Position numbers and translations under genes: made by a program
NCBI GenBank assembly: GCA_016223245.1
Contig: JACRPL010000005.1
Span: forward strand, 1 to 64,000
Direction of reading: 5' to 3'
Source of the DNA: Candidatus Saganbacteria bacterium
GTDB taxonomy: Bacteria > Margulisbacteria > WOR-1 > XYC2-FULL-46-14 > XYC2-FULL-37-10
Length of the DNA stretch: 64,000 nucleotides
In this document: in pieces, positions 1-64,000 of the stretch
How the letters are laid out: each line of letters starts with the position of its first letter
How positions within the stretch are numbered: the stretch's first letter is position 1
The notes under the pieces: generated by a model
Told to the model about the DNA's origin: nothing
The model's database searches: none
Seen by the model: only the letters and a program-made list of their open reading frames with translations

Positions 1-65
1 AGCTAAAAACCCAGAATTGAGCACGAAGAAGAAGGTGCGTACGCATTGATTTTTTGGACAAAAAA

Positions 66-234
66 CTCAAAAAGATATTTTTATTGTATTGTAAGACAGG
101 CTGGCATGCTGTAAGAGGCGATAAAAATCGAGCTTGAGGTCGGGGGGCTTGACAAGTTATAATGGCATTAGCGAAGGAAGTTGGGAATTTCCCAAATTTA
201 GGTCCGAGGGCACTGTTCCTAACTAGTCTCAACA
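66..234 (+). repeat. Interspersed ~165-nt element, copy 1 (promoter-like box, ends CTAACTAGTCTCAA)
   Basis: This gene-free stretch matches a second copy at 60117-60276 in the same orientation. Shared blocks are an A/T tract, GAGCTTGAG followed by a G-run, CTTGACAAG then TATAATGG, ATTAGCGAA, TCCGAG and the end CTAACTAGTCTCAA. Both copies stop about 75 nt before a start codon. TTGAGG-N18-TATAAT inside this copy could drive a short RNA containing the hairpin TTGGGAATTTCCCAA. It may be a small non-coding RNA, a cis-regulatory leader or a miniature mobile element. The first 50 bases of the window show nothing else recognisable. Confidence 0.55.
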
Positions 235-307
235 TGATATCTCTCTAATTACCATCAATTTGGCAATTATACTTGACATATTTAGTCTAATATGGTAACC
301 TTATTAT

Positions 308-1435
308 ATGTTTAAAAGATATTACTCAGAAAAGCTCTTGGATTTGCTGGAACCAAACAAGGTGCTAGTCCTCTACGGCCCCAGAAGAGTTGGAAAAACA
401 ACTCTAATCGAGGAGTTTATCAAAGGATACAATGGCAAGGTTTTTTTAGGTTTTGGAGATGACGCCAAGACTAAAGATATTCTAAAAACCCAAGAGATCG
501 AAAAGATCCGAAATTACTTTGGCGGCTATCATGTGATCATCATTGATGAAGCTCAAAAAATTCCCGACATTGGTCTGTCCCTCAAGCTGATTGTTGATCA
601 TCTCCCCAACATCAAAGTGATCGCCACCGGCTCTTCTTCTTTTGACCTGGCAAATAAAATTGGCGAGCCGTTAACAGGCCGACAAAGGATCATAAGATTG
701 TTCCCCCTATCCTCGATGGAACTGAAAGAACAGTTTGGAGCAGTTGATGCAGAGAAACGCCTCGATGACCTATTGATCTATGGATCTTACCCAGAATTGC
801 TGCTGAAGGCAAATTACAACAACAAAATGGAATATCTATCTTCATTGCGCGATTCGTATCTGTATAAGGATATTTTGGAATTGGAAAATCTTAGGAATTC
901 CGACAAAATAGCCGATCTATTAAGATTGATCGGTTTTCAGATCGGCAACGAGGTATCGCTCAATGAATTGGGGAACGCGCTTGATCTAAGCAAGCAAACT
1001 GTCGAGAAATATCTCGATTTGCTGGAAAAAGCCTTTGTCATCATCAAGGTCAGGGGGTTTTCCCGGAATTTACGAAAAGAGATCTCGAAGACTGCCAGAT
1101 ATTATTTTTGGGACAATGGAGTGCGAAATTCCATCATCAATAATTTTAACAGCCTTGCCGCCCGCAATGATGTCGGACAGCTCTGGGAGAACTTTTTGTT
1201 CATTGAGCGGTTCAAGAAGAGAAGCTATCAAAACATTCTTTCCAATGTTTATTTTTGGCGGACCTACGACCAAAAAGAAGTCGATCTGGTTGAGGAACGG
1301 GAAGGAAAATTATTTGGCTATGAATTCAAGTGGGGCGATAAAAAGGCAAGGAAGCCAAAACTCTGGCTTCAAACCTATACAAACGCTACATATGAAGTGA
1401 TAAACCGTGATAATTATTTGGGATTTATTGCTTAA
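308..1435 (+). CDS. AAA ATPase with C-terminal DUF4143 nuclease-like domain
   Basis: The 375-residue protein has a P-loop GPRRVGKTT at about residues 24-32 and a Walker B strand HVIIIDEAQ near residue 78, followed by a sensor segment VIATGSSSFDL. The second half matches DUF4143, ending in a nuclease-like stretch (WRTYDQKEVDLV...YEFKW). This is the AAA_14/DUF4143 family, common in anaerobes and archaea, usually standing alone; its cellular role is unsettled (DNA-processing or toxin-like roles have been proposed). Its length is normal for the family and the frame is intact, unlike its downstream neighbours. No clear Shine-Dalgarno sequence precedes the ATG. The interspersed element lies 74 nt upstream. 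Confidence 0.85.
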   Translation: MFKRYYSEKLLDLLEPNKVLVLYGPRRVGKTTLIEEFIKGYNGKVFLGFGDDAKTKDILKTQEIEKIRNYFGGYHVIIIDEAQKIPDIGLSLKLIVDHLPNIKVIATGSSSFDLANKIGEPLTGRQRIIRLFPLSSMELKEQFGAVDAEKRLDDLLIYGSYPELLLKANYNNKMEYLSSLRDSYLYKDILELENLRNSDKIADLLRLIGFQIGNEVSLNELGNALDLSKQTVEKYLDLLEKAFVIIKVRGFSRNLRKEISKTARYYFWDNGVRNSIINNFNSLAARNDVGQLWENFLFIERFKKRSYQNILSNVYFWRTYDQKEVDLVEEREGKLFGYEFKWGDKKARKPKLWLQTYTNATYEVINRDNYLGFIA

Positions 1436-1452
1436 TAAATTAGGAGAAAACA

Positions 1453-1765
1453 ATGTTTGACGGAAAACTTGGCGCGACGGTAATACATGACCCAAAAAAT
1501 CCCCTATCGGGGATAGTTTCGGGCGCCGAACTTTTTTTAGACGGAACTCTAGGTGGATTGTCGCCCGATCAAAAGAAGATCATGGAAAATATCCAATTAA
1601 GCGCGAGATTTCTTGCCGACCAGTTGAGCGATCTTTCAAAAATAATAGAACTGAAAGAAGGGAATACAAAGATCGATAAGACGCAAAATACGGTGAGCGA
1701 CTTGATGGCAAAACTTGCATGGCTTGACGGCTTCGCAGCCAAAGTCGGTTTCATTTTTGATTCGC
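1453..1765 (+). pseudogene. N-terminal fragment of a sensor histidine kinase (HisKA domain)
   Basis: The first ~95 codons from the ATG, preceded by the ribosome site TAGGAG, read as a dimerisation/phosphoacceptor domain. The H-box is VIHDPKNPLSGIVSG (His near residue 12), followed by a second helix LSPDQKKIMENIQLSARFL and the usual linker. There is no ATPase domain: near 1745-1765 the sequence turns into the reverse complement of a transposase, and the open frame beyond that point is spurious. With the receiver fragment at 2161-2478 it is probably the remains of a two-component pair split by an insertion element. Confidence 0.7.
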
Positions 1766-2165
1766 CCACCAATGATGAATTGATATTTCTCTTTGGAAAG
1801 ATTATCCAGATTCTTTTTGGAAAGCATCGCCGCATCGGCAATCACTGTTGGCTTGCTAAATCCATATTTTTTTTGTATGCCTTCCAGAACGGGCAAGAGA
1901 GTATGGCCCTCAAAAGTATTCCCTTCGAAAATATTGTAGCCAATGGGATAGCCATTCTGTCCAACCAGCAACCCCAGCATAATTTGAGGATTCTGGAATT
2001 TGCCGTCTTTAGAAAACCCTATTTTTCTTAAGTCGTCCTCATCTTCCGCCTCAAAATACAGAGTAGTCATATAAAGGCCACGCGCTCAACTGTTTCTTTG
2101 TTTTTATCACATAACTTATCCAGAAAACGATAAATCGCTTCTACTTGCACCTCGCTCGATGAAAT
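1745..2165 (-). mobile_element. IS1634-like transposase remnant
   Basis: Read on the minus strand, codons from about 2165 give EAIYRFLDKL...KETVERVAF, then a frame change near 2070, then MTTLYFEAEDEDDLRKIGFS and GYPIGYNIFEGNTFEGHTLL, PTVIADAAMLSKKN. This is the central part of an IS1634/IS4-superfamily DDE transposase, including the first catalytic Asp region. It has no N-terminus, no C-terminus and an internal frameshift, so it is inactive. It sits exactly between a kinase fragment and a receiver fragment, which suggests it arrived by insertion and later lost its ends. No terminal inverted repeats could be identified. Confidence 0.75.
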
Positions 2166-2478
2166 ATTAAGATCCGGCGGCAATTTTGAAACGGATATCG
2201 CGCATGATGGCGAAGAGGCCCTAAATAAGATCAAAAACAACCTCTACGACCTGGTACTCCTCGATATAGAAATGCCAAAACACGATGGGTACGAAATACT
2301 GAAAATTTCAAGGGAACTTTTCCCCCACCTCCCTGTTGTATTTGTTACAGGCAAAGGCAAACCAAACAAAATTTCCGAAAGCATAGCAAAGCACGGGCTT
2401 ACGGCTGTCATTGAAAAGCCTTTTAAGCCAAAAGAGGTACTGGATATAGTTGCAAGATCGTTAAAACTAAAAAATTGA
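2161..2478 (+). pseudogene. Response regulator receiver domain, N-terminus lost
   Basis: Translation in frame from about 2161 gives EILRSGGNFETDIAHDGEEA, then LVLLDIEMPKHDGYE with the phosphoacceptor Asp, VVFVTGKGKP and IEKPFKPKEVLDIV. These are receiver elements from helix 1 to the C-terminal helix. The start with the acidic pair is missing because the transposase remnant abuts it. It is a close paralogue of the receiver at the end of the 6153-7499 gene (DIEMPKINGYEVL, FVTGKGQPEKTIES, EKPFTPEKVLDVV). An internal ATG at 2272 is unlikely to yield a functional product. Confidence 0.7.
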
Positions 2479-2537
2479 TCCGTGTAAGCTGTGATTGTCA
2501 AATAATCGTACAAAAAATTAAAGGAGACGATGAGAAC

Positions 2538-3984
2538 ATGAACAACAAAAAATGCTTGCTGGCGATAGTGTTATTACTGCTTGGAGCCTGCCTTTCTTTT
2601 GCCTCTGTCCCCGCAAAAATGTCGTATGAAGGAAGGTTAACGGATAGCTCCGGCACTGCCGTTACAACCTCAAAAACGATCGATATCAGGATATACGACG
2701 CCTCAACTGCTGGAAATGTGGTTTGGGGGCCGGAAAGTTTCACTATAACACCGGACAGCCAAGGCGTATTCAGCTTAGTGCTTGGCAGCACCTCCCCTAT
2801 TTCACCGGAAGTCTTCAGTAATTCTTCAAGATATCTTGATCTGACAGTCGCCGGAGAGAACATGTCCCCAAGGACGCAGATCGTATCGGCCGGTTATTCA
2901 AATATGTCGGCGGTAGCCCAAAGTGTTGAAGACGGTTCTATTTCTAACGCAAAAATAGCCAACAGCACAATTACAAACACAAAAGTTACCGCAAACCAAT
3001 TCGTAAAAAATATCGTCGCCGGTTCCGGCGTCTCGGTTTCAGGCGATGAAGGATCGGGAACCGGGCAAGTAACATTAACAGTAACAAGCGTCAGCACAAG
3101 CGGCGGGACTGTAACACAAGTTAATTCAGGTGCTGGCTTAACTGGTGGATCAATAACGGTTTCCGGAACAATCTCGCTTGAAGTCCCGGTTTCAGCAATA
3201 AATGGCGGGACGGGCCAATCCACATATGCTACAGGAGATATCCTTTACGCTTCAGGCGCTAACACTTTATCCAAACTCCCTGCGGGATCGAACGGAAAAG
3301 TATTGAAATTGACGGCCGGTATCCCATCATGGGAATCTGCGGAAGGTACAGGAACTGTAACTCAAGTTGATACGGGAAATGGATTATCGGGCGGCACCGG
3401 CTGGAAGCGGGACCGTTACGTCGGTCCAAGCAGGGACAGGTCTTTCTGCAACGCCAAATCCGATCATTTCAACCGGAATAGTTTCAATAGATTCGACTGT
3501 AGTTGCTACTTTATCAGATATTCAGACTTTGACGAATAAGACATTAGGCGCAACAAACTCAATTACAGCCGAAGCGATCACTGGCGGAAAAATTGCCGCA
3601 GCAAGGCTTCCTGCCGGGACCATAATCTTGATCAATACCGATGAAACAGACACTAATGGAACAACAGCAACAAATCCAATAAAATCCTATGTCGTCGCGG
3701 CAAACAGCTATAGCAATATCTTGGTTGAAGCCGAGATCGGATTGGTACAAAGCGGCAATAACGATGGGAACTGGAATTTTATTATCGATTACGCTGGGAC
3801 AGCAAAAGAAACCATCCCGATCAGAGGAAAAGGCAATAACGCAGGGGATTCCCATTCATTGTCAGGTTCCATAAAATACTCAGAAGCTTTAACGGGCGGC
3901 GGCACAGTTAAAATATATAACACTGCGACAACAGCTAACGGGACCTGGCATGTTAGGTCTTTTAGGGTGTATGGAATAATTTAA
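2538..3984 (+). pseudogene. Secreted repeat-rich surface protein, frameshifted
   Basis: The start ATG at 2538 follows AAGGAG and encodes a signal peptide (LLAIVLLLLGACLSFAS, with a possible lipobox at GAC). The exported part has a domain with MSYEGRLTDSSG and IDIRIYDASTAGN near residues 30-60, then low-complexity Gly/Thr/Ser repeats of the type GTVTQVNSGAGLTGG. Near 3395-3405 the frame shifts: the first frame degenerates after LSGGTG, while the next frame picks up GSGTVTSVQAGTGLSATP and continues to 3984 with a C-terminal beta domain. The protein resembles tail-fibre or adhesin-like surface proteins. A single base change would restore ~480 codons, so a sequencing error or recent decay are both possible. 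Confidence 0.65.
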
Positions 3985-4007
3985 TAAATAGTTTCATAAA
4001 AAATATA

Positions 4008-4308
4008 ATGAACAATAAAGAATTAAATTTTATCTCACAGGAAGGTGAAGGGCTCAAAATTGAGTTCAAGGAAAATATTAATAATATCGACAAAGACATG
4101 GTTGCTTTCGCAAATACCGAAGGCGGCAGGCTTTTTGTCGGAATTAACGATAAAAAACATATAATAGGCATAAATACAACAAGAGGAATTAGCTAAAGCG
4201 ATAGGCATTACTACGGATGGGATAAAATATAATTTGGCAATTCTTAGAAAAAAAGGCATTATAAAACGGATCGGCCCCGACAAGGGCGGTTATTGGGAAA
4301 TTAAATGA
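4008..4308 (+). pseudogene. AlbA_2 (Schlafen-like) regulator, internally deleted
   Basis: The first ~60 codons match the AlbA_2 domain (EGEGLKIEFKENI, MVAFANTEGGRLFVGINDKK). The frame then stops after NTTRGIS. A shifted frame from about 4183 gives a winged-helix end, QEELAKAIGITTDGIKYNLA to DKGGYWEIK, which is the usual C-terminus of these proteins. The central region of roughly 300 residues is missing. A fuller AlbA_2 gene lies at 35191. The terminal TGA overlaps the ATG of the next gene. Confidence 0.65.
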
Positions 4309-5456
4309 AAAACCTTGGAATTATACTACTCATAATATTCATTCATTTGTCATTTGACATCTGTCATTTGACATTTGCTTCATCAAGCACAAGCTATAAG
4401 ATAGCATCGGAAGTTATAGATTTTGAAAATGCGGCGTCAACTTCAACTTCATTTCGATTATTAGGAAAACTTCGCCACAATGAATTAACGGCACGCTCAA
4501 GTACAAGTTTCATACTAGGCGATGGATTTTTGAGAAGCGCATACACTCGAGCAATTCCAGCCCCTACTTTCGCTCCAATTGTCACTTCAATAATTCCGGC
4601 TACGGGCGTAAATAGCGGATCTGTCAGTATTACAAATTTAGCGGGCGCAAATTTCCAATCGGGAGCGACCGTAAAGCTTTTAAAAACAGGCCAAGCAGAT
4701 ATTGTTGCTGCAAGCGTCGTAGTTGTAAGCGGGACTCAGATCACATGTTCTTTCGATATTACCGGAAAAGCAGGCGGATTTTGGGATGTAACTGTTGCAA
4801 ATACTGACGGCAAATCGGGAACTCTCCCATCGGCATTTACGATAACATATCCAGCCCCCACTGTCACATCAATTACACCGGCAAAAGGCGTGAACAACAG
4901 CACGGTAAGCATTACGGACCTTGCGGGAACAAACTTCAGGTCGGGTGCAAATGTTAAACTTTCAAAAGCAGGAGAAACTGATATAATTGCAACAAATATC
5001 GTGGTAGATTCAGCAACAAAGATCACTTGTCAACTTAATCTGTCCGGAAAAACTGTAGGGCCATGGGATGTAATTGTCACAAACGACGATAATTTATCAG
5101 CCACCCTAACGTCAGGATTTAAGATAGAAGCGCCAACGGTTTCGGTCGTAGGTCCGGTAATTAGTACGCAAAATCCATTCAATCCATCTGTCGGCGCAAC
5201 ATCGATCAATTACACATTGAGCAAAGATACCGATATTTATCTGACAATATTCAATATCCGAGGCGAAAAAGTTTGGGAAAGGTTCTACCCTGCGGGGACA
5301 ACAGGCTCTACTGCCGGATCAAATTCGATCACTTGGGACGGAATGACAGACTTTAGATCGGTCGCAAGCTTCGGCGTGTATATTGTGATCGTTAACTCAA
5401 AAACCGGCGGCACTGTTACTCAACTCGCTCGTACAACGATCGCAATTACAAAATGA
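4305..5456 (+). CDS. Secreted protein with two IPT/TIG domains and a FlgD-like C-terminal domain
   Basis: A signal peptide occupies residues 1-25 (LGIILLIIFIHLSF...TFA). Two IPT/TIG-like immunoglobulin folds follow, about residues 88-178 and 185-275, each starting with (V)TSI(I/T)PA.GVN and ending with a W-DV-V-N pattern. The C-terminal ~100 residues (QNPFNPS...INYTLS, ITWDGMTDF, SFGVYIVIV) match FlgD-type Ig domains, often found at the ends of exported proteins in Bacteroidota-like and candidate-phylum diderms. It probably acts at the cell surface; the substrate is unknown. The start overlaps the stop of the AlbA_2 remnant, and its stop overlaps the next ATG by four bases, indicating co-transcription with the barrel protein. 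Confidence 0.75.
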   Translation: MKNLGIILLIIFIHLSFDICHLTFASSSTSYKIASEVIDFENAASTSTSFRLLGKLRHNELTARSSTSFILGDGFLRSAYTRAIPAPTFAPIVTSIIPATGVNSGSVSITNLAGANFQSGATVKLLKTGQADIVAASVVVVSGTQITCSFDITGKAGGFWDVTVANTDGKSGTLPSAFTITYPAPTVTSITPAKGVNNSTVSITDLAGTNFRSGANVKLSKAGETDIIATNIVVDSATKITCQLNLSGKTVGPWDVIVTNDDNLSATLTSGFKIEAPTVSVVGPVISTQNPFNPSVGATSINYTLSKDTDIYLTIFNIRGEKVWERFYPAGTTGSTAGSNSITWDGMTDFRSVASFGVYIVIVNSKTGGTVTQLARTTIAITK

Positions 5457-6152
5457 AGAAACTAATATCAATTATATATTTATTAATGCTCGCATTTACG
5501 GCAAACGCAGCCATTATAGGAAGCACGGACGACGCGATGACGGTCGGCGGTGGCGCGCGCCCTATCGGCATGGGGAAGGCTTTTGTCGCGGTGTCCGATG
5601 ACGCCGACGCGCCATTTATCAATCCTGCGGGTTTAGCCAGCCTCAAGGGGCCGCAAGCCATGTCGATGTTCACAAACTTATTGAACGAAGTATATTACAT
5701 GGAATATTCGGGAGCAGTGCCAACGCCTTATGGAACAATAGGCGCCGGATACATAACAACCGGCGTTAATAATATTCCTACAACGCCGCCGACCGACTAT
5801 TATGATTCACTGTTCCTCGTAAGCTACAGTACTCCTCTCGGACGATTTTTCAGGTATGGAAAAAATATCTTTGTCGGCGCAAACCGGACGGCCTGTAACG
5901 CTTCATTTCGGGGCCGAATGGAAGCCTGTTGAAATGCTGGCATTCCGCGCAGGCCTTGACCAAAGCGTTAACCCCCTGACCGCGACCCAGACAAGCTGGA
6001 ACCCGACATTCGGGACCTCATTTTCATATCTAGGATTTCGCGTTGACTATGCACTGCATCCTTATTATAATGACCCTAGCCTTGCGACAAGATACGTTTC
6101 ATTTTCATATACGGCCGAACCCTGGTTCGCCTTAAGAGGAAGGACAGATTAA
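5453..6152 (+). pseudogene. PorV/UPF0164-like outer-membrane barrel protein, frameshifted with internal deletion
   Basis: A signal peptide (ISIIYLLMLAFTANA) is followed by the family hallmark GARPIGMGKAFVAVSDDADA and INPAGLAS, then barrel strands. Near 5870-5900 the frame fails (GKNIFVGANRT). The next frame continues with TLHFGAEWKPVEMLAFRAGL and ends in FRVDYALHPY and WFALRGRTD. Intact members are about 300 residues or longer; the two pieces sum to about 230, so a central segment was also lost. PorV-type proteins act in type IX-like secretion or as small transport barrels. The operon partner upstream has a FlgD-like domain. Confidence 0.65.
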
Positions 6153-7499
6153 TTGATAATAAATAAAAAATGGCTTTTTATAATAATAATATTTATTATT
6201 TGTTTTTTCCAGATATCTTTTGCCCAAACGCTGACAGTTTCCCGCGATGATGCTTCAAAAGAATACCTTCCGGGCGATTTTGTCCATATAGTTGTTGATG
6301 CCCCTGCGGATACCGCACAAATTACGGCGGTAACACCCGACGGCAGCATAATAAGCCTCGTCCAAGAAAGAAGATCGACTGTCTGGCGCGGCATTTGGCA
6401 GGTACCGATCAATTTTAGGAGCGGCAAATTTACCGCAAAACTTACAGCCGTCGATGTAGCTGGAAATATTTTTGAAGGGCAAACCGATTCGTTCTCTATA
6501 AAACAACTTGCCGTTATTTCGCTTGTAAGCAAGGGAACAAGGGAAGCAGCCGCGTACTTTAAAGTCGTCCTTTATCTCGCGCCCGACAACAAGGAAGCAA
6601 GCGCGTATCTCGCGGAAGCTTCGCACAATTTAGAACTTATGGAAAAAGCCGCAAGGCAGAGGAATTTAACGGCTCTTTCAGTTTTATTTGTATTTTTAAT
6701 TATCATCTTTTTAATAGTTTATTTGTTTGTTCGCCTACTGTTAGGCCGTCGTCCAGCCTCTCCGATCGGGACCGCCTTAAAGATCATGCCGGAAATAAAG
6801 CTCACAGATAAAGAAAAGTCCGCAACATGGCATAAGAAGCTCAATTGGAGGACAAATCCTTTCGCCCAAGATGTCATCAAATCTTTATTTGCGAACAACA
6901 GCATATTGAATGCGGACGGCCTCAAATCCTTTTTACGGGTAAAAATACAATCGGTTGGCGGATCGGAACTCCTTCCGTTCACCGATTCGGCTATCGACGA
7001 AATATATGCCCTTTCAAAAGGCAAGCCAAAGAAAGCTATACAGATATGCGATTGGGCAATATCACAAGCCATCGACCAAAACCTGGATAAAATAAGCGCG
7101 GAATTGATCAAAGGCTACGAAAAGCTGTCGCTAATGAATATTTTGATCGCCGATGATGAGGAGATCGTCCGAACAAGCCTTGAGATGATCTTGCGGTGCG
7201 GCGGCGGCTACCAGACAGATTTCGCTCTCGACGGCGAAGAGGCATTAAAGAAAATAAAAGAAAATACTTATGGCGCGGTCTTGCTCGATATCGAAATGCC
7301 AAAGATCAACGGATATGAAGTCTTAAAGCAAGCACGGGCGCTCTACCCTTCGCTTCCGATAATTTTTGTAACCGGAAAAGGCCAGCCCGAAAAAACCATC
7401 GAAAGCTTGTCGAATTACGGATTGACAGGTTATATCGAAAAGCCATTCACTCCTGAAAAAGTTCTTGATGTGGTAGCTTCGGTATTAAAATCGGCGTAG
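6153..7499 (+). CDS. Composite protein: exported Ig-like domain, transmembrane helix, AAA-lid-like segment and receiver domain
   Basis: The open frame starts at a TTG directly after the previous stop. Residues 1-25 form a signal peptide, residues 26-115 an Ig-like domain, residues 170-195 a strong transmembrane helix (ALSVLFVFLIIIFLIVYLF). Residues ~225-325 resemble the C-terminal lid of ExeA/GspA-type AAA proteins (LLPFTDSAIDEIYALSKGKP) but no Walker motifs exist. Residues 328-448 form a full receiver domain (ILIADDEE, LLDIEMPK, FVTGKGQ, EKPFTPEK), with its own ATG at 7135. Such an order is odd and may be a deletion fusion of three genes, as internal deletions are common in this region. The receiver alone may be the functional product. 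Confidence 0.55.
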   Translation: MIINKKWLFIIIIFIICFFQISFAQTLTVSRDDASKEYLPGDFVHIVVDAPADTAQITAVTPDGSIISLVQERRSTVWRGIWQVPINFRSGKFTAKLTAVDVAGNIFEGQTDSFSIKQLAVISLVSKGTREAAAYFKVVLYLAPDNKEASAYLAEASHNLELMEKAARQRNLTALSVLFVFLIIIFLIVYLFVRLLLGRRPASPIGTALKIMPEIKLTDKEKSATWHKKLNWRTNPFAQDVIKSLFANNSILNADGLKSFLRVKIQSVGGSELLPFTDSAIDEIYALSKGKPKKAIQICDWAISQAIDQNLDKISAELIKGYEKLSLMNILIADDEEIVRTSLEMILRCGGGYQTDFALDGEEALKKIKENTYGAVLLDIEMPKINGYEVLKQARALYPSLPIIFVTGKGQPEKTIESLSNYGLTGYIEKPFTPEKVLDVVASVLKSA

Positions 7500-7535
7500 C
7501 CCTCACTCATCATTTTCTTTTTGACATCTTATCCT

Positions 7536-7670
7536 AATTCACTCTCTCCCATGGGGAGAGAGATCAACGGCTTTAAACACCTAAAACAAACAATTACCAA
7601 TCAATCCCTCTCCCTCTGGGAGAGGGTGAGCCAGATTATGTTTTCAATTATGATTTTGACGGGTGAGGGG
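7536..7670 (+). repeat. Intergenic palindromes of the CCCTCTCCC/GGGAGAGGG type
   Basis: The non-coding gap between the composite gene and the oxidoreductase remnant holds two hairpins: CTCTCTCCCATGGGGAGAGA near 7542-7562, and CCCTCTCCCTCTGGGAGAGG near 7606-7626 followed by GTGAG and later GGGTGAGGGG. They could terminate the converging transcripts. They are related in style to the 75-bp repeats elsewhere in the window but are not the same unit. Confidence 0.5.
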
Positions 7671-7682
7671 TTTGGAAAATTC

Positions 7683-8061
7683 CTACCTCTTCGAATCGAT
7701 CAATTCTTCAAGCTTTTTGGAATCCAATTCTTTCTTATATAACGGCGACACTGCATGGATAAAATGATTGCCGCCTTCACCGTAAGTATCGCCATCCCCG
7801 CTCTCGCAGATGACGGTAAAATCAGGGTTTGCGGCCTTAATTGCAGTTGCAGGAGGAATAGCCCTACCCGTTAAAGAAGTTGCACTTTAAATAATGAGGA
7901 ATTTTTGCGGCTTGGCCTATACCCGACACCATGACCAAATTTTCAGGCTTGATCTCAAGCTCTTCCAAAGCTTGTTTTAAGATATTAAGTATCCCGAAAT
8001 TACCGCATCCCGGGCACCAGGCTATATCTATTGGCCCCATATCGAATTTATTCGAGCTCAT
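7683..8061 (-). pseudogene. korB: 2-oxoacid:ferredoxin oxidoreductase beta subunit remnant
   Basis: From ATG 8061, minus strand, the N-terminus is typical of Kor[15 protein letters not shown] (the CPGCG Fe-S/TPP region) and [20 protein letters not shown], then a stop. The adjacent frame continues with [16 protein letters not shown] and [21 protein letters not shown] (TPP site), then jumps to [15 protein letters not shown] and a stop at 7683. Relative to the ~290-residue family, a short deletion near 7865 breaks the frame and roughly 130 central residues are gone. Its start overlaps the end of the alpha-subunit gene by 14 bases, the normal korA-korB order. Confidence 0.75.
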
Positions 8062-9732
8062 CGATCAACTCCTCGACAGAAAACGGCATTCCGTTGTATT
8101 TTAGTACCTCCTTATCAAATTCGTGCCCGGTTTCAAGTTTGATCAATTTTGCAAATTGCGCGGTAGCGTTATTTTCGACAATTATTGTCGTTTTTGCCTT
8201 CTTTAGATATTTTATTGCGTCTTTATGTAAGAGGAATACTTGTTTGAAATATAAGAAAGATATATTATTATTATTTATTTTCTCGAGTGCTTCAACTATC
8301 GCGCTATAAGTCGATCCCCATGCGACAATTAAAGTCTTGTAAGTTTTTTTTCCTGTCAATTCGGGGGGGGGTATTATCTCTTTTTTTATTTGTTCGAATT
8401 TTCTTAATCGTTTATCTGCCATCTTGGAACTTAAATCCGGATCTTCATTGATGTGCCCAAGCTCATCATGGTCGTCGCTATCGACTAATACAAGTCCGCG
8501 TAGCCAAACCCTGGAATGCCCCTCGGTGAAATTCCGCTCTTTGTGATCGCGTATCTTTTATAATCGGCATTTGTTTCGACTATGGCATGGTCGATCTTCA
8601 ATTTGTCGAGTTTGAACGGAGAGATATTGTTGTATGAATCGGCCAAATTCTGGTCGGACATGATAAATACGGGCACTTGGAACTTGTCCGCCAAATTAAA
8701 AGCTTGTTGAGTTAAATAGAACGCGTCTTCCAAAGTCCCCGGAGCCAAAATTATCCTTGGGAACTCTCCATGGCCGGAATATAGCGCCATTTCAAGATCT
8801 CCCTGCGCTGTTCGCGTAGGAAGACCCGTTGAGGGCCCTGGTCTTTGCGCAAGATTTATCACAACAGGCGATTCTATCATTCCAGCAAGGCTTAACCCTT
8901 CGGTCATCAAGTCGAATCCTCCGCCTGAAGTATTGACTAACGCTCTCGCTCCCATATACCAAGCTCCAAGAGCCATGTTCATGACGGAGATTTCATCTTC
9001 CGCCTGTTCGGATATTATCCTAAATTCTTTTGCGTGTTGTGATAAAAAAGTAAACACTCCGGTCGATGGGGTCATAGGATAGGCTGAAATAAAATTGCAT
9101 CCGCCCGCGATCGCCCCTAGAGCTATCGCTTCCGCGCCGCTTAGGATTATTTCATTTTTGATAGCCCTGCTTGGCTCGATATCAAAACTTATTTTGCGGC
9201 TATCGCAGATGCTTTTCCCGATCTCATATCCCACACGCGAGGCTTCAAGATTATTATTAACTATTTCATCGCCTTTAGAGGAAAAAGTAGTTTTGAGATA
9301 ATTATTTATCGGTCCAATATCAATATTGAAGATCCCAAAGAGAATTGATCCGGCTATAATGTTTGAATAGATAGCCCCGCCTATCTTTTGCGAAAGAGTG
9401 TTTAAGGGAACATCAATAATATTGCGATCCGTCTTCAAAATTTCCATGTCGCCAATTATTATTGTCTTTTTTGAAATCCTATTACCAAGATAAAGTATCG
9501 CATCTTTATCTAGCGGCAGGAGAAAATCGATTTTTTCAACGTAAGCTGAAACTTTTTTTGATGAAACCCTAATTTCTGTGGAATTTGATCCGCCGCGGAC
9601 TCGCGACATATATTCTTTTGTAGCATATACATTGAAATTGGCGGACTTGAGGACTTTAACAAGAAAAGATTCGACAGTTTGGATGCCCTGCCCGGCTTCG
9701 CCGCATATTACAATTGATATTTCGTCTTTCAT
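8048..9732 (-). pseudogene. korA: 2-oxoacid:ferredoxin oxidoreductase fused gamma-alpha subunit, frameshifted
   Basis: Residues 1-185 form the gamma domain ([22 protein letters not shown]). Residues 200-415 form the alpha pyrimidine-binding domain ([46 protein letters not shown]). The frame ends at 8485, but a shift near 8500 recovers [18 protein letters not shown] followed by the C-terminal domain, which is open to 8048. The whole would be about 560 residues, as expected for KorA of 2-oxoglutarate or related 2-oxoacid oxidoreductases, which pass electrons to ferredoxin. A single indel breaks it, and the beta-subunit gene is also broken, so loss of function is more likely than a base-calling error. 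Confidence 0.75.
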
Positions 9733-9746
9733 AAAGATCTTTTATT

Positions 9747-9772
9747 GTCATTCCCGCGGAAGCGGGAATCCA
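9747..9772. repeat. Palindrome ATTCCCGCGGAAGCGGGAAT
   Basis: A 26-base hairpin unit, GTC followed by ATTCCCGCGGAAGCGGGAAT and CCA, lies in the 60-bp gap between the oxidoreductase start and the GH16-like lipoprotein stop. The same core is widespread in unrelated bacterial genomes as an intergenic repeat. It could terminate the lipoprotein transcript. Confidence 0.6.
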
Positions 9773-9793
9773 TTCCTAACGTAATTATATCAT

Positions 9794-10996
9794 TTACTGT
9801 ACAAATTCAAACTTCTTAATTATGACCTCGGATCCAAGGCTGTCGGATGGCGCAAGACCTTGATTAAGCCAATAATTCAGCCTGATATTCTCATTTCCAT
9901 GCGGAGGGATATTTGCTCCAATGTAATTCCAGGAATCAATAAGGTTAGCGCTCGTTGCGCTTGAACCCTGATAGCTTTCAAATGAGATATCCGAAAGTTT
10001 CCAGTTAAATAGATGTACCGAATCAGCGCTTAAAAGAGCTGTATTATATTTATGGGTACTTTCTGCAGTCGAAGGCTGGACTGTATACTGCGCGTATGGA
10101 TATGAAATGTCGCTCCACCTTGAAAACTCGATATCAATTTCCCGATTAGCGTAAGCATTGCTCGTGTCATCCCAAGTAAATAGCCCAAGCACGATATTTT
10201 TATCTATCTGGTCGACACGGCTCCCCAAAGTAAATTTATATGTACCATAGCCGAAACTATTTTCGGATGCGATCTCGGCGCAATACCACTTGCCGGAGCT
10301 GTTCGTGATCTTTAAGTGAAGATATCCATCAGCATCAACTGTCACATTGTTTGTGCTGTTTGAAAAATAATTCGGCCCGGGGCCAACAGTTGAAGCCGCA
10401 GAATCCTTGATATCCCAATAATATCCCGAGAAATAGACCATATGCCTTCTTGCTTCAACGCTTCCTATGCTATTCCCGTTCAACCCAGACGGCAAATTTT
10501 TCTCGCCACTCGCCTGCGGCAGAGTATATGAAGCTGGTACGAGGAAAGCCGCAATCCTTGTCGCATTTTTGTCGCTTACGGCAGTATTAATATCGCATTC
10601 CCAAGTCCCGTTACTGTAAATCGAAGTTGAGGAACTTCCCCAGGAAGGTTTGTTATACCAGCCCGAAACATAGATATAAATGGCTGCTTTATAATTGGAT
10701 ACGGTAATATTATTAACTTTTCCCTGAAGAGCTTCAACTCTACCATAATCCGGCACATGGGTAAATTGGATATAAGGAAGGGTTGTTGTTGTAGATGTAG
10801 ATGTGGTGGTGGTGGTTGTTGTGGTGGTTGTGGTGGTGGTGGTTGTGGTGGTGGTGGTTGTTGTGGTGGTGATCGTTGTGGTCGAAGTTATACTTTGCCC
10901 GCATCCGGCTACAAGCAAGGCTATGCCTAGTATCATACTTCCCACACCATGCCTGCCGGCAGGCAGGTCTCGCATTACTTTCAATTCTTCTGCCAT
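9794..10996 (-). CDS. Poly-Thr-linked lipoprotein with GH16-like glucanase domain
   Basis: A lipobox LLVAGC ends a signal segment beginning with MILGIA. It is followed by a run of about 30 almost uninterrupted threonines, an O-glycosylation-type linker. Residues ~80-185 form an Ig-like domain of the type next to GH16 enzymes (YVSGWYNKPSW, NGTWECDINT). Residues ~185-400 form the GH16-like fold with the catalytic signature EIDIEF near residue 287, which keeps both acidic residues. It should be an outer-membrane or surface enzyme acting on beta-1,3/1,4-glucan-type polysaccharide. The N-terminal LPAGRHG is encoded by a palindromic repeat, so the ancestral start may differ. A TATAAT box lies 6 nt before ATG 10996 with no ribosome site, suggesting a leaderless message. 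Confidence 0.75.
   Translation of the reverse strand: MAEELKVMRDLPAGRHGVGSMILGIALLVAGCGQSITSTTTITTTTTTTTTTTTTTTTTTTTTTTSTSTTTTLPYIQFTHVPDYGRVEALQGKVNNITVSNYKAAIYIYVSGWYNKPSWGSSSTSIYSNGTWECDINTAVSDKNATRIAAFLVPASYTLPQASGEKNLPSGLNGNSIGSVEARRHMVYFSGYYWDIKDSAASTVGPGPNYFSNSTNNVTVDADGYLHLKITNSSGKWYCAEIASENSFGYGTYKFTLGSRVDQIDKNIVLGLFTWDDTSNAYANREIDIEFSRWSDISYPYAQYTVQPSTAESTHKYNTALLSADSVHLFNWKLSDISFESYQGSSATSANLIDSWNYIGANIPPHGNENIRLNYWLNQGLAPSDSLGSEVIIKKFEFVQ
10785..10884. repeat. Trinucleotide-type tract encoding the poly-Thr linker
   Basis: About 100 bases made almost only of GTT/GTG (plus strand), i.e. AAC/CAC reading as ACA, ACC and ACG threonine codons on the minus strand. Codons alternate without a strict unit, but the tract is prone to slippage. 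Because units are three bases, length changes would alter the linker length and keep the frame. Confidence 0.8.
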
Positions 10997-11001
10997 TTTG
11001 A

Positions 11002-11008
11002 TATTATA
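11002..11008. promoter_or_regulatory. Overlapping divergent -10 boxes for the GH16-like lipoprotein and the HAD phosphatase
   Basis: The plus strand reads TATTAT at 11002-11007, 7 nt before ATG 11015. The minus strand reads TATAAT at 11008-11003, 6 nt before ATG 10996. Neither start has a ribosome site. Transcription from either box would begin at or next to the start codon, giving two leaderless messages from one shared, mutually exclusive promoter. Confidence 0.5.
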
Positions 11009-11014
11009 CCATTT

Positions 11015-11656
11015 ATGAAAATAGATTTAATATTCTTCGACTTTGACGGGACGCTGGCGGATTCGATTCCCGCGGCCGTTGGCTCGATACAATATATGCT
11101 GAACAAATTGGGTCTGCCATATAGAACAGCCGAAGAGATAAATAGGCATGTTGGATTTGGAGAGGAACCACTCGTATCCGGCTCAATAGGCACAAAAGAT
11201 CTTTCGATCATTAAAAAAGCTATGGATATATATTTTGAAAATTACGAAAAAGAGGGTTTCAACAAGGTCAGCTTATATCTTCATGTAAAAGAATGCTTGG
11301 AGGCTTTGAAAGGCAAGAAAATGATAATTGTTTCCAACAAAAAACATTCTTTTATCGGACATCTGCTTAAGAAATTCGGTCTGGAGGAATATTTTTCGGA
11401 ATTTTTGGGCGGTGACACGGTCCCATGCCTCAAGCCCGACCCATGCGCGATAAACGATCTAATAAAAAAATACAATATCCCAAAAGACAGGGTTCTTTTT
11501 GTCGGAGATATGACGGTTGACGTTGAAACCGGTAAAAATGCGGGTATTCATACTTGCGCCGTGACTTACGGCTTTGACCCTGTAGAAAAATTAAAGTCCG
11601 CAAAGCCCGATTTCCTGATCGATGACATTCTTAAACTAAAAGATATCGTAGATTAA
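11015..11656 (+). CDS. HAD-superfamily phosphatase, phosphoglycolate phosphatase-like
   Basis: The 213-residue protein carries the HAD motifs in order: motif I FFDFDGTLADS near residue 7 with the nucleophile Asp, motif II MIIVSNKKH near residue 100, a lysine in CLKPDP near 138, and motif IV LFVGDMTVDVETGKNAG near 165. The cap between motifs I and II is helical (subfamily I). This is the Gph/PpaX type, which hydrolyses small phosphate esters such as 2-phosphoglycolate or pyrophosphate; the substrate cannot be read from the sequence. The start at MKIDLIFF is preferred because the upstream in-frame ATG lies in a palindromic repeat. It converges with the homospermidine synthase gene one base away. 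Confidence 0.85.
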   Translation: MKIDLIFFDFDGTLADSIPAAVGSIQYMLNKLGLPYRTAEEINRHVGFGEEPLVSGSIGTKDLSIIKKAMDIYFENYEKEGFNKVSLYLHVKECLEALKGKKMIIVSNKKHSFIGHLLKKFGLEEYFSEFLGGDTVPCLKPDPCAINDLIKKYNIPKDRVLFVGDMTVDVETGKNAGIHTCAVTYGFDPVEKLKSAKPDFLIDDILKLKDIVD

Positions 11657-11657
11657 C

Positions 11658-13127
11658 CTAGCAATTGCTCTTGTCGACCAAAAAAGTCGTGAATTGCCAA
11701 ACATCCTCGTCTTTCGGGCGAGGCGAATCAAAAGAAGTGAATTTTGTGTTCAAATTCTTAAGAGGCGTCCAATCTACCGCTTTTGAATGGAATGGCTTGA
11801 TATAAGGCATAGAAATTCCCAATATTTCTTCGTGATCAAGATCATCCGGAAGACAGAAGCCTCTCTTTGGGTTCTTTATCATCCAAATTGAAGCCGCGAC
11901 AACAGATATCGCGACCTGAAGAGTTGTTGCTTGCTGCCCGGGAACCAGTTTTCTCGCGGTATGGATATCAAGCAGGCTGCCTGTCCACCACGAATTGAAG
12001 TCATGGCCCATCAGAAGCACACCAAGCTGATCTTCACCGTCAATTATCTCGTCGTTCATGATCCTCAATTTTTCCTGCATGTGATATTGGCGCATTTCAA
12101 GCTCATGAAGAGAATTTATAGCGGAATCCGTCGGACAATACGCGTAATGAACCGTCGGCCTGTAGACCGCTTTGTCATTTTCCCAAACTGTAAGCCTATC
12201 GGAAATACTGAAAGCCTCGCCGTGGCGAATGACCATGCCTGTAATCTCGCCACAAGGCACCCATGACCTTACCCAAGTCTTCATACCGATCGTTGCAAGG
12301 CATATCTGGTTTCTAGGCCCTATCTCATGGAAGAAAGCATTTTTTGGGACATATTTTTCGTGCGTTCCCCACCCTAGTTCCGCGGGAGCAACACCTTCCT
12401 CAAAAAACCCTTCAATACTCCATGTATTTACGAATTCGTTGACTTGTTTTGGCTTATTTGTGATCTGCGTATCGCGTTCGGATATATGGATGACCTTTAC
12501 GCCTGTGAGCTGCGCTAATCTCGAAAAGTCCTTACCCTTGATATATGTTTTTAACTTTTCAACTCTTTTATCCTTTGGCTTCTCGTGGATTATTTTCTCC
12601 GCTATCTGTATAAGGGCATGCTTTGTAAAATGCGAGACAAGCCCGGGGTTTGCGCCATGGTCAACGACTGCGGTCGGGCCATTGTTTGCGCCCCACTTTC
12701 CTATTTCTTTCCTAAGGTCCATATGCCTAGCATATAATGTATATTTGGTCGGATCATTGCGTCTGCCGTCTTTATATGGGTCCCATTCCTCGACGGAAGT
12801 GTTCACATAAAGTATATTATTATCCCTGCAATAGTTAAGCATCGCTGCACATTCGATATTCCAAGCCAAGTCGATAATAAGGTCGCCGGAACCAACAAAC
12901 TTAGAAAGAAGAGCTTTGTAATTTTCTTTTGTTACCCTGTTCTTTACATATTTTACGCCCTTTTTTATGCTATCTTTGACCCTTTTGCGGTTATCAACAT
13001 AATCCATGATCGTTACATTTTTCGGGGGAACATTTATCAACTTAATAACAAGGGGGATAGCACACTGTGAGACAGATCCGCATCCGATGATCAAGATCTT
13101 TTCGTTGAACTTAATTTTTTTATTCAT
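11658..13127 (-). CDS. hss: Homospermidine synthase
   Basis: The 489-residue protein starts with a Rossmann motif ILIIGCGSVSQCAIPL and has the saccharopine dehydrogenase-like fold of bacterial homospermidine synthases. Recognisable blocks are DLAWNIECAAMLNYC, NTSVEEWDPY, VVDHGANPGLVSHF, LGWGTHEKYVP, TWVRSWVPCGEITGMV and LLMGHDFNSWWTGS. The enzyme makes sym-homospermidine from putrescine (or putrescine plus spermidine) with NAD as a catalytic cofactor, in the cytoplasm. The length is normal. It is transcribed alone, convergent with the phosphatase gene and divergent from bipA. Confidence 0.92.
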   Translation of the reverse strand: MNKKIKFNEKILIIGCGSVSQCAIPLVIKLINVPPKNVTIMDYVDNRKRVKDSIKKGVKYVKNRVTKENYKALLSKFVGSGDLIIDLAWNIECAAMLNYCRDNNILYVNTSVEEWDPYKDGRRNDPTKYTLYARHMDLRKEIGKWGANNGPTAVVDHGANPGLVSHFTKHALIQIAEKIIHEKPKDKRVEKLKTYIKGKDFSRLAQLTGVKVIHISERDTQITNKPKQVNEFVNTWSIEGFFEEGVAPAELGWGTHEKYVPKNAFFHEIGPRNQICLATIGMKTWVRSWVPCGEITGMVIRHGEAFSISDRLTVWENDKAVYRPTVHYAYCPTDSAINSLHELEMRQYHMQEKLRIMNDEIIDGEDQLGVLLMGHDFNSWWTGSLLDIHTARKLVPGQQATTLQVAISVVAASIWMIKNPKRGFCLPDDLDHEEILGISMPYIKPFHSKAVDWTPLKNLNTKFTSFDSPRPKDEDVWQFTTFLVDKSNC

Positions 13128-13186
13128 ATATTTTATATTTTACCAGGGAAAATAATTATTTCAAAGTAGAATTTTCTCCTCAACAC

Positions 13187-13257
13187 TCGACCTCCTCTGT
13201 CCCTCGACAGAGCTCGGGACATCTCCCCCTTGATAAGGGGGAGAAAGAGAGGGGGTG
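13187..13257. repeat. Palindromic repeat, family B (GACATCTCCCCC...GGGGGAGA)
   Basis: The sequence CTCTGTCCCTCGACAGAG, then GGGACATCTCCCCCTTGATA and AGGGGGAGAAAGAGAGGG, folds into two nested hairpins. A close relative lies at 62783-62842 in the opposite orientation. Both copies sit in divergent promoter regions (hss/bipA and the carbonic anhydrase/HMGL gene), so neither acts simply as a terminator. Confidence 0.65.
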
Positions 13258-13283
13258 CGGAAAAGGAGAAAGGTGAGGTATGA

Positions 13284-13289
13284 TATAAT
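13284..13289 (+). promoter_or_regulatory. -10 box TATAAT directly before bipA (leaderless)
   Basis: A perfect TATAAT ends 6 nt before the bipA ATG, leaving no room for a 5' leader or ribosome site. The preceding AGGAGAAAGGTGAGG is upstream of the -10 box and would not be in the transcript. Confidence 0.45.
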
Positions 13290-13295
13290 AAATAT

Positions 13296-15092
13296 ATGAG
13301 TAAGATATTGAACATTGCGATAATAGCCCACGTTGACCATGGAAAAACGACTTTAACGGACCATCTTTTAAGGCAAGGAGGGGCTTTTTCAGATAGGGAA
13401 GAAGTAACCGAACTTGTAATGGACTCAAATGACCTTGAAAAAGAGCGAGGGATCACGATATTTTCCAAAAATTGTTCTATCCACTATAAAGACACGAAGA
13501 TAAATATCGTGGACACCCCTGGCCATGCCGATTTTGGATCGGAAGTCGAACGGGTGCTTAAAATGGTGGATAGCGTGCTCCTATTGGTTGACGCAAAAGA
13601 AGGGCCAATGCCCCAAACAAAGTTCGTTCTCTCAAAATCGCTAAAGCTAGGCCTTCGGCCTATAGTCATAATCAACAAGATCGATAAGACCGGACAGCGG
13701 GCCCATGCCGTCATCGATATGATCTTTGACCTATTTGTTAGGCTTGACGCAACTGATGCACAGCTTGATTTCCCGATCGTTTATACGATCTCAAGGGAAG
13801 GCGTCGCAAAATATAATCTTGAAGACGAAGGAAAAGACCTGACGCCGCTTTTTGAAACAATCCTTAAGCATGTAAAACCATACCCGGATAAGAGCTCGGA
13901 CCCGCTTCAAGTGCAGGTCACAAATTTGGCATACGACGATTATGTCGGCCGCATAGCGATCGGACGGGTTTCATCTGGAAAGCTCGAAAAAAGCATGAAT
14001 ATTGCCGTAAGCAAACGTGATGGTTCTCTTGTCCCAGGAAAGATAGTTAAACTTTCAAATTTTGAGGGTTTAAAAAAAGTGGAGATTCAAGCCGCCGAAT
14101 GCGGGGATATCGTATCGATCGCAGGTATCCCAGATATCACAATTGGTGAGACCATAACTACGGCAGAAAACCCCGCACCCCTGCCCTTGCTAGAAATAGA
14201 TGAACCCACCCTTAATATGGAATTTTTGGTCAATGACTCTCCATTTGCCGGACGCGAAGGCAAATTTGTCACAAATAGGCATATAAGGGAAAGATTGGAA
14301 CTCGAACTCCAAACAAATGTCGGATTGCGGGTAGAAGAGATCGGCGGCGCCGATGGTTTCAAAGTTTCAGGCCGCGGGGAACTCCACATCTCGATCCTGT
14401 TGGAAGAGATGCGGAGGGAAGGGTACGAAGTGCAGGTTTCACAGCCTAAAGTAATATTTAAGACCGTGAACAATGAGAAGATGGAGCCTATTGAACAAGC
14501 AATAATCCAGATCCCTGAAGAATTTGCAGGTACAGTCATCGAAAAGCTTGGAAAACGCCGTGGTGAAATGCAGGATATGAACAACAAGAACGGAACAACA
14601 ACCCTTAACTACCTTATCCCGACGAGGGGTCTTTTGGGATTTCGTTCCGCATTCATAATGGATACAAAGGGCGAAGGATTGCTTAACCACGCATTTTTCA
14701 GGTATGAGAGATATAAAGGTGAGATATCAAAAAGGCAAAATGGCGTATTGATCTCCGGCACTAACGGCAAAACGGCCTCGTATGCCCTAAACAACATCCA
14801 GGAAAGAGGGACATTATTTGTGGAACCCGGTGTACAAGTATACGAAGGAATGATAGTCGGTGAGAACGCCCGCGACCAGGACATGACAGTTAACGCATGC
14901 AAAGAAAAAAAACAGACAAATATCCGCGCCTCAAGCGCTGACATTGCCGTAAAGCTTACGCCACCGATAAAGCTTACGCTCGAACAGGCTTTGGAATTCA
15001 TTGATAACGACGAACTTGTAGAAATCACTCCCAAAAGCGTCAGGCTCCGCAAAAAATACCTGACCGAGAACGAAAGAGCCAGGAAGAAATAA
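13296..15092 (+). CDS. typA: Ribosome-associated GTPase BipA/TypA
   Basis: The 598-residue translational GTPase has G1 AHVDHGKTTL (residues ~10-19), switch region ERGITIFSKN, G3 DTPGHADFGSEVERVL, G4 NKIDKTGQRAHAV and the BipA-specific C-terminal domain (PTRGLLGFRSAF, GTNGKTASYALNN, EPGVQVYEGMIVGE, IRASSAD). BipA binds the 70S ribosome and aids large-subunit assembly and stress adaptation. Length and motif order are standard. The stop codon TAA forms the first bases of a 75-bp palindromic repeat, so the 3' end may have been changed by its insertion. Confidence 0.97.
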   Translation: MSKILNIAIIAHVDHGKTTLTDHLLRQGGAFSDREEVTELVMDSNDLEKERGITIFSKNCSIHYKDTKINIVDTPGHADFGSEVERVLKMVDSVLLLVDAKEGPMPQTKFVLSKSLKLGLRPIVIINKIDKTGQRAHAVIDMIFDLFVRLDATDAQLDFPIVYTISREGVAKYNLEDEGKDLTPLFETILKHVKPYPDKSSDPLQVQVTNLAYDDYVGRIAIGRVSSGKLEKSMNIAVSKRDGSLVPGKIVKLSNFEGLKKVEIQAAECGDIVSIAGIPDITIGETITTAENPAPLPLLEIDEPTLNMEFLVNDSPFAGREGKFVTNRHIRERLELELQTNVGLRVEEIGGADGFKVSGRGELHISILLEEMRREGYEVQVSQPKVIFKTVNNEKMEPIEQAIIQIPEEFAGTVIEKLGKRRGEMQDMNNKNGTTTLNYLIPTRGLLGFRSAFIMDTKGEGLLNHAFFRYERYKGEISKRQNGVLISGTNGKTASYALNNIQERGTLFVEPGVQVYEGMIVGENARDQDMTVNACKEKKQTNIRASSADIAVKLTPPIKLTLEQALEFIDNDELVEITPKSVRLRKKYLTENERARKK

Positions 15093-15164
15093 CTCACCCC
15101 CTACCTCACTTTGTTCGGGTTTCCCCCTCTCTTATTAAGAGAGGGGGATTAAGGGGGTGAGTTA
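15090..15164 (+). repeat. 75-bp palindromic repeat, family A, copy upstream of hydG
   Basis: The unit starts TAACTCACCCCC and ends GGGGGTGAGTTA, a 12-bp terminal inverted repeat. An internal hairpin CCCCCTCTCTTATTAAGAGAGGGGG is built from CCCCCTCTCTT and AAGAGAGGGGG. The first three bases are the bipA stop codon. The same unit lies in inverted orientation at 16554-16628 after hydG, and related units lie at 40318-40388 and 19919-19962. It resembles a miniature inverted-repeat element. Confidence 0.75.
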
Positions 15165-15173
15165 GCAACTTTT

Positions 15174-16556
15174 ATGAAATATATAGACGAAAAAAGGATC
15201 GGTACGCTTCTTAATGCCGCATCTTCTGCTGGAGCAGATAAGATCGATGGGATACTAAGTAAAAGTAAGTCGCTTCAAAGGCTAACGCTTTCCGAATCCG
15301 CGATCCTGCTGGCAGAAAAGAACTCATCGCAAATAAAAAAGATATTGGATGCTGCGCACTATGTCAAAGACAAGATATACGGCAAAAGGGTAGTAATTTT
15401 TGCCCCTCTATATATAAGCAATCTCTGCAAAAACAATTGCCTCTATTGTTCTTTCAGGTCGGATAATAGCAAAATTGACAGGAAGGCCCTAACAACGGAT
15501 GAAATAAAAGAGCAAGTTGCCTATCTTTTAAGCCGTGGGCACAAAAGGATCCTTGCAGTCGCCGGCGAAGCCGCGCCAAAAGGCAAGTCAAATATAGATT
15601 TCTATGTCGAATCGATCGAAGCGATATATTCCGTTAAACAAAGCGGCAACAGCATTAGGCGCGTGAACATCAATTGCGCTCCGCTAAATATCGAAGAATT
15701 TAAAAAGCTGAAATCCGCAGGTATCGGGACCTTTCAGCTCTTCCAAGAGACCTATCACGAGGGAACATACAAGAAAGTCCATCCGAGCGGCCCTAAAAGC
15801 GATCCGGAAAACAGGTTGGACGCGATCGAACGCGCGATAAAAGCGGGGATCGACGATGTAGGTATCGGGGTTCTTTATGGATTATATGATCATAAGTTCG
15901 AGACGCTCGCGATACTTTGCCACATCGAAGCCCTTGAAAAAAAGTTCAATTTTGGCCCCCATACGATCTCTGTCCCAAGGATCGAGCCTGCGATAGGATC
16001 CGACTTTAGCGTTAATGTCCCATATAAAGTTTTAGACGACGATTTTAAAAAGATCGTGGCTGTTTTAAGATTGTCCGTCCCGTATACAGGCATAATATTG
16101 TCGACCAGAGAAACTGCTTCCTTGCGGGATGAACTATTTTCACTTGGCATATCGCAGATCAGCGCCGAGTCAAAGACATCTCCAGGCGGATATTCGGATA
16201 GCGAAGAAAAAAACACCCAATTTTCGACAAATGACAAAAGATGTTTGGATGAAGTCATGGGATCGCTATTGGAGAAAGGATTTATCCCAAGCTTCTGCGC
16301 GGCCTGCTACAGGAAGGAAAGGACCGGCAAGAAATTCATGAGCCTGGCAAAACCAGGCCTTATCGCCCATCAATGCAGTATCAACGCGCTTGTGACCCTC
16401 AAAGAATATCTTGATGATTTTGCGTCCGACAATGTCAGGCGCGAAGGATATAAGCTCATCGATAAACAAAAAGAAGGACTCGACGACAAAAGCTTAAAAC
16501 AATTATCGGAGATCTTCTCGAGGATCGATTCGGGAAAGAGGGATGAATATATTTAA
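15174..16556 (+). CDS. hydG: [FeFe]-hydrogenase maturase HydG (radical SAM tyrosine lyase)
   Basis: The 460-residue protein carries the radical-SAM loop CKNNCLYC (CX3CX2C, near residue 86), and the C-terminal auxiliary cluster motif CX2CX22C (CAACYRKERT to HQC, near residues 382-408). The second motif separates HydG from ThiH. HydG cleaves tyrosine to p-cresol, CO and cyanide and builds the Fe(CO)(CN) synthon for the hydrogenase H-cluster in the cytoplasm. Other family blocks are present (FQLFQETYHEGTYKKVHPSG, GIGVLYGLYDHKFE). HydE, HydF and hydrogenase subunits are not in the window, so this is an orphan copy. It is flanked by two inverted 75-bp repeats; its own TAA is the first codon of the downstream one. 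Confidence 0.93.
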   Translation: MKYIDEKRIGTLLNAASSAGADKIDGILSKSKSLQRLTLSESAILLAEKNSSQIKKILDAAHYVKDKIYGKRVVIFAPLYISNLCKNNCLYCSFRSDNSKIDRKALTTDEIKEQVAYLLSRGHKRILAVAGEAAPKGKSNIDFYVESIEAIYSVKQSGNSIRRVNINCAPLNIEEFKKLKSAGIGTFQLFQETYHEGTYKKVHPSGPKSDPENRLDAIERAIKAGIDDVGIGVLYGLYDHKFETLAILCHIEALEKKFNFGPHTISVPRIEPAIGSDFSVNVPYKVLDDDFKKIVAVLRLSVPYTGIILSTRETASLRDELFSLGISQISAESKTSPGGYSDSEEKNTQFSTNDKRCLDEVMGSLLEKGFIPSFCAACYRKERTGKKFMSLAKPGLIAHQCSINALVTLKEYLDDFASDNVRREGYKLIDKQKEGLDDKSLKQLSEIFSRIDSGKRDEYI

Positions 16557-16628
16557 CTCACCCCCTTAATCCCCCTCTCTTAATAAGAGAGGGGGAAACC
16601 CGAACAAAGTGAGGGAGGGGGTGAGTTA
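16554..16628 (-). repeat. 75-bp palindromic repeat, family A, inverted copy downstream of hydG
   Basis: This is an almost exact reverse complement of the 15090-15164 unit, including CCCGAACAAAGTGAGG in the non-symmetrical part. It begins with the hydG stop codon TAA and ends GGGGGTGAGTTA. It separates hydG from the convergent Met-rich membrane protein gene and can also form a strong terminator-like hairpin. Confidence 0.75.
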
Positions 16629-16632
16629 GCCC

Positions 16633-16941
16633 CTACTTCTTCATCGGCATCTTATCTTTCATCACCGGACAGCCTTTCATATCTTTACCCATCATTCCAT
16701 CCATCTTCATTCCATCATGCTTCATCATTCCGCCCATTCCCATATCGCATTTATACCTCATCGCACCCTTATTCATTCCACCGTAAACAAGCAGAACTAT
16801 GGCCAAGATGGCTATTATCGCGGCAAGGATAGTTCCGATCAATTTAATTGATCCGGATTCTTTGCTTGCAAATGTATATAGAATATAAGCAAAACCAAGT
16901 ATTGAGATCAATATTAAAGTCGAACCTAAGCACATCATCAT
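16633..16941 (-). CDS. Small two-helix membrane protein with Met/His/Cys-rich metal-binding tail
   Basis: The 102-residue protein has two transmembrane helices (about residues 5-25 and 34-54, LIGTILAAIIAILAIVLLVY). Its tail of about 45 residues is dominated by Met, Lys and Asp with scattered Cys and His (MGMGGMMKHDGMKMDGMM, GCPVM). Met-rich tails bind soft metals such as Cu(I), so metal sequestration or sensing is plausible but not shown. A strong ribosome site AAGGAGGTGA precedes the ATG. It is the last gene of the cupredoxin/NifS-like/DsrE/TusA run and converges on hydG. No family name is recognised with confidence. Confidence 0.65.
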   Translation of the reverse strand: MMMCLGSTLILISILGFAYILYTFASKESGSIKLIGTILAAIIAILAIVLLVYGGMNKGAMRYKCDMGMGGMMKHDGMKMDGMMGKDMKGCPVMKDKMPMKK

Positions 16942-16955
16942 GTCATTTCACCTCC

Positions 16956-17186
16956 TTATTTAATTTTCCTTAAATAGGCGAAATATTCGCCGTCTTTTTC
17001 CGAAACGCCCAAAAATTCCTGACCGGTAACTTTACACCAAGCGGGCATGTCGGTTTTTAAGCCTTCATCGGTCGATGCGACCTCTAATATCTGCCCTATC
17101 CTGATTTCTTTGACCTTATTAGCCGTTTCAATTATAGGCATTGGGCATAAAAGCCCGAAACAATCCAATTTTACATCAGCTTCCAT
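16956..17186 (-). CDS. TusA/SirA-family sulfur carrier
   Basis: The 76-residue protein has the TusA signature LDCFGLLCPMPIIETANKV with the persulfide-carrying Cys in CPMP near residue 15, and the two-layer alpha/beta length expected for the family. A second Cys (PAWCKVTG) is in the position seen in many anaerobic TusA proteins. TusA-type proteins accept sulfane sulfur from cysteine desulfurases or rhodaneses and pass it on. A ribosome site GGAGG precedes the ATG. It lies 13 bases downstream of the DsrE-like gene and just after a NifS-like gene, which supports a sulfur-relay role. Confidence 0.88.
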   Translation of the reverse strand: MEADVKLDCFGLLCPMPIIETANKVKEIRIGQILEVASTDEGLKTDMPAWCKVTGQEFLGVSEKDGEYFAYLRKIK

Positions 17187-17199
17187 GATAAATCCTCCG

Positions 17200-17676
17200 T
17201 TAAATAAAGTAGCTTATCTTGCCTTCGATCGCATCCGAAAGATATGTCGCGGCCCCGGAAAACGAATCCAGCTCTTCGACAAAGTCATCTTTATCGAATC
17301 CCATGAAGCTGAAAGTCGTCGTACAGGCGACCATTTTAATGCCCATCTTTTTTGACATTTTTACGAATTCATCAATGCTAGGCACTTTAGATTGCTTCAT
17401 CATGATCTTCATCATGGCAGGCCCCATCCCCATCATGTTGAATTTGGATAAAGGAAGCCTATCTGATCCACCCTTGTTCAAGAAATTCATCATTTTTTGG
17501 AGGATATTCTTGCCGCTGGTAAGTTTTTTCTTTCTTAATACGTTCAGTCCCCAGAAAGTGAAGAACATTTTAACTTCCATTCCCATAGAAGCTGCTGTTG
17601 TTGCTAAAATAAACGCAGCCAATACTTTGTCCATATCACCGGAGAATACTATGATATTAAATTTATTCTTTTCCAT
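17200..17676 (-). CDS. DsrE/DsrF/DrsH-like sulfur-transfer protein (DsrE2 type)
   Basis: The 158-residue protein begins with IIVFSGDMDKVLAAFILATTAASMGMEVKMFFTFWGL in pieces typical of DsrE2-like proteins (TTAASMGMEVKMFFTF). It has a Met-rich middle (MMGMGPAMMKIMMKQ) and the conserved Cys in MVACTTTFSFMGFDKDD. These proteins bind persulfide or membrane-linked sulfur and partner with TusA. Its ATG overlaps the stop of the NifS-like gene (TAATG), so translation is coupled. A hydrophobic N-terminal segment may associate it with the membrane. The physiological acceptor is unknown. Confidence 0.85.
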   Translation of the reverse strand: MEKNKFNIIVFSGDMDKVLAAFILATTAASMGMEVKMFFTFWGLNVLRKKKLTSGKNILQKMMNFLNKGGSDRLPLSKFNMMGMGPAMMKIMMKQSKVPSIDEFVKMSKKMGIKMVACTTTFSFMGFDKDDFVEELDSFSGAATYLSDAIEGKISYFI

Positions 17677-18881
17677 TATTTGCTCCCTTTTCTGTATAAC
17701 GGAGACATTTCCCGCAACCTATTCACGATCGGAGGCAGCTTTTCCAATACATAATCAACGTCCTCGGGTATATTATCATTACCGAACGAAAAAACAAGCG
17801 ACCCGTGGATATTTTCGGGATTGACCCCAATAGCTAACAATACATGAGAAGATTTTAGGGTTTTTGACATGCAGGCGGACCCCGTTGCTACCGCAATCCC
17901 ATCCATATTAAGGAACATTGACATAGATTCTCCCTCGATAAATTTGACACACCCGCTCACATGCCCCGGCAGCCTATTGGTCCTATGTCCTGTAATAAAA
18001 AAGTCCTCGAGTTTTTCAAGCAATCCGGCAAAAAGCCTATCTCGCATCGGAATAAGCTTTTTTCCCCTATCCACCATTTCCAAAACAGCAAGCTCGCACG
18101 CTTTTCCCATGCCGATAATCCCAGGGATATTGTTAGTCCCCGAACGCTTTCCTTCTTCCTGCGTGCCGCCTCTAAGTTGAGGGACGATCCTTGTGCCTTT
18201 CCTCAAATATAGAGCCGCTATCCCTGTTGGCCCGTAAAATTGATTTGGTGAAATTGTTAATGCGTCAACTCCAAGTTCATTTACATTCACGGGAATCGTT
18301 CCCGCGGTCTGCACGGCATCGATATGAAATATAACACCCTGCCCCTTGACCCTGCTCGACTCCGCTCGCCGCAAGCTTGCCCCTATTTCTTTAATGGGCT
18401 CGATAGTCCCGATCTCATTGCTTGCATGCGTAAGCGTTATTAAAGTCGTTTGAGAAGTAATTGCTTTTGATACAGAGTCAGGATCTATCATCCCATCTTT
18501 ATCCACAGGAAGATATGTGACGCTAAATCCTTCTTTCTCCAATTCCTGCAGGACGTATAGAACAGAAAAATGCTCTATTTGAGATGAAATGATATGCTTG
18601 CCTTTTTTTTCGTAAGCTTTTGCAATTCCTCTTACTGCAAGATTATTTGACTCTGTCCCGCATGAAGTGAAGATCATTTCTTTTGGGATCGCCCCGATCA
18701 TGTTTGCGGCCTTTGAACGGGCTTCTTCTATCGCATCCGCGGTTTTCCCTCCAAAATCATGGACATTTAGAGGATTGCCGTATGTTTCCCTAAGATGCGG
18801 CATCATCGCGTCAACGACACGCGCATCCACAGGAGTATTGGCCATGTGATCTAGATAAATGGATCTCTTTGTATTCATCAT
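17676..18881 (-). CDS. NifS/IscS-like cysteine desulfurase homologue lacking the PLP lysine
   Basis: The fold is clearly a class V aminotransferase: YLDHMANTPVD at the N-terminus, FTSCGTESNNLAVRG, QIEHFSVLYVLQ, HASNEIGTIEP, HIDAVQTAGT and RGGTQEEGKRSGTNN. The catalytic Cys loop is present (ATGSACMSK). At the Schiff-base site, where the family has S-x-H-K-F-x-G-P-K-G, this protein reads SPNQFYGPTG, so both the His and the lysine are replaced. Codons are clear (CCA AAT CAA). Either PLP is held non-covalently, as described for a lysine-less archaeal IscS, or the protein is a persulfide scaffold. The ATG at 18881 overlaps the cupredoxin stop (ATGA). DsrE-like and TusA genes follow. Confidence 0.85.
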   Translation of the reverse strand: MMNTKRSIYLDHMANTPVDARVVDAMMPHLRETYGNPLNVHDFGGKTADAIEEARSKAANMIGAIPKEMIFTSCGTESNNLAVRGIAKAYEKKGKHIISSQIEHFSVLYVLQELEKEGFSVTYLPVDKDGMIDPDSVSKAITSQTTLITLTHASNEIGTIEPIKEIGASLRRAESSRVKGQGVIFHIDAVQTAGTIPVNVNELGVDALTISPNQFYGPTGIAALYLRKGTRIVPQLRGGTQEEGKRSGTNNIPGIIGMGKACELAVLEMVDRGKKLIPMRDRLFAGLLEKLEDFFITGHRTNRLPGHVSGCVKFIEGESMSMFLNMDGIAVATGSACMSKTLKSSHVLLAIGVNPENIHGSLVFSFGNDNIPEDVDYVLEKLPPIVNRLREMSPLYRKGSK

Positions 18882-19273
18882 TCTACGATCACCGTTCCGG
18901 TCATTGTCGTATGGATATTGCATCGATAGCTATATGTGCCGACAGTTGTGAATTTATGCGAGTATGTCCCGCCATTTGATATATTTCCAGAATCAAAACT
19001 TGCCGGTCCGTTTGTGCTGGTCGCCGTGTGGACAGCTGCATCGTTATTCGTCCAAATAACAGTTGTTTCAGCGGTTATTGTAAGCGAGCCTGGGCTGAAT
19101 GCCGACCCCGCAATATTAATAGATGCTGTTGCGCCTGTCTGTAGTGTAGTAGTTGCCGCAGCAGCCGACGTGGTCGTAGTTGTTTCCGTGTTATATGCAC
19201 TGGTGTTTTGGCATGAAATGACAATAAGAGAACAAAATACAAGAAGAACTGCAACAGTCAAAGCTATCCTCAT
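18878..19273 (-). CDS. Cupredoxin (plastocyanin-like) lipoprotein
   Basis: The 131-residue protein has a lipoprotein signal (VFCSLIVISC), a Thr/Ala-rich linker (residues ~27-50) and a plastocyanin/azurin-like domain. All four type 1 copper ligands are visible: His in DAAVHTATS, then Cys, His and Met in YRCNIHTTMTG. It would be a periplasmic or surface one-electron carrier. The stop overlaps the NifS-like start, so the two are translationally coupled even though they act in different compartments. The gene starts 19 bases downstream of the inverted-repeat element at 19293-19436. Confidence 0.88.
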   Translation of the reverse strand: MRIALTVAVLLVFCSLIVISCQNTSAYNTETTTTTSAAAATTTLQTGATASINIAGSAFSPGSLTITAETTVIWTNNDAAVHTATSTNGPASFDSGNISNGGTYSHKFTTVGTYSYRCNIHTTMTGTVIVE

Positions 19274-19292
19274 TGAGCCCTCCGGATATTAT

Positions 19293-19436
19293 GAGACTAG
19301 TTAGGAACCTGCGAGTGAACCCTGCCTGCCAGTAGGCACGGCTCGCGGCTCCTAAAATCTACGAGGAAACCGCGACGCTTGTCCCGATTCCCACATCGGG
19401 ATTTAGTCGCTGGTTTTCGAGTTGCTAACCAGTCTC
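19293..19436. repeat. 144-bp element with terminal inverted repeats GAGACTAGTTAGGAAC / GTTGCTAACCAGTCTC
   Basis: The two 16-base ends are inverted copies with two mismatches. Inside are two family-C palindromes: GCGAGTGAACCCTGCCTGCC to GGCACGGCTCGCGG, and AACCGCGACGCTTGTCCCGA to ATCGGGATTTAGTCGCTGGT. The internal units recur in swapped order at 46562-46665 and in part at 37518-37600. The ends match the conserved end of the 66-234 and 60117-60276 elements. No open frame is present. It looks like a composite miniature element. Confidence 0.65.
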
Positions 19437-19486
19437 ATTATATTTTGGAGCAAATAATAGGTGCAGTCAAGCCTTATTTATCTCCT

Positions 19487-19531
19487 CAACTCACCCCTAA
19501 ATCCCCTCTCTTAAGAAGAGATGGGACTGCC
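19487..19531. repeat. Partial family-A repeat
   Basis: AACTCACCCCTAAATCCCCT followed by CTCTTAAGAAGAGATGGGAC is a decayed half of the 75-bp family-A unit, lacking the closing GGGGGTGAGTTA. It lies just downstream of the DUF559 gene stop and could still form a weak terminator. Confidence 0.45.
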
Positions 19532-19539
19532 CAAATTCT

Positions 19540-19908
19540 TCAGATATTAATTTTTATTTCTGAGAGGACTTTCTCAATATTTTTTCCAACCAGATCATTG
19601 GTAAAACGAATGACACTCAATCCTAAACTTTTCAAAACATCCTCTCTTGTTTCGTCATATTCTTTTTGCTTTTCATGTATTGACCCATCTATTTCGATAA
19701 TAAGCCTTGCTTCGTGGCAATAAAAATCCGCTATCAAAAACCTATTTTTCCCATTATATTTAAAAATTATTGGGTGCTGGCGTAAAAACTTCTTACCGAT
19801 TACTTTTCTATTCTTCAATAATTTCCAAAGCTTTGTCTCACACTCGGTTTGATTTCTTCTAAGCCTTCGAATCGTTTCTTTAATTAGATCATCTAATCTT
19901 CTGCGCAT
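19540..19908 (-). CDS. DUF559 (Vsr-like) endonuclease-fold protein
   Basis: The 122-residue protein matches DUF559: N-terminal TECETKLWKLLKNRK, then GKKFLRQHPI, FLIADFYCHEARLIIEIDGS with the acidic core of a very-short-patch-repair endonuclease fold (D and E-x-D), HEKQKEYDETREDVL and the ending VIRFTNDLVGKNIEKVL. Family members are small, often repeated in genomes and close to mobile sequences; the substrate is unknown. The ATG at 19908 is preferred over a TTG at 19920. The coding start overlaps the end of the P-type ATPase by 20 bases, and a family-A repeat separates its start region from the ATPase core. Confidence 0.8.
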   Translation of the reverse strand: MRRRLDDLIKETIRRLRRNQTECETKLWKLLKNRKVIGKKFLRQHPIIFKYNGKNRFLIADFYCHEARLIIEIDGSIHEKQKEYDETREDVLKSLGLSVIRFTNDLVGKNIEKVLSEIKINI

Positions 19909-22420
19909 TATTATTCTCAATACCCCCTCTCTTTCTAAGAGAGGGGGAAGGGGGTGAGTTAATGGCTAACTTATATAATTCCATCACCCATAAAGGCATA
20001 GAGGATATCAATATAACCAAACCCCAATCATTAAGGCCTAAATATTCGGTCTTAAAGACCGATTGGAAAAAAGGCATATAGATTATCGAAACCTGAAGGG
20101 ATAAAGAAACAATGAATGCATAGATCAAGTTCATATTTGAAAATATACCAAGCTTAAATACCGACAGCTTGTTGCTCCTACAATTGAAAGAATGGAATAA
20201 TTGGCTGATCGCAAGCACCATAAATGCGCATGTCCTCGCGCGGCCAAGGCCTTCTTTTTCAATAAATAATACGAATGCGAACGCCGACAAACTGCATAAT
20301 GCGATTATAGCGCCTTGTATCAACATCAATATTCCAAGCTCTTTTGTAATAACTCCTTCATCTCGTGGACGCGGAGGCTTTTGCATAACGTCCGGTAATA
20401 ATGGATCAACACCCAAAGCAAGCGCCGGCAAGCCGTCCGTCACAATATTTACCCACAATATTTGGATCGGTATCAGAGGTATAGGCCAGCCTATAAGCGA
20501 AGCGCAAAACATTACCATTATCTCGCCAATGTTGCAGGACAATAGATAGTGTATAAATTTCTTGATATTATCGAAGATCCCTCTTCCCTCTTTTACGGCG
20601 GTTACTATAGAAGCAAAATTATCGTCGGTTATGACCATATCCGCGACTTCTTTTGTTACATCGGTGCTTGTGATCCCCATCGCTATTCCAATATCCGATT
20701 CTTTTAGGGCTGGGGCGTCATTTACACCATCCCCCGTCATTGCAACTATCTCTCCTCGTTTATGGAGATCGCGGATAATATTCAGCTTATCTTCAGGCGA
20801 TACTCGGGCATAAACTTCGGTTATGCCAAGCTCGCGGCCAATGGCAACTGCTGTGTTCTTATGATCGCCGGTTATCATAATAGTGCTGATCCCGGCGGTT
20901 CTGCATTCTTTAATCGCGGCCTTAACTTCGGGACGCGGAGGATCTATCATCGCGATCAATCCCAGGAACTCAAGATCCCGCTCGACAATTTCGGCTTCGT
21001 TCATAGTCGGCAACACATCAAATGTTTTATAAGCTACACCCAAAACCCTCATAGCGTTGTTCGCAAAATCAATGTTCGCGTTTAGTATTTTTGCTTTGGC
21101 TTGTGCGTCCAATGCGCAAATATCGACAAGCATATCCGGTGCGCCTTTTACAAACGCAATATACTTGCCCCCTTCCCTGCGTATAATTGTCATCCTTTTT
21201 CTTACTGGATCAAAAGGGATCTCTGCAACAAATGGATATTCAAGTTCCAGCGCCCCTTTGCTTATCCCTTTTTTTTCGGCATAAACAAGGATCGCGCCCT
21301 CCGTCGGGTCTCCAACGATTTTTCCCGAAACCAATTGCGCGCCATTGCATAGGACGCCGCAATTTAGAGCTTTTATTTCGTCATCGGAATATACCTCCTG
21401 GACCGTCATTTCATTCTTTGTTAGCGTCCCCGTTTTATCAGAGCAGATAACCGTTGTCGATCCCAGCGTTTCAACAGACGGCAGCTTTCTTATAAGCACA
21501 TGCCGTGAAACCAAGCGAGAAACCCCTAGGGCAAGAGAAATAGTAACAACCGCCGGAAGGCCTTCGGGGATAGCGGCCACGGCAAGGCTTACAGCCGTTA
21601 GAAATATCGGAAGTATCTCCCCTCCGCGCCAAAACTCCATAAGAAAGATTATTGCTACAAGTATAAAGCATGCATAGACGATAAATTTTCCGAAGCTCTC
21701 CAGTCTTTTTTGTAATGGGGTTAGTTCTTTTTTAATATTTTGGATCATTCCGGCTATTCGGCCGAGTTCTGTGTGCATTCCTGTCCTGCAAATAATAGCT
21801 CTGCCGCGCCCGGCCGCGACTGATGTCCCCATATAAACCATATTTGTCCGCTCTGCCAAAGGAACAGCTTCGCCTTTAAGATCGAGTATTGTCTTATCAA
21901 CCGGCGTCGACTCGCCTGTAAGGCTCGCTTCGGAAGTTTTAAAATTAAGGCTTATATACGAAAGCCTTGCATCAGCCGGAATATTATCCCCGGCATCAAG
22001 CTCGATCAAGTCTCCCTGTACAAGGTCCGATGAGTTAATGGCCAAATGTTGGCCGCTGCGAATTACTTTCGAAGTTGGACTTGATAATTTTTTTAGCGCG
22101 GCAAGCGACTTTTCGGCTCGATATTCCTGGAAAAATCCCAAGAATGCGTTTAGAACGACTATTACAATAATTGCAATCGCGTCGACCCATTCATTCAAGA
22201 TCCCGGAAACTGCCGCTGCTGCAACAAGAACCCATATGATAAAATCGCTGAATTGCCTTATAAAAATGGCAAAGGGATTTATTTGTTCTTTCTCTTCAAG
22301 TTCGTTCGGGCCAAATTCCAAGAGCCGCTTCTTTGCTTCAACATCCGCAAGACCTCTCTTAGAGCTTGTATGCAGTTTTTTTTCTATATCCGGGATAGCC
22401 AGATTGTGATATCTTGCCAT
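19889..22420 (-). CDS. P2A-type cation (calcium-like) ATPase
   Basis: The 843-residue protein has an N-terminal cation-ATPase domain (residues 1-75), actuator loop SLTGESTPVD (near 165), phosphorylation site CSDKTGTLTKNEM (near 330), nucleotide-binding KGAPDM and the hinge TGDGVNDAPALKESDIGIAMG (near 600). Transmembrane helix 4 has IPEGLPAVVTISLALG and helices 5-6 have NIGEIMV and NIVTDGLPALALG, the SERCA/PMR1-type calcium site residues. It should pump Ca2+ (or Mn2+) out of the cytoplasm. The last ~20 residues derive from a palindromic repeat. It follows hemL after a 32-bp gap and may be read through from the heme operon. Confidence 0.92.
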   Translation of the reverse strand: MARYHNLAIPDIEKKLHTSSKRGLADVEAKKRLLEFGPNELEEKEQINPFAIFIRQFSDFIIWVLVAAAAVSGILNEWVDAIAIIVIVVLNAFLGFFQEYRAEKSLAALKKLSSPTSKVIRSGQHLAINSSDLVQGDLIELDAGDNIPADARLSYISLNFKTSEASLTGESTPVDKTILDLKGEAVPLAERTNMVYMGTSVAAGRGRAIICRTGMHTELGRIAGMIQNIKKELTPLQKRLESFGKFIVYACFILVAIIFLMEFWRGGEILPIFLTAVSLAVAAIPEGLPAVVTISLALGVSRLVSRHVLIRKLPSVETLGSTTVICSDKTGTLTKNEMTVQEVYSDDEIKALNCGVLCNGAQLVSGKIVGDPTEGAILVYAEKKGISKGALELEYPFVAEIPFDPVRKRMTIIRREGGKYIAFVKGAPDMLVDICALDAQAKAKILNANIDFANNAMRVLGVAYKTFDVLPTMNEAEIVERDLEFLGLIAMIDPPRPEVKAAIKECRTAGISTIMITGDHKNTAVAIGRELGITEVYARVSPEDKLNIIRDLHKRGEIVAMTGDGVNDAPALKESDIGIAMGITSTDVTKEVADMVITDDNFASIVTAVKEGRGIFDNIKKFIHYLLSCNIGEIMVMFCASLIGWPIPLIPIQILWVNIVTDGLPALALGVDPLLPDVMQKPPRPRDEGVITKELGILMLIQGAIIALCSLSAFAFVLFIEKEGLGRARTCAFMVLAISQLFHSFNCRSNKLSVFKLGIFSNMNLIYAFIVSLSLQVSIIYMPFFQSVFKTEYLGLNDWGLVILISSMPLWVMELYKLAINSPPSPSLRKRGGIENNNAQKIR
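19919..19962 (-). repeat. Shortened family-A repeat inside the 3' end of the P-type ATPase
   Basis: On the minus strand it begins TTAACTCACCCCCTTCCCCC and continues CTCTTAGAAAGAGAGGGGG. It is read in frame, giving the unusual tail NSPPSPSLRKRGG on the ATPase. The terminal TAA, which supplies the stop codon for bipA and hydG, is out of frame here. Confidence 0.65.
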
Positions 22421-22452
22421 ACTTTAGTTATTATACACGAGGAAAAATGTAT

Positions 22453-23727
22453 TTAGATAGATATCTTTACTGCCGCAAGCACTTTAGCGATATCTTGATC
22501 ACTGTGCGCCAAAGATAAGAACCAAGCTTCATATTGCGACGGCGGTAAATATATCCCATTATTAAGCATTGACCAGAAGAATTTTTTAAATTTTCCCGCA
22601 TCTGACTTTGACGCACTTTGATAATCGACGACCGGCTTTTCAGTAAAAAATAAAGTCAGAAGCGACCCTACCCTATTTATTGTGTACTTTTCCCCGGACT
22701 CGATCAGTATCTTCTTAAGGCCCGTTTCCAATTTTTGACCGGATCTTTCAAGTTTTTTATATATTTTTTTGTTTTTTAATTGCTTCAGCATTTCAATTCC
22801 AGCCGCCATTGCAATAGGATTACCCGATAATGTCCCGGCTTGATAAACTCCGCCAAGAGGCGCCAAATTTTCCATAATTTCTTTTTCCCCGCCAAAAGCG
22901 CCGACCGGGAATCCCCCGCCGATGATTTTTCCAAGACATGTAAGATCAGCTTTAATTCCATATAATTCCTGCGCACCGCCAAATGCCGCCCTAAAGCCTG
23001 TTATAACTTCATCAAAAATAAGAACGATCCCATACTTTGTAGTTAGATCCCTTAATCCTTGGAGATATCCTGCCCTTGGGAGCACAACGCCCATATTCCC
23101 CGGGATCGGCTCAATTATCAGAGCCGCGATATCATTTCCGATCTCTTTAAGAGCCTTTTCAACTGCTTCAAGATCGTTGAATGGCAAGACTATAGTATCC
23201 GCTGCCGTGCCTTTTGTGATCCCAAGACTATTTGGCTGGCCAAAGGTCGCAAGACCGGATCCGGCTTTAACAAGCATAGAGTCCGTGTGCCCGTGGTAAC
23301 ACCCTTCAAATTTGATGATCTTATCCCGCTTCGTATATCCTCTTGCCGATCGAATAGCGCTCATGACGGCTTCGGTCCCTGAATTTACCATGCGTACCAA
23401 TTCAATTGACGGAAAGGCTTCTTTAATGAGTTTAGCCAACGATATTTCAGACTCACACGGGGCGCCAAAACTTGTGCCGTCGGACAAAACCTTTTTTACG
23501 ACCGATAATATCTTAGGATGAGAGTGGCCTAAAATAAGCGGGCCCCATGACCCGACACAATCTATATATTTGTTGCCGTCCACATCAAATATCTTTGAGC
23601 CTTTTCCCTTTGTTATGAACAATGGCGAGCCGCCAACGGATTTGAACGCGCGGACGGGACTGTCCACTCCACCCGGCAAGTATCTCTCGGCTTCCTTAAA
23701 TAATTCTTCCGATCTTTTTGTTCTCAT
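22453..23727 (-). CDS. hemL: Glutamate-1-semialdehyde 2,1-aminomutase
   Basis: The 424-residue PLP enzyme has VDGNKYIDCVGSWGPLILGH, MVNSGTEAVMSAIRSARGYT, KFEGCYHGHTD, IFDEVITGFR and the Schiff-base lysine in LTCLGKIIGGGFPVGAFGG (near residue 270). It converts glutamate-1-semialdehyde to 5-aminolevulinate, the C5 route that starts with HemA (29285-30319). The start overlaps the ahbB stop by four bases (ATGA). It is the last heme gene of the operon. HemB, the next enzyme in the pathway, is not in the window. Confidence 0.96.
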   Translation of the reverse strand: MRTKRSEELFKEAERYLPGGVDSPVRAFKSVGGSPLFITKGKGSKIFDVDGNKYIDCVGSWGPLILGHSHPKILSVVKKVLSDGTSFGAPCESEISLAKLIKEAFPSIELVRMVNSGTEAVMSAIRSARGYTKRDKIIKFEGCYHGHTDSMLVKAGSGLATFGQPNSLGITKGTAADTIVLPFNDLEAVEKALKEIGNDIAALIIEPIPGNMGVVLPRAGYLQGLRDLTTKYGIVLIFDEVITGFRAAFGGAQELYGIKADLTCLGKIIGGGFPVGAFGGEKEIMENLAPLGGVYQAGTLSGNPIAMAAGIEMLKQLKNKKIYKKLERSGQKLETGLKKILIESGEKYTINRVGSLLTLFFTEKPVVDYQSASKSDAGKFKKFFWSMLNNGIYLPPSQYEAWFLSLAHSDQDIAKVLAAVKISI

Positions 23728-24170
23728 GAAAATTTAGGACTCGATTTTTTATATTCTTTTATGCTCCAGAGTATATTAAACCCTGGAATCCCAATATTTT
23801 CCGATATTTTTTTGACAGAATCCATAAGTTCACCTTTGCTTTTGCCATGGGTCATCGCATACAGATTATAATTGAACCCCGGGAATCTTGGCCGCTCATA
23901 ACAGTGTGAGACTTCTTTAAAGGATGAGAGCTTTTTACCAAGCTCATCCACTTTTTCGTCGGGCACATCAAAAACCACCATCGCATTGCTCGAAAATCCG
24001 GCCTTCTGATGCTTAAGTATAGCTCCAAATTTCCTGATAGTCCCGCAGTTTTTTAGATCTTTGATATTTGCCAATAGTTCGCTTTCTGGTATACCTGAAG
24101 CCTTTGCCATCGCCTTAAATGGTTTTGAAATTATAGGAAAGTCGTTCTGTAATATTTTTATCAGATTCAC
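23724..24170 (-). CDS. ahbB: Siroheme decarboxylase subunit AhbB
   Basis: The 148-residue Lrp/AsnC-like protein has an N-terminal winged helix (IISKPFKAMAKASGIPESEL) and an RAM-like domain with CYERPRFPGFNYNLYAMTHG, a block typical of AhbB. With AhbA it decarboxylates the C12 and C18 acetates of siroheme to give 12,18-didecarboxysiroheme, in the cytoplasm. It is a degenerate relative of transcription regulators (NirDLGH family) and acts as an enzyme. Four-base ATGA overlaps with ahbA upstream and hemL downstream place it in the operon. Confidence 0.88.
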   Translation of the reverse strand: MNLIKILQNDFPIISKPFKAMAKASGIPESELLANIKDLKNCGTIRKFGAILKHQKAGFSSNAMVVFDVPDEKVDELGKKLSSFKEVSHCYERPRFPGFNYNLYAMTHGKSKGELMDSVKKISENIGIPGFNILWSIKEYKKSSPKFS

Positions 24171-24616
24171 AGCTCAAACCTCGCGTTGATCTTGAATTTT
24201 TTTGTAGCGGGAAGCAGAAACACACAAATATCGCCATATTTCTTTTCGATTTGAGCTATTATCTCATCCATGCGTTCGACACTCTTGCAAGTTAATGTGA
24301 ACCAAAGATTAAATTCGTGATCTCTTGAATAATCGTGGGTCACTTCTTCAAATCCCGCGACATATTGCCCTATCTCATCCAATTTATCTTCAGGCGCCTT
24401 GGCCGCAACAAGAGCATTCACATATCCAAGTTTGCTTCCTTCAAAAGTAGGACCGATTCTTCTTATAATATAATCTTTTTTTAGATCGGAAACTCTTGTG
24501 AGAACTTCATCTTCGGATATCCCGATGCGATCGGCTATTTCTTTAAAAGGTTTTTCCACGATGGGGAAATTAAACTGAAGCTCGTTTAAAATGTTTTTGT
24601 CTATTTGATCGATCAT
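24167..24616 (-). CDS. ahbA: Siroheme decarboxylase subunit AhbA
   Basis: The 149-residue protein begins MIDQIDKNILNELQFNFPIV and continues with a winged helix (EIADRIGISEDEVLTRVSDL) and the AhbA/NirD-like block THDYSRDHEFNLWFTLTC. It forms the heterodimeric siroheme decarboxylase with AhbB. The longer upstream frame is ignored because ATG 24616 overlaps the ahbD stop as ATGA, the same coupling seen through the operon. NirDLGH proteins of heme d1 synthesis are relatives, but adjacent ahbC and ahbD favour the heme b route. Confidence 0.88.
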   Translation of the reverse strand: MIDQIDKNILNELQFNFPIVEKPFKEIADRIGISEDEVLTRVSDLKKDYIIRRIGPTFEGSKLGYVNALVAAKAPEDKLDEIGQYVAGFEEVTHDYSRDHEFNLWFTLTCKSVERMDEIIAQIEKKYGDICVFLLPATKKFKINARFEL

Positions 24617-25659
24617 ACTTTTAATTTGGGAATATATGTACAGAAAGGTTCTTCTTCCAAATAATCGCCGCAAGCGGCGTAAGCTCTCGCTCGGCACCCT
24701 TCGCATATCACTTTATATTCGCAATCGCCGCATTTGCCCTTGAGCAAATTCGGGTCGCGAAGGTCTGCAAACAATTTCGATCTGTCCCAAATATCTTTAA
24801 AGTTTTCTTTGAGAACATTGCCGGCTTTGACTGGTAAATACCCGCAAGGCTGAACGTCGCCTTTGTGCGACACAAAACAAACGGCGGATCCGGCAAGACA
24901 GCCGCGGCTTGGATGTAGAGTTTTTTCCGCAGCTTTTGCCTTTTGAAGCCTTATCCTGTAATAATGAGGAGCGCAGGTCGCTTTTAACTCGATCTTTCCT
25001 TCTTCTTCCCTCTCATAGAACCAATTTAGTATTTCTTCGTATTCGGTAGGTGATATCTCTTTTTCTTTTGCGATAGTGAGGCCGCATCCAACCGGGACCA
25101 AAAGAAACAGATGGAAAGCAACAGCGCCGAGCTTGAGAGCTAAATTGTAGATATCGGGGATTTCTGAAAGATTATGGTTTGTAACTGTGGTATTTATTTG
25201 CACCGGCACGCCAACTTTCTGTAAATTTTTCATACCCTGGATCGCGAGATCAAAAGCACCATCCTGCATCCTGAAGCTGTCATGTGTTCTTGCGTTCGAT
25301 CCATCAAGGCTAATTGACACTCGAGTAACACCGGCATCTTTAATTTTTTGTGCAACAGATTTATCAACCATCGTACCATTCGTTGCAAGAGCTGCAATGC
25401 ATCCCGATTTTACAGTATGGGAAATGATCTCATAAATATCCGGCCTATAAAGAGGTTCGCCGCCGGTTAAAACAAAAATTGGCTTGGCGAAAGCCGCCAC
25501 ATCATCGATGAATTTAAAAACTTGTTTTGTTGTCATTTCATCGGGCGATGCCGTTTTTAAAGCTGACGCCCTGCAATGGATACAAGATAAATTGCAGCGA
25601 TTTGTCAATTCAAAGAATATTAATCTTGGAGTAAAATTATGCAATGCCGATCTCCTCAT
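24613..25659 (-). CDS. ahbD: Heme b synthase AhbD (radical SAM)
   Basis: The 348-residue protein has the radical-SAM loop CNLSCIHC (near residue 22), the GGEPL motif at FVLTGGEPLYRPD, and a second Cys-rich C-terminal region (CLAGSAVCF, CGDCEYKVICEGC) for an auxiliary 4Fe-4S cluster. The block ATCAPHYYRI is characteristic of AhbD/NirJ relatives. AhbD oxidatively decarboxylates the two propionates of iron-coproporphyrin III to vinyl groups, giving heme b. It overlaps ahbC upstream by 23 bases and ahbA downstream by four. Confidence 0.85.
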   Translation of the reverse strand: MRRSALHNFTPRLIFFELTNRCNLSCIHCRASALKTASPDEMTTKQVFKFIDDVAAFAKPIFVLTGGEPLYRPDIYEIISHTVKSGCIAALATNGTMVDKSVAQKIKDAGVTRVSISLDGSNARTHDSFRMQDGAFDLAIQGMKNLQKVGVPVQINTTVTNHNLSEIPDIYNLALKLGAVAFHLFLLVPVGCGLTIAKEKEISPTEYEEILNWFYEREEEGKIELKATCAPHYYRIRLQKAKAAEKTLHPSRGCLAGSAVCFVSHKGDVQPCGYLPVKAGNVLKENFKDIWDRSKLFADLRDPNLLKGKCGDCEYKVICEGCRARAYAACGDYLEEEPFCTYIPKLKV

Positions 25660-26812
25660 CAGTTAGATAACATCCTGGATCTTCCGCCCATGGATTGTGG
25701 TACACAAGGTCGGCCCTAACTCTCAGAGCTCCTCCGCAAGCTTCCTGCCATTTGCATTTACCACAACGGCCTTCAAGAAGTGGAAGCCTATCTTTAAGCC
25801 CTGCCATCAATGGATCGCTTGTATCCATCCAAATATCTGAAAATTTTCTCTTTTTAACGTTTCCAAAAGAATAGTGGGACCAAAATTGGTCTGCATGAAC
25901 ATCACCTTTAAAATCTATATCACCAATGCCAACTCCCGAGCTCCATCGGCCTCCCCCGTTCCATTTGAGGAGCTTCATGACTTTCTCTGCACGATATGGG
26001 TCATCTTCAAGAAGTTTAAGATATAGATAAATTCCGTCCGCATGGTTATCCACGGTCAATACATCCAAAGGAATTCCGCGCTGATAAAATTCTTTTGTCC
26101 TCTTCATTATAGTATCAAGCGCTTTTCTGGAATCTTTATGGCTTAGATCATCATCGGATATCCCGCGCCCTCGGCCCGAATATACCAAATGATAAAAACA
26201 TACCCTGTCAATTTCTTCTTTCTTGATAAAATCAAAAATTCGATCAAGGTCCTTTGTATTATGTTTGGTCAGGGTCATTCGAAGGCCGACTTTTTGGCCA
26301 ACTTCTTTTAAATTGCGGAAGCCTTGGAGGGAGCGGGCAAAGGCGCCTTTGACTCCCCTAAATTTATCGTTCACTTCTTCAAGCCCATCCAAAGAAATTC
26401 CAACATAGGTAAAGCCGGAATCTTTTATTTTCTTGGCCATTTCATTGTTTATTAAATTCCCGTTGGTCGAAAGTGTTGGACGAATGCCTTTGTCCCTGGC
26501 ATATTGTGCAAGCTCTAAAACATCCGCACGGACAAGAGGTTCTCCGCCGGAAAAAAGCAAAGCTGGAATTTTAAATTCAGAAAGATCATCGATCATGGCC
26601 TTGGCTTCCGAGGTAGTGAGTTCATCAGAATATTTTTTATTCTCGGAATCCGTATAGCAGTGGATGCATCGAAGATTGCAAGACCTTGTCGAATTCCAAA
26701 CAACAACAGGTCGTCGCTCCAAAGCGGTCTTTGTAGCACCTTTTCCCTCTCCATATCTTAGGGCGTCGTTCTCCGTTTCTCTGTCGCAGTATAATTTTGT
26801 GATATCTATCAT
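25637..26812 (-). CDS. ahbC: 12,18-didecarboxysiroheme deacetylase AhbC (radical SAM)
   Basis: The 391-residue protein opens with the family start MIDITKLYCDRETENDALRY in spirit and length, then the radical-SAM loop CNLRCIHCYTD (near residue 46) and FSGGEPLVRAD. The C-terminal half has GGGRWSSGVGIGDIDFKGDV, DQFWSHYSFGNV and CGKCKWQEACGG, typical of AhbC. It removes the C2 and C7 acetate groups from 12,18-didecarboxysiroheme to give iron-coproporphyrin III. The nearest alternative is NirJ of heme d1 synthesis; pairing with AhbD makes AhbC more likely. The start overlaps the cobA-hemD stop by four bases. Confidence 0.86.
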   Translation of the reverse strand: MIDITKLYCDRETENDALRYGEGKGATKTALERRPVVVWNSTRSCNLRCIHCYTDSENKKYSDELTTSEAKAMIDDLSEFKIPALLFSGGEPLVRADVLELAQYARDKGIRPTLSTNGNLINNEMAKKIKDSGFTYVGISLDGLEEVNDKFRGVKGAFARSLQGFRNLKEVGQKVGLRMTLTKHNTKDLDRIFDFIKKEEIDRVCFYHLVYSGRGRGISDDDLSHKDSRKALDTIMKRTKEFYQRGIPLDVLTVDNHADGIYLYLKLLEDDPYRAEKVMKLLKWNGGGRWSSGVGIGDIDFKGDVHADQFWSHYSFGNVKKRKFSDIWMDTSDPLMAGLKDRLPLLEGRCGKCKWQEACGGALRVRADLVYHNPWAEDPGCYLTDEEIGIA

Positions 26813-28311
26813 GATATTGACCTAATTAACCCGTCTATCGTAAAAACTTTCGCCTGAACCCCCACTTTTAATCCCTTCGATCGTATGGTTTTTGAAGTAA
26901 TTGGCCCGATCGATGCCAATTTGACCTTTTTTACTTTTCTTTTATCAATGATCTTAAAAAAATTATCGACAGTCGATGAACTTGTAAAAGTAATGATGTC
27001 GATCTTTTCATCTTTTAGCATTTGCTCTACCATAAATGGCGTCCAAGCTTTAGGTTTTGCGGAAACTGTCCTATAAACCGGAACAATATCGACTTTTGCT
27101 CCTTTTTTTTCCATCGAAACTTCGATAACATCGCGAGCAACTTGGGCTCTCGGTATCAACACATTTTTGTTTTTCAAAGATCCAGGAAATCCGGCGACAA
27201 CGCCTTCTCCGACAAATACTTTCGGCACATAATCGGCCTTAATATTATATCGGCTCAATTGCTTAGAAGTTGCAGGTCCGATGGCGCCAATTTTTATATG
27301 GGCCAAAACTTTTGCATCTAGCTTTTTTTCAATTATTCTCTTGAAGAAATGGTCGACCCCGTTTGTAGAGGTAAAGATCAGCCAATCGTAAGATTTAAGA
27401 TCACTGATCGCTTGATCAAGCTTTGATAGATCTTTAATAGGCTTGATATCAATTGTCGGGAATTCGACAACATAAGCACCAAGATTAAGTAATTTTGATG
27501 AAAGAGATCCGGCTTGTGCTGAAGTCCTTGTTACTAGGACCGTCTTGCCGAAAAGCGGTTTCTTTTCAAACCAATTCAATTCTTTTCGAAGATTTATTAC
27601 GTTGCCCACGACGATCAATGCAGGTGCTTCGACTTTCGCCTTTTTGGCTTTGTTTACGATGTCTCTAATATCGCCAACGATCGTTCGCTGTTTACCGAAT
27701 GTTACCCACTCGACAAGAGCGACTTTGGTATTTTTATCAATTCCATTTTCAACAAGCTTTGCAATTATCTTGGAAAGATTTTCAACTCCCATATAGAAAA
27801 CCAAAGTGCCCATATAAGATAAATTCTTCCAATCGATCGATGTAATTTCCTTGGTTGGGTCTTCGTGCCCTGTTATAAGACTAACTGATGACGCATACTT
27901 TCTGTGCGTTAAAGGGAATCCAGCGTATGCGAGTCCCATTGCCGCGGTTATTCCCGGCACAATTTCGAATTGGATCTTATTTTTAACACAGAGCTCGGCT
28001 TCTTCCCCGCCCCGGCCAAAAACAAAAGGGTCTCCGCTCTTGAGCCGTGCGACATTCTTTCCTTGTTTAGCAAAACGAATTATAAGATCGTTAATAGTGT
28101 TTTGATTAATTATAAAACCGTCTTTTGTCCTGGTTCCTTTTTTATCCCCGCAGATCAATTCGGCATCATCTTTTACATATCTTAATAGAGATGGGTTGAC
28201 AAGATAGTCGTATATCACGACATCACACTTACCAAGCGCTTCAATTCCTTTAACAGTAAACAATCCGGGATCACCGGGGCCTGCTCCTATAAGATAGACT
28301 TTGCCCTTCAT
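26809..28311 (-). CDS. cobA-hemD: Fused uroporphyrinogen-III C-methyltransferase / uroporphyrinogen-III synthase
   Basis: From ATG 28311 the 500-residue protein has a SUMT domain (residues ~1-245: VYLIGAGPGDPGLFTVKG, LKSGDPFVFGRGGEEA, GITAAMGLAYAGFPLTHR) and a HemD domain (residues ~250-500: TVLVTRTSAQAGSLSSKLL, WLIFTSTNGVDHFF, KIGAIGPATSKQL, FTSSSTVDNFF). HemD cyclises hydroxymethylbilane to uroporphyrinogen III, and SUMT methylates it twice to precorrin-2, the first step towards siroheme. The fusion is common in clostridia and other anaerobes. The in-frame ATG at 28332 is possible but MKGKVYLIG is the usual start. Confidence 0.93.
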   Translation of the reverse strand: MKGKVYLIGAGPGDPGLFTVKGIEALGKCDVVIYDYLVNPSLLRYVKDDAELICGDKKGTRTKDGFIINQNTINDLIIRFAKQGKNVARLKSGDPFVFGRGGEEAELCVKNKIQFEIVPGITAAMGLAYAGFPLTHRKYASSVSLITGHEDPTKEITSIDWKNLSYMGTLVFYMGVENLSKIIAKLVENGIDKNTKVALVEWVTFGKQRTIVGDIRDIVNKAKKAKVEAPALIVVGNVINLRKELNWFEKKPLFGKTVLVTRTSAQAGSLSSKLLNLGAYVVEFPTIDIKPIKDLSKLDQAISDLKSYDWLIFTSTNGVDHFFKRIIEKKLDAKVLAHIKIGAIGPATSKQLSRYNIKADYVPKVFVGEGVVAGFPGSLKNKNVLIPRAQVARDVIEVSMEKKGAKVDIVPVYRTVSAKPKAWTPFMVEQMLKDEKIDIITFTSSSTVDNFFKIIDKRKVKKVKLASIGPITSKTIRSKGLKVGVQAKVFTIDGLIRSIS

Positions 28312-28335
28312 CAACAATCTCCTTTTAGTCAAATC

Positions 28336-28425
28336 TGAGAATAAATTCTCGGTTTGGACTGAAAAACAGCAGAATTAATTCTGCTGTTTTTTTAATGGGA
28401 ACCGCGAATTCATTCGCAGGTTCCC
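28336..28425. repeat. Three tandem hairpins between hemC and cobA-hemD
   Basis: The hairpins are GAGAATAAATTCTC (near 28338-28351), ACAGCAGAATTAATTCTGCTGT (28366-28387, flanked by A and T runs and so terminator-like on both strands) and GGGAACCGCGAATTC with its partner ATTCGCAGGTTCCC (28397-28425). The last overlaps the hemC stop and encodes its final residues LGTCE. Together they could attenuate expression between hemC and the downstream heme genes. Confidence 0.55.
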
Positions 28426-29333
28426 AAAATCTTATTAGCTCCCATTTTAATTAGCTTTGCAGCTAGTCTTGTCCCGATCTTTTCAGGATCATTCTTTGGT
28501 CCGGACAACTTAGCTCGAATAACTTTCTTACCATCTGTTTTTGCAACAACACCATCCAAGATTATTTTATTGCCTCGAACAACAGCGAATGCGCCAATTG
28601 GAACCTGGCATCCGCCGCCTAGTGCAAAAAGCAACGCGCGTTCTGCGCGAGTGGTTATTTCAGTTAACGGATGATTCAGTTTCTTAAGCAATCCGATCGT
28701 TTCCTCGTCATCGCTTCTGCACTCTATTGCAACGGCTCCCTGTCCAGAAGCAGGTAACATCCACGAAAACGGAATTTTCGCAATTCGAAACTTCCAACTT
28801 CCAACTTCCAATTTTAATCTTTTAATTCCAGCATACGCTACAACGATCGCATCAAGACCAAGCTCGTCCATCTTTCTTATTCTTGTATCAAGATTGCCTC
28901 TGATATCTACAACATCCAGATCCGGCCATTTGGCAAGCAGTTGCGCTTTTCTTCGCAAACTGCTTGTTCCGATTTTTTTGATCCTTGCCCCTTGCCCCGT
29001 GCCCCTCGAAATAATAACGTCCCTAGGATCCTCTCTCTTAGTCACCGCCGCGATCATAAGTTTTTTCGGCGTATCTGTTGGAAGATCTTTCAAACTATGA
29101 ACTGCAAGATCGATCTTATGCTTCAATAAAGCCTGTTCGATCTCTTTCACGAATAATCCCTTTCCTCCGATCTTTGACAGAGGCACATTAAGGATCATAT
29201 CCCCTTTAGTCTTAATAATCTTAAGCTCAAATTTGATATACTTGAATTTTTTGGATAGTTCATCAGCAACGATGCTCGATTGAGCTATTGCAAGACGGCT
29301 TCCGCGTGTTCCGATCGAGATCTTTTTTGCCAT
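28410..29333 (-). CDS. hemC: Hydroxymethylbilane synthase
   Basis: The 307-residue protein has IGTRGSRLAIAQSSIVADEL, KGLFVKEIEQALL, AVHSLKDLPTD (the substrate-binding Ser/Lys/Asp loop), GTSSLRRKAQLL, LPASGQGAVAIECR and the cofactor Cys in LGGGCQVPIGAFA (near residue 243). It polymerises four porphobilinogens on a dipyrromethane cofactor. Its start lies 49 bases inside hemA. The C-terminal residues are encoded by a palindromic repeat, which implies a repeat inserted at the gene end. Confidence 0.95.
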   Translation of the reverse strand: MAKKISIGTRGSRLAIAQSSIVADELSKKFKYIKFELKIIKTKGDMILNVPLSKIGGKGLFVKEIEQALLKHKIDLAVHSLKDLPTDTPKKLMIAAVTKREDPRDVIISRGTGQGARIKKIGTSSLRRKAQLLAKWPDLDVVDIRGNLDTRIRKMDELGLDAIVVAYAGIKRLKLEVGSWKFRIAKIPFSWMLPASGQGAVAIECRSDDEETIGLLKKLNHPLTEITTRAERALLFALGGGCQVPIGAFAVVRGNKIILDGVVAKTDGKKVIRAKLSGPKNDPEKIGTRLAAKLIKMGANKILGTCE

Positions 29334-30319
29334 TTTATTACGTTCTCTTTTTCTTCTGAAATTATCATTTCGACTTTCGGTATCTCGGATTGGCGCGCCC
29401 TAAGGTTTTCGGCGGCGATAGAATTCAAATCATCAATATCATACAGATACACGGAAGACAACTCCCCTATTTGCGGATCTATATCTCGTGGTACCGCGAT
29501 ATCAATTAAAAACAAAGGATTGTTCCCTCTTTTATGCAATACATTTTGGATTCGCGTCCTGTTTATTATGTAATGGGATGAACCGGTTGAAGAAATGACG
29601 ATATCGCATGTCTCCAAATATTTATCTAGTTCGTCGAATTTTACCGCATTGCCGCCGATCTTTTTTGCCAATTCTTCCGCCCTAGAATATGTCCTGTTGG
29701 CCACAAAAACGACTTTAGATTTCAGAAGCGATGCCGCTACCTCGCTCATCTTCCCTGCGCCGATAATCAGTACCTGTCTTAATTCCAAGTCTCCAAATAT
29801 CTTGCGGGCAAGCTCAACCGCCGCGGACCCGACCGATACGGCGCCTCTTGTGATCTGTGTTTCTGTGCGGCTCCGTTTCCCTGAATTTATCGCGCGATTA
29901 AAGACGGTGCTTAAAAGAGAATTAGTAGTTTTTAGCTCCAATGCCGCTTGATACGAATCTTTCACTTGGCCCAAGACCTGGCCCTCGCCAACTATCATTG
30001 AATCAAGTCCCGATGCGACGCGCATTAAATGTTCTATCGCCTTTGGCCCCGAATATTTATAAATATATTTTTCGATCTCCGAAAACCATATCTTAAAATA
30101 ATTTTCGATAAATACTATCAAAGCATCAAAATCATGCCCCACAGAGTAGAGCTCCGTCCTATTGCAGGTGGAAATTATGACAATTCCATTTCCTTTGACC
30201 TCGGCGGCATTTTGAAAATAAGTCATCGCTTCTTTCAAGCGGTTTGAAGGTATTGCGATTTTTTCGCGTACTTCTACGGGAGCTGTCTTGTGGTTCAAAC
30301 CGACAACCCTAAGCTGCAC
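29285..30319 (-). CDS. hemA: Glutamyl-tRNA reductase
   Basis: The 344-residue protein has GLNHKTAPVEVREKIA (residues ~5-20), the catalytic Cys in ISTCNRTELYSV (near 52), GLDSMIVGEGQVLGQVKDSY, SVGSAAVELARKIFG, the NADPH site VLIIGAGKMSEVAASLL and ISSTGSSHYII. It is slightly short because the C-terminal dimerisation helix is abbreviated. It makes glutamate-1-semialdehyde from Glu-tRNA, the committed step of the C5 pathway. It overlaps met8 by 11 bases and hemC by 49. Confidence 0.95.
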   Translation of the reverse strand: MQLRVVGLNHKTAPVEVREKIAIPSNRLKEAMTYFQNAAEVKGNGIVIISTCNRTELYSVGHDFDALIVFIENYFKIWFSEIEKYIYKYSGPKAIEHLMRVASGLDSMIVGEGQVLGQVKDSYQAALELKTTNSLLSTVFNRAINSGKRSRTETQITRGAVSVGSAAVELARKIFGDLELRQVLIIGAGKMSEVAASLLKSKVVFVANRTYSRAEELAKKIGGNAVKFDELDKYLETCDIVISSTGSSHYIINRTRIQNVLHKRGNNPLFLIDIAVPRDIDPQIGELSSVYLYDIDDLNSIAAENLRARQSEIPKVEMIISEEKENVIKWQKRSRSEHAEAVLQ

Positions 30320-30821
30320 GTTTTTTTCTCCTTAAATTCCCGAGTTCTTCTGTTAATTTAGCGAACTGTGGAGGGATAATATCCTCTAATTTAATTCTCA
30401 AAGCTTTCGCAAAAGCAGGTGCCTGCCCTGATGTGGAAATTGATACGACCAAAGACCCTCTCTTGACGATAGCGGGAGCAATAAATGAACAAAGCTTTGG
30501 GTTATCGACGATATTAACTAATATATGGGCTTTTGTTGCATCCTTGTAAATAGCACGATTCAATTTTCGGTTATTTGTCGCGGCAATTACAAGTATCGCG
30601 CCTTTTATGCCGCCCTTATTATATTTTTGTTTAATAAGTTTAATTTTTTTAGCTTTGGACAGAAGCATAAGGCCCGGCATGAATCTCGGAGAAATAACTG
30701 AAACTTTGCCTCCAAATTGAAGCAGGGTTTTGACTTTGCGTTCGGCGACATCGCCTCCCCCAATGACAACACACAACTTATTTTCAATATCCAAGTTGAT
30801 GGGATAGTAGCTTTTAGGCAT
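30309..30821 (-). CDS. Precorrin-2 dehydrogenase (Met8/CysG N-terminal type)
   Basis: The 170-residue protein starts YYPINLDIENKLCVVIGGGD and has the Rossmann motif GGGDVAERKVKTLLQFGG, ILVIAATNNRKLNRAIY and NIVDNPKLCSFIAPAIVKRGSL in pieces, the hallmarks of Met8-like proteins. It oxidises precorrin-2 to sirohydrochlorin with NAD. Yeast Met8p also inserts iron, and no separate CbiK/SirB chelatase is seen here, so this short version might do both or a chelatase may be elsewhere. As first gene of the heme operon it has a -10-like TATAAT 11 nt before the ATG. Confidence 0.9.
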   Translation of the reverse strand: MPKSYYPINLDIENKLCVVIGGGDVAERKVKTLLQFGGKVSVISPRFMPGLMLLSKAKKIKLIKQKYNKGGIKGAILVIAATNNRKLNRAIYKDATKAHILVNIVDNPKLCSFIAPAIVKRGSLVVSISTSGQAPAFAKALRIKLEDIIPPQFAKLTEELGNLRRKKRAA

Positions 30822-30832
30822 AAGAAGATGTA

Positions 30833-30838
30833 ATTATA
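30833..30838 (-). promoter_or_regulatory. Likely -10 box (TATAAT) of the heme biosynthesis operon
   Basis: The minus strand reads GGTATAATTAC 11 nt ahead of the met8 ATG, giving an expected 5' leader of only a few bases. The next gene on the same strand, the nitrite reductase, ends at 30865, so there is just 43 bp for the promoter. Confidence 0.4.
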
Positions 30839-30864
30839 CCATATTTTAGAGACTAATTATTTCT

Positions 30865-32466
30865 TCAGCGCGCCATTGCTTTATTGAGCAGCTCGATCCC
30901 CTTTTTTGCTTCCTCAACTGACTTGGTCAGCGAAGCTTTAGCTTGATCAGGATTGTGGAAGCCGTCAGAATTCTCGGCTGTCCACCATTCCCAAAGGATG
31001 TGGGCTTTCTGGTGCTGCTCCTGCGCTTTGGCGATCGTTTCAGCGTCGACATTTATCTTCTTTGCTTCAACAATCTTATCGATCAAATTTCCCAGCCAGA
31101 ACTCGGCTTTACGCATTTTTCCTCTGACATGATTTTTGATCGAATCAATGGCATAGACTGCTTCCTGCGGCGTCCACTCCGAATGGCATTTCAAACAGGT
31201 TTCTTTAATGTAATTGCGCGGGCTGGTCTGCCAGTGTGAAGTGAATTCCTGGCCGTTTTTCCCTTTAACCCGCGGCATATGGCAATCATTACAATTGACA
31301 CCGGCTTTGTCATGCCGGGAATTCCAGAAAACTTCCGTCTCCGGATGTTGCGCCTTGAACAAAAGCCCGCCGGTCAAAGTATGCATAAAATCACGGAACC
31401 CAAGTTTATTATAATGTTCGTAGATATTGAAGACATCCTTGAGCGGAAAATGGTTCGTACGGATATCTTCAAAACCGACTTTCCCACCGCTTTTAAGATC
31501 GATCCCGGGATTGCAGTTATATTCCACGTGGCACTGCCCGCATTGCAGTTTTGCGTCGTATTTATCCAGGATGGCTATCTTTCTGAAATCACGGAAATCG
31601 ACGACTTTTATTCCCGTTTTCCCCTCATCTTTATGCCAGAGAGTATCCTTCTCTTTTCTGGTCAACGCCTGGATCAAGGCATCGCGGACGATCCGCGGCT
31701 TGGTCGCGTGGGGATCGTGGCACTGAATGCAGCCGACCACATTTTGCAGATCCTGCGCGTACTCAACAACATTCGACGTTCGATCCCATTTTGCCCGCGG
31801 GTCTTTCTCTCCCATATATTTCCATTTCAAAATGCTGTCCGAAGTTTTGCACTGCAAACAGGTTGGGTTGGCCGCAGGCGCTGTTTCCGGCAAGAAGGCT
31901 TTATTCTCGCTGGTGCCGGGATACTTATTTTCGAGCAGGTCCCAGGTCTTGACCGGCGTTTTGGCCGTCACATATTGAAAACCATCCTTTGGCTGGAACC
32001 GCCCTCCATAAGACCTGTCTACAACCAGGTGGTCTATCAGCATGTACGCATGGCTGCGCGGCGAATTATGCTCTTTGGTAAAGCCATGCCCCATCATCAA
32101 TTTATCCCAAAATGGATTAGGCGCCCGCCCGGTCAGCTGAGACTTTTCATCACGCGCTGTTTTTTTTAGATTGACCTTAAAGAAACTCTCAAACTGGTTG
32201 GCATGGCAGCGGCCGCAATTGTTCGGATCAAGTTTTGTCTCCGGCTTGTTCCCGGACGCGACCAGATGCTTTTGTAAATTACCATGGCAGTCGGCACAGG
32301 GAAGCCCGGCAGTTTTATGTTTCCCTTGGCTCCATAGATTTTTGATTTCGCTGTGGCAGGTAAAACAACTTTTCTGATCGATCGCCTCCTGGCTCAACGC
32401 CGGAAAACAAAATGCCGCCAAAACGAGAATAACTACCGAGAATATTTTTCTCATTTCCTCCCCCAT
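30865..32466 (-). CDS. Octaheme cytochrome c nitrite reductase (ONR/TvNiR type)
   Basis: A Sec signal (IFSVVILVLAAFCFPALS) is followed by eight heme sites in order: CFTCH, CADCH, CGRCH, CLQCK, CIQCH, CGQCH, CNDCH, CLKCH. The fourth is CXXCK, the lysine-ligated catalytic heme. Pentaheme NrfA has five sites with CXXCK second or first; three extra N-terminal sites and CXXCK at position four match the octaheme reductases of Thioalkalivibrio. Catalytic-region blocks are CGQCHVEYNC (Tyr) and FWNSRHDKAGVNC (His). It reduces nitrite to ammonium in the periplasm with six electrons. The ATG overlaps the porin stop (TAATG); an alternative start is 32454. Confidence 0.9.
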   Translation of the reverse strand: MGEEMRKIFSVVILVLAAFCFPALSQEAIDQKSCFTCHSEIKNLWSQGKHKTAGLPCADCHGNLQKHLVASGNKPETKLDPNNCGRCHANQFESFFKVNLKKTARDEKSQLTGRAPNPFWDKLMMGHGFTKEHNSPRSHAYMLIDHLVVDRSYGGRFQPKDGFQYVTAKTPVKTWDLLENKYPGTSENKAFLPETAPAANPTCLQCKTSDSILKWKYMGEKDPRAKWDRTSNVVEYAQDLQNVVGCIQCHDPHATKPRIVRDALIQALTRKEKDTLWHKDEGKTGIKVVDFRDFRKIAILDKYDAKLQCGQCHVEYNCNPGIDLKSGGKVGFEDIRTNHFPLKDVFNIYEHYNKLGFRDFMHTLTGGLLFKAQHPETEVFWNSRHDKAGVNCNDCHMPRVKGKNGQEFTSHWQTSPRNYIKETCLKCHSEWTPQEAVYAIDSIKNHVRGKMRKAEFWLGNLIDKIVEAKKINVDAETIAKAQEQHQKAHILWEWWTAENSDGFHNPDQAKASLTKSVEEAKKGIELLNKAMAR

Positions 32467-33440
32467 TAGAATTTCACTTGCAGATGAGCATTGACGCTTG
32501 TGCTGTTCCCCGCTCCGCTCTCTGTCCGATAGCGGTCAATATCAAAGAGTATCAGCGTCCCTTTGGCCAGCTCATAAGCCACCCCGGCAATGTAGCGGGT
32601 TCCGGCATCGCCGCCCGCTGATGTGTCCGGATCATATTGGTCAAGCCGGACGATCAGCGCGTAACCTTTTGGTAAATCGGAAAATAGCTCCGATTTTAAA
32701 GAGCCAAAGATCGAGTAGCCGATGCCGTTCTTGCCGGCGGCAGAAGATCCGGCAGCGATCAGGTAGTCTCCTGCCACACTGATATTTTGATCTCTATAAG
32801 CCAGCTGGGCAATATAGCGATCCCGCGGTTTGTCAGGGGAATCGCTCCAATAATCTTTGGAAACAAAACCCGAAACCATCACATTATTATCAGGCTTACC
32901 CGTCAGCCTGACCTCCAGGCGCTTCGACTCGTCTGTCTCCGCGCTCTTAAAGCCGGCGCCGTTTACAATTACCCCGTGATACTCGAGTTGCTCTCCGATC
33001 TTGCCGTCAAGGCTAAGCCCAAAATCGGCGGAGCTTAATGCCCCGATCCGGTCGATAAAGCTTGAACCCTGAACCCGATACCTCCAAACCCCGTCTTCAA
33101 AACCGATCCAGGGCGTGGGGACCAAGCCCATTCTTAGCCGCCCGCCTAAAAGGCCATCTGACATCTCCAAAAAAGCAAACTTTGCAAAAAAATCGAGCCG
33201 CCCGCCGGTTGTCGCCGTATCGCGGATTAGATCTGATGTGTATTGAAATTTAAGATCGTTATTTAATTTAGCGGCATAAGTAAGGTAGAGCCTGGTAATG
33301 TCAAAAGCGCTGGCGCCTGATGCCGGGATGTTCATATATTGCGCGAGCATGATACCATCAAATTTCCCATCCATAGCAAGAATGCGACTGGCAGCCAATG
33401 ATACAAAAAGCAATATTGAGGCAAATATTTTGTATTTCAT
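32466..33440 (-). CDS. Outer-membrane porin, OprO/OprP-like, paired with nitrite reductase
   Basis: A signal peptide (KIFASILLFVSLAASRILA) precedes a ~300-residue beta-barrel with alternating strands ending in VNAHLQVKF with a terminal Phe, as expected for outer-membrane insertion. Blocks such as FDITRLYLTYAAKLNNDLKF, FAKFAFLEMSD and LRMGLVPTPWIGFEDGVWRY resemble porins of the phosphate-selective O/P type found beside respiratory genes. It may admit nitrite or nitrate. It is the first gene of the two-gene operon, and two palindromic operator-like sites lie 77-110 bp upstream. Confidence 0.78.
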   Translation of the reverse strand: MKYKIFASILLFVSLAASRILAMDGKFDGIMLAQYMNIPASGASAFDITRLYLTYAAKLNNDLKFQYTSDLIRDTATTGGRLDFFAKFAFLEMSDGLLGGRLRMGLVPTPWIGFEDGVWRYRVQGSSFIDRIGALSSADFGLSLDGKIGEQLEYHGVIVNGAGFKSAETDESKRLEVRLTGKPDNNVMVSGFVSKDYWSDSPDKPRDRYIAQLAYRDQNISVAGDYLIAAGSSAAGKNGIGYSIFGSLKSELFSDLPKGYALIVRLDQYDPDTSAGGDAGTRYIAGVAYELAKGTLILFDIDRYRTESGAGNSTSVNAHLQVKF

Positions 33441-33517
33441 AAGTAAATAATATTATTTCAGCAAGTTTTATGCCACAGCTATTTACTCATAAAAGATCAT
33501 TTAAACAACACAAATTT

Positions 33518-33551
33518 ATACAATATTGTATAAGATTATACAATATTGTAA
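33518..33551. promoter_or_regulatory. Tandem palindromic operators ATACAATATTGTA, 20 bp apart
   Basis: The palindrome ATACAATATTGTAT (33518-33531) and ATACAATATTGTAA (33538-33551) repeat with a 20-bp centre spacing, two helical turns. They lie 78-111 bp upstream of the porin/nitrite reductase operon and just downstream of the monoheme porin stop. A dimeric regulator bound side by side is expected. The regulator cannot be named from sequence; the half-site TACAAT differs from FNR (TTGAT) and Rex sites. Confidence 0.6.
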
Positions 33552-33553
33552 TA

Positions 33554-34750
33554 TTAATACATGTATTGGAATTCGGAAACGATCTTGGTAGTTGGCGCCG
33601 AGCCAATTGTTTGGGTTACAAGCCCTTCAAGCGCTATTCTTCCGGCTTTCATTGGTTCAACGGAAAGCCCCGCGGCAACCTGCCTGGTTTCATCGTTTGA
33701 AATATTGGTATTCCCATCCCAATTGTCAAACCTTCCGAATAAAGCCGCTTTTTCCGCAATAGCCAGATCGGCTTCAACATAATAGCCTAAATTGCTAATT
33801 GATGTCCCGCCAACGGGTGAATTTTGGCCGACAAGCGCTCCGCCGACAAAACTTACGATAGAATTTGTATAATTGCCGATCAACCCCAATTGGGTGAAAT
33901 TTGTTTCAGATGTTGAAAGATATGTTGTTGCAATGCCAAGCGCCGCGGCATCTGTCGGATTTAGGGACCAAACGCCGTTATATCCATAAAGGCCTATGCT
34001 GCTTCCGTTATCATCAAAAGCCTTCTCAACTGTCAAATAAATATCCTTTGCACCATTCGTGTCTCCGGCGGGATTGATATTTTTATGGCCGGTACCATTT
34101 ACGATCCCCAAAGCGCCAAACATATCTCCCCTGTTTGCTGCAAATTCAATTCCATACTGCCTGGCTCTTGGAGCATATGGATTATTTGCCGCAAAGCTTG
34201 CCGACTCTAAGACATATGGGCGGCTTATAGGAAGCCTTCCGCCTGTTCCGGCAAGGTGAAGCATTGATGGAGAAACTTGGCCTATCCTGAAAGTATTATA
34301 ATCTTTATCGTCGCCAAAAGTTCCCATTAAGTACGCTTCCGCGAGCTTCTCCCTATCCGCTCCGCTCTTGTTATTTTCATGCAAATACTGCTCATAGAAG
34401 AAAGAGTAGGTTTTATCAAGCGGTCCGCCCGCATATAATGAAAGGGCTTCAACATAAAATCCAGGCCTGTTTGATGCAGTATTTTCGTATTGCGCGCGTA
34501 TTTTTTGGGTTACAGAAACATAATCGCTTAAGTTTGCCCAAGCCCCGTCTTTTGTTTTAGAATCTTCGCCGGCAAGCCTATGTCCGCGCCTTAAGAAATC
34601 TTTACCGGTCGAATTAAGCTTATTCTGTTTCCAGTGGCACATCGAACAATCGGTGCCATACTTTCTAGACCAAGCGGAAATGGCGTTTACCTCGGACAAC
34701 AAGACAAGCGAAAACACAAAAACAAAAAACAAGACCGCAATTTTTTTCAT
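33554..34750 (-). CDS. Monoheme cytochrome-porin: N-terminal CXXCH followed by a beta-barrel
   Basis: From ATG 34750 a signal peptide (IAVLFFVFVFSLVLLSEVNA) leads to a short heme segment, KYGTDCSMCHWKQNKLNSTG (one CXXCH near residue 38) with GHRLAG, then about 340 residues of barrel-like strands ending ...FQYMY with an aromatic C-terminus. Heme-bearing barrels of this kind sit near respiratory genes in several anaerobes, where the heme may gate or receive electrons across the outer membrane. It is 81 bp downstream of fixX on the same strand. The function is inferred only. Confidence 0.75.
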   Translation of the reverse strand: MKKIAVLFFVFVFSLVLLSEVNAISAWSRKYGTDCSMCHWKQNKLNSTGKDFLRRGHRLAGEDSKTKDGAWANLSDYVSVTQKIRAQYENTASNRPGFYVEALSLYAGGPLDKTYSFFYEQYLHENNKSGADREKLAEAYLMGTFGDDKDYNTFRIGQVSPSMLHLAGTGGRLPISRPYVLESASFAANNPYAPRARQYGIEFAANRGDMFGALGIVNGTGHKNINPAGDTNGAKDIYLTVEKAFDDNGSSIGLYGYNGVWSLNPTDAAALGIATTYLSTSETNFTQLGLIGNYTNSIVSFVGGALVGQNSPVGGTSISNLGYYVEADLAIAEKAALFGRFDNWDGNTNISNDETRQVAAGLSVEPMKAGRIALEGLVTQTIGSAPTTKIVSEFQYMY

Positions 34751-34830
34751 ATAAGCCCCCTTCATAAAGCTTGCTTTAATATTAAACTAACAGAAAAATT
34801 TGTCAAGAGGAATTTTTCGTGTAAGCTAAA

Positions 34831-35100
34831 TCAACCGAATTTATAAGCGATCCCGAAGCCGCCGCGAGGGTATTTCCACTCCAAATTTTCACTGCAAATA
34901 ATGCGGCATGTCCCGCATTCGAGGCACCCTTCGTATGATACGGAAACTTTTCCTTCTTCAAGCTTATAAACCTGCGCGGGGCAAGTGTAGAGGCAAGCTT
35001 TCTTTTCGCACATCGTGCATTTTGAAGGATCCTTTATTTTCAAATGCGGATTTTTATCAACTACGTACCTGTCTAAGAATAATTTATCTTCGAGATTCAT
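34831..35100 (-). CDS. fixX: FixX-like ferredoxin partner of the ETF:quinone oxidoreductase
   Basis: The 89-residue protein begins LEDKLFLDRYVVDKNPHLKI and has two Cys groups, CTMCEKKACLYTCP and CLECGTCRIIC, for two 4Fe-4S clusters. The ending ENLEWKYPRGGFGIAYKFG is diagnostic of FixX. FixX forms the electron-bifurcating FixABCX complex with EtfB, EtfA and FixC, linking NADH oxidation to quinone and ferredoxin/flavodoxin reduction. It is separated from fixC by an AlbA_2 gene that is unlikely to belong. Confidence 0.92.
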   Translation of the reverse strand: MNLEDKLFLDRYVVDKNPHLKIKDPSKCTMCEKKACLYTCPAQVYKLEEGKVSVSYEGCLECGTCRIICSENLEWKYPRGGFGIAYKFG

Positions 35101-35190
35101 TCGTTCCTCCTTTAAACTATCTTCATCCGTACGATATTTTCGTACGCTTCATTAACGCTTCATTAACGCTTCAAACGATGATATGTCCAT

Positions 35191-36171
35191 CTACCCGTTC
35201 GCCCGATCATCTCTACCAATCCTTTGTCCGCCGGGGCTGCTATATTCGATCCGACCCTTGAACATCTTGATGATTATCCTGCTGCCGGAAATAAAATAAT
35301 CCCGATGCGCGACCGCATTGACTATTAGTTCGCGGATGGCGTAAAAAGGGTATTCGGGGATCTCTTCGCGAGGGATCTGCCCAGGGACAAGGTGGGAAGA
35401 TATCTGAATATGTTCCTTGATATAGTCATCGGCTTTATCTATCAGATCGAATAAATTGCCGTAAAAGTCCTTGATATCGAGGTAACGATCTGAAACATTT
35501 TCCCCCGGGTATCTGACAATCGTAATCTGATTCTGGGAAATAAATTTATCGGGTTGTTTGCCGAATAATAACATTCCCCCGTTTAGCACTCGATTATTTT
35601 TAACGCAACCCAGACCCTCCAGCAGTTTTTGATCGGAGGATGAAACGGACTTCCCGGAAAAATTCTTATAAACGGATTTAAACCATTTAACCTTAAGCCA
35701 ATCGATATCATTCAATTTAGCGCCGGCACACTCTTCCCTATCGTATTGAACATCGATCCGGCTCCTTTTGATCAATAACCGCTCATACTCATTGCGGCTC
35801 ATCGGTTTGGCGTTCTTACCGAGGCGGATAAACGCCCGCCCCTGAAAGAGATGAGGCTTGTCATGGCTTTCATTGACTTTAATAGCAATGATATGCTTGG
35901 CTCCGATAACTATCGGGGTTACTTCGGGATATATTTTAGGGTCAGAGTTATCAACAATAACATCGACTGTCCGTTCAACGGTTTGCCTCCCCACATCAAT
36001 CCCAACGATTTGCCTGTCATCAGAAACGCCGATTAAAATGACGCCCCCCTTGGAATTAGCGAAAGAACAAGCGATTTCCCCCAACCTATCAAGATTAGCT
36101 AAGGACGACTTGAATTCTACTCTTGAACTTTCACCGGACTTAATAATTGCCAATAATTCTTTCTTATGCAT
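35191..36171 (-). CDS. AlbA_2 / RecG-like putative regulator inserted between fixC and fixX
   Basis: From ATG 36171 (MHKKELLAIIKSGESS) the 326-residue protein has an AlbA_2 domain (SSRVEFKSSLANLDR, CSFANSKGGVILIGVSDDRQ) and a HATPase_c_4-like region (YAIRELIVNAVAHRDYFISG). It stops soon after IEYSSPGG, where intact members continue for another ~100 residues to a winged helix, so it is probably C-terminally truncated. The longer upstream frame overlaps fixC and is not used. Family members are thought to be regulators or defence-type proteins. A 90-bp gap with short direct repeats (ACGCTTCATTA) follows. It breaks the otherwise contiguous fix operon. Confidence 0.7.
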   Translation of the reverse strand: MHKKELLAIIKSGESSRVEFKSSLANLDRLGEIACSFANSKGGVILIGVSDDRQIVGIDVGRQTVERTVDVIVDNSDPKIYPEVTPIVIGAKHIIAIKVNESHDKPHLFQGRAFIRLGKNAKPMSRNEYERLLIKRSRIDVQYDREECAGAKLNDIDWLKVKWFKSVYKNFSGKSVSSSDQKLLEGLGCVKNNRVLNGGMLLFGKQPDKFISQNQITIVRYPGENVSDRYLDIKDFYGNLFDLIDKADDYIKEHIQISSHLVPGQIPREEIPEYPFYAIRELIVNAVAHRDYFISGSRIIIKMFKGRIEYSSPGGQRIGRDDRANG

Positions 36172-36203
36172 TTTAATTGGTTTTATCTCACAGAATTTTC
36201 TTC

Positions 36204-37505
36204 TTACCCAAAAGCCCTCCATGCGGAAAATGCGTCTTTCATCAAGCCAAGCAAGCTTCTCTTTTTCAGGGTCGAAGCGAATATTTTCTTCTGTTTTTTC
36301 CATTTCGATACGCCGTCGACAGTTAAAAATTCGGTCGCGGCATCATTTATGATCTCGGGATAAGTCGTTAAAAGCTGCCGGTTTCCTTCAAGATATGCGT
36401 AACTATTGCGATATTTTTTTAGATCGGCCATAACATAGCTATTATCCAAAGATCTTTTATAGGAAGAAAGCTGTCTCGCCGAAAAGTCGCCTTTTTTATG
36501 GGCTTCAATAATAGCCTTTGCAGCGAGACGCCCGGAAGTCATCGCCAAATTCGATCCTTCTTGGTGAAGGCCGTTAACCATCATACCGGCATCGCCAACA
36601 ACAAGAAAGCCATCGCTATATAATGGAGGAATAGCGTTAAAACCGCCTTCCGGGATCAAATGCGCCAAGTATTCCCGAATCTGCCCTCCGGAAACCAGGG
36701 GTTTTACAACAGGATGGTGCTTCATCTCTTCGATCAAGTCATAAGGACTTATTTTGTAATTAACCCAGTCGGAAACTATACACCCGACACCTACCGAAAT
36801 CGTATTTTTATTTGTGTAGATAAAACCAACACCAACCATTCCTTTGGTTATAGCTCCTGCGATCTCGATCGTAAGACCTTGATCGCCTTCAAGATCAAAA
36901 AGATCTTTAATGCGTGTTTCCGGCATTGCAATAATTTCTTTAACAGCCAAAGCCACATTTTCTGGCCCAATTTCGCGGTGGAATCCGGCCGCTTTTGACA
37001 AAAGTGAATTCACACCGTCAGCAGCGACTACGACTGGCGCAAAAAGATCTCCATCCGCCCTTCCGGTTTTCACACCAATTATCCTCTTCTTATCGTCTCT
37101 TATGGCATCTTCAACCAAAGTTTCAGGAATGTAAAAAACGCCTTTTCCGATCGCTTTCCCGACGAACCATTTGTCGAACTTGGCTCGCAATACAGTAAAA
37201 CTATTGTAAGGCGCAACCCCGAACTTCGGATTTTTATGCGAGAACGATACTTTGGAATCTTTAGTCAAAAGCCAAATTCTTTTTTCGGTTATACATCGCT
37301 CTAACGGTGCATCTTTCCAGAATTCGGGGATAATTTCGTTGACCGTCCTGCTGTATATCTGCCCGCCCATAACATTTTTTGAACCCGGGAATTCCCCGCG
37401 CTCAATCAACGCGACCTTGAGCCCCGCGTCGGCCAATACTATCGCAGTAGACGTTCCCGCAGGCCCTGCCCCGACTATTATTGCGTCAAAATGATTAGTT
37501 TCCAT
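36204..37505 (-). CDS. fixC: FixC, ETF:quinone oxidoreductase-like flavoprotein
   Basis: From ATG 37505 the 433-residue protein has the FAD dinucleotide motif IIVGAGPAGTSTAIVLADAG (residues ~9-28), GGQIYSRTVNEIIPEFW, VVAADGVNSLLSKAAG, HLIPEGGFNAIPPLYSDGFLVVGDAGMMVN in parts and LHQEGSNLAMTSGRLAA. It passes electrons from EtfAB to the quinone pool. The longer ORF start lies in a palindromic repeat, so METNHFDAIIVG is chosen. Upstream are etfA and etfB, downstream the AlbA_2 insert and fixX. Confidence 0.93.
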   Translation of the reverse strand: METNHFDAIIVGAGPAGTSTAIVLADAGLKVALIERGEFPGSKNVMGGQIYSRTVNEIIPEFWKDAPLERCITEKRIWLLTKDSKVSFSHKNPKFGVAPYNSFTVLRAKFDKWFVGKAIGKGVFYIPETLVEDAIRDDKKRIIGVKTGRADGDLFAPVVVAADGVNSLLSKAAGFHREIGPENVALAVKEIIAMPETRIKDLFDLEGDQGLTIEIAGAITKGMVGVGFIYTNKNTISVGVGCIVSDWVNYKISPYDLIEEMKHHPVVKPLVSGGQIREYLAHLIPEGGFNAIPPLYSDGFLVVGDAGMMVNGLHQEGSNLAMTSGRLAAKAIIEAHKKGDFSARQLSSYKRSLDNSYVMADLKKYRNSYAYLEGNRQLLTTYPEIINDAATEFLTVDGVSKWKKQKKIFASTLKKRSLLGLMKDAFSAWRAFG

Positions 37506-37517
37506 ATTTTTCCCAAT

Positions 37518-37600
37518 AACTAACCAGCGAGTAAACCCTGCCTGCCGGTAGGCACGGCTCGCGGTTAGCATCCCCATAACCGCGACGTTTAGCCGCAGGT
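37518..37600. repeat. Family-C palindromic repeat between etfA and fixC
   Basis: ACTAACCAGCGAGTAAACCC, TGCCTGCCGGTAGGCA and CGGCTCGCGGTTAG form one hairpin, followed by AACCGCGACGTTTAGCCGC as a second. The units match those at 19293-19436 and 46562-46665. Its position inside a transcribed operon could modulate the etfA/fixC message. Confidence 0.6.
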
Positions 37601-37610
37601 ATTATATTCT

Positions 37611-38612
37611 TCACTTCAATCTCTCCTTGAACATTTTAGTGAACATCGGGACTACTTCGAACAAGTCGCCGACGATAGGATATGTCGCTATTTTATGGAT
37701 CGGGGCGTCTTTGTCTTTATTTATCGAAACTATTACATCCGATGTCTGCATTCCGACAAGATGCTGAATAGCGCCCGATATGCCGCAAGCAAAATATATT
37801 TTAGGCCTTACAGTTTTACCGGTCTGCCCTACTTGCAAGCTCATTGGAACCCAGCCTGCATCCGCAGCTTTTCGAGATCCTGCAATTACTCCGCCTAATA
37901 GATCGGCTAATTCCTTAAGAACTGCGAAGTTTTTAGAGCCGCCAACTCCCGCTCCACCCGAGACTATTATTTCCGCATCTTCGATCGGAGCTTCTGTTTT
38001 TACTTGGCAGGCAAAACTTACAACCCTTGCCAAAATATTTTCTATATTAACTTTTTCGGTTATTACTTGGCCTTTACGATCTTGATCTTTTTCGATCGCT
38101 CTCATGACCCTGGGCCTTACTGTCGACATTTGCGGCCGATTGTTCCGGGTCAAGATTGTAGCCATAATATTCCCGCCAAATGCGGGGCGTGTTTGTTTTA
38201 GGTTTCGGGATCCTTCTTCAATATCCAGGGCAGTACAGTCGGCTGTGAGCCCCGTTTTTAAATGCGTGGCAACTGCTCCGCCAAGATCTCTTCCCATAGT
38301 GGTCGCGCCCAAAAGCAATATTTCAGGTTTATATTTTTGAACCAATTGGAGAACCCCTTGCGCATAAGCTCCCGTCAAATAATCTTTAAGTTTTGGATCA
38401 TTGACAACATAAACAATATCGGCGCCATGCGCAATAATATCTGTGGCTAAATTTAATACCTGATCACCGAGTAAATATCCATAAAGAGGAACGCCTAATT
38501 TATCGGCAAGCTTTCGTCCTTCTCCAAGAAGTTCAAATGCAACTGAAGCGATCTTTCCTTGCGATTGCTCGATAAATACGGATACTCCGCGATATTGGTC
38601 CAAGTCAGACAT
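37611..38612 (-). CDS. etfA: Electron transfer flavoprotein alpha subunit (FixB type)
   Basis: The 333-residue protein has an N-terminal nucleotide-like domain (VSVFIEQSQGKIASVAFELLG) and the C-terminal FAD domain with SGGAGVGGSKNF, GGVIAGSRKAADAGWVPMSLQ, GQTGKTVRPKIYFACGISGAIQHLVGM and INKDKDAPIHKIATYPIVGDL. It binds FAD and hands electrons to FixC. Its start overlaps the etfB stop by eight bases. A palindromic repeat follows the stop. Confidence 0.94.
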   Translation of the reverse strand: MSDLDQYRGVSVFIEQSQGKIASVAFELLGEGRKLADKLGVPLYGYLLGDQVLNLATDIIAHGADIVYVVNDPKLKDYLTGAYAQGVLQLVQKYKPEILLLGATTMGRDLGGAVATHLKTGLTADCTALDIEEGSRNLKQTRPAFGGNIMATILTRNNRPQMSTVRPRVMRAIEKDQDRKGQVITEKVNIENILARVVSFACQVKTEAPIEDAEIIVSGGAGVGGSKNFAVLKELADLLGGVIAGSRKAADAGWVPMSLQVGQTGKTVRPKIYFACGISGAIQHLVGMQTSDVIVSINKDKDAPIHKIATYPIVGDLFEVVPMFTKMFKERLK

Positions 38613-39411
38613 TGCACTTTATCCCTTCCGATTTTAGTATTGGCGCCAGCTCGTTCACGATTTTTCCGATTTGCTGTTCGTTTGCTTCGATCACATTTAC
38701 TGATTTTTTTAGAGGCGGCGAGAAGATCTTTGCTACCCAAGTAGGAGATCCTTTGAGCCCTAACATGTTTTCATCAAGCCCCAAAATATTTTTGTCCCAT
38801 GTTGTAATTTCATGGCTAATTGCCTTCATTAGATTGGGAAGCGAGGCATATCGGATCTCGTTTGATTCTTTAAGTATCGTAAGTAATGCGGGAAAAGGCG
38901 CCGCAACAACTTCTATGCCCTCTTCCAATTTTCTCTCAACAATTATTTCTTTCTTTTGAAGGTCAATACTGTCAACATGTAATACATAGGTAAGCTGGGT
39001 CATATTCAAACGAGTCGCGATCCCAGGCCCTACTTGGGCGGTATCTCCATCAATGGCCTGTTTTCCACAAAATACGAGGTCCGGCTTTATTTTATCTATT
39101 GCGCCGGAAAGCGCGTAGCTCGTGGCTAATGTATCAGCGCCGGCAAATTTTCTGTCCGTTAATAAAATCGCGTCATCTGCGCCGAGTGATAATGCTTTTT
39201 GCAAGACATCTTTTGCTTGCGGAGGGCCCATACAGATAGCAATTACGGAAGCTCCATATTTATCTTTTAATAAAAGAGCTTCTTCAAGGGCGTGGACATC
39301 GTATGGGTTAGCTATTGATGGGACACCTTCCCGGACCAGGGTATTTGTGGCCGGATCGATCTTGACATCGGTTGTATCGGGGACTTGTTTTATACATACA
39401 ACAATTTTCAT
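38605..39411 (-). CDS. etfB: Electron transfer flavoprotein beta subunit (FixA type)
   Basis: The 268-residue protein has KIVVCIKQVPDTTDVKIDP, ANPYDVHALEEALLLKDKYG, AICMGPPQAKDVLQKALSLGADDAILLTDRKFAGADTL in family order, CGKQAIDGDTAQVGPGIA and the nucleotide-binding ERKLEEG region. In bifurcating Fix-type ETFs this subunit holds the NADH-oxidising FAD. It opens the fix operon. A TATAAT box lies about 12 nt before the ATG with no obvious ribosome site. Confidence 0.94.
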   Translation of the reverse strand: MKIVVCIKQVPDTTDVKIDPATNTLVREGVPSIANPYDVHALEEALLLKDKYGASVIAICMGPPQAKDVLQKALSLGADDAILLTDRKFAGADTLATSYALSGAIDKIKPDLVFCGKQAIDGDTAQVGPGIATRLNMTQLTYVLHVDSIDLQKKEIIVERKLEEGIEVVAAPFPALLTILKESNEIRYASLPNLMKAISHEITTWDKNILGLDENMLGLKGSPTWVAKIFSPPLKKSVNVIEANEQQIGKIVNELAPILKSEGIKCNV

Positions 39412-39435
39412 GGCAGGAAAATTATTATATCATTT

Positions 39436-40125
39436 TTATGCAAAGCGGGAAAGCCAAATGCTCGCCTCATACAGTATTATTAGAGGAAAAGCCATGAGGG
39501 ATTGAATAAAAATATCGGGAGTCGGAGTAATAATGGCCGCCGCAATAAAAATAAATAGGACCGCGTGACGCCTGTATCTCTTTAATAATTCAGCGTTAAC
39601 TATCTTCAATTTTGAAAGAAAGAATAATACGAGAGGAAGCTCGAACGTTGCGCCAAAGCCTAAAAGCAATAAAGATACAAAAGAAATATATTCATTAATT
39701 GTTATCATAGGGGTTGACCAAGATGCGCCAAAGTCGATCAAGAACTTGACCGCGGCAGGGATCGCCAAAAAGAACCCAAAACTCGAGCCAAAAAGAAATA
39801 ATATAAAAGACGCCGGCGCAAAAATAAATATGTTCTTTTTCTCTTTATCCGATAGGCCAAGCGCAACATACTTCCAAACATTATAAATAATAACGGGAAG
39901 TGAAAGAAAGAATCCTGCCCACATGCAGACTTTAAAATATGTTATAAATGCCTCTGTCGGGTGTAAAAAGACCAATTTTCCTACGGGGCGCGAAACGAAG
40001 CTAATAATTTGTGGAACAAATTGCCAAGAAATTGCTGACGTTATACAAAATGAGATCAAGCAGTAGATAAGCCTTCCGCGAAGCTCCACAAAATGTTCGA
40101 TTAGAGTAAATTTGGGGTCGTCCAT
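39436..40125 (-). CDS. tatC: Sec-independent translocase TatC
   Basis: The 229-residue protein has six hydrophobic segments and the TatC signatures LIEHFVELRGRLIY (residues ~8-21) and FEASIW at the end; FGATFELPLVLFFLSKL marks the fourth/fifth helices, and RHAVLFIFIAAAIITPTPD the sixth region. TatC binds twin-arginine signals. The gene lies 6 bp after tatA. A Tat substrate is encoded nearby at 43063-43815 (SRREFL). Confidence 0.95.
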   Translation of the reverse strand: MDDPKFTLIEHFVELRGRLIYCLISFCITSAISWQFVPQIISFVSRPVGKLVFLHPTEAFITYFKVCMWAGFFLSLPVIIYNVWKYVALGLSDKEKKNIFIFAPASFILFLFGSSFGFFLAIPAAVKFLIDFGASWSTPMITINEYISFVSLLLLGFGATFELPLVLFFLSKLKIVNAELLKRYRRHAVLFIFIAAAIITPTPDIFIQSLMAFPLIILYEASIWLSRFA

Positions 40126-40131
40126 TCAAAT

Positions 40132-40287
40132 TTATGATTTCTTTTCTTCGTCGCCTTTGGTGGCTTTTTTGAATTCTTGAATAGCTTTTCCAAGGCTTCT
40201 TCCGGCTTCAGGAAGTTTTTCCGTACCGAACAGAAGAATAAAAATTATTACGATAAGTATCAATTCCGGCATTCCTAGTCCAAACAT
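40132..40287 (-). CDS. tatA: Sec-independent translocase TatA/E
   Basis: This 51-residue protein is short but clear. It has an N-terminal helix with MPELILIVIIFILLFG, the hinge FGTEKLPEAGRSLGKAIQEF and a charged tail ending EEKKS. These are all TatA features. A ribosome site GGAGGTGG lies just before the ATG at 40287, and TATAAT lies further upstream. It forms the protein-conducting oligomer with TatC, whose gene starts 6 bp downstream. Confidence 0.93.
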   Translation of the reverse strand: MFGLGMPELILIVIIFILLFGTEKLPEAGRSLGKAIQEFKKATKGDEEKKS

Positions 40288-40317
40288 TGTTCCACCTCCA
40301 ACGTGATAATTATATCA

Positions 40318-40388
40318 CAACTCACCCCCTCCGACTTCGTCGGTTTCCCCCTCTCTTAATAAGAGAGGGGGATTAAGGGGGTGAGTTA
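40318..40388 (+). repeat. Family-A palindromic repeat between tatA and the triheme cytochrome gene
   Basis: It begins AACTCACCCCCTCCGACTTC and ends GGATTAAGGGGGTGAGTTA, with the central CCCCCTCTCTTA/TAAGAGAGGGGG hairpin. The non-symmetrical part (CGACTTCGTCGG) differs from the hydG-flanking copies. It lies after the cytochrome stop on the minus strand and so could terminate that transcript before tatA. Confidence 0.7.
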
Positions 40389-40412
40389 ATTATTAGCTTT
40401 TAACTTTGGCTT

Positions 40413-40730
40413 TCAGCTTTCTGCTTTCACATGGCACTTTGCGCAATTTGCGGCTACGGCAAATGCTTTCCCTTTTTCCTTATGGCATATTCCACAAAAT
40501 TTGCCCTTACTTATGTCGGCCATTTTAATCTTGTTCGCGCCTGATTTCATCTTTGCAATGATCGCAGGATGGCAGGTTTTACAAGTCATCTTTGCGACAG
40601 CAAGGTGCTTTGCATGCGAGAATGTTACAGGAGACTGTGTCTTACCCGGAAAACTTACATCTTTTGGCGCAGCTATTGCAACCAATTGCAATGCGAAAAT
40701 CGCTAATAGGACCAATGCGGATTTCTTCAA
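40413..40730 (-). CDS. Periplasmic triheme cytochrome c7-like protein
   Basis: The 105-residue protein has a signal peptide (SALVLLAIFALQLVAIA) and three heme sites CKTCH, CGICH and CAKCH. Distal histidines are visible in VTFSHAKHLAV. Size and spacing match the c7/PpcA type and the three-heme module also found in tandem in nanowire-like proteins. It would shuttle electrons through the periplasm between inner-membrane quinol oxidases and outer-membrane conduits. It lies directly downstream of the ResB/CcsA heme-attachment pair on the same strand. Confidence 0.85.
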   Translation of the reverse strand: MKKSALVLLAIFALQLVAIAAPKDVSFPGKTQSPVTFSHAKHLAVAKMTCKTCHPAIIAKMKSGANKIKMADISKGKFCGICHKEKGKAFAVAANCAKCHVKAES

Positions 40731-40760
40731 TTCAACTCACCTCCTGCTTAATAAATTTTC

Positions 40761-41564
40761 TTAGCTCGCGTAACTGTGGAGCCCCGACAACAAAAGATTG
40801 ACCCCAAGATAAGTAAATATTACCACAACAAATCCGATCAATGCAAACCAAATCGCGACTTTGCCCTTCCATCCCAAAATCAATCTGGCGTGAAGATATC
40901 CCAAGTAAACAAGCCATGTTATGAGAGACCAGGTTTCTTTGGGATCCCAGCTCCAATACGTTCCCCAAGATTGCTCCGCCCACACGGCACCGGTTATAAT
41001 TACCAATGTCAGGAATGGGAATGCAAAAGCGATCAATTTGTAAGTCAGGTCATCAAGCATCTCTTTTTTAGGAAGCCATTTGAAATTGAAATATTCTTTT
41101 AACAAATAAAGACACGCGGTTGAAAAAGAAATAGCCAAAACTCCATAGGAGACGATCGCAACGCTTACATGCGCCAAAAGCCAATTGCTTTGAAGCGCGG
41201 GCATCAAGGTTTCGATCGATTTATTAAGTGTTGAAGCGTAAAGAGCCGCCAAAAAACCTATCGGCACGGCTATTATCCCTATAATTTTTAGTTTATACAT
41301 AAATTCGATAACGAGATAGATCAAAATTATCCCCCAAGCAAAACTTGTCATGGATTCGTAAAGATTGGAGAATGGCAGGCGCCCTGATGAGATCGTCCTC
41401 GCAATTATCGAGACTGTGTGAAGGATAAAACCTAGAGATAAAATAAGCGTCGCGAACGATCCGACATTTTCTTTTTTAAAAGAAACATAAATGAAATATG
41501 AAACCATTGAGATCAAATACGATAAAATCGCATAAGATAAAAAATTCGATTCAACGCTTAACAT
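40761..41564 (-). CDS. ccsA: Cytochrome c biogenesis protein CcsA/ResC (heme handling)
   Basis: The 267-residue protein has about eight transmembrane helices and the tryptophan-rich heme-handling motif WGTYWSWDPKETWSLITW near residue 205, plus flanking histidines (LHTVSIIAR, LAHVSVAIVSYG). It works with ResB in system II to carry and ligate heme to apocytochromes outside the cytoplasm. It overlaps resB by 14 bases. The many cytochromes nearby explain its location. Confidence 0.94.
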   Translation of the reverse strand: MLSVESNFLSYAILSYLISMVSYFIYVSFKKENVGSFATLILSLGFILHTVSIIARTISSGRLPFSNLYESMTSFAWGIILIYLVIEFMYKLKIIGIIAVPIGFLAALYASTLNKSIETLMPALQSNWLLAHVSVAIVSYGVLAISFSTACLYLLKEYFNFKWLPKKEMLDDLTYKLIAFAFPFLTLVIITGAVWAEQSWGTYWSWDPKETWSLITWLVYLGYLHARLILGWKGKVAIWFALIGFVVVIFTYLGVNLLLSGLHSYAS

Positions 41565-42549
41565 ATATCATAATCCCCACTCCTATTGTCAAAAATAGAA
41601 ATCCTATAAAAACCGCGGGTATCCCCGGATCCATTTTCACCTGAAGCCCGGTAAATTCCGTGGCTCCGATCAATTTAAATGTATACCCTTGAACGGATAT
41701 CGGTTTGTTTTTAACAAGCCAGCCAATTCCCGGAATAAAAGCGGCGGGAGTTGTCGCTTCGTAAGTATCAATAGCCGTCCCGTGAAGCAAATGCAAGTCA
41801 GGCATAATATCTTCGACTTGGAACATTTGATTTGTGGCTTTGTAAGTTGAAATGCTTCCTTTGTATATAGGTATGTTTTCCACAACTCCCCCGGGGCCCT
41901 TAACTTCAACAACACCTTTTAACCCGAAACTGGATTGATAGAATTTGACGCCCTTATATGCCAGAGGGTTATTGACAAAGATCGTTTTGCGCAGCACTTC
42001 TTTGCTCCCGTCAATAACGGAAAGATCGGAAGTAAAAGAGGTTGGCCTTCCGCTTGCGTCGAACTTGGCATTAAAATCATTAAGCTTAACGGAAAAATTC
42101 TTATGAGGCTCAAAATAGGAAGACCCCTTTTCAATATTGATGTTATCGGAAAATCCCGCTATTGCTCCGTAGATAGCTCCAAGATATATAATAAGAACGC
42201 TCACATGCGCAAAAAAAGAACCCCATTTGTAAATGCTCAATTGCCCGCGCAACGCGCTCGTTAGCCTCTTTAAGCTGCAGACAAAGATCGAACATCCAAG
42301 CAATATCAAGACTAGGTTGAAAACAAAAGAATAATAAAAATTTGTTAATCCCAAAAATACAAAGAGCCCGGCAAAGGCTTCGCCATAGAGTTTTAGATAC
42401 AATTCGTAGGCTTCTCGTTGAGGGATGACGGTCCCGATAATCGAGATTAACACCAAAATAATTATCAGTATGACTGCAAAAACGTTTGAAGCGAAGAGAT
42501 CCCATGCCTGCCGGCAGGCAGGCCAAATTCTTGACAAAAAATCTTTCAC
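41551..42549 (-). CDS. resB: Cytochrome c biogenesis protein ResB
   Basis: The 332-residue protein starts at GTG 42549 after GGAGG. It has helices near residues 20-40, 60-85, 105-130 and 305-325, and a large periplasmic domain (residues ~135-300) with NNPLAYKGVKFYQSSFGLKG, the ResB signature. It partners with CcsA. Residues 10-16 (PACRQAW) are encoded by the palindrome TGCCTGCCGGCAGGCA, which is a repeat found elsewhere, so the repeat has entered this coding sequence in frame. The gene is divergent from the tetraheme operon. Confidence 0.9.
   Translation of the reverse strand: MKDFLSRIWPACRQAWDLFASNVFAVILIIILVLISIIGTVIPQREAYELYLKLYGEAFAGLFVFLGLTNFYYSFVFNLVLILLGCSIFVCSLKRLTSALRGQLSIYKWGSFFAHVSVLIIYLGAIYGAIAGFSDNINIEKGSSYFEPHKNFSVKLNDFNAKFDASGRPTSFTSDLSVIDGSKEVLRKTIFVNNPLAYKGVKFYQSSFGLKGVVEVKGPGGVVENIPIYKGSISTYKATNQMFQVEDIMPDLHLLHGTAIDTYEATTPAAFIPGIGWLVKNKPISVQGYTFKLIGATEFTGLQVKMDPGIPAVFIGFLFLTIGVGIMIYVKR
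42505..42520. repeat. Palindrome TGCCTGCCGGCAGGCA inside resB
   Basis: This perfect 16-bp palindrome also occurs at 10950-10965 inside the GH16-like lipoprotein start and within the family-C repeats (46636-46651; one mismatch at 37540 and 19330). In both coding positions it is read through as residues like PA(C/G)R. Confidence 0.75.
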
Positions 42550-42598
42550 TAGCTATAATCCTCCAGTCTGCTTAAAATTTTATCACAAAGGGATATTG

Positions 42599-43063
42599 AT
42601 GTCTAATTTCAAAAATTACGAGCACATTTTAAGGTTAGTCATCGCATTAGTTGTTTTAGTTGTCGTTTTCTTGGTCGTCAGGTCACAATTCATCCCGAAA
42701 GATTTTTGGAAATACGGACATTATAGAGGCGGCTCGGTAAAAGAGAACATGGACCGTCCGCGAAATTATGCCGGAAGCACAACCTGCAAAGATTGCCACG
42801 AAGACAAGGTCAATCTTTGGTCAAAAAATGCCCATAAAACTGTTATGTGCGAAAATTGCCATGGAGCGCTTCTCAAACATACAGAGGACCCAACTTCTCT
42901 AAAGCCTTCGATCCCCAAAAAAAGATCGCACTGCCTCCTTTGCCATTCGAGAAACATCTCAAAGCCAAAGTCCTTCCCGCAAATAGACAATAATGCGCAT
43001 AATCCGGGCCAGAAATGCTTCGAGTGCCATAACCCGCACGATCCAATGGAAGGATTAAAATAA
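42599..43063 (+). CDS. Membrane-anchored tetraheme cytochrome c
   Basis: The 154-residue protein starts at ATG 42599 and has an uncleaved N-terminal helix (LRLVIALVVLVVVFLVV, residues ~10-27). Four heme sites follow: CKDCH, CENCH, CLLCH and CFECH, with extra histidines (SKNAHKTVM, NNAHNPGQ). The first gene of a four-gene respiratory operon, it probably receives electrons from the Fe-S/NrfD module. The longer in-frame ATG lies inside divergent resB and is not used. The stop overlaps the next start (TAATG). Confidence 0.85.
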   Translation: MSNFKNYEHILRLVIALVVLVVVFLVVRSQFIPKDFWKYGHYRGGSVKENMDRPRNYAGSTTCKDCHEDKVNLWSKNAHKTVMCENCHGALLKHTEDPTSLKPSIPKKRSHCLLCHSRNISKPKSFPQIDNNAHNPGQKCFECHNPHDPMEGLK

Positions 43064-43815
43064 TGAAATTATCAAGACGTGAATTTTTGGAGCTTTCCGG
43101 AAAATCAGTACTAGCGATGCTAGCCTTGAGCCTTCCAAAAAAATTACTAGCGATGCCCGAAGAAATGGCGAAATTCGATTGGGAAGATTATTATTGGGGA
43201 TACGGGATCGACATTGAAAAATGCATTGGCTGCGGCAAATGCGTAAAAGCCTGCAAAGTTGAAAACAATGTACCGGATGAGCCCTTCTTCTTTAGGACTT
43301 GGATCGAGCGCTATGTCGAGAGAAAAGACGATAAGATCGAAGTTGATTCTCCAAACGGAGGCAAGGACGGGTTCCCCGAATTAAAAAACAAAAAAGACAT
43401 TAAAAAATCGTTTTTTGTGCCAAAGATCTGCAACCATTGCGAGCATCCCCCATGCGTCCAGGTTTGTCCTGTCGGCGCTACATATAAGACAAAAGACGGG
43501 GTCGTGCTTGTTGATCCGGATTATTGTATTGGCTGCAGGTATTGCATCCAAGCCTGCCCTTACGGAGCGCGCTTCCTCCATCCCGAAAAAAGGGTCGCCG
43601 AAAAATGCACGCTTTGCTATCACAGGATAACAAAGGGATTGAGGCCAATGTGCGTCGAGGCCTGCCCTACCGGGACGAGGATCTTTGGGAATCTGAAAGA
43701 CAATAACAGCATAATAAACAAATTCTTAAAAACAAAAAAGATAAATGTTCTAAAACAGCATCTGGGGACTAAGCCCAAAGCATATTACGCCGGAATGGAC
43801 AAAGAGGTCAGATAA
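43063..43815 (+). CDS. Tat-exported four-cluster ferredoxin-like subunit (NrfC/HybA type)
   Basis: The 250-residue protein has a twin-arginine signal (LSRREFLELSGKSVLAML) and four 4Fe-4S binding groups: CIGCGKCVKAC, CNHCEHPPCVQVC, CIGCRYCIQAC and the split group CTLC...CVEAC. It is the electron-transfer subunit of NrfD-type respiratory complexes and should lie on the periplasmic face of the membrane. Its gene overlaps the tetraheme gene upstream and the nrfD-like gene downstream by one base each. No molybdenum catalytic subunit is adjacent. Confidence 0.92.
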   Translation: MKLSRREFLELSGKSVLAMLALSLPKKLLAMPEEMAKFDWEDYYWGYGIDIEKCIGCGKCVKACKVENNVPDEPFFFRTWIERYVERKDDKIEVDSPNGGKDGFPELKNKKDIKKSFFVPKICNHCEHPPCVQVCPVGATYKTKDGVVLVDPDYCIGCRYCIQACPYGARFLHPEKRVAEKCTLCYHRITKGLRPMCVEACPTGTRIFGNLKDNNSIINKFLKTKKINVLKQHLGTKPKAYYAGMDKEVR

Positions 43816-44996
43816 TGAGCGAAATTTCACTAATGCTTTCAAAGATAATGCCCTTCATCCAGGGATTTATCTATCCAAACGACATCGAACTCCATTGGGG
43901 GATCTTGATCGTTCTTTATCCTTATATTACGGGCCTTGTTGCCGGCGCTTTTATTTTAGCCTCTCTCGCGCGCGTATTTAATGTTTCCGAAGTAAAAGCA
44001 ACTTATAGGCTTTCACTCCTTACGGCTTTCGCATTTCTATCGACCGCGACACTGCCCCTCCTTGGGCATTTAGGACACCCCGAACGCGCACTCGAAATAC
44101 TATTCACGCCAAAGCTTGAATCGGCAATGGCAATGTTCGGGTTTGTTTATGCCTGGTACCTCATGGCTGTTTTATGCCTTGAGATATGGTTCGATTATAG
44201 GAAAGATATCGTTCTGCGGTCAGCAAATGAAAAAGGCCTTAAAAAAATATTTTATACTGTATTGACCTTGGGTTCAAAGAATATATCAAGCGAAGCGCTT
44301 GCTTTGGACGAAAAGATCGGAAGGGTCATCACAATAATCGGCATCCCATCGGCTTTCATGCTGCATGGTTATGTCGGCTTTATCTTTGGGTCTGTTAAGG
44401 CCAATCCTTGGTGGAATACCACCTTAATGCCTATAATATTCTTGATGTCCGCCATGGTCTCGGGCATCGCCATGGTCATGCTTGTTTATATGGTTACGCA
44501 ATGGTTAAGGAAAAAAGCCGTCGATATGCCTTGCGTTGATACGATCAGGCTCTATTTGTTCAATATTTTCCTGGTCGACTTTGCTCTTGAAATGCTTGAT
44601 CTGATACATAGGATCTACGCGGCGGAAGAATCCTTCGATGTCTTGTCCATATTGATGAAGGGGAACCTCTTTTGGACGCAGTTCGTAGGCCAGATACTTG
44701 TCGGAACGATAGTTCCATTGGCGCTCCTCGCTCTCACCTTTCTATTTAAAACGAGCCCTTCTATCCGAAAATCATTCTATTTCGTATCGGCCATCCTCAC
44801 TTTGGCGGGTATATTCTTCATGAGATGGAACGTCGTGATCGGCGGACAGCTTTTTTCAAAAAGTTTTTTGGGATTTACCACATATAAATTAAATCTTATA
44901 GGCATCGAAGCATATGCTGCCATAGCTATTGCTATCCTCCCATTCGTGATCCTTTCGGCCCTTATATACATATTGCCTCCCTGGGAAAAAGAATAA
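43815..44996 (+). CDS. nrfD: NrfD/PsrC-family quinone-interacting membrane subunit
   Basis: The 393-residue protein has about nine to ten transmembrane helices with NrfD/PsrC blocks: ELHWGILIVLYPYITGLVAGAF in parts near residue 30, LLGHLGHPERAL near 95 and the later LFNIFLVDFALEMLDL. It exchanges electrons with the quinone pool and the Fe-S subunit. In complexes of the Nrf, Psr, Qrc and Cbc types it either oxidises or reduces quinol. The lack of a Mo subunit and the multiheme neighbours favour quinol oxidation. Confidence 0.9.
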   Translation: MSEISLMLSKIMPFIQGFIYPNDIELHWGILIVLYPYITGLVAGAFILASLARVFNVSEVKATYRLSLLTAFAFLSTATLPLLGHLGHPERALEILFTPKLESAMAMFGFVYAWYLMAVLCLEIWFDYRKDIVLRSANEKGLKKIFYTVLTLGSKNISSEALALDEKIGRVITIIGIPSAFMLHGYVGFIFGSVKANPWWNTTLMPIIFLMSAMVSGIAMVMLVYMVTQWLRKKAVDMPCVDTIRLYLFNIFLVDFALEMLDLIHRIYAAEESFDVLSILMKGNLFWTQFVGQILVGTIVPLALLALTFLFKTSPSIRKSFYFVSAILTLAGIFFMRWNVVIGGQLFSKSFLGFTTYKLNLIGIEAYAAIAIAILPFVILSALIYILPPWEKE

Positions 44997-46361
44997 ATGA
45001 AAGAAAAGCTCGATCGGCTGTTTCGCTCCCGCCTAGGAAAGATAGCCTTGATCCTTTTTGGATTATTTATTTTAGCCATACTTTCATTCGCACATTACAG
45101 CGAAAGCCCCTCCTTCTGCAACTCATGCCATATAATGAAACCCTATTATCAAGCGTGGAAAACATCCAAGCACAATTTCGTCAAATGCGTCGACTGCCAT
45201 TACCCGGCTGACGCCTCCCCAAAACAATTCGCATGGAAAAAATTCCAATCGATGTCCCAGGTCGCGAAATATGTGACGCGCACTTATGGGACCAGGCCTT
45301 ACGCAGAGATCGACGATTCGAGCTGCCTTCGCGGAGGTTGCCACGCGAAAAGGCTCCTGGAAGGCAAGGTTACATACAAAGAACATGTGGTTTTCGACCA
45401 TGGCCCCCACCTGCTTAACCTTAGGCAAGGGAAGCAGCTGCGATGTACATCCTGCCATTCACAGATCGTTCAGGGGAGGCATATTGAAGTAACGGATTCA
45501 ACTTGTTTTATCTGCCACTTCAAAAAAGACAAAAATGGAAAACGCCCATCGATCTCGAAATGTTCCACTTGCCACAAAATGCCCGAAAGACTGATCAAGC
45601 ATGGAGGGTTCAGTTTCAGCCACAAGGACTTTGCCGGCGGAAAACAGCTTAACTGCGAAAAATGCCATTCTGATTCGATAATCGGAGAAGGGACAACATC
45701 AAAAGATAAATGCTTAGATTGCCACAACCAGCCCGACAGGATAGCCAAATACAATGACACGACATTTATCCACAAAAATCATGTTGCCGACCATAAGATC
45801 GAGTGCATTAGGTGCCATTCCGAGATAAAACATCAGCTTGGCCGTGTTATTTACCTTCTAGAAAGCCAATGTACGGTTTGCCATACAAAAAAACACGGCG
45901 GCGTACGGGAGATGTATATGGGAATAGGCGGCAAGGGCGTTTCTGATCAACCAAGCCCGATGTTCACCCACCAAGTGGACTGTGCCGGATGCCATATAAC
46001 GCCGACTATTGCACCCGATGACGTATTATTTAAAGGGCAGACCTACAAGACCACGCAAAAAAGCTGCAGCGGATGCCATGCCGAAGCTTATGAGTCGGTA
46101 CTTGACAGCTGGAAAGAACAAATGGACAAATCATTAAATGAGATAGAGTCAAAGCTTGCAAAAGCAAAGGACATTCTTGCCGCTTACGAAGAAAAACAAG
46201 ATAAAAAGTACATAAAAAGCTTGACCCTATATAACGAAGCCAAATACAATTATTACTTCGTCAAAGATGCCAAAGGCGTCCATAATATTGATTATGCCGA
46301 AGCTCTGCTTAAAAAAGCAGGCGAGGATCTGGACTCTATTTTTTCTTATACCCTTCCATAA
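44997..46361 (+). CDS. Twelve-heme NapC/NirT-type membrane cytochrome
   Basis: The 454-residue protein has an N-terminal membrane helix (IALILFGLFILAILSFA), then a NapC/NirT-like domain (CNSCH, CVDCH, with HIMKPYYQAWKTSKHNF) and a long heme-rich region. In total I count eleven CXXCH sites plus one CX4CH (CLRGGCH near residue 110). The C-terminal ~80 residues are a helical, coiled-coil-like segment without hemes (LNEIESKLAKAKDILAAYEE). It starts immediately after the nrfD-like stop. It should transfer electrons from the quinol-oxidising module to periplasmic or outer-membrane cytochromes. Its length and heme number exceed those of normal NapC (four hemes). Confidence 0.85.
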   Translation: MKEKLDRLFRSRLGKIALILFGLFILAILSFAHYSESPSFCNSCHIMKPYYQAWKTSKHNFVKCVDCHYPADASPKQFAWKKFQSMSQVAKYVTRTYGTRPYAEIDDSSCLRGGCHAKRLLEGKVTYKEHVVFDHGPHLLNLRQGKQLRCTSCHSQIVQGRHIEVTDSTCFICHFKKDKNGKRPSISKCSTCHKMPERLIKHGGFSFSHKDFAGGKQLNCEKCHSDSIIGEGTTSKDKCLDCHNQPDRIAKYNDTTFIHKNHVADHKIECIRCHSEIKHQLGRVIYLLESQCTVCHTKKHGGVREMYMGIGGKGVSDQPSPMFTHQVDCAGCHITPTIAPDDVLFKGQTYKTTQKSCSGCHAEAYESVLDSWKEQMDKSLNEIESKLAKAKDILAAYEEKQDKKYIKSLTLYNEAKYNYYFVKDAKGVHNIDYAEALLKKAGEDLDSIFSYTLP

Positions 46362-46548
46362 CGTTCTTCAAGCCGTTCAATACCGATTCCGCGACCGATG
46401 GATGAAGTGCGACCTGAAATCCCACTGTATTATCTGGAATTACGGTTGTGCCACTTACAGATTTAACCATCTTAAAGTCAAAAATAACCTCGGTATTCGA
46501 AGATTTTAGCTCGACGAAATTTGAATAGAATATCTTATCTTTTGCCAT
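46336..46548 (-). CDS. Small DUF3467-like protein
   Basis: The 70-residue protein reads IFYSNFVELKSSNTEVIFDF, VIPDNTVGFQVALHPSVAESV and ends LKNVMEGYKKK. The pattern (Y-x-N, V-x-FDF, and the ending L-x-N-x-x-x-x-Y) resembles DUF3467 proteins, shorter than usual. A strong ribosome site AAGGAGG lies 7 nt upstream of ATG 46548, supporting a real gene. Its 3' end overlaps the 12-heme gene tail by 26 bases on the opposite strand. Function unknown. Confidence 0.6.
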   Translation of the reverse strand: MAKDKIFYSNFVELKSSNTEVIFDFKMVKSVSGTTVIPDNTVGFQVALHPSVAESVLNGLKNVMEGYKKK

Positions 46549-46561
46549 TTATTTGCCTCCT

Positions 46562-46665
46562 TAACCGCGACGCTTGTCCCGATTCCCACATCGGGATTTA
46601 GCCGCTGGTCGCAAGCAAACCTGCGAGTGAACCCTGCCTGCCGGCAGGCACGGCTCGCGGTTTGT
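46562..46665. repeat. Family-C double palindrome
   Basis: Two hairpin units lie in tandem: TAACCGCGACGCTTGTCCCG with ATCGGGATTTAGCCGCTGGT, then CTGCGAGTGAACCCTGCCTG, CCGGCAGGCACGG and CTCGCGG. The 19293-19436 element has the same two units in the reverse order. It fills the gap between the small DUF3467-like gene and the barrel gene. Confidence 0.65.
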
Positions 46666-46757
46666 TAAATCGATTTTACCATAGAAAACATTCTAAAAAC
46701 AGTGAAATTTTCCCCTGAATTTTAAGATATATATACGGCTCATAAAGGAAGCAATAC

Positions 46758-47972
46758 ATGGCTGATATGGATGCGGGAGCTGTAAGCTCAAAACCAATAA
46801 CATTCTACTTTGAAGCTGGGACTTCTGTCGTAAAAGACGAAGTTTTGACCCCTGATTTTAAAGAAAAGACTTTAAACAGCGGAAAGACTGTTGAAAGCAC
46901 GACATCGTTCAGGCTCCGCGGGACCTACGATAAATGGCAACTTAATATTAATGCCGATTATGCAAAGCACGTTTCAGGCGCTGTAAACCCATTTTATCCA
47001 GAAGGCTTTCGTCCTTATGAACTAAGTTTTGGCGCGCAGGACTTATCTGACGGCCATTTTGATTTTAAAGTTGGAAGATTCCCCGTGCTTGTCGGAAGAA
47101 CTTATGGCATTGTCGATGGCGGACAAGCTACTGTCCACTCCCAATCGGGAGATCTATCGTTGACAGGATTTGGCGGATTTAAACCGGAAAAAACGACTTT
47201 GAAGATCGGCAAAAAATTGGCTTTTGGCGCGATAGCAACGGCAGATATCGGAAACACATTCTTGAACTTGAATTACCATGAAGTATTAGATGGCGACCGC
47301 GAACCTGAACGAAAGCGGCTTGGCTTCCAAGCAATGAATGAGAGCTTTGATTCACTTGAGATCAGGACTTCCAATGAATATGATCCGTTAAATAATACAG
47401 TTGTAAGACTACAGCTTGGGTCGGATTATCAATTAACCAAAGGTCTAAGGCTTGGGACAGAAGGCACAAAAGTTGATCCAACATTTGAACCCGGATCATT
47501 TTTTAACACTTTCCCGCACTTTCCCTACTACAAAATACTGGCCAGGGCACAATATAGGGCGGATAAACTTAAACTAGCTTTGAATTTCGGGCAGACAAGA
47601 TTCGAATCCGATACCGTAAATACCGTAAGCGGCGACATAACTTTTCATGGTGCAAATATAGGCTCGATAGTTTCTCGCGGAAGCAGCGTTCCATACCTGA
47701 ATTATACCGAAGCCCATGCAGGATATGACTTTAATATCAAAGATCGGTTAACAATAAGCGTGAACGGAAGCGCATATTTTTATGATGACGCGCAATTTAA
47801 TGGTAACCGCGCCTATTATGCGGGCGGATCGGTTAGATGGGAATTCGCTTCTAATTTCGTCCTTAACGCCTCCGGAGCATTCAGGAAGAATGTTGACGGC
47901 GTTATTGACCCGTTGCTTCAAGCAGGGTTAACTTTTTATTACGCAAATATATTTTCGAAGGAGAAAAAATAA
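46758..47972 (+). CDS. Predicted outer-membrane beta-barrel of the cytochrome operon, no visible signal peptide
   Basis: The 404-residue protein has repeated amphipathic strands (TTSFRLRGTYDKWQLNINADY, HFDFKVGRFPVLVGRTYG, VVRLQLGSDYQLTKGL, YYAGGSVRWEFASNFVLNASG in parts) and resembles a 16-20-strand porin. The N-terminus MADMDAGAVSSKPITFYFEAG has no hydrophobic signal; the upstream codons in frame meet a stop five codons before the ATG, and a ribosome site AAAGGAAG precedes it. The signal may have been lost or the 5' end rearranged near the adjacent repeat. It precedes two multiheme proteins, as in porin-cytochrome conduits. The stop overlaps the next ATG. Confidence 0.7.
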   Translation: MADMDAGAVSSKPITFYFEAGTSVVKDEVLTPDFKEKTLNSGKTVESTTSFRLRGTYDKWQLNINADYAKHVSGAVNPFYPEGFRPYELSFGAQDLSDGHFDFKVGRFPVLVGRTYGIVDGGQATVHSQSGDLSLTGFGGFKPEKTTLKIGKKLAFGAIATADIGNTFLNLNYHEVLDGDREPERKRLGFQAMNESFDSLEIRTSNEYDPLNNTVVRLQLGSDYQLTKGLRLGTEGTKVDPTFEPGSFFNTFPHFPYYKILARAQYRADKLKLALNFGQTRFESDTVNTVSGDITFHGANIGSIVSRGSSVPYLNYTEAHAGYDFNIKDRLTISVNGSAYFYDDAQFNGNRAYYAGGSVRWEFASNFVLNASGAFRKNVDGVIDPLLQAGLTFYYANIFSKEKK

Positions 47973-48823
47973 TGGGCGACGGGCAGATATTCGAAATCTT
48001 CAATAAAATAGACCGTGCGCTCGCAATACAAAGATTCCCAAAACATAAAGGATACCTTAATGATGAAGACAAATGTTCCGCTTGCCACAAAACAACAAAG
48101 CCTCCTGAAAAAGGCCAGCCGCCGCTCGAACTATGGGTCCCTTTTTTCCCCCATGAAAAGCACGACACTTGTTCAGATTGCCATCCATCAAAAGACGGAA
48201 AAGAATTCTTGCCGAATAAGCAAAACTGCTTAGGCTGCCATGACGACGATATCCACCCTGAAACAGGGACCAGATGCACAAACTGCCACGCCCTGCCAGA
48301 TGACCCAAAAACAGGGCACAAAGGCCAATTTCCGAAACATAATCCAAATGGAACCACTTGCGTTGAGTGTCACGAAATAAAAGATAAAAAAATGGCAAGA
48401 AGGCCACATCCAGAAAATTGGCCTCAAGACCACGGTAAGCCCGGTCCAATAAAGAAAGAACAATGCGGACAATGCCATGATTCAAGCCCAAAAGTTAAAG
48501 CATGTGCAACATGCCATGCAAAGCCAAGTTTGGCGCCTGAATCCCATTTAAAAACCGGAAGGCCCGATCCAAACTATAGATTATTTCTTCATATGCTCGA
48601 TGCAAGGAAAAAAATGATCGACTGCACTTCTTGCCATGATACAAGGACATTTTGCGCAAGCTGCCATGCGAGTTATAAAAGAATGCCGAATGAGCACTTT
48701 GCGCCAAATTTTATGAGGGCTCACGGTCCGCAGGCAAAACAGGATCCCGAATATTGCTCGGCATGTCATGGAATAGGACAAAGATGCTTCCAGTGCCATC
48801 CCGGAGGAATAAATAAAAAATGA
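47972..48823 (+). CDS. Eleven-heme cytochrome c, no visible signal peptide
   Basis: The 283-residue protein has eleven CXXCH sites: CSACH, CSDCH, CLGCH, CTNCH, CVECH, CGQCH, CATCH, CTSCH, CASCH, CSACH and CFQCH. Histidines spread between them provide distal ligands (FFPHEKHDTC, GQFPKHNPNG). The start IFEIFNKIDRALAIQRFPKH is not a signal peptide although heme attachment requires export; the protein may need an unconventional start or be partly decayed. It is translationally coupled to the barrel gene (TAATG) and to the next gene (ATGA). It likely sits inside or beside the barrel as the transmembrane electron conduit. Confidence 0.8.
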   Translation: MGDGQIFEIFNKIDRALAIQRFPKHKGYLNDEDKCSACHKTTKPPEKGQPPLELWVPFFPHEKHDTCSDCHPSKDGKEFLPNKQNCLGCHDDDIHPETGTRCTNCHALPDDPKTGHKGQFPKHNPNGTTCVECHEIKDKKMARRPHPENWPQDHGKPGPIKKEQCGQCHDSSPKVKACATCHAKPSLAPESHLKTGRPDPNYRLFLHMLDARKKMIDCTSCHDTRTFCASCHASYKRMPNEHFAPNFMRAHGPQAKQDPEYCSACHGIGQRCFQCHPGGINKK

Positions 48824-50571
48824 TCATTGCCCAAAGAATTGGAAGAACGGGACTTAAGCTGGCATTAGCCGCATTAATGCACTTACCTGCAATAGGCTTT
48901 GTTTCGTGCGGTCCGCAAGGAGCAACATCGGTCAGCTTAACAAAAGTCCACAGCCAGATCGGATGGGCGGATCCAAAATCGCCTAACTTCCACGGAGAAT
49001 ATTTAAAAACAACGGATTTCAATCTCTTGTCCTGCGCGTCATGCCATGGCGCAGACCTGCGGGGGAAGAAAGACGTCGTTTCATGTTTTTCGTGCCACGA
49101 TTTCCCGCATGCTAAAGATTTTGAAAAACTGCACAAAGTTGAGATATTAAAAAACAATGGGGTTGCTCAATGCATAAAATGCCATGAAGATTTAAAAGAA
49201 GTTAAAGATGGAAAACCTGGATGCAGATCATGCCATGATGGCGGGACATTTGGTTTTACGGACCACTCATCAATTGAAGAGGTGATCGGATCGCACGGCG
49301 ATCAGGCAAAAACACGCGGCACCAAGCCTTGCCAAACATGCCATGCATTAGGCGATACGGAAAAGCCGCAAACAGTATTTTTTGACGCTGACGGAAAAGA
49401 AAGAAATCCTAATCTTTGCACCGAATGCCATACCGCCCCGATCCAAGTGGGAACGCTGATGCACTGGGGCATAGCAAATTGGAAGCTGACATCGAAAACA
49501 GATAGCGGATCTCATCCAGACTATCTTTTTACAAATAAATGCACACCTTGCCATGGAAAATATCCGGCGCTCGCAGGTAAAACACAAGGAGATGTTCAAG
49601 TTATAAAAGGATGTTCGTCCTGCCATGCTGGATTTTATGGAAAATTTGAACATAAAGATCCATTAGAAAAACATAAGGCTCACCTAACCGATGGAGCGAG
49701 TGAGCTTGGGGTTTCAAGATTGGATGTTGCAGGGAAAAGATGCGTAAAATGCCATGGATTTTCAAATGATAAAGATGTTCTGGACCAATATACCGGAAAA
49801 CAAAAAACCATTCCTTCTTGCACAAAATGCCATAGCAATAGCCATTTACAGGACGATTGGACAAATGCGGACAATGGCGGGAAGCATAGGCTTGATGTTG
49901 GCCAGAACGGATTTAATGCCTGTAAACAATGCCATGGAGATAGCTTTGACGGAACGGCAATAATTCCCGGATGCGCGACATGCCACGCCGAAGGAAACAA
50001 TTTCGGCAAAGTGCCCCACAACGGAAACGGATGGGCAGAAGACTCCGGTCACGGACTATATGTTAAAGCTAATGGAACGCCACGATGCGAAACTTGCCAC
50101 AGCATCGGCGACAGCAATAAAAAGAAAACAAACTGGCCCGATGGGACCGAATTGCCCACATGTTTCAAGTGCCACGACGGCCCTACCGGAAAACCTGCCT
50201 CTCATGTGCCGGCATGGGCCGCATATTCTCCGATAAATCCGATAATGCATTCCGGTTTCTTACTAACAAAATATTATAATCCAGAAACTTGGGTCATGAA
50301 ATTGGGTGCCGACGGCGGGAATTGCGAAAGCTGCCATTTTGACAAATCAAAAGCATGGACAACTTGTACCTCATGCCATGCCCCATACCCTGTACAGCAT
50401 ATTACATATAACCCAAAATGGTTATCACCGGGAGATAAAAATTTCCATGGAATATTACATAAAGATGATTTTAGCTCGTCATGCGCAACTTTTTGCCATG
50501 GAACAGATCTGAAGGGCGGATCATCACAAGTAGATTGCACAATATGCCACGACATCAAACCTAAGCCTTAG
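48820..50571 (+). CDS. Eighteen-heme surface lipoprotein cytochrome
   Basis: The 583-residue protein has a signal (LKLALAALMHLPAIGFVSC) with a lipobox-like GFVSC, placing Cys at residue 30. I count seventeen CXXCH sites and one CX3CH (CATFCH near residue 558). Two sequence halves share FHG...LK..DF..SCA and CHG.DL.G motifs at the first hemes (residues ~57-80) and the last hemes (~543-570), hinting at an internal duplication or circular symmetry. It is expected on the outer membrane as the terminal extracellular reductase or nanowire-like component. It converges, with no spacer, on the minus-strand cytochrome operon. Confidence 0.85.
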   Translation: MIIAQRIGRTGLKLALAALMHLPAIGFVSCGPQGATSVSLTKVHSQIGWADPKSPNFHGEYLKTTDFNLLSCASCHGADLRGKKDVVSCFSCHDFPHAKDFEKLHKVEILKNNGVAQCIKCHEDLKEVKDGKPGCRSCHDGGTFGFTDHSSIEEVIGSHGDQAKTRGTKPCQTCHALGDTEKPQTVFFDADGKERNPNLCTECHTAPIQVGTLMHWGIANWKLTSKTDSGSHPDYLFTNKCTPCHGKYPALAGKTQGDVQVIKGCSSCHAGFYGKFEHKDPLEKHKAHLTDGASELGVSRLDVAGKRCVKCHGFSNDKDVLDQYTGKQKTIPSCTKCHSNSHLQDDWTNADNGGKHRLDVGQNGFNACKQCHGDSFDGTAIIPGCATCHAEGNNFGKVPHNGNGWAEDSGHGLYVKANGTPRCETCHSIGDSNKKKTNWPDGTELPTCFKCHDGPTGKPASHVPAWAAYSPINPIMHSGFLLTKYYNPETWVMKLGADGGNCESCHFDKSKAWTTCTSCHAPYPVQHITYNPKWLSPGDKNFHGILHKDDFSSSCATFCHGTDLKGGSSQVDCTICHDIKPKP

Positions 50572-52152
50572 TTAAAGCCCTCCGGCTGTAATTGGATTTC
50601 CATGATGATGGCATGATGTGCAGCTGCTAAAACTATTTATATGAGCAACGCCTCCAGGGCCGCTTGTTTTTGAATGGCAGGCGGAGCATAGGCTGTTCAA
50701 ATTATTGGCATCGCCTGCCGTATTTATCTTATTTGGATTGATCCTGACATTTTTTGAAACACCTATCGATTGGGTCGGCGCAATATAGGGCCAATTGTAC
50801 GGCGGTCCCGACTGGGCTCCGTTGTCAGCATATTTTGTCCCATCAACGATATCAATAATGCTATACAAATTGCTGTCCCAGGTTTGGTCGTTATAATGTG
50901 ATCCGTGCGGATTATGGCAATCGGTACATGCCATAGCCAAGACTGCAGTGGATGGATTATTTGCCGAAGGCCTCGCGGAACCATTCCCATGCCTGTCAGT
51001 CTGGTAGGACGTTCCAATATTTATCATTTGGCTTGAAGGAGCGATTGATTGGTTCGGATTTGAAACAGAATTTGGGAATGTGCCGCTATGGCACGACAGG
51101 CAAAAGTTTATTATCGATCCCCTATAGTCTGTTGCCCCGGCACCTGACCAAACGGTTGCGCGATCTTTAGGGTCGATCAAAGTCTCTATCATCCCGGCAG
51201 TGTTGGTCCTTTGTTTTGCCGCGTGCGAATTATGGCAGTTCCCGCATGCTAATTTCGAACCGCTGTAAGATTGGTCGGATGAAGATAGATCATGATGCGA
51301 GTTTACCGTCGTATAGCTTCCGGCGGACCCTGCCCCGATAAAGGTTGATGTCCCAAGCAATAGGGATTTGATATCGACAGGCCCAGGACCGCTTGAACTA
51401 TGGCATGTATAACACAAATTAGTCTGGTTATTTTTTAACAAGGGCACAGCCGATGCCGCGTGCGGAGTATGGCAGCTGCTGCACCCGTTTGCGGCCATTG
51501 CGGGCGATGTCTTATGTATCGTCGAGTTCCACCCCGTTTTATCGTGGCATGTCATGCACAATGCGCCCGCAGAGTTTTGTTTCACCAGGAATTTGCCATT
51601 GGTATTATCGTGCGGATCATGGCAAGTGATGCATTGGAGTTTATAGTTTTTGTCCAGTTTTACTTGGCCTGTTAGATTTGAAGGATTTACAAGTTCCCCA
51701 TTTAGGACGGCAAGATTATTATCGTATACAAATGAGACTGGATGGCTGCCCGAAAGATTTGTCCCGATATTTGCGGATCCTTGAATGTTTGCGGCTAACC
51801 CGGAAATAATGCCCATAGAGGTTGTTGAACCAACAGCAACGGTTCCATCGTGGCATCCAAGGCAAAGTTTTGAAGCGCCATCGGGCTGTCCGGGATTTGA
51901 TTTGAGCGTTAAACTGACCGATTGGTTATACGGCGTAAAAGATTGGACAGTGGAGGCATGGTTCCACAGAGGATCCGCCGCGCTTGATCCGTGCGGGACA
52001 TGGCAAAAAACGCAAATTTGTGTTTCGGCTGCCGCTTTGTATGTCCCGATACCCGACGCCGACAGGTCATGTTTTGTTCCTTTTATTTCTGCCATAACAG
52101 AACATGAGGAAAACACCAAGATTATAATTATTAATTCAACATTTTTTTTCAT
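50572..52152 (-). CDS. Eleven-heme exported cytochrome with doubled-CXXCH modules
   Basis: The 526-residue protein has a signal (VELIIIILVFSSCSVMA) and eleven CXXCH sites, CVFCH, CLGCH, CITCH, CMTCH, CSSCH, CYTCH, CGNCH, CLSCH, CTDCH, CSACH and CTSCH. Several are followed by an extra His as CHxPH or CHDPH, as in doubled-CXXCH domains. The first four hemes (residues ~20-215) align with the complete tetraheme protein at 54755-55300 (KHDL...CVFCHVPH, CLGCHDG, CITCHDPH, CMTCH). It is probably extracellular. It is the last gene of a six-gene operon and is coupled by ATGA to the NHL gene upstream. Confidence 0.85.
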   Translation of the reverse strand: MKKNVELIIIILVFSSCSVMAEIKGTKHDLSASGIGTYKAAAETQICVFCHVPHGSSAADPLWNHASTVQSFTPYNQSVSLTLKSNPGQPDGASKLCLGCHDGTVAVGSTTSMGIISGLAANIQGSANIGTNLSGSHPVSFVYDNNLAVLNGELVNPSNLTGQVKLDKNYKLQCITCHDPHDNTNGKFLVKQNSAGALCMTCHDKTGWNSTIHKTSPAMAANGCSSCHTPHAASAVPLLKNNQTNLCYTCHSSSGPGPVDIKSLLLGTSTFIGAGSAGSYTTVNSHHDLSSSDQSYSGSKLACGNCHNSHAAKQRTNTAGMIETLIDPKDRATVWSGAGATDYRGSIINFCLSCHSGTFPNSVSNPNQSIAPSSQMINIGTSYQTDRHGNGSARPSANNPSTAVLAMACTDCHNPHGSHYNDQTWDSNLYSIIDIVDGTKYADNGAQSGPPYNWPYIAPTQSIGVSKNVRINPNKINTAGDANNLNSLCSACHSKTSGPGGVAHINSFSSCTSCHHHGNPITAGGL

Positions 52153-53162
52153 TTGATAAACCTAAATACCTGTACTCGATTGTTATATGAATCCGCGACA
52201 TAGATATGATCTCTCTCGTCTATCGAAATTGCAGCTGGGACCCAAAATTCCCCTTCTTTATTGCCGGATTCGCCAAAGAACAGAAGCAGTCCGCCTTTTC
52301 CGTTAAAGATCTGCACATTATCGAAAGATGAATCGGTTACATAGATATTTTTATTGGAATCGATAGCTATCCCCTTAGGCAGTGAAAAAGATCCGGGAGC
52401 CCTCCCCATTTTTCCGAATTCGCTTTTCTTTTTCCCTTCCGGTGAGTATACTTGGACGCGAAAATTAAGCGAATCGACTACATAAATATTAGACTTTTGG
52501 TCAAGCACTATATACGTCGGATGATTAAGGCCTTCTTTTGTACTCGGAAAACTTGCCACAAAATCGTGGTCGCTGTTGAAGACATCGACAAGCCCCGAAA
52601 TGGCATCTACGACATAAATTCGCTTCAGAACGCTGTCGATCGCTATACCGCATGGCCTGGAAAATATGCCGCGGCCTATTTCGCTTTTATAGTTCCCCGC
52701 GCCATCAAAGAGCAAAACCTTGTTCAATCCGGAATCGGCGACATAAATGTTCCCATTATCGTCCGACGCGGCGGAAACAGGGAGCTTAAGCTCGGTATTT
52801 CCGAATTTCTTGATCTTAAAATATTCTTTCTTCGACAGGTCGAATACATGGACAGCCCCAAGGCCGGTATCGGTAACATATATAATATTATTCTTGGCAT
52901 ATATCCCCTGCGGCCGGACGATATTATCGTTTTGCCCGCGCCCTAGCCCAAAAATAAAGTCAAACAATTTATCTTTGGATTTCTTTTCGATCTTTAAGTC
53001 TTCGGGCTTAGAGAAACTATAAAGATACTCGATCTTTGGCGTTTCGGGGGCGCGAGGCCAGACCAAGCCCGACAAGAAAAAAGACGCTGCAATAAAAAGT
53101 GCGAGCAGAAAGGCTTTATTAGAAATTCCTTTCAAAGGATGAGTACATTCTAGTATATGCAC
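52149..53162 (-). CDS. Exported NHL-repeat beta-propeller protein 1
   Basis: The 337-residue protein has an N-terminal hydrophobic signal/anchor (FLLALFIAASFFLSGLVW) and about six NHL repeats between residues 80 and 337, with the pattern PxGIAID...IYVxDxxxxxVQVF (e.g. PKGIAIDSNKNIYVTDSSFDNVQIF). Such propellers bind proteins or ligands and often accompany multiheme cytochromes in anaerobic bacteria. Its start lies 44 bases inside the barrel gene and its stop overlaps the 11-heme gene start. A structural or assembly role in the conduit is inferred. Confidence 0.85.
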   Translation of the reverse strand: MHILECTHPLKGISNKAFLLALFIAASFFLSGLVWPRAPETPKIEYLYSFSKPEDLKIEKKSKDKLFDFIFGLGRGQNDNIVRPQGIYAKNNIIYVTDTGLGAVHVFDLSKKEYFKIKKFGNTELKLPVSAASDDNGNIYVADSGLNKVLLFDGAGNYKSEIGRGIFSRPCGIAIDSVLKRIYVVDAISGLVDVFNSDHDFVASFPSTKEGLNHPTYIVLDQKSNIYVVDSLNFRVQVYSPEGKKKSEFGKMGRAPGSFSLPKGIAIDSNKNIYVTDSSFDNVQIFNGKGGLLLFFGESGNKEGEFWVPAAISIDERDHIYVADSYNNRVQVFRFIK

Positions 53163-54753
53163 TTGAGTTTTGGTCCCTCCTTTCTGAATTAATGCTGAAT
53201 TTGATCGTTGAATCGCCCAACCTATAGTTTACATCAGTTAAATTCCTAATTCCATATTGATCCGTGATCGCTGTATCGGTTGTCGTTTTACTGCGCACAA
53301 GCGATAATTGTTCGTTCAAGGTAAACCCATTTCTCGATAGATTGGCTTTGAACGAATCGATTGTATAATTCACGGTTTGCGTAATTTCATTGCCAAATTT
53401 CTCTTCATGGCGCAATTCAAGAACATTTTGCGGAACTGGAGCATAGCTTACAGCCGCGGCTACGCCCCTGTAATTGTAAGTATTGACCGTCGTGACAGAT
53501 ACGTCGCCTTCAATATACCAATTGTTAGCCAAATTGATGCCAACTATCCAATCATTCAAATCCTGGTTCTTGGCGCTGCTTGACGCAAGGGTAAAAACTT
53601 CTCCGCTAAACCTGTTCAGAGTCCTTTTGTATGTAAGCTTAATTCCTTCTTCTATAAGGTAACTCAAATACCCGTCAAGATACAAAGCTTTCCCGTTTGC
53701 GTTAGCGCCCGAATAGGTTTCGTCCCTGTAATCAGCGTTCAAATAAAGTTTTTTTGCAAAGTTAAAACTGACAGACGACCGCCTAGATACCAACCCCTGC
53801 GACCTATCGCTTGATTGGTCGGCCATGTTAACGCTGCCTGTACCGTAATTAAAAATAAATTCCAAGTAATTCACAGGCTGGATGCTTATTGACGCCCCTA
53901 TTTTTTTTGACCTCTGGTAGTTCTTCTGCCCTGCGGGCATGTCATAATCGACCAAATTAACAGTATCCAAATATTCGGGGTTGATGTTAATATTAGGCGT
54001 CAGCTTAATAGTCGACGTTGCCGATAAATGCTCAAGTTTTTGGTTATAGATGGAGGAGCTTCCTACTTGGTTATATATCTGCTGGTTTGAATAGCTTCCG
54101 GTATAAGCGATCCGATCCCCTACCGCCCCTGATTGGTTGAAAGTCAAAAGATTGTCGCGATTTACAAGATTTGCTCCGGTCGAAAAGTATGTATCATCGT
54201 AAAGACTGCTCCGCACATATCGGGCGCTGAAGTTTTGCGAAAAGATAGAATAGCTTATGCCAAGCTCTCCTTTTTTATCGTTCTTGTTTATCCCTTCGCT
54301 TGTTGCAGCTCTTGCGCTTCCGATCTCAAAGCCTCCGGTCAATACGGGCAAGTTCGGCAAGTAATATGAGGCGAAAATCGATGTGCGGTTATCAGCTATC
54401 GGATTGTTGTCGTAGAGCAAATTGGCATAATCTTTCCTGTAAAATGAAGTTGATAAGCGCAGCGCGTCGCGAAAATTGAGCGAATTCGTAAACGTGAAGT
54501 TCTTTAATTCCGCGGCGCCGCGCTGATATTGGAACGAAAGCCCGTACGAGCCGATCCTGTCCTCAATGACATATCCCCTTAAATTTGCAAGATAATCCTG
54601 CGCAAATATCTGCTGGGTCAGGCTGGAATCAAGATAATTTGTTTCGTAGGAATATTTTACCTGCCCAGAAAGCCCTGCCTGCGATGCTGACTGCCAAATA
54701 AGCCATATCGCGGCGCAAATTACATAGAGGGATTTTGGCGCATATTGTGCCAT
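53119..54753 (-). CDS. Outer-membrane beta-barrel of the minus-strand cytochrome operon
   Basis: The 544-residue protein has a signal (LYVICAAIWLIWQSASQA) and about 20 or more amphipathic strands rich in Tyr, Asn and Ser (e.g. FSARYVRSSLYDDTYFS, LYLNADYRDETYSG), ending MYSSFERNF with a terminal Phe, the outer-membrane insertion signal. No family name is certain; it resembles long porins of porin-cytochrome clusters. It lies between a tetraheme protein (one base upstream) and an NHL propeller, which suggests that it houses an electron conduit across the outer membrane. Confidence 0.75.
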   Translation of the reverse strand: MAQYAPKSLYVICAAIWLIWQSASQAGLSGQVKYSYETNYLDSSLTQQIFAQDYLANLRGYVIEDRIGSYGLSFQYQRGAAELKNFTFTNSLNFRDALRLSTSFYRKDYANLLYDNNPIADNRTSIFASYYLPNLPVLTGGFEIGSARAATSEGINKNDKKGELGISYSIFSQNFSARYVRSSLYDDTYFSTGANLVNRDNLLTFNQSGAVGDRIAYTGSYSNQQIYNQVGSSSIYNQKLEHLSATSTIKLTPNININPEYLDTVNLVDYDMPAGQKNYQRSKKIGASISIQPVNYLEFIFNYGTGSVNMADQSSDRSQGLVSRRSSVSFNFAKKLYLNADYRDETYSGANANGKALYLDGYLSYLIEEGIKLTYKRTLNRFSGEVFTLASSSAKNQDLNDWIVGINLANNWYIEGDVSVTTVNTYNYRGVAAAVSYAPVPQNVLELRHEEKFGNEITQTVNYTIDSFKANLSRNGFTLNEQLSLVRSKTTTDTAITDQYGIRNLTDVNYRLGDSTIKFSINSERRDQNSSAYTRMYSSFERNF

Positions 54754-54754
54754 T

Positions 54755-55300
54755 TCATTTTTGGTGGCAGGTTAAGCAAAGGTTGCTGTTCGTATTTTCG
54801 ATGCGCAAAAACCCTCCGCTTGTGCCTTTTTCGTGCGGGTTATGGCAGGTAGCGCATTCGAGCCTGTCTTTGGCCGATCCTTCAAGCGGAAGAGAGCCGT
54901 AAGAGCCCGTGATCTTTCCGCCGACAGACGAATTGTATCCTTGTTTTGTAGGATAAGTGACGGAGAATGGATGGCTGTGGGAATAGTCTGTCGAATTTGA
55001 CCCGACCGACGGCGCAAGCACCCCGTCATGACAGCTTAAGCAAATGGCCGACGAATTCGTCGGTTGGCCAACAGATCCGCCGTAAGTTGTGATATTCCCA
55101 CCGGCGTAAACTTTGCCCGATGGGGCGAGATAAGTTGATGTAGCGCTTTGGTGCGGGACGTGGCAAACTTTGCAGGTTTCTTGGAGATTACCGAATGCGG
55201 CTTTCCCCTTAAGATCATGAACGGAGCCAATGATCCCGCCGAAAGATATTCCGGATAAGAAGAAAATGGCAATGAATAAAACAAGAACCAGCTTACGCAT
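54755..55300 (-). CDS. Exported tetraheme cytochrome c, paralogue of the 11-heme N-terminal module
   Basis: The 181-residue protein has a signal (LVLVLFIAIFFLSGISFG) and four heme sites CKVCHVPH, CLSCHDG, CATCHNPH and CLTCH. The order, spacing and flanks (GSVHDLKGKA before heme 1, SHPFSVTY before heme 3) match the first ~200 residues of the 50572-52152 protein. It may plug the adjacent barrel as the transmembrane cytochrome. It is followed by the barrel gene after a single base. Confidence 0.85.
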   Translation of the reverse strand: MRKLVLVLFIAIFFLSGISFGGIIGSVHDLKGKAAFGNLQETCKVCHVPHQSATSTYLAPSGKVYAGGNITTYGGSVGQPTNSSAICLSCHDGVLAPSVGSNSTDYSHSHPFSVTYPTKQGYNSSVGGKITGSYGSLPLEGSAKDRLECATCHNPHEKGTSGGFLRIENTNSNLCLTCHQK

Positions 55301-55355
55301 TAACTTATCTCCTCCATATATTTATCGAAACTTATAATGAAAAATTTCAGTTTAT

Positions 55356-56450
55356 TCAAAAATTTATTTTAAACCCGACAAGCCGCTTGTTCTGCGAATC
55401 TGCAACAATAACTACACCCTTTGAATTAACAGCGATCCCCATTGGAGAATAGAGCGAAGTTTTCAAATTTGATTCCTTTCCAAGCAGCATCATTGCCTTA
55501 TTATCTTTATCAAAAACAGAAACCACATTGAATATTGCATCCGCAACATAAATTCGGCCTCCTTTATCTATCGCAATGCCCTTTGGCCTCCCAAAAAATC
55601 CAAGCGCATCGCCATGGTCGCCGAACTTCGAAAGAAATTTTAATCTTTGGTCGAATATCTGGACCCTGCTGTTGATCGTATCGACAACATATGTCCGCCC
55701 ATTAGGATCTTTCGCCAAAAATGTCGGATATTTGAATTCGGAATTCCCGCCGCCTTCATGCCCCAAAAAAGAAACAAATTCGCCGTTCGCGTCGAATATT
55801 TGGAGCCGATGGTTCCCGGTATCGGATACGATTATTCTTCCAGCTTTTTCGTCGACCAATATTCCCGACGGCCTTTGGAATTTGCCCGACTCTGTGCCAG
55901 ATCCAGCAATAGATTTCACAAGATTGCCTTCAGGATCGAAAATGAATAATTCATTTAACATCGAATCGGTCACATATATCTTCTTTGAGCTATCAACCGC
56001 AATTCCGATCGGGTCTTTCAATATATTGCGCCCGATATCATTCGGTTTTGCGATCCTTTTTTCATTTAATACAACGATCCTGCCCTTTTCGGAATCGGCT
56101 AAATATATATTGTCGTCTTGATCGACCGCGACGCCTGTGACAGTTGAAAATCCGTCTTCGACGCCTTTTGATCCGAACAAGAAAAGCCCTACTTTTTCGA
56201 AGAACCCCTTGTCTTGTGAAAGCTGTTTTTTTCCGATCTCAAAAACTGCGCTGCTTTGGTCGGCGGCATATGCCGCACCTGAAAACAATATAAGAATCGT
56301 GAGCAAGACAATGCTGTAACCTACGAATGAATTCGCGGTTACAATATTTCTTCTAATTTTGCGAGGAACCGAGACTTCAGTCTCAGGTTCCGAGCACAAA
56401 AGACAATTCCATTTTTTTTTCAATAATAATCTTTGTGGCACTGGATGCAT
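55356..56450 (-). CDS. Exported NHL-repeat beta-propeller protein 2
   Basis: The 364-residue frame has a hydrophobic signal near residues 45-63 (YSIVLLTILILFSGAAYAAD) and about six NHL repeats from residue 95 to the end (GVAVDQDDNIYLADSEKGRIVV, PSGILVDEKAGRIIVSDTG in parts). Residues 1-40 are unlike the family: they are encoded by a palindromic repeat (GGAACCGAGACT/AGTCTCAGGTTCC near 56375) and overlap the upstream cytochrome gene, so translation may start inside, e.g. at a non-ATG codon before NSFVGYSIV. It pairs with the other NHL protein in the same operon. Confidence 0.75.
   Translation of the reverse strand: MHPVPQRLLLKKKWNCLLCSEPETEVSVPRKIRRNIVTANSFVGYSIVLLTILILFSGAAYAADQSSAVFEIGKKQLSQDKGFFEKVGLFLFGSKGVEDGFSTVTGVAVDQDDNIYLADSEKGRIVVLNEKRIAKPNDIGRNILKDPIGIAVDSSKKIYVTDSMLNELFIFDPEGNLVKSIAGSGTESGKFQRPSGILVDEKAGRIIVSDTGNHRLQIFDANGEFVSFLGHEGGGNSEFKYPTFLAKDPNGRTYVVDTINSRVQIFDQRLKFLSKFGDHGDALGFFGRPKGIAIDKGGRIYVADAIFNVVSVFDKDNKAMMLLGKESNLKTSLYSPMGIAVNSKGVVIVADSQNKRLVGFKINF
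56365..56400. repeat. Hairpin GAGGAACCGAGACTTCAGTC / TCAGGTTCC
   Basis: The arms GGAACCGAGACT and AGTCTCAGGTTCC pair with a one-base bulge. The adjacent TGAATTCGCGGTTA (56326-56340) matches one arm of the hemC hairpin at 28397-28425. It falls in the 5' part of the second NHL gene. Confidence 0.5.
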
Positions 56451-57172
56451 AGATCCTCCTTTTTGAATTTCAGGTAATATTCTTCGTTCGAATTGTGCAT
56501 ATGGCAGTTAGTGCAGCCAAGCTTTAGCATTTTGATTGTAGCCTTTGCCGAGAGAAAATGGTGAGGTTCCAGTTTGTGGCAAGCTTGGCAGAAATGTTCG
56601 CCTTCGGAATCTTTTTTCAGCAGCTTATCATAGATCGAGCCGTGCGGAGCGTGGCAATCCGAACATTGGACATTATTTTTTCCATGCGCTCGTTTTTCGT
56701 ATACTTTCTTTCTATCATCATGGCATTGGTAGCAAACTTCTTTTGGGGCGGATTTTACAAGAAGTTTGGGGTTTTCGGCCTTATGGGGATCATGGCAATT
56801 AAGGCAGCTGAAACCCGATTGCGCATGGATCGATTTTCCCCATACCGACTGGTCTAGTTTTCCGCCTTTTGAAAAGTGGCATGCGCCGCAAAGCTTAATG
56901 ACAGCGTCCGAATCCAAGTTGGCTGGATTTATTATTTTTGTTTTGTCCATTGTTTCTTGATGGGCGCCGCCGGGGCCATGGCATGCTTCGCAAGCGGATT
57001 TATTGGTTTTATTATTGTGCGGATTTTTAAGCCAAAGATCTTTCTTTTCATCGTGGCAGTCAAAGCACTTGTCCTGCCCTATAAAAGCCGCGGGCTCGGC
57101 AAAAGACCTCTCCGCCCAATAAGGCATCATTAAAAATATCGGGACTAACAATAGCGGGGAAAACAATTTCAT
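56420..57172 (-). CDS. Periplasmic nine-heme cytochrome c (MtrA/DmsE-like)
   Basis: The 250-residue protein has a signal (LLVPIFLMMPYWAERSFA) and nine CXXCH sites: CFDCH, CEACH, CGACH, CLNCH, CYQCH, CSDCH, CQACH, CTNCH and CIQCH. The pattern CLNCHDPH...CYQCH...CSDCHAPHG...CQACH resembles decaheme MtrA/DmsE-type electron carriers, with one heme fewer. It is the first gene of the six-gene minus-strand operon and should bring electrons across the periplasm to the barrel. Intron sequence lies immediately upstream. Confidence 0.82.
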   Translation of the reverse strand: MKLFSPLLLVPIFLMMPYWAERSFAEPAAFIGQDKCFDCHDEKKDLWLKNPHNNKTNKSACEACHGPGGAHQETMDKTKIINPANLDSDAVIKLCGACHFSKGGKLDQSVWGKSIHAQSGFSCLNCHDPHKAENPKLLVKSAPKEVCYQCHDDRKKVYEKRAHGKNNVQCSDCHAPHGSIYDKLLKKDSEGEHFCQACHKLEPHHFLSAKATIKMLKLGCTNCHMHNSNEEYYLKFKKEDLCIQCHKDYY

Positions 57173-57194
57173 AGTAGACCCCTTGATGTTAATA

Positions 57195-58147
57195 AATTCA
57201 TCTCAAAGCCCCTAAATGAACCGTACTCGCGGATTTCCCGCACACGACTCTGCAATACACGATTTTCACCAAGTATTATATACAGCATAGATTAATTTCG
57301 GTTGCGGCAAAGGATGCCTGCCCACGTATTCCCAGAATGATGTCCAATTCCATGTCCGCTCTTGTCTTGTCCTCCGCCGTCTCCAGTCCAAACTTTCCCA
57401 GCCGTCCCTTCAAATCTCCCATAACTTTTTGGGCTTCTTCTTTGTGCTGCAGGCAAATGACAAAATCATCCGCATAGCGTATCAGATAATTTTTCCCCTT
57501 TCAGCCCCTTTCGCTCCGCCTTCTCATACCACAAATCCAATACATAATGCAGGTAGATATTCGCCAGCACCGGACTGATAATCCCGCCCTGTGGCGTCCC
57601 GGCCTCACTCGCTAGGTAGCGCCCGCCTTCCATAATGCCTGCCTTCAGCATTCTCTCTATCAGCTTCTTAAAGGGCGGGTCGACTATCCTTTCCTCCAGA
57701 CATCTCATCATCCATTCATGGTCTACATGGTCAAAGAACCCTTTGATATCCGCCTCTATCACCCAGTTGACTCTCTGCCTCATTATTTTATGATTCAGTT
57801 CCTTCAGGCATTCATTAGCGTTCCGCCCTCGCCTAAATCCAGCTGTGTCTATTCCCGCTTCTGTGTTCGGCACGCTTTCTCCCTTCCCTGTTATCGTGTA
57901 GACAGCCCCTTCGAGTCCCTCATTTTTTTTTACTTGTGCCATAATTTCCCCTCGACCCGGGGTCGCATTTCGGATCTCCCAAGTTCCCGTCGTATACCTT
58001 CACTTGCGTTATGGCCTGGTCATCCTTCCCTCCTGCTCCGCACCCCGATTTTCATCGTAGCACTTGGAGTTCGGTTCTATCCTGTCGGCTAAACTTTGGA
58101 TAGGTTGGATTTTAACCAACTGTATACGCCGAGCTTTCTTGGCGCAC
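57195..58147 (-). mobile_element. Degenerate group II intron with domain V and truncated ORF
   Basis: On the minus strand the 5' end at 58147 reads GTGCGCCAAGAAAGCTCGGC, a standard GUGYG intron start. The domain V sequence is at 57250-57218: GAGTCGTGTGCGGGAAATCC then GCGAGTACGGTTC, which folds into the catalytic stem. Domain VI-like sequence and the 3' end lie around 57195-57217. Between them is a shortened reverse-transcriptase ORF. At 0.95 kb it is about half the usual length, so it cannot move by itself; RNA splicing might need help in trans. It sits in the 5' flank of the minus-strand cytochrome operon. Confidence 0.8.
57280..57942 (-). pseudogene. ltrA: Group II intron reverse transcriptase/maturase, deleted and frameshifted
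   Basis: The frame from 57942 has GFRRGRNANECLKEL (RT2-like), VIEADIKGFFDHVDHEWM (RT3) and GTPQGGIISPVLANIYLHYVLD (RT4). It stops at 57466. A frame change near 57480 recovers LIRYADDFVICLQHKEEAQ with the catalytic YADD box (RT5) and then GKFGLETAEDKT, ending near 57280. The amino-terminal RT0-RT1 region, thumb, maturase and any endonuclease domain are absent. Confidence 0.8.
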
Positions 58148-58259
58148 TCATATAGGCAATTTTAACATATAGGTAATATAATTGTTAATGAAATTTACAT
58201 CGAAAATTAACGATATATATATAGCAAAGAGGTATTAAACACTTTGGGAGGCAAGATAA

Positions 58260-59462
58260 ATGTCATTTTTTGTTAGTAGAGCATTTCCATCGCCGCGTAC
58301 CGATCTTGGTTTACCGCCAAGAATTACCGTCCAAAATGTTCCTGCAAGGACATTAATTGGACAACTTCAAGAACACCATCAATATTTAACAGTATCCGCA
58401 TCAAATATTTTAATTCAACATCTCATATCAATTCCCGCACACGCCTCTCTAGCATCTCATGAATTACTGGATGCGCTTAATCAAACTGTAACTTTCGGTC
58501 TTAACAGAATAGCGGAAAATAAAACACCGATCCCAATGGCTATCCCAATGGCCGATGCTCTTGGTTTGGTTTTTATACATGATTCGAACAAATATCAGCT
58601 GGCAACAATAGATGAAGTGAAAAGTTCAAGAAGGCAAATTGAGATCGTCGATATTGAATATTTAAGCGCGCACTCGCCGCAATTCGGTTCAGTTGTTCGT
58701 GCTGACAGCAATGCCGATAAAATAACTCCTTTCGCCGTTCTACCTCCATCCTTGAGTTGGTTCCCAAACGATGAATTTGAAAATAAAGAGAGAAGTATGC
58801 AAAATTCTCTTGAAGTCGGAAAGAGAAGAATCCCTGATTTACAACAAGCACCATTAAATATGTGCCCGCATATTAGTTTTATAGGTACCAATGAATTATA
58901 TGGGGTCAAATCCGGGCGTCCATTTGTTCTTGGATTACATGATCCAAGATCAACACAGGCATACTTAGATTCCGTTGAATTTTCACAAACCGATCCTCGC
59001 CCTGTTATAACAGTTTTTTATCCAGTACAGGTCCCAAGGCCCGAAGCCGAAATAAATGAAAGATTTTCTGTCCAGGGTTTTGTTCGTCTACACAATGAAG
59101 AAGCTCGCGCTTACGGAATTGCTACATACATCGGGGGGCAATTACAACCATCGCAATTTGTATTGTTACCTTCGGATTCTTCTTCGATACAAGGCGATGA
59201 TATCGCGCCGGATGGAAAAAGCCTCCCATTAAATATAAAATTCGATCCTATTTCCGCAAGAGAAGCTGCACAAGGTACAAAAATATTGCGGCCCGATTCA
59301 GGCGTGGTAATAATGGCTATGCCATTAAAATTTGCTGGTTCAGAATACGCTTACGACACAGCTAGAGAAGTTCAACTAATAAGAATAATCTTTGTAGGGA
59401 TTGATCAAACCACAACGCAAGAAACATTCTCTTCGGCTATTGCCAATTTGAATGGGCAATAA
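58260..59462 (+). CDS. Conserved-looking protein of unknown function
   Basis: The 400-residue protein starts at ATG 58260, 8 nt after a strong ribosome site GGGAGG. I recognise no domain. It has no signal peptide or transmembrane helix and only one Cys (NMCPHIS near residue 200). It looks like a mixed alpha/beta soluble protein: an N-terminal helical part (residues 30-110, LIGQLQEHHQYLTVSASNIL), then beta-rich segments (RPFVLGLHDP, PRPVITVFYPVQVP, FSVQGFVRLHNEEARAYG) and a C-terminal LIRIIFVGIDQTT. The upstream gap (58148-58259) is AT-rich with inverted GTTAAT/ATTAAC at 58184 and 58206. It is bounded by a decayed intron and a transposase fragment, so it may be accessory. Confidence 0.6.
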   Translation: MSFFVSRAFPSPRTDLGLPPRITVQNVPARTLIGQLQEHHQYLTVSASNILIQHLISIPAHASLASHELLDALNQTVTFGLNRIAENKTPIPMAIPMADALGLVFIHDSNKYQLATIDEVKSSRRQIEIVDIEYLSAHSPQFGSVVRADSNADKITPFAVLPPSLSWFPNDEFENKERSMQNSLEVGKRRIPDLQQAPLNMCPHISFIGTNELYGVKSGRPFVLGLHDPRSTQAYLDSVEFSQTDPRPVITVFYPVQVPRPEAEINERFSVQGFVRLHNEEARAYGIATYIGGQLQPSQFVLLPSDSSSIQGDDIAPDGKSLPLNIKFDPISAREAAQGTKILRPDSGVVIMAMPLKFAGSEYAYDTAREVQLIRIIFVGIDQTTTQETFSSAIANLNGQ

Positions 59463-60012
59463 ACAAAAAAATAGTCCCTATCCCTGATACGCCTTGAGAC
59501 CGGTTAAGAAGTGAATATTTTCCGAAGGGATTTTTAAAACGATCGATTTTTTGAGTAGTTTCGATAACGGTAGAATCAGCTCCGCCTAAGCAATCCTTGA
59601 GAAAGCCCTTTCCCTGGGCGTAGAGCACAATTCGGTGAAAGGCCTTGTCAAACAAGCCTTTTTCAACTAGCATATTTCTAAAAACCACAATGGTGGAGCG
59701 GTCAGGTAATTGGTCGTCAAAGGAAACGTTAAGGAAAAAGCGGAAAAGGATATGGAGGTTGATTAATTCTTCGAGCTGATAATCGGAATTTAAATTCATG
59801 GCTTCCTTAAGGAAGAGGATTTTGAACATTAGGGCCGGATCAAAAGCATGTTGGCCATTATTGCTGTAGTAATTTTTGGCTTCATCACGGATGAACGACC
59901 AATCAAAATCGGCTAATTTAACCAGAATGTGAGATGCATAATTAGCCTTAACATTTTTTGCGAACTCTGCCTCGAAGAGATTCCCGCCGAAACCTTTTAA
60001 CTCTTTAAACAT
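59437..60012 (-). pseudogene. IS1182/IS5-superfamily transposase, C-terminus lost
   Basis: From ATG 60012 the ~190 residues match the DUF772-type N-terminus: FDWSFIRDEAKNYYSNNGQH, FDPALMFKILFLKEAMNLNSD, LPDRSTIVVFRNML and the first catalytic Asp in GGADSTVIETTQKID. The remaining catalytic Asp and Glu and about 200 residues are absent; after FKNPFGKYS the frame enters unrelated sequence. The end overlaps the unknown gene by 26 bases. A ribosome site AGGAGG precedes the ATG. The upstream 60-bp leader and the interspersed element at 60117 suggest a mobile-element-rich site. Confidence 0.75.
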
Positions 60013-60116
60013 AAGACACCTCCTGAAAAAGATAAAACAATTATAGCAAACGAGAAAAAGCCGAAAATTCAAGCAGGAGAGAAGCCAATAGAAGTTAGCA
60101 AAATTTCAACAAAGAG

Positions 60117-60276
60117 TTCAAAAAAATATTTTTATCGCAATGACAAGATTATTTATCGGCTTTTAAGCTGAATTAGAATGGAGCTTGAGCTCGGGGGGGG
60201 GCTTGACAAGCTATAATGGTATTAGCGAAAGGAGATGGTTCCGAGCAAAGGGGCCATTGCTAACTAGTCTCAAGCT
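60117..60276 (+). repeat. Interspersed ~165-nt element, copy 2
   Basis: This matches the element at 66-234 in the same orientation, with conserved GGAGCTTGAG, a G-run, CTTGACAAGC and TATAATGGTATTAGCGAAAG, TTCCGAG and CTAACTAGTCTCAA. It ends 77 nt before the fur-family start; copy 1 ends 74 nt before its gene. No open frame is present. Confidence 0.55.
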
Positions 60277-60300
60277 GTGTAAAATCTAACAATAGTTTGC

Positions 60301-60349
60301 TTGACAATTATGGTAGATTAGTATATTATTAATAATCATTACGATTATT
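60301..60349 (+). promoter_or_regulatory. Promoter and PerR/Fur-type operator of the oxidative-stress operon
   Basis: TTGACA (60301-60306), a 17-bp spacer and TATTAT (60324-60329) form a near-consensus promoter. Directly downstream is a perfect inverted repeat AATAATCATTACGATTATT (60331-60349), with arms AATAATC/GATTATT resembling the Per/Fur box. Binding there would block initiation, so the fur-family gene is probably autoregulated. Only four bases separate the operator from the ATG. Confidence 0.7.
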
Positions 60350-60353
60350 ATTT

Positions 60354-60746
60354 ATGAAACAATTATATCGAAACAGCAAACAGAGGATAAAAATATTGGA
60401 AGCGCTTAGGTCAACAAAGAGCCATCCCACGGCCGACTGGATATATGGGAAGATCAAGGGAACATTTCCTAATCTAAGCCTTGGGACCATCTACAGAAAT
60501 TTAAGGATATTGAAAGCGCAGGGCCAAATACAAGAGTTGGCCTTTGGGAGTACTTTTGACCGGTTTGACGGCAATGTCCTGCCCCACCCTCATTTTATAT
60601 GCAGGAAGTGCGGACGGGTATATGATATCAATATTCCGTATGATAAAGAATTGAACAAGAAAGCTAAGATAGCCTCAAATTGTATGATCGATTCCCATTC
60701 TATTGAATTCCATGGGAAATGCAATAATTGCAGAGGAGGTGAATAA
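60354..60746 (+). CDS. perR: Fur-family regulator, PerR-like
   Basis: The 130-residue protein has an N-terminal winged helix (RIKILEALRSTKSHPTADWI, LSLGTIYRNLRILKAQGQI) and a C-terminal dimerisation domain with the metal-site block HPHFICRKCGRVYDI and the second Cys pair CNNC at the end, the structural zinc site. The peroxiredoxin and superoxide reductase genes follow in the same operon, so peroxide sensing (PerR) is more likely than iron sensing. No ribosome site is visible before the ATG. An operator-like palindrome covers the transcription start. Confidence 0.88.
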   Translation: MKQLYRNSKQRIKILEALRSTKSHPTADWIYGKIKGTFPNLSLGTIYRNLRILKAQGQIQELAFGSTFDRFDGNVLPHPHFICRKCGRVYDINIPYDKELNKKAKIASNCMIDSHSIEFHGKCNNCRGGE

Positions 60747-60747
60747 C

Positions 60748-61311
60748 ATGGTAAAAATAGGACAGAAAATAATCGATTTTGAAGTACAGGCATATCAAAA
60801 TGAGGAGATAAAAAAGATAAAATTGTCAAATTACGAAGGGAAATGGCTGGCGCTCATATTTTATCCGGCCGATTTTACATTTATATGCCCCACCGAGCTT
60901 GAAGAGCTTGCCAATAATTATGAGGAATTTAAAAAGAATAACGCCGAGGTCATAAGCGTCAGCTGCGATACGGTATTCGTCCATAAAGCTTGGCACGATA
61001 ATTCCGAATCGATAAAAAAAATAAAATATCCAATGGCTGCGGATCCATCGGGCAAATTAGCCCGCGAATACGGCACCTACATAGAGGAAGAAGGATTATC
61101 CCTTAGGGGAAGTTTCATCATTGATCCGGACCAAATATTGAAAGCATTTGAGATCCACGACAACAGCATAGGCCGTTCGGCAAAAGAGCTTCTAAGAAAA
61201 CTGCAGGCGGCGGAGTTTGTCAGGAGCAACAAAGGCCTGGTGTGCCCCGCAAGCTGGGAGCCGGGAAAGAAAACATTGAAGCCGGGCCTGGATTTGGTTG
61301 GAAAAATCTAG
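60748..61311 (+). CDS. Typical 2-Cys peroxiredoxin (AhpC/Prx1 type)
   Basis: From ATG 60748 (ribosome site GAGGAGGTGA) the 187-residue protein has [20 protein letters not shown], the peroxidatic Cys in [15 protein letters not shown] (near residue 48), [33 protein letters not shown] and the resolving Cys in [15 protein letters not shown] (near 168). It reduces H2O2 and organic peroxides in the cytoplasm, with electrons probably from a thioredoxin/AhpF-like system not seen here. It follows the regulator after one base. Confidence 0.93.
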
Positions 61312-61336
61312 TACCATAGCAAAAGGAGGATATTTT

Positions 61337-61708
61337 ATGGGAAAAAAGAAAATTTATAAATGCGCGGAATGCGGCAATGTTGTCGAGATGCTGTATGAAG
61401 GAGGAGGCAAGCTTGTATGCTGCGGGAAGCCTATGCTGCTCATGGTCGAGAATACGGTTGACGCGTCGAAAGAAAAGCATGTGCCGATAATTACAAAAAT
61501 AGCTAAAGGCTATTTGGTCAAGGTCGGGTCTTTGCCCCACCCCATGGAAGAGAAGCATTATATTATGTGGATCGAAGTATTGGCTGACGGGAAGGCTTAT
61601 AGGCAATTCTTGAAACCCGGAGACAAGCCGGAAGCCGAGTTTGAAATTGAAGCCTCAAATATTACGGCGCGTGAATACTGCAATCTTCACGGATTGTGGA
61701 AGTCATAA
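61337..61708 (+). CDS. dfx: Desulfoferrodoxin (superoxide reductase)
   Basis: The 123-residue protein has an N-terminal rubredoxin-like FeS4 site ([10 protein letters not shown] and LVCCGKPM, residues ~8-33) and the C-terminal superoxide reductase domain: [25 protein letters not shown] and [12 protein letters not shown], which supply four His and one Cys to the active iron. It reduces superoxide to peroxide without oxygen release, removing oxygen stress in anaerobes. Peroxide is then handled by the upstream peroxiredoxin. A ribosome site AAAGGAGG precedes ATG 61337. Confidence 0.94.
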
Positions 61709-61728
61709 ACAAATTGGCCCAAAAAATG

Positions 61729-61765
61729 ATAGCCCGGAAATTTATTTTCGGGCTATTTGTTTTTT
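61729..61765. terminator. Bidirectional rho-independent terminator
   Basis: ATAGCCCG (61729-61736) pairs with CGGGCTAT (61749-61756), followed by TTTGTTTTTT on the plus strand and preceded by an A-rich run on the other side. It ends both the oxidative-stress operon and the convergent HD-domain gene, whose stop codon lies inside the right arm. Confidence 0.8.
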
Positions 61766-62241
61766 AAGTAGGTTTCGGCCGCTAAATTCTTTCCCGCTTG
61801 AGTCAAAAAGATCCTATCGATGGCATTTTTTACGCGCTTTTCATCCGATAAATTGCATTCATCTCCCAAATTTACAAGCCAATCGGCATCATATATAACC
61901 TTAAAATTAATAGTATTGATCTTGCCCGGGGTGTGATGGCTGCCTATTATCTCTTTAACTTCAAATACTTTATCCGCGGGAAAACCAATTCCTGCCAATA
62001 GATGTTCCGCGATCGCGGGCCCTTCAATTTCCTGGTACTTGCCTGCAGTCGACCCGTATTTTTTTCCCGCGGCATGGATACCGATATCATGAAGAATTGC
62101 GGAAGCATAAATTATATCGGGATCCCCGCCTTCTTTTTCCATTATCTTCTCGGCATATCCCAAAACTCGCTTGGCATGATTTATTCTTTTTTGATCATCA
62201 CCAAAATAAGACTCCATCTCTTTTAGAATCTTATCTTTCAT
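61753..62241 (-). CDS. HD-domain phosphohydrolase
   Basis: The 162-residue protein has the HD metal ligands in order: RINHAKRVLGYAEKI (His near residue 22), ASAILHDIGIHAAGKKYG (HD near 52), EIIGSHHTPGKI and VIYDADWLVNLGDE (Asp near 118). Such proteins hydrolyse nucleotides or related phosphate esters; the substrate is unknown. The start overlaps the carbonic-anhydrase-like gene stop by 11 bases, so the two are co-transcribed. Confidence 0.85.
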   Translation of the reverse strand: MKDKILKEMESYFGDDQKRINHAKRVLGYAEKIMEKEGGDPDIIYASAILHDIGIHAAGKKYGSTAGKYQEIEGPAIAEHLLAGIGFPADKVFEVKEIIGSHHTPGKINTINFKVIYDADWLVNLGDECNLSDEKRVKNAIDRIFLTQAGKNLAAETYLKNK

Positions 62242-62743
62242 GGTTTTTATACTCCTGCGCTAGCTCTGAATACTTTTTCGCCCAGTATTTGTTCTTTTCT
62301 ATTTCATCGCGTTTCAATATTCTTACAGGTTTGCCTGGGATCCCAATTGCCAAACTGTTTTTTGGGATATTTGTTCCCGGTGTAATCATGGCACCCGCCC
62401 CTATAATTGCACCCTCTCCTACAACAGCGCCATTTAATACTATCGCACCCATTCCGACCAAAGCATCTTTTCTGATGGTGCACGCATGAAGTATTGCCCC
62501 ATGACCTATTGTCGCGCCGTCTTCAATTATTATGCCCCTGTCATCTTCCAAATGAAGCAAGCAACCATCTTGGACATTGACGTTTTTTCCAATTTTTACA
62601 GTATTAATATCAGCACGGATAACAGTGTTATACCAGATACTCGAACCCGAACTAATCGAGATCGCACCAATAAGCTTAACGCCGTCAGCAATGAAAACTG
62701 ACGGATGGATATTAGGCTTTCTTTTTAGATATTTGGCTATCAT
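62231..62743 (-). CDS. Gamma-carbonic anhydrase-like hexapeptide protein
   Basis: From ATG 62743 the 170-residue protein is a left-handed beta-helix of hexapeptide repeats (KLIGAISISSGSSIWYNTVI, DGATIGHGAILHACTIRKDA) with metal histidines in CLLHLEDDRG and IGHGAILHAC. The tail (IPGKPVRILKRDEIEKNKYW) is helical. The family includes Cam/CamH and YrdA-type proteins, which bind zinc or iron; catalytic activity is not guaranteed. The longer frame is rejected because its start lies in a palindromic repeat. A TATAAT box 9 nt upstream (62758-62753) suggests a near-leaderless message. Confidence 0.88.
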   Translation of the reverse strand: MIAKYLKRKPNIHPSVFIADGVKLIGAISISSGSSIWYNTVIRADINTVKIGKNVNVQDGCLLHLEDDRGIIIEDGATIGHGAILHACTIRKDALVGMGAIVLNGAVVGEGAIIGAGAMITPGTNIPKNSLAIGIPGKPVRILKRDEIEKNKYWAKKYSELAQEYKNHER

Positions 62744-62782
62744 CTTGTTTACATTATAGCATTCTCTCAAATTCAAGTCATA

Positions 62783-62842
62783 CTCCCTCTCATTCTCCCC
62801 CTTAATTAAGGGGGAGATGTCCCGAAGGGACAGAGGGGGTCG
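62783..62842. repeat. Palindromic repeat, family B, second copy
   Basis: CTCCCCCTTAATTAAGGGGG AG is followed by ATGTCCCGAAGGGACAG and GGGGGTCGA. It is a relative of 13187-13257 in the opposite orientation. It lies in the divergent gap between the carbonic-anhydrase-like gene and the HMGL-like gene. Confidence 0.65.
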
Positions 62843-62894
62843 ATTTATGATATAATTAATAATTCGTTTTCGAAAATTACAGGGAGGAAATACA

Positions 62895-64000
62895 ATGAAG
62901 TGGATGCTAAATAGCAAGGATCTTGACAAAGAATCAAACGTTCAACCAAATTTATTCAGAGGTTATTTCCCGTACGACGAAGTCCCAAAGATCGCTTTCG
63001 ACAACGAAGATGTCCCCATAAATCCACCTGACAATATCTGGATCACATGCACGACTTTCCGCGATGGCCAGCAAGCCCGCCCTCCATACACTGTAAAACA
63101 AATAGTCGATATTTTTACTTTCTTGCACAGAATGGGCGGACCAAAAGGCATTATCAGACAGAGCGAGTTCTTTCTCTACAGCGAAAAAGACCGCGAAGCC
63201 GTTCGCAAATGCCAAGAATTAGGATTTGAATTCCCAGAGATTACCGGATGGATAAGGGCGGTTAAGCAGGATTTTAAGCTTGTCAAAGAAATGGGACTTA
63301 AAGAAACGGGAATCTTAACATCGGCATCCGATTATCATATTTACTTAAAACTTGGCATGACCCGCGAAAAAGCGATGGAAAGCTATTTAGACATAGTTAA
63401 GGCCGCTCTTGAGATCGGAGTCATCCCTCGATGCCATTTAGAAGATATTACACGCGCCGATTTTCACGGATTCATTCTTCCATTCGTCCAAAAACTGATG
63501 GAATTGTCTAAAGAAGCGAAGATCCCGATCAAAGTCCGGGCTTGCGACACGATGGGTTACGGCGTTCCTTATCAAAACGCGTCAATTCCACGATCGGTCA
63601 ACAAATTAATTTATAAATTGGTCAAAGAAGGCGGCGTCCCGCCGGAACAGCTCGAATGGCACGGGCACAACGATTTCCATAAAGTATTGATCAACGCTTC
63701 AACCGCGTGGCTTTATGGCTGTTCCGCCGCTAACGGCACACTGCTTGGATTTGGTGAAAGGACGGGAAACCCTCCCATCGAAGGACTTTTGTTCGAATAC
63801 ATCGCGCTAAAAGGTAAAACGGACGGGATAGACACAACTGCTATAACCGAGATGGCGGATTATTTCAAAAATGAGATCGGATACCAGATCCCGCCAAACT
63901 ATCCTTTTGTCGGATCGGAATTTAATACAACAGCAGCCGGCATCCATGCCGACGGATTGATCAAAAACCAGGAAATATACAACATCTTCGATACCGGTAA
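62895..64000 (+). CDS. HMGL-like acyltransferase (isopropylmalate/homocitrate/Re-citrate synthase family), cut by window end
   Basis: Starting at ATG 62895, after GGGAGG, 368 codons are open to the window end. Motifs are ITCTTFRDGQQARPPYT (near residue 52, the DxTxRDGxQ region with TFRDGQQ), RCHLEDITRAD, KVRACDTMGYGVPY, EWHGHNDFHKVLINAS (the metal-binding HxHND, here HGHND) and GFGERTGNPPIEGLL. This is a TIM-barrel acetyl-CoA-dependent synthase. The unusual TTFRDGQQ and GERTGNPP forms resemble Re-citrate synthases of anaerobes more than LeuA, but this cannot be settled without alignment. TATAAT at about 62848 could be its -10 box. Confidence 0.82.
   Translation, partial: MKWMLNSKDLDKESNVQPNLFRGYFPYDEVPKIAFDNEDVPINPPDNIWITCTTFRDGQQARPPYTVKQIVDIFTFLHRMGGPKGIIRQSEFFLYSEKDREAVRKCQELGFEFPEITGWIRAVKQDFKLVKEMGLKETGILTSASDYHIYLKLGMTREKAMESYLDIVKAALEIGVIPRCHLEDITRADFHGFILPFVQKLMELSKEAKIPIKVRACDTMGYGVPYQNASIPRSVNKLIYKLVKEGGVPPEQLEWHGHNDFHKVLINASTAWLYGCSAANGTLLGFGERTGNPPIEGLLFEYIALKGKTDGIDTTAITEMADYFKNEIGYQIPPNYPFVGSEFNTTAAGIHADGLIKNQEIYNIFDTG

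Follow-up and report, generated by a model that had tools for sequence, protein, structure and literature searches.

A multihaem cytochrome island in Saganbacteria: three modules of known kinds with a well-supported role in extracellular electron transfer

What are two convergent runs of multihaem cytochrome genes doing in the 1.65-Mb genome of a small groundwater bacterium of the Saganbacteria (WOR-1)? Saganbacteria are a lineage related to Cyanobacteria. The 2019 study of their genomes describes H2-based and oxygen-based metabolism, and the word 'multiheme' is absent from it (PMC6349859). The window (the whole stretch of DNA analysed, 64,000 nucleotides) holds thirteen island genes, A to M, which form three modules of known kinds: A-D and E-F-G on the plus strand, and H-M on the minus strand. 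Seven of the genes encode cytochromes, which share 69 haem motifs (4, 12, 11 and 18 on the plus strand; 9, 4 and 11 on the minus strand). These are 67 in-frame CxxCH motifs plus a CX4CH in gene D and a CX3CH in gene G. As a pattern count over the whole genome, CxxCH occurs 168 times and the reversed control pattern 33 times, so the abundance of haem motifs is not due to chance; among the CxxCH sites listed from this count, most fall in the window. A role of the island in extracellular electron transfer is well supported.

The sequence-only reading of this DNA had proposed such an island, made up of a module for quinol oxidation and two sets of barrel and cytochrome genes, and that much holds. 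Its 69 haem motifs are recovered on recounting, its Fe-S, NrfD, NapC-like and NHL assignments are confirmed by Pfam, and the two strands do meet tail to tail without a spacer, gene G ending at 50571 and gene M at 50572. It counted twelve genes where there are thirteen, took the plus strand as one operon where A-D and E-F-G are two units, and missed a periplasmic triheme cytochrome c7. Misbinning of the contig was considered and rejected, because the repeat between D and E is present on many of the genome's contigs and the neighbouring genes are syntenic in two related genomes, G022 and G028.

Electrons would enter the chain at module A-D and the genes beside it:

36204..39411, minus strand: FixC-like ETF:quinone oxidoreductase, etfA and etfB (PF01012, PF00766, FixC models)
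40413..40730, minus strand: triheme cytochrome c7, PpcA-like periplasmic carrier (PF14522, 2.5e-15; 3ov0, 2.3e-47)
40761..42549, minus strand: ccsA and resB, haem-c maturation (PF01578, PF05140)
42599..43063, plus strand: A, membrane-anchored tetraheme cytochrome, CbcS-like (4 CxxCH, N-terminal TM segment)
43063..43815, plus strand: B, Tat-signal 4Fe-4S subunit of the DsrO/TtrB/NrfC family, CbcT-like (NCBIfam DsrO)
43815..44996, plus strand: C, NrfD/PsrC-type quinol-binding membrane subunit, CbcU-like (PF03916, 1.7e-39)
44997..46361, plus strand: D, NapC/NrfH-like 12-haem inner-membrane cytochrome (PF03264, 2.7e-9; NrfH, 72 bits)

Genes A-D overlap or abut one another, and the order A-B-C is conserved in Saganbacteria and Desulfobacterota. 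A has relatives at 54-62% in G022 and in a third related genome, G018, and further ones beside B-C in Desulfobacterota; B scores 201 bits against the NCBIfam DsrO cut-off of 200. C is 78-83% identical to its counterparts in G018, G022 and G028 and up to 60% identical to those in Desulfobacterota. Its strong relatives occur in 4 of 74 phylum genomes, a patchy spread that speaks against an ancestral trait. D has a 72% relative in G022. In G018 its position is held by a CbcL-like protein (seven haems plus cytochrome b), which marks this position as that of a quinol oxidoreductase. D was also considered as ImcH, which is defined by three TM helices and a CX3CH motif (PMC6295460); D has one N-terminal hydrophobic segment and the odd motif CX4CH, and this assignment was rejected. 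The c7, ETF, resB and ccsA genes are linked to A-D in G022 and G028: ccsA/resB diverge from A in both, c7 also adjoins ccsA/etfB in both, and the FixC-like, etfA and etfB genes are conserved neighbours in G022. By its components, A-D resembles the Geobacter CbcSTU quinol oxidoreductase with a 12-haem cytochrome of NapC-like type added.

Between D and the second module lie 396 bp that contain a dispersed repeat and, on the opposite strand, an ORF:

46336..46548, minus strand: DUF3467-like ORF, antisense between D and E (PF11950, 5e-5; 23.7 bits, slightly below the cut-off of 25)
46561..46671, no strand: dispersed repeat (about 50 further genome copies)
46758..47972, plus strand: E, predicted OmbB-type outer-membrane barrel without signal peptide (homology and strand pattern)
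47972..48823, plus strand: F, OmaB-type 11-haem cytochrome without signal peptide (hhalign prob 97.9)
48820..50571, plus strand: G, OmcB-type 18-haem lipoprotein cytochrome (signal with lipobox-like FVSC)

The closest relatives found for E-F-G are operons in Desulfobacterota encoding a barrel, an 8-9-haem and an 8-12-haem cytochrome. One of these is in tandem duplicate, as has been described for ombB-omaB-omcB (PMC6148476). Relatives of E surfaced only when 395 Desulfobacterota genomes were sampled. E aligns with these barrels (hhalign prob 96, 195 columns) and has an amphipathic-strand excess of z 2.2; this homology and pattern predict a barrel. An AlphaFold model of E alone is unreliable (mean pLDDT 30). 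F matches the 8-9-haem partner gene, and G matches the partner lipoprotein cytochromes over 62 columns only (prob 97.6). Barrel E has no match in 50 genomes holding relatives of M nor in plasmids, and no relative among the other 56 phylum genomes searched, and it shows no homology to the barrels of ~680 aa in the canonical locus described below; E-F-G has no relative among the phylum genomes searched. No signal peptide is found in any frame upstream of E or F, whose ATG starts lie behind good Shine-Dalgarno sequences, so the sequence does not support the sequence-only description of these two products as exported. Fusion of E and F by frameshift was dropped because the frame of E closes with TAA and F is served by an AAGGAG site of its own.

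The three genes form a homologous trio of the OmbB-OmaB-OmcB type, the function of which is in doubt. It is quite possible that E-F-G is a decaying relic and that H-M is the sole working system. The missing signal peptides fit this, as do the repeat and antisense ORF directly upstream, the lack of a phylum relative for E, and a third-position GC of 39-40% (48-51% in A-D). However, the three reading frames are intact, have good ribosome sites and retain 11 and 18 intact haem motifs in F and G, which decay would be expected to erode. The favoured reading is that E-F-G would be a second, separately gained conduit, perhaps damaged because E and F lack export signals.

The third module is on the opposite strand:

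50572..52152, minus strand: M, 11-haem cytochrome, OmcE-like 4-haem domain plus seven haems (OmcE 7tfs)
52149..53162, minus strand: L, exported NHL beta-propeller (PF01436, 3.2e-27)
53119..54753, minus strand: K, predicted exported outer-membrane barrel, 544 aa (signal peptide, C-terminal Phe)
54755..55300, minus strand: J, candidate 4-haem OmcE-type nanowire subunit (7tfs, 7.8e-8; 9yuq, 1.5e-13)
55356..56450, minus strand: I, exported NHL beta-propeller (PF01436, 7.6e-41)
56420..57172, minus strand: H, 9-haem MtrA/DmsE-like periplasmic cytochrome (6r2q chain A, 2.1e-20)

The six-gene order is conserved in G018, and the components recur across 14 phyla. Relatives of M also span 14 phyla, and the gene adjoining M encodes an NHL protein in 73 of 79 loci. 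The propellers, which the sequence-only reading had named as part of a layout unlike Mtr or OmcB, are normal partners in OmcE-type loci; NHL genes are also found in such cytochrome clusters of Desulfovibrio ferrophilus (PMC9769857). The canonical multi-phylum locus encodes an OmcE-like 4-haem cytochrome, an NHL protein, a 5-haem lipoprotein, a ~680-aa barrel, a second NHL protein and an 11-haem cytochrome. H matches the 5-haem lipoprotein (hhalign prob 99.3, 132 columns); it differs in carrying 9 haems and in lacking a lipobox. K is predicted to be a barrel from its sequence pattern (amphipathic-strand excess z 2.2) and is 40-53% identical to proteins in G018 and G028; a single-protein scan of genome contigs with K gives no match, and an AlphaFold model from two sequences is unreliable (mean pLDDT 27). 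Once the barrel of G018 itself is excluded, the alignment of K with the ~680-aa barrels is not significant (prob 3.6); a match at prob 97 was an artefact of the presence of that protein in the set. K may be either an analogue of the ~680-aa barrel or too diverged from it, and H-M is for this reason termed a variant of the canonical locus. It is a divergent version of the locus around OmcE-type nanowire cytochromes. Both this rearrangement of the locus and the cluster that surrounds M in many phyla may be new.

J is homologous to OmcE over the whole protein (hhalign prob 100 against the OmcE-like set) and has four haems. The four CxxCH motifs and four distal His are invariant in 19 of 19 sequences of the J/OmcE alignment; across OmcE, J, M and the canonical relatives, all 12 CxxCH ligand residues and the four distal His are invariant. 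Residues 10-205 of M match OmcE (7tfs, E 1.3e-28). It should be noted that OmcE-like sequence alone is no proof of polymerisation. A filament-free reading, with H-M as a porin-cytochrome conduit and with J and M as monomers that carry electrons at the surface or in the periplasm and share only the OmcE fold, is doubtful. J is indeed shorter than OmcE (181 versus 232 aa), and OmcE-like genes are present in just 42 of 79 M loci, a count limited by contig ends. However, J keeps all eight haem-ligand histidines and ends directly after haem 4, as OmcE does. In OmcE, one of the haems takes a ligating His from the adjacent subunit (PMC12307469); the four distal His kept in J fit polymerisation, which we infer for J.

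With J as a filament subunit, M would tentatively be a nanowire-base adaptor: its OmcE-like domain would plug into the filament and start it, its seven further haems would be fed by the barrel-bound cytochrome, and the two NHL propellers would form a conserved assembly collar. It is an open question how the outer membrane anchors cytochrome nanowires and charges them (PMC12307469). An OmcE domain fused to seven haems, whose gene almost always adjoins one for a propeller, is a concrete anchor candidate, testable in cultured Geomonas or Pelovirga. If true, the adaptor would be a general nanowire-anchoring machine in at least 14 phyla plus Saganbacteria, and the Saganbacteria version would have replaced its barrel or let it diverge strongly. 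The physiological role of Geobacter cytochrome filaments is itself disputed (PMC11077965, PMC12580347).

The products of the island probably form a Geobacter-like chain for exporting electrons from the cell. Family membership, haem ligands and gene neighbourhoods are direct observations; the direction of flow is inferred from them. ETF and the FixC-like oxidoreductase would reduce menaquinone, A-B-C and D would oxidise the quinol, and c7 would carry electrons across the periplasm. The outer membrane would be crossed via H, in or at barrel K, and then M, whose N-terminal domain would join a filament of J subunits; I and L may be propeller scaffolds or assembly factors. The genome encodes Omp85/BamA, so barrel insertion is possible.

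Flow in the opposite direction is unlikely; the cell would then take up electrons from Fe(II), from a mineral or from a syntrophic partner, and the quinone module would work as a quinone reductase. A one-haem barrel-like protein is encoded near the island at 33554-34765; its layout presumably resembles that of Cyc2-type iron oxidases, which counts for uptake. Against it, NapC/NrfH-type proteins such as D usually oxidise quinol, and in related genomes A-D is linked to ETF and FixC-like genes, a sign that organic donors are oxidised. Such conduits are nevertheless bidirectional, and CbcL-type proteins occur in both oxidisers and reducers (PMC6295460). Highly improbable is the new paired conduit of the sequence-only reading, with both operons forming a dedicated double system: the sets do meet tail to tail, but the search of gene neighbourhoods that it called for finds them on different contigs in G018, with A-D only at the corresponding place in G022, and each module is of a different known kind.

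The individual parts are already known; the presence of extracellular electron transfer genes in Saganbacteria, and their arrangement, are new. Extracellular respiration in a genome of this size, beside Cyanobacteria, would widen the known energy metabolism of the lineage.

Compared with Shewanella MtrCAB, H resembles MtrA, but partners of the MtrB and MtrC families are missing: neither K nor E matches a Pfam or NCBIfam model, and G scores 18.7 bits against the OmcA/MtrC cut-off of 209. The likeness to the Geobacter Cbc4 (CbcSTU) menaquinol oxidoreductase lies in component types and order, namely membrane-anchored tetraheme, DsrO-type Fe-S and NrfD-type subunits (PMC11434368); here A-B-C is followed by a 12-haem NapC-like gene, and ETF genes are linked. 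E-F-G shares its gene order with Geobacter OmbB-OmaB-OmcB, a barrel first, then a periplasmic cytochrome and then an outer-membrane lipoprotein cytochrome, although the sequence-only reading had seen no match to OmcB. All three genes align to the matching genes of the Desulfobacterota operons (E over 195 columns), with gene order and barrel and periplasmic cytochrome homology shared; F and G carry 11 and 18 haems rather than 8 and 12, and E and F lack signal peptides. Both J and the OmcE-like N-terminus of M align full-length with Geobacter OmcE (7tfs) and the related 9yuq, with CxxCH and distal His ligands kept at the OmcE positions; J is about 50 residues shorter and M has seven further haems. 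The canonical OmcE/NHL/11-haem locus differs from H-M in order (here the 9-haem gene is first and the OmcE-like gene third), in its 5-haem protein (9 haems in H; H, I and L all lack a lipobox) and in its barrel, to which the shorter K has no detectable homology. H-M nonetheless has candidates for all six component kinds, and its 11-haem gene, with an OmcE-like N-terminus, lies beside an NHL gene as in that locus.

Extracellular electron transfer is the best-supported function of the island at 42599-57172, with electrons probably flowing outward. The genome comprises 1.65 Mb in 24 contigs, with an estimated completeness of 100%. ORF calls and translation yield 69 haem motifs (67 CxxCH, one CX4CH and one CX3CH), and the gene identities and per-gene haem counts of the sequence-only reading are upheld. 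The operons meet tail to tail as described, with the plus-strand genes finishing at 50571 and the minus-strand genes at 50572. Twelve genes had been counted, but the interval contains 13 (A-G on the plus strand, H-M on the minus strand). A single plus-strand operon had also been proposed. Genes A-D abut or overlap one another, but a 396-bp gap separates them from E (barrel), F (11-haem) and G (18-haem lipoprotein). The gap region contains:

46336-46548, minus strand: small DUF3467-like ORF, antisense to D and overlapping its 3' end
46561-46671: dispersed palindromic repeat between D and E, with about 50 other copies across the genome

Because of this gap with its repeat and antisense ORF, and because third-position GC differs (39-40% in E-F-G, 48-51% in A-D), the plus strand is divided into two units, A-D and E-F-G.

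A encodes a tetraheme cytochrome anchored in the membrane, B a Tat-signal Fe-S protein which only just exceeds the DsrO cut-off, and C an NrfD protein; D has twelve haems and a NapC/NrfH-like N-terminus. The A-B-C order is also found in Desulfobacterota, including Pelovirga (L152). Besides this genome, three of the 74 in the phylum collection hold strong relatives of C: G018 ('Candidatus Saganbacteria bacterium NC_groundwater_1859', contig JACRKQ010000056.1, 27,789 bases), G022 and G028. The module in G022 stops at D, with no conduit after it; its other side keeps resB, ccsA, a triheme c7 and etfB-etfA-fixC, neighbours that are partly retained on the short G028 contig too. Two further cytochromes belong here:

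L022:9546-11159, minus strand (G018): CbcL-like fusion of a 7-haem domain and cytochrome b, in D's place behind A-B-C
40413-40730, minus strand: triheme cytochrome c7 between tatC and ccsA, also in G022 and G028

The c7 was absent from the earlier gene list. It probably belongs to the same pathway, and would be the natural periplasmic carrier.

Both J and residues 1-205 of M match two structures, the OmcE nanowire (7tfs) and the recent 9yuq. When OmcE, J, M and canonical relatives are aligned, every CxxCH residue and four distal histidines stay unchanged in 19 of 19 rows. Relatives of M were fetched from 80 loci, 79 of which were scored. An NHL gene adjoins M in 73; 42 have an OmcE-like gene nearby and 47 a barrel-sized gene, the latter two counts being limited by short contigs. 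As the loci were picked via M, these counts describe what accompanies M and not locus frequency. The usual order is OmcE-like, NHL, 5-haem lipoprotein, ~680-aa barrel, NHL and 11-haem; in Saganbacteria it is 9-haem H, NHL, OmcE-like J, barrel K, NHL and M. The OmcE-like genes are the counterparts of J (prob 100), and the 5-haem genes those of H (prob 99.3); no homology was found between K and the 680-aa barrels. A tree built from 75 M proteins (14 named phyla) places the two Saganbacteria sequences together on a long branch of their own (100%), nested in no donor phylum. A 13-14-haem cytochrome gene sometimes lies near the canonical locus (L027-L106; 14 phyla).

Omp85 is encoded in the genome, and an outer membrane is therefore expected. 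AlphaFold gave no usable model of barrels E and K. Their amphipathic-strand counts exceed those of shuffled sequence (z 2.2 for each; canonical barrel candidates 1.9-3.3; control proteins, both soluble and membrane-bound, -1.5 to 0.1). The test is weak, as two further proteins of the window presumed to be barrels reach just 0.5-0.6. For E there is also homology to the barrel gene from a conduit of known type. K has strong relatives in two other genomes of the phylum; E has none among the 57 searched.

Relatives of E occur in 6 of 395 Desulfobacterota genomes searched. In five, an 8-9-haem cytochrome gene comes after the barrel gene (~403-412 aa); four of these continue with a gene for a 9-12-haem lipoprotein cytochrome, and in the fifth the contig ends before that point. 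The trio is tandemly duplicated in one genome. Profile comparison matches E to these barrels (prob 96, 195 columns) and F to the 8-9-haem partner (prob 97.9, 143 columns), with weaker support for G and the lipoprotein (prob 97.6, 62 columns). E starts approximately where its mature relatives start. Neither E nor F has a signal peptide, and none of the upstream frames encodes a hydrophobic leader; the simplest guess is decay after acquisition.

Two other regions of the window were noted:

30865-34765, minus strand: second redox cluster, a 7-haem cytochrome and two signal-peptide proteins
57466-60072: RVT_1 reverse-transcriptase fragment (group II intron-like) and DUF772 transposase fragment, beside the H-M operon

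The 7-haem protein is of the NrfA/c552 family (PF02335, 1.4e-63). The cluster includes a barrel-like protein with a signal peptide. Another member, 403 aa long, combines a signal peptide with a single CxxCH near the N-terminus and barrel-like sequence after it, a layout that may resemble that of Cyc2. Between the RVT_1 and DUF772 fragments, the ORF at 58260-59462 is low in third-position GC (28%) and matches no Pfam family.

Electrons would pass from ETF/FixC via menaquinone and A-D to c7, and H-K-M-J would then take them across the outer membrane and further outward; E-F-G would add a second conduit, whose functionality is uncertain. The proposed paired conduit does not hold as a conserved unit, because G018 carries A-D and H-M on separate contigs. 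The occurrence in Saganbacteria is new, being absent from the 2019 study of the group, as is the rearranged H-M locus; the broad multi-phylum pattern around M may also be new.

Each plus-strand module has a counterpart among known systems. A-B-C has the same make-up as Cbc4/CbcSTU (PMC11434368), the 7-haem cytochrome-b protein of G018 has the layout of CbcL, and the triheme c7 matches Geobacter multidomain c7 structures. The OmbB-OmaB-OmcB conduit layout of G. sulfurreducens is tandemly duplicated (PMC6148476); the Desulfobacterota operons of E-F-G type share this layout, and one of their genomes also shows the tandem duplication.
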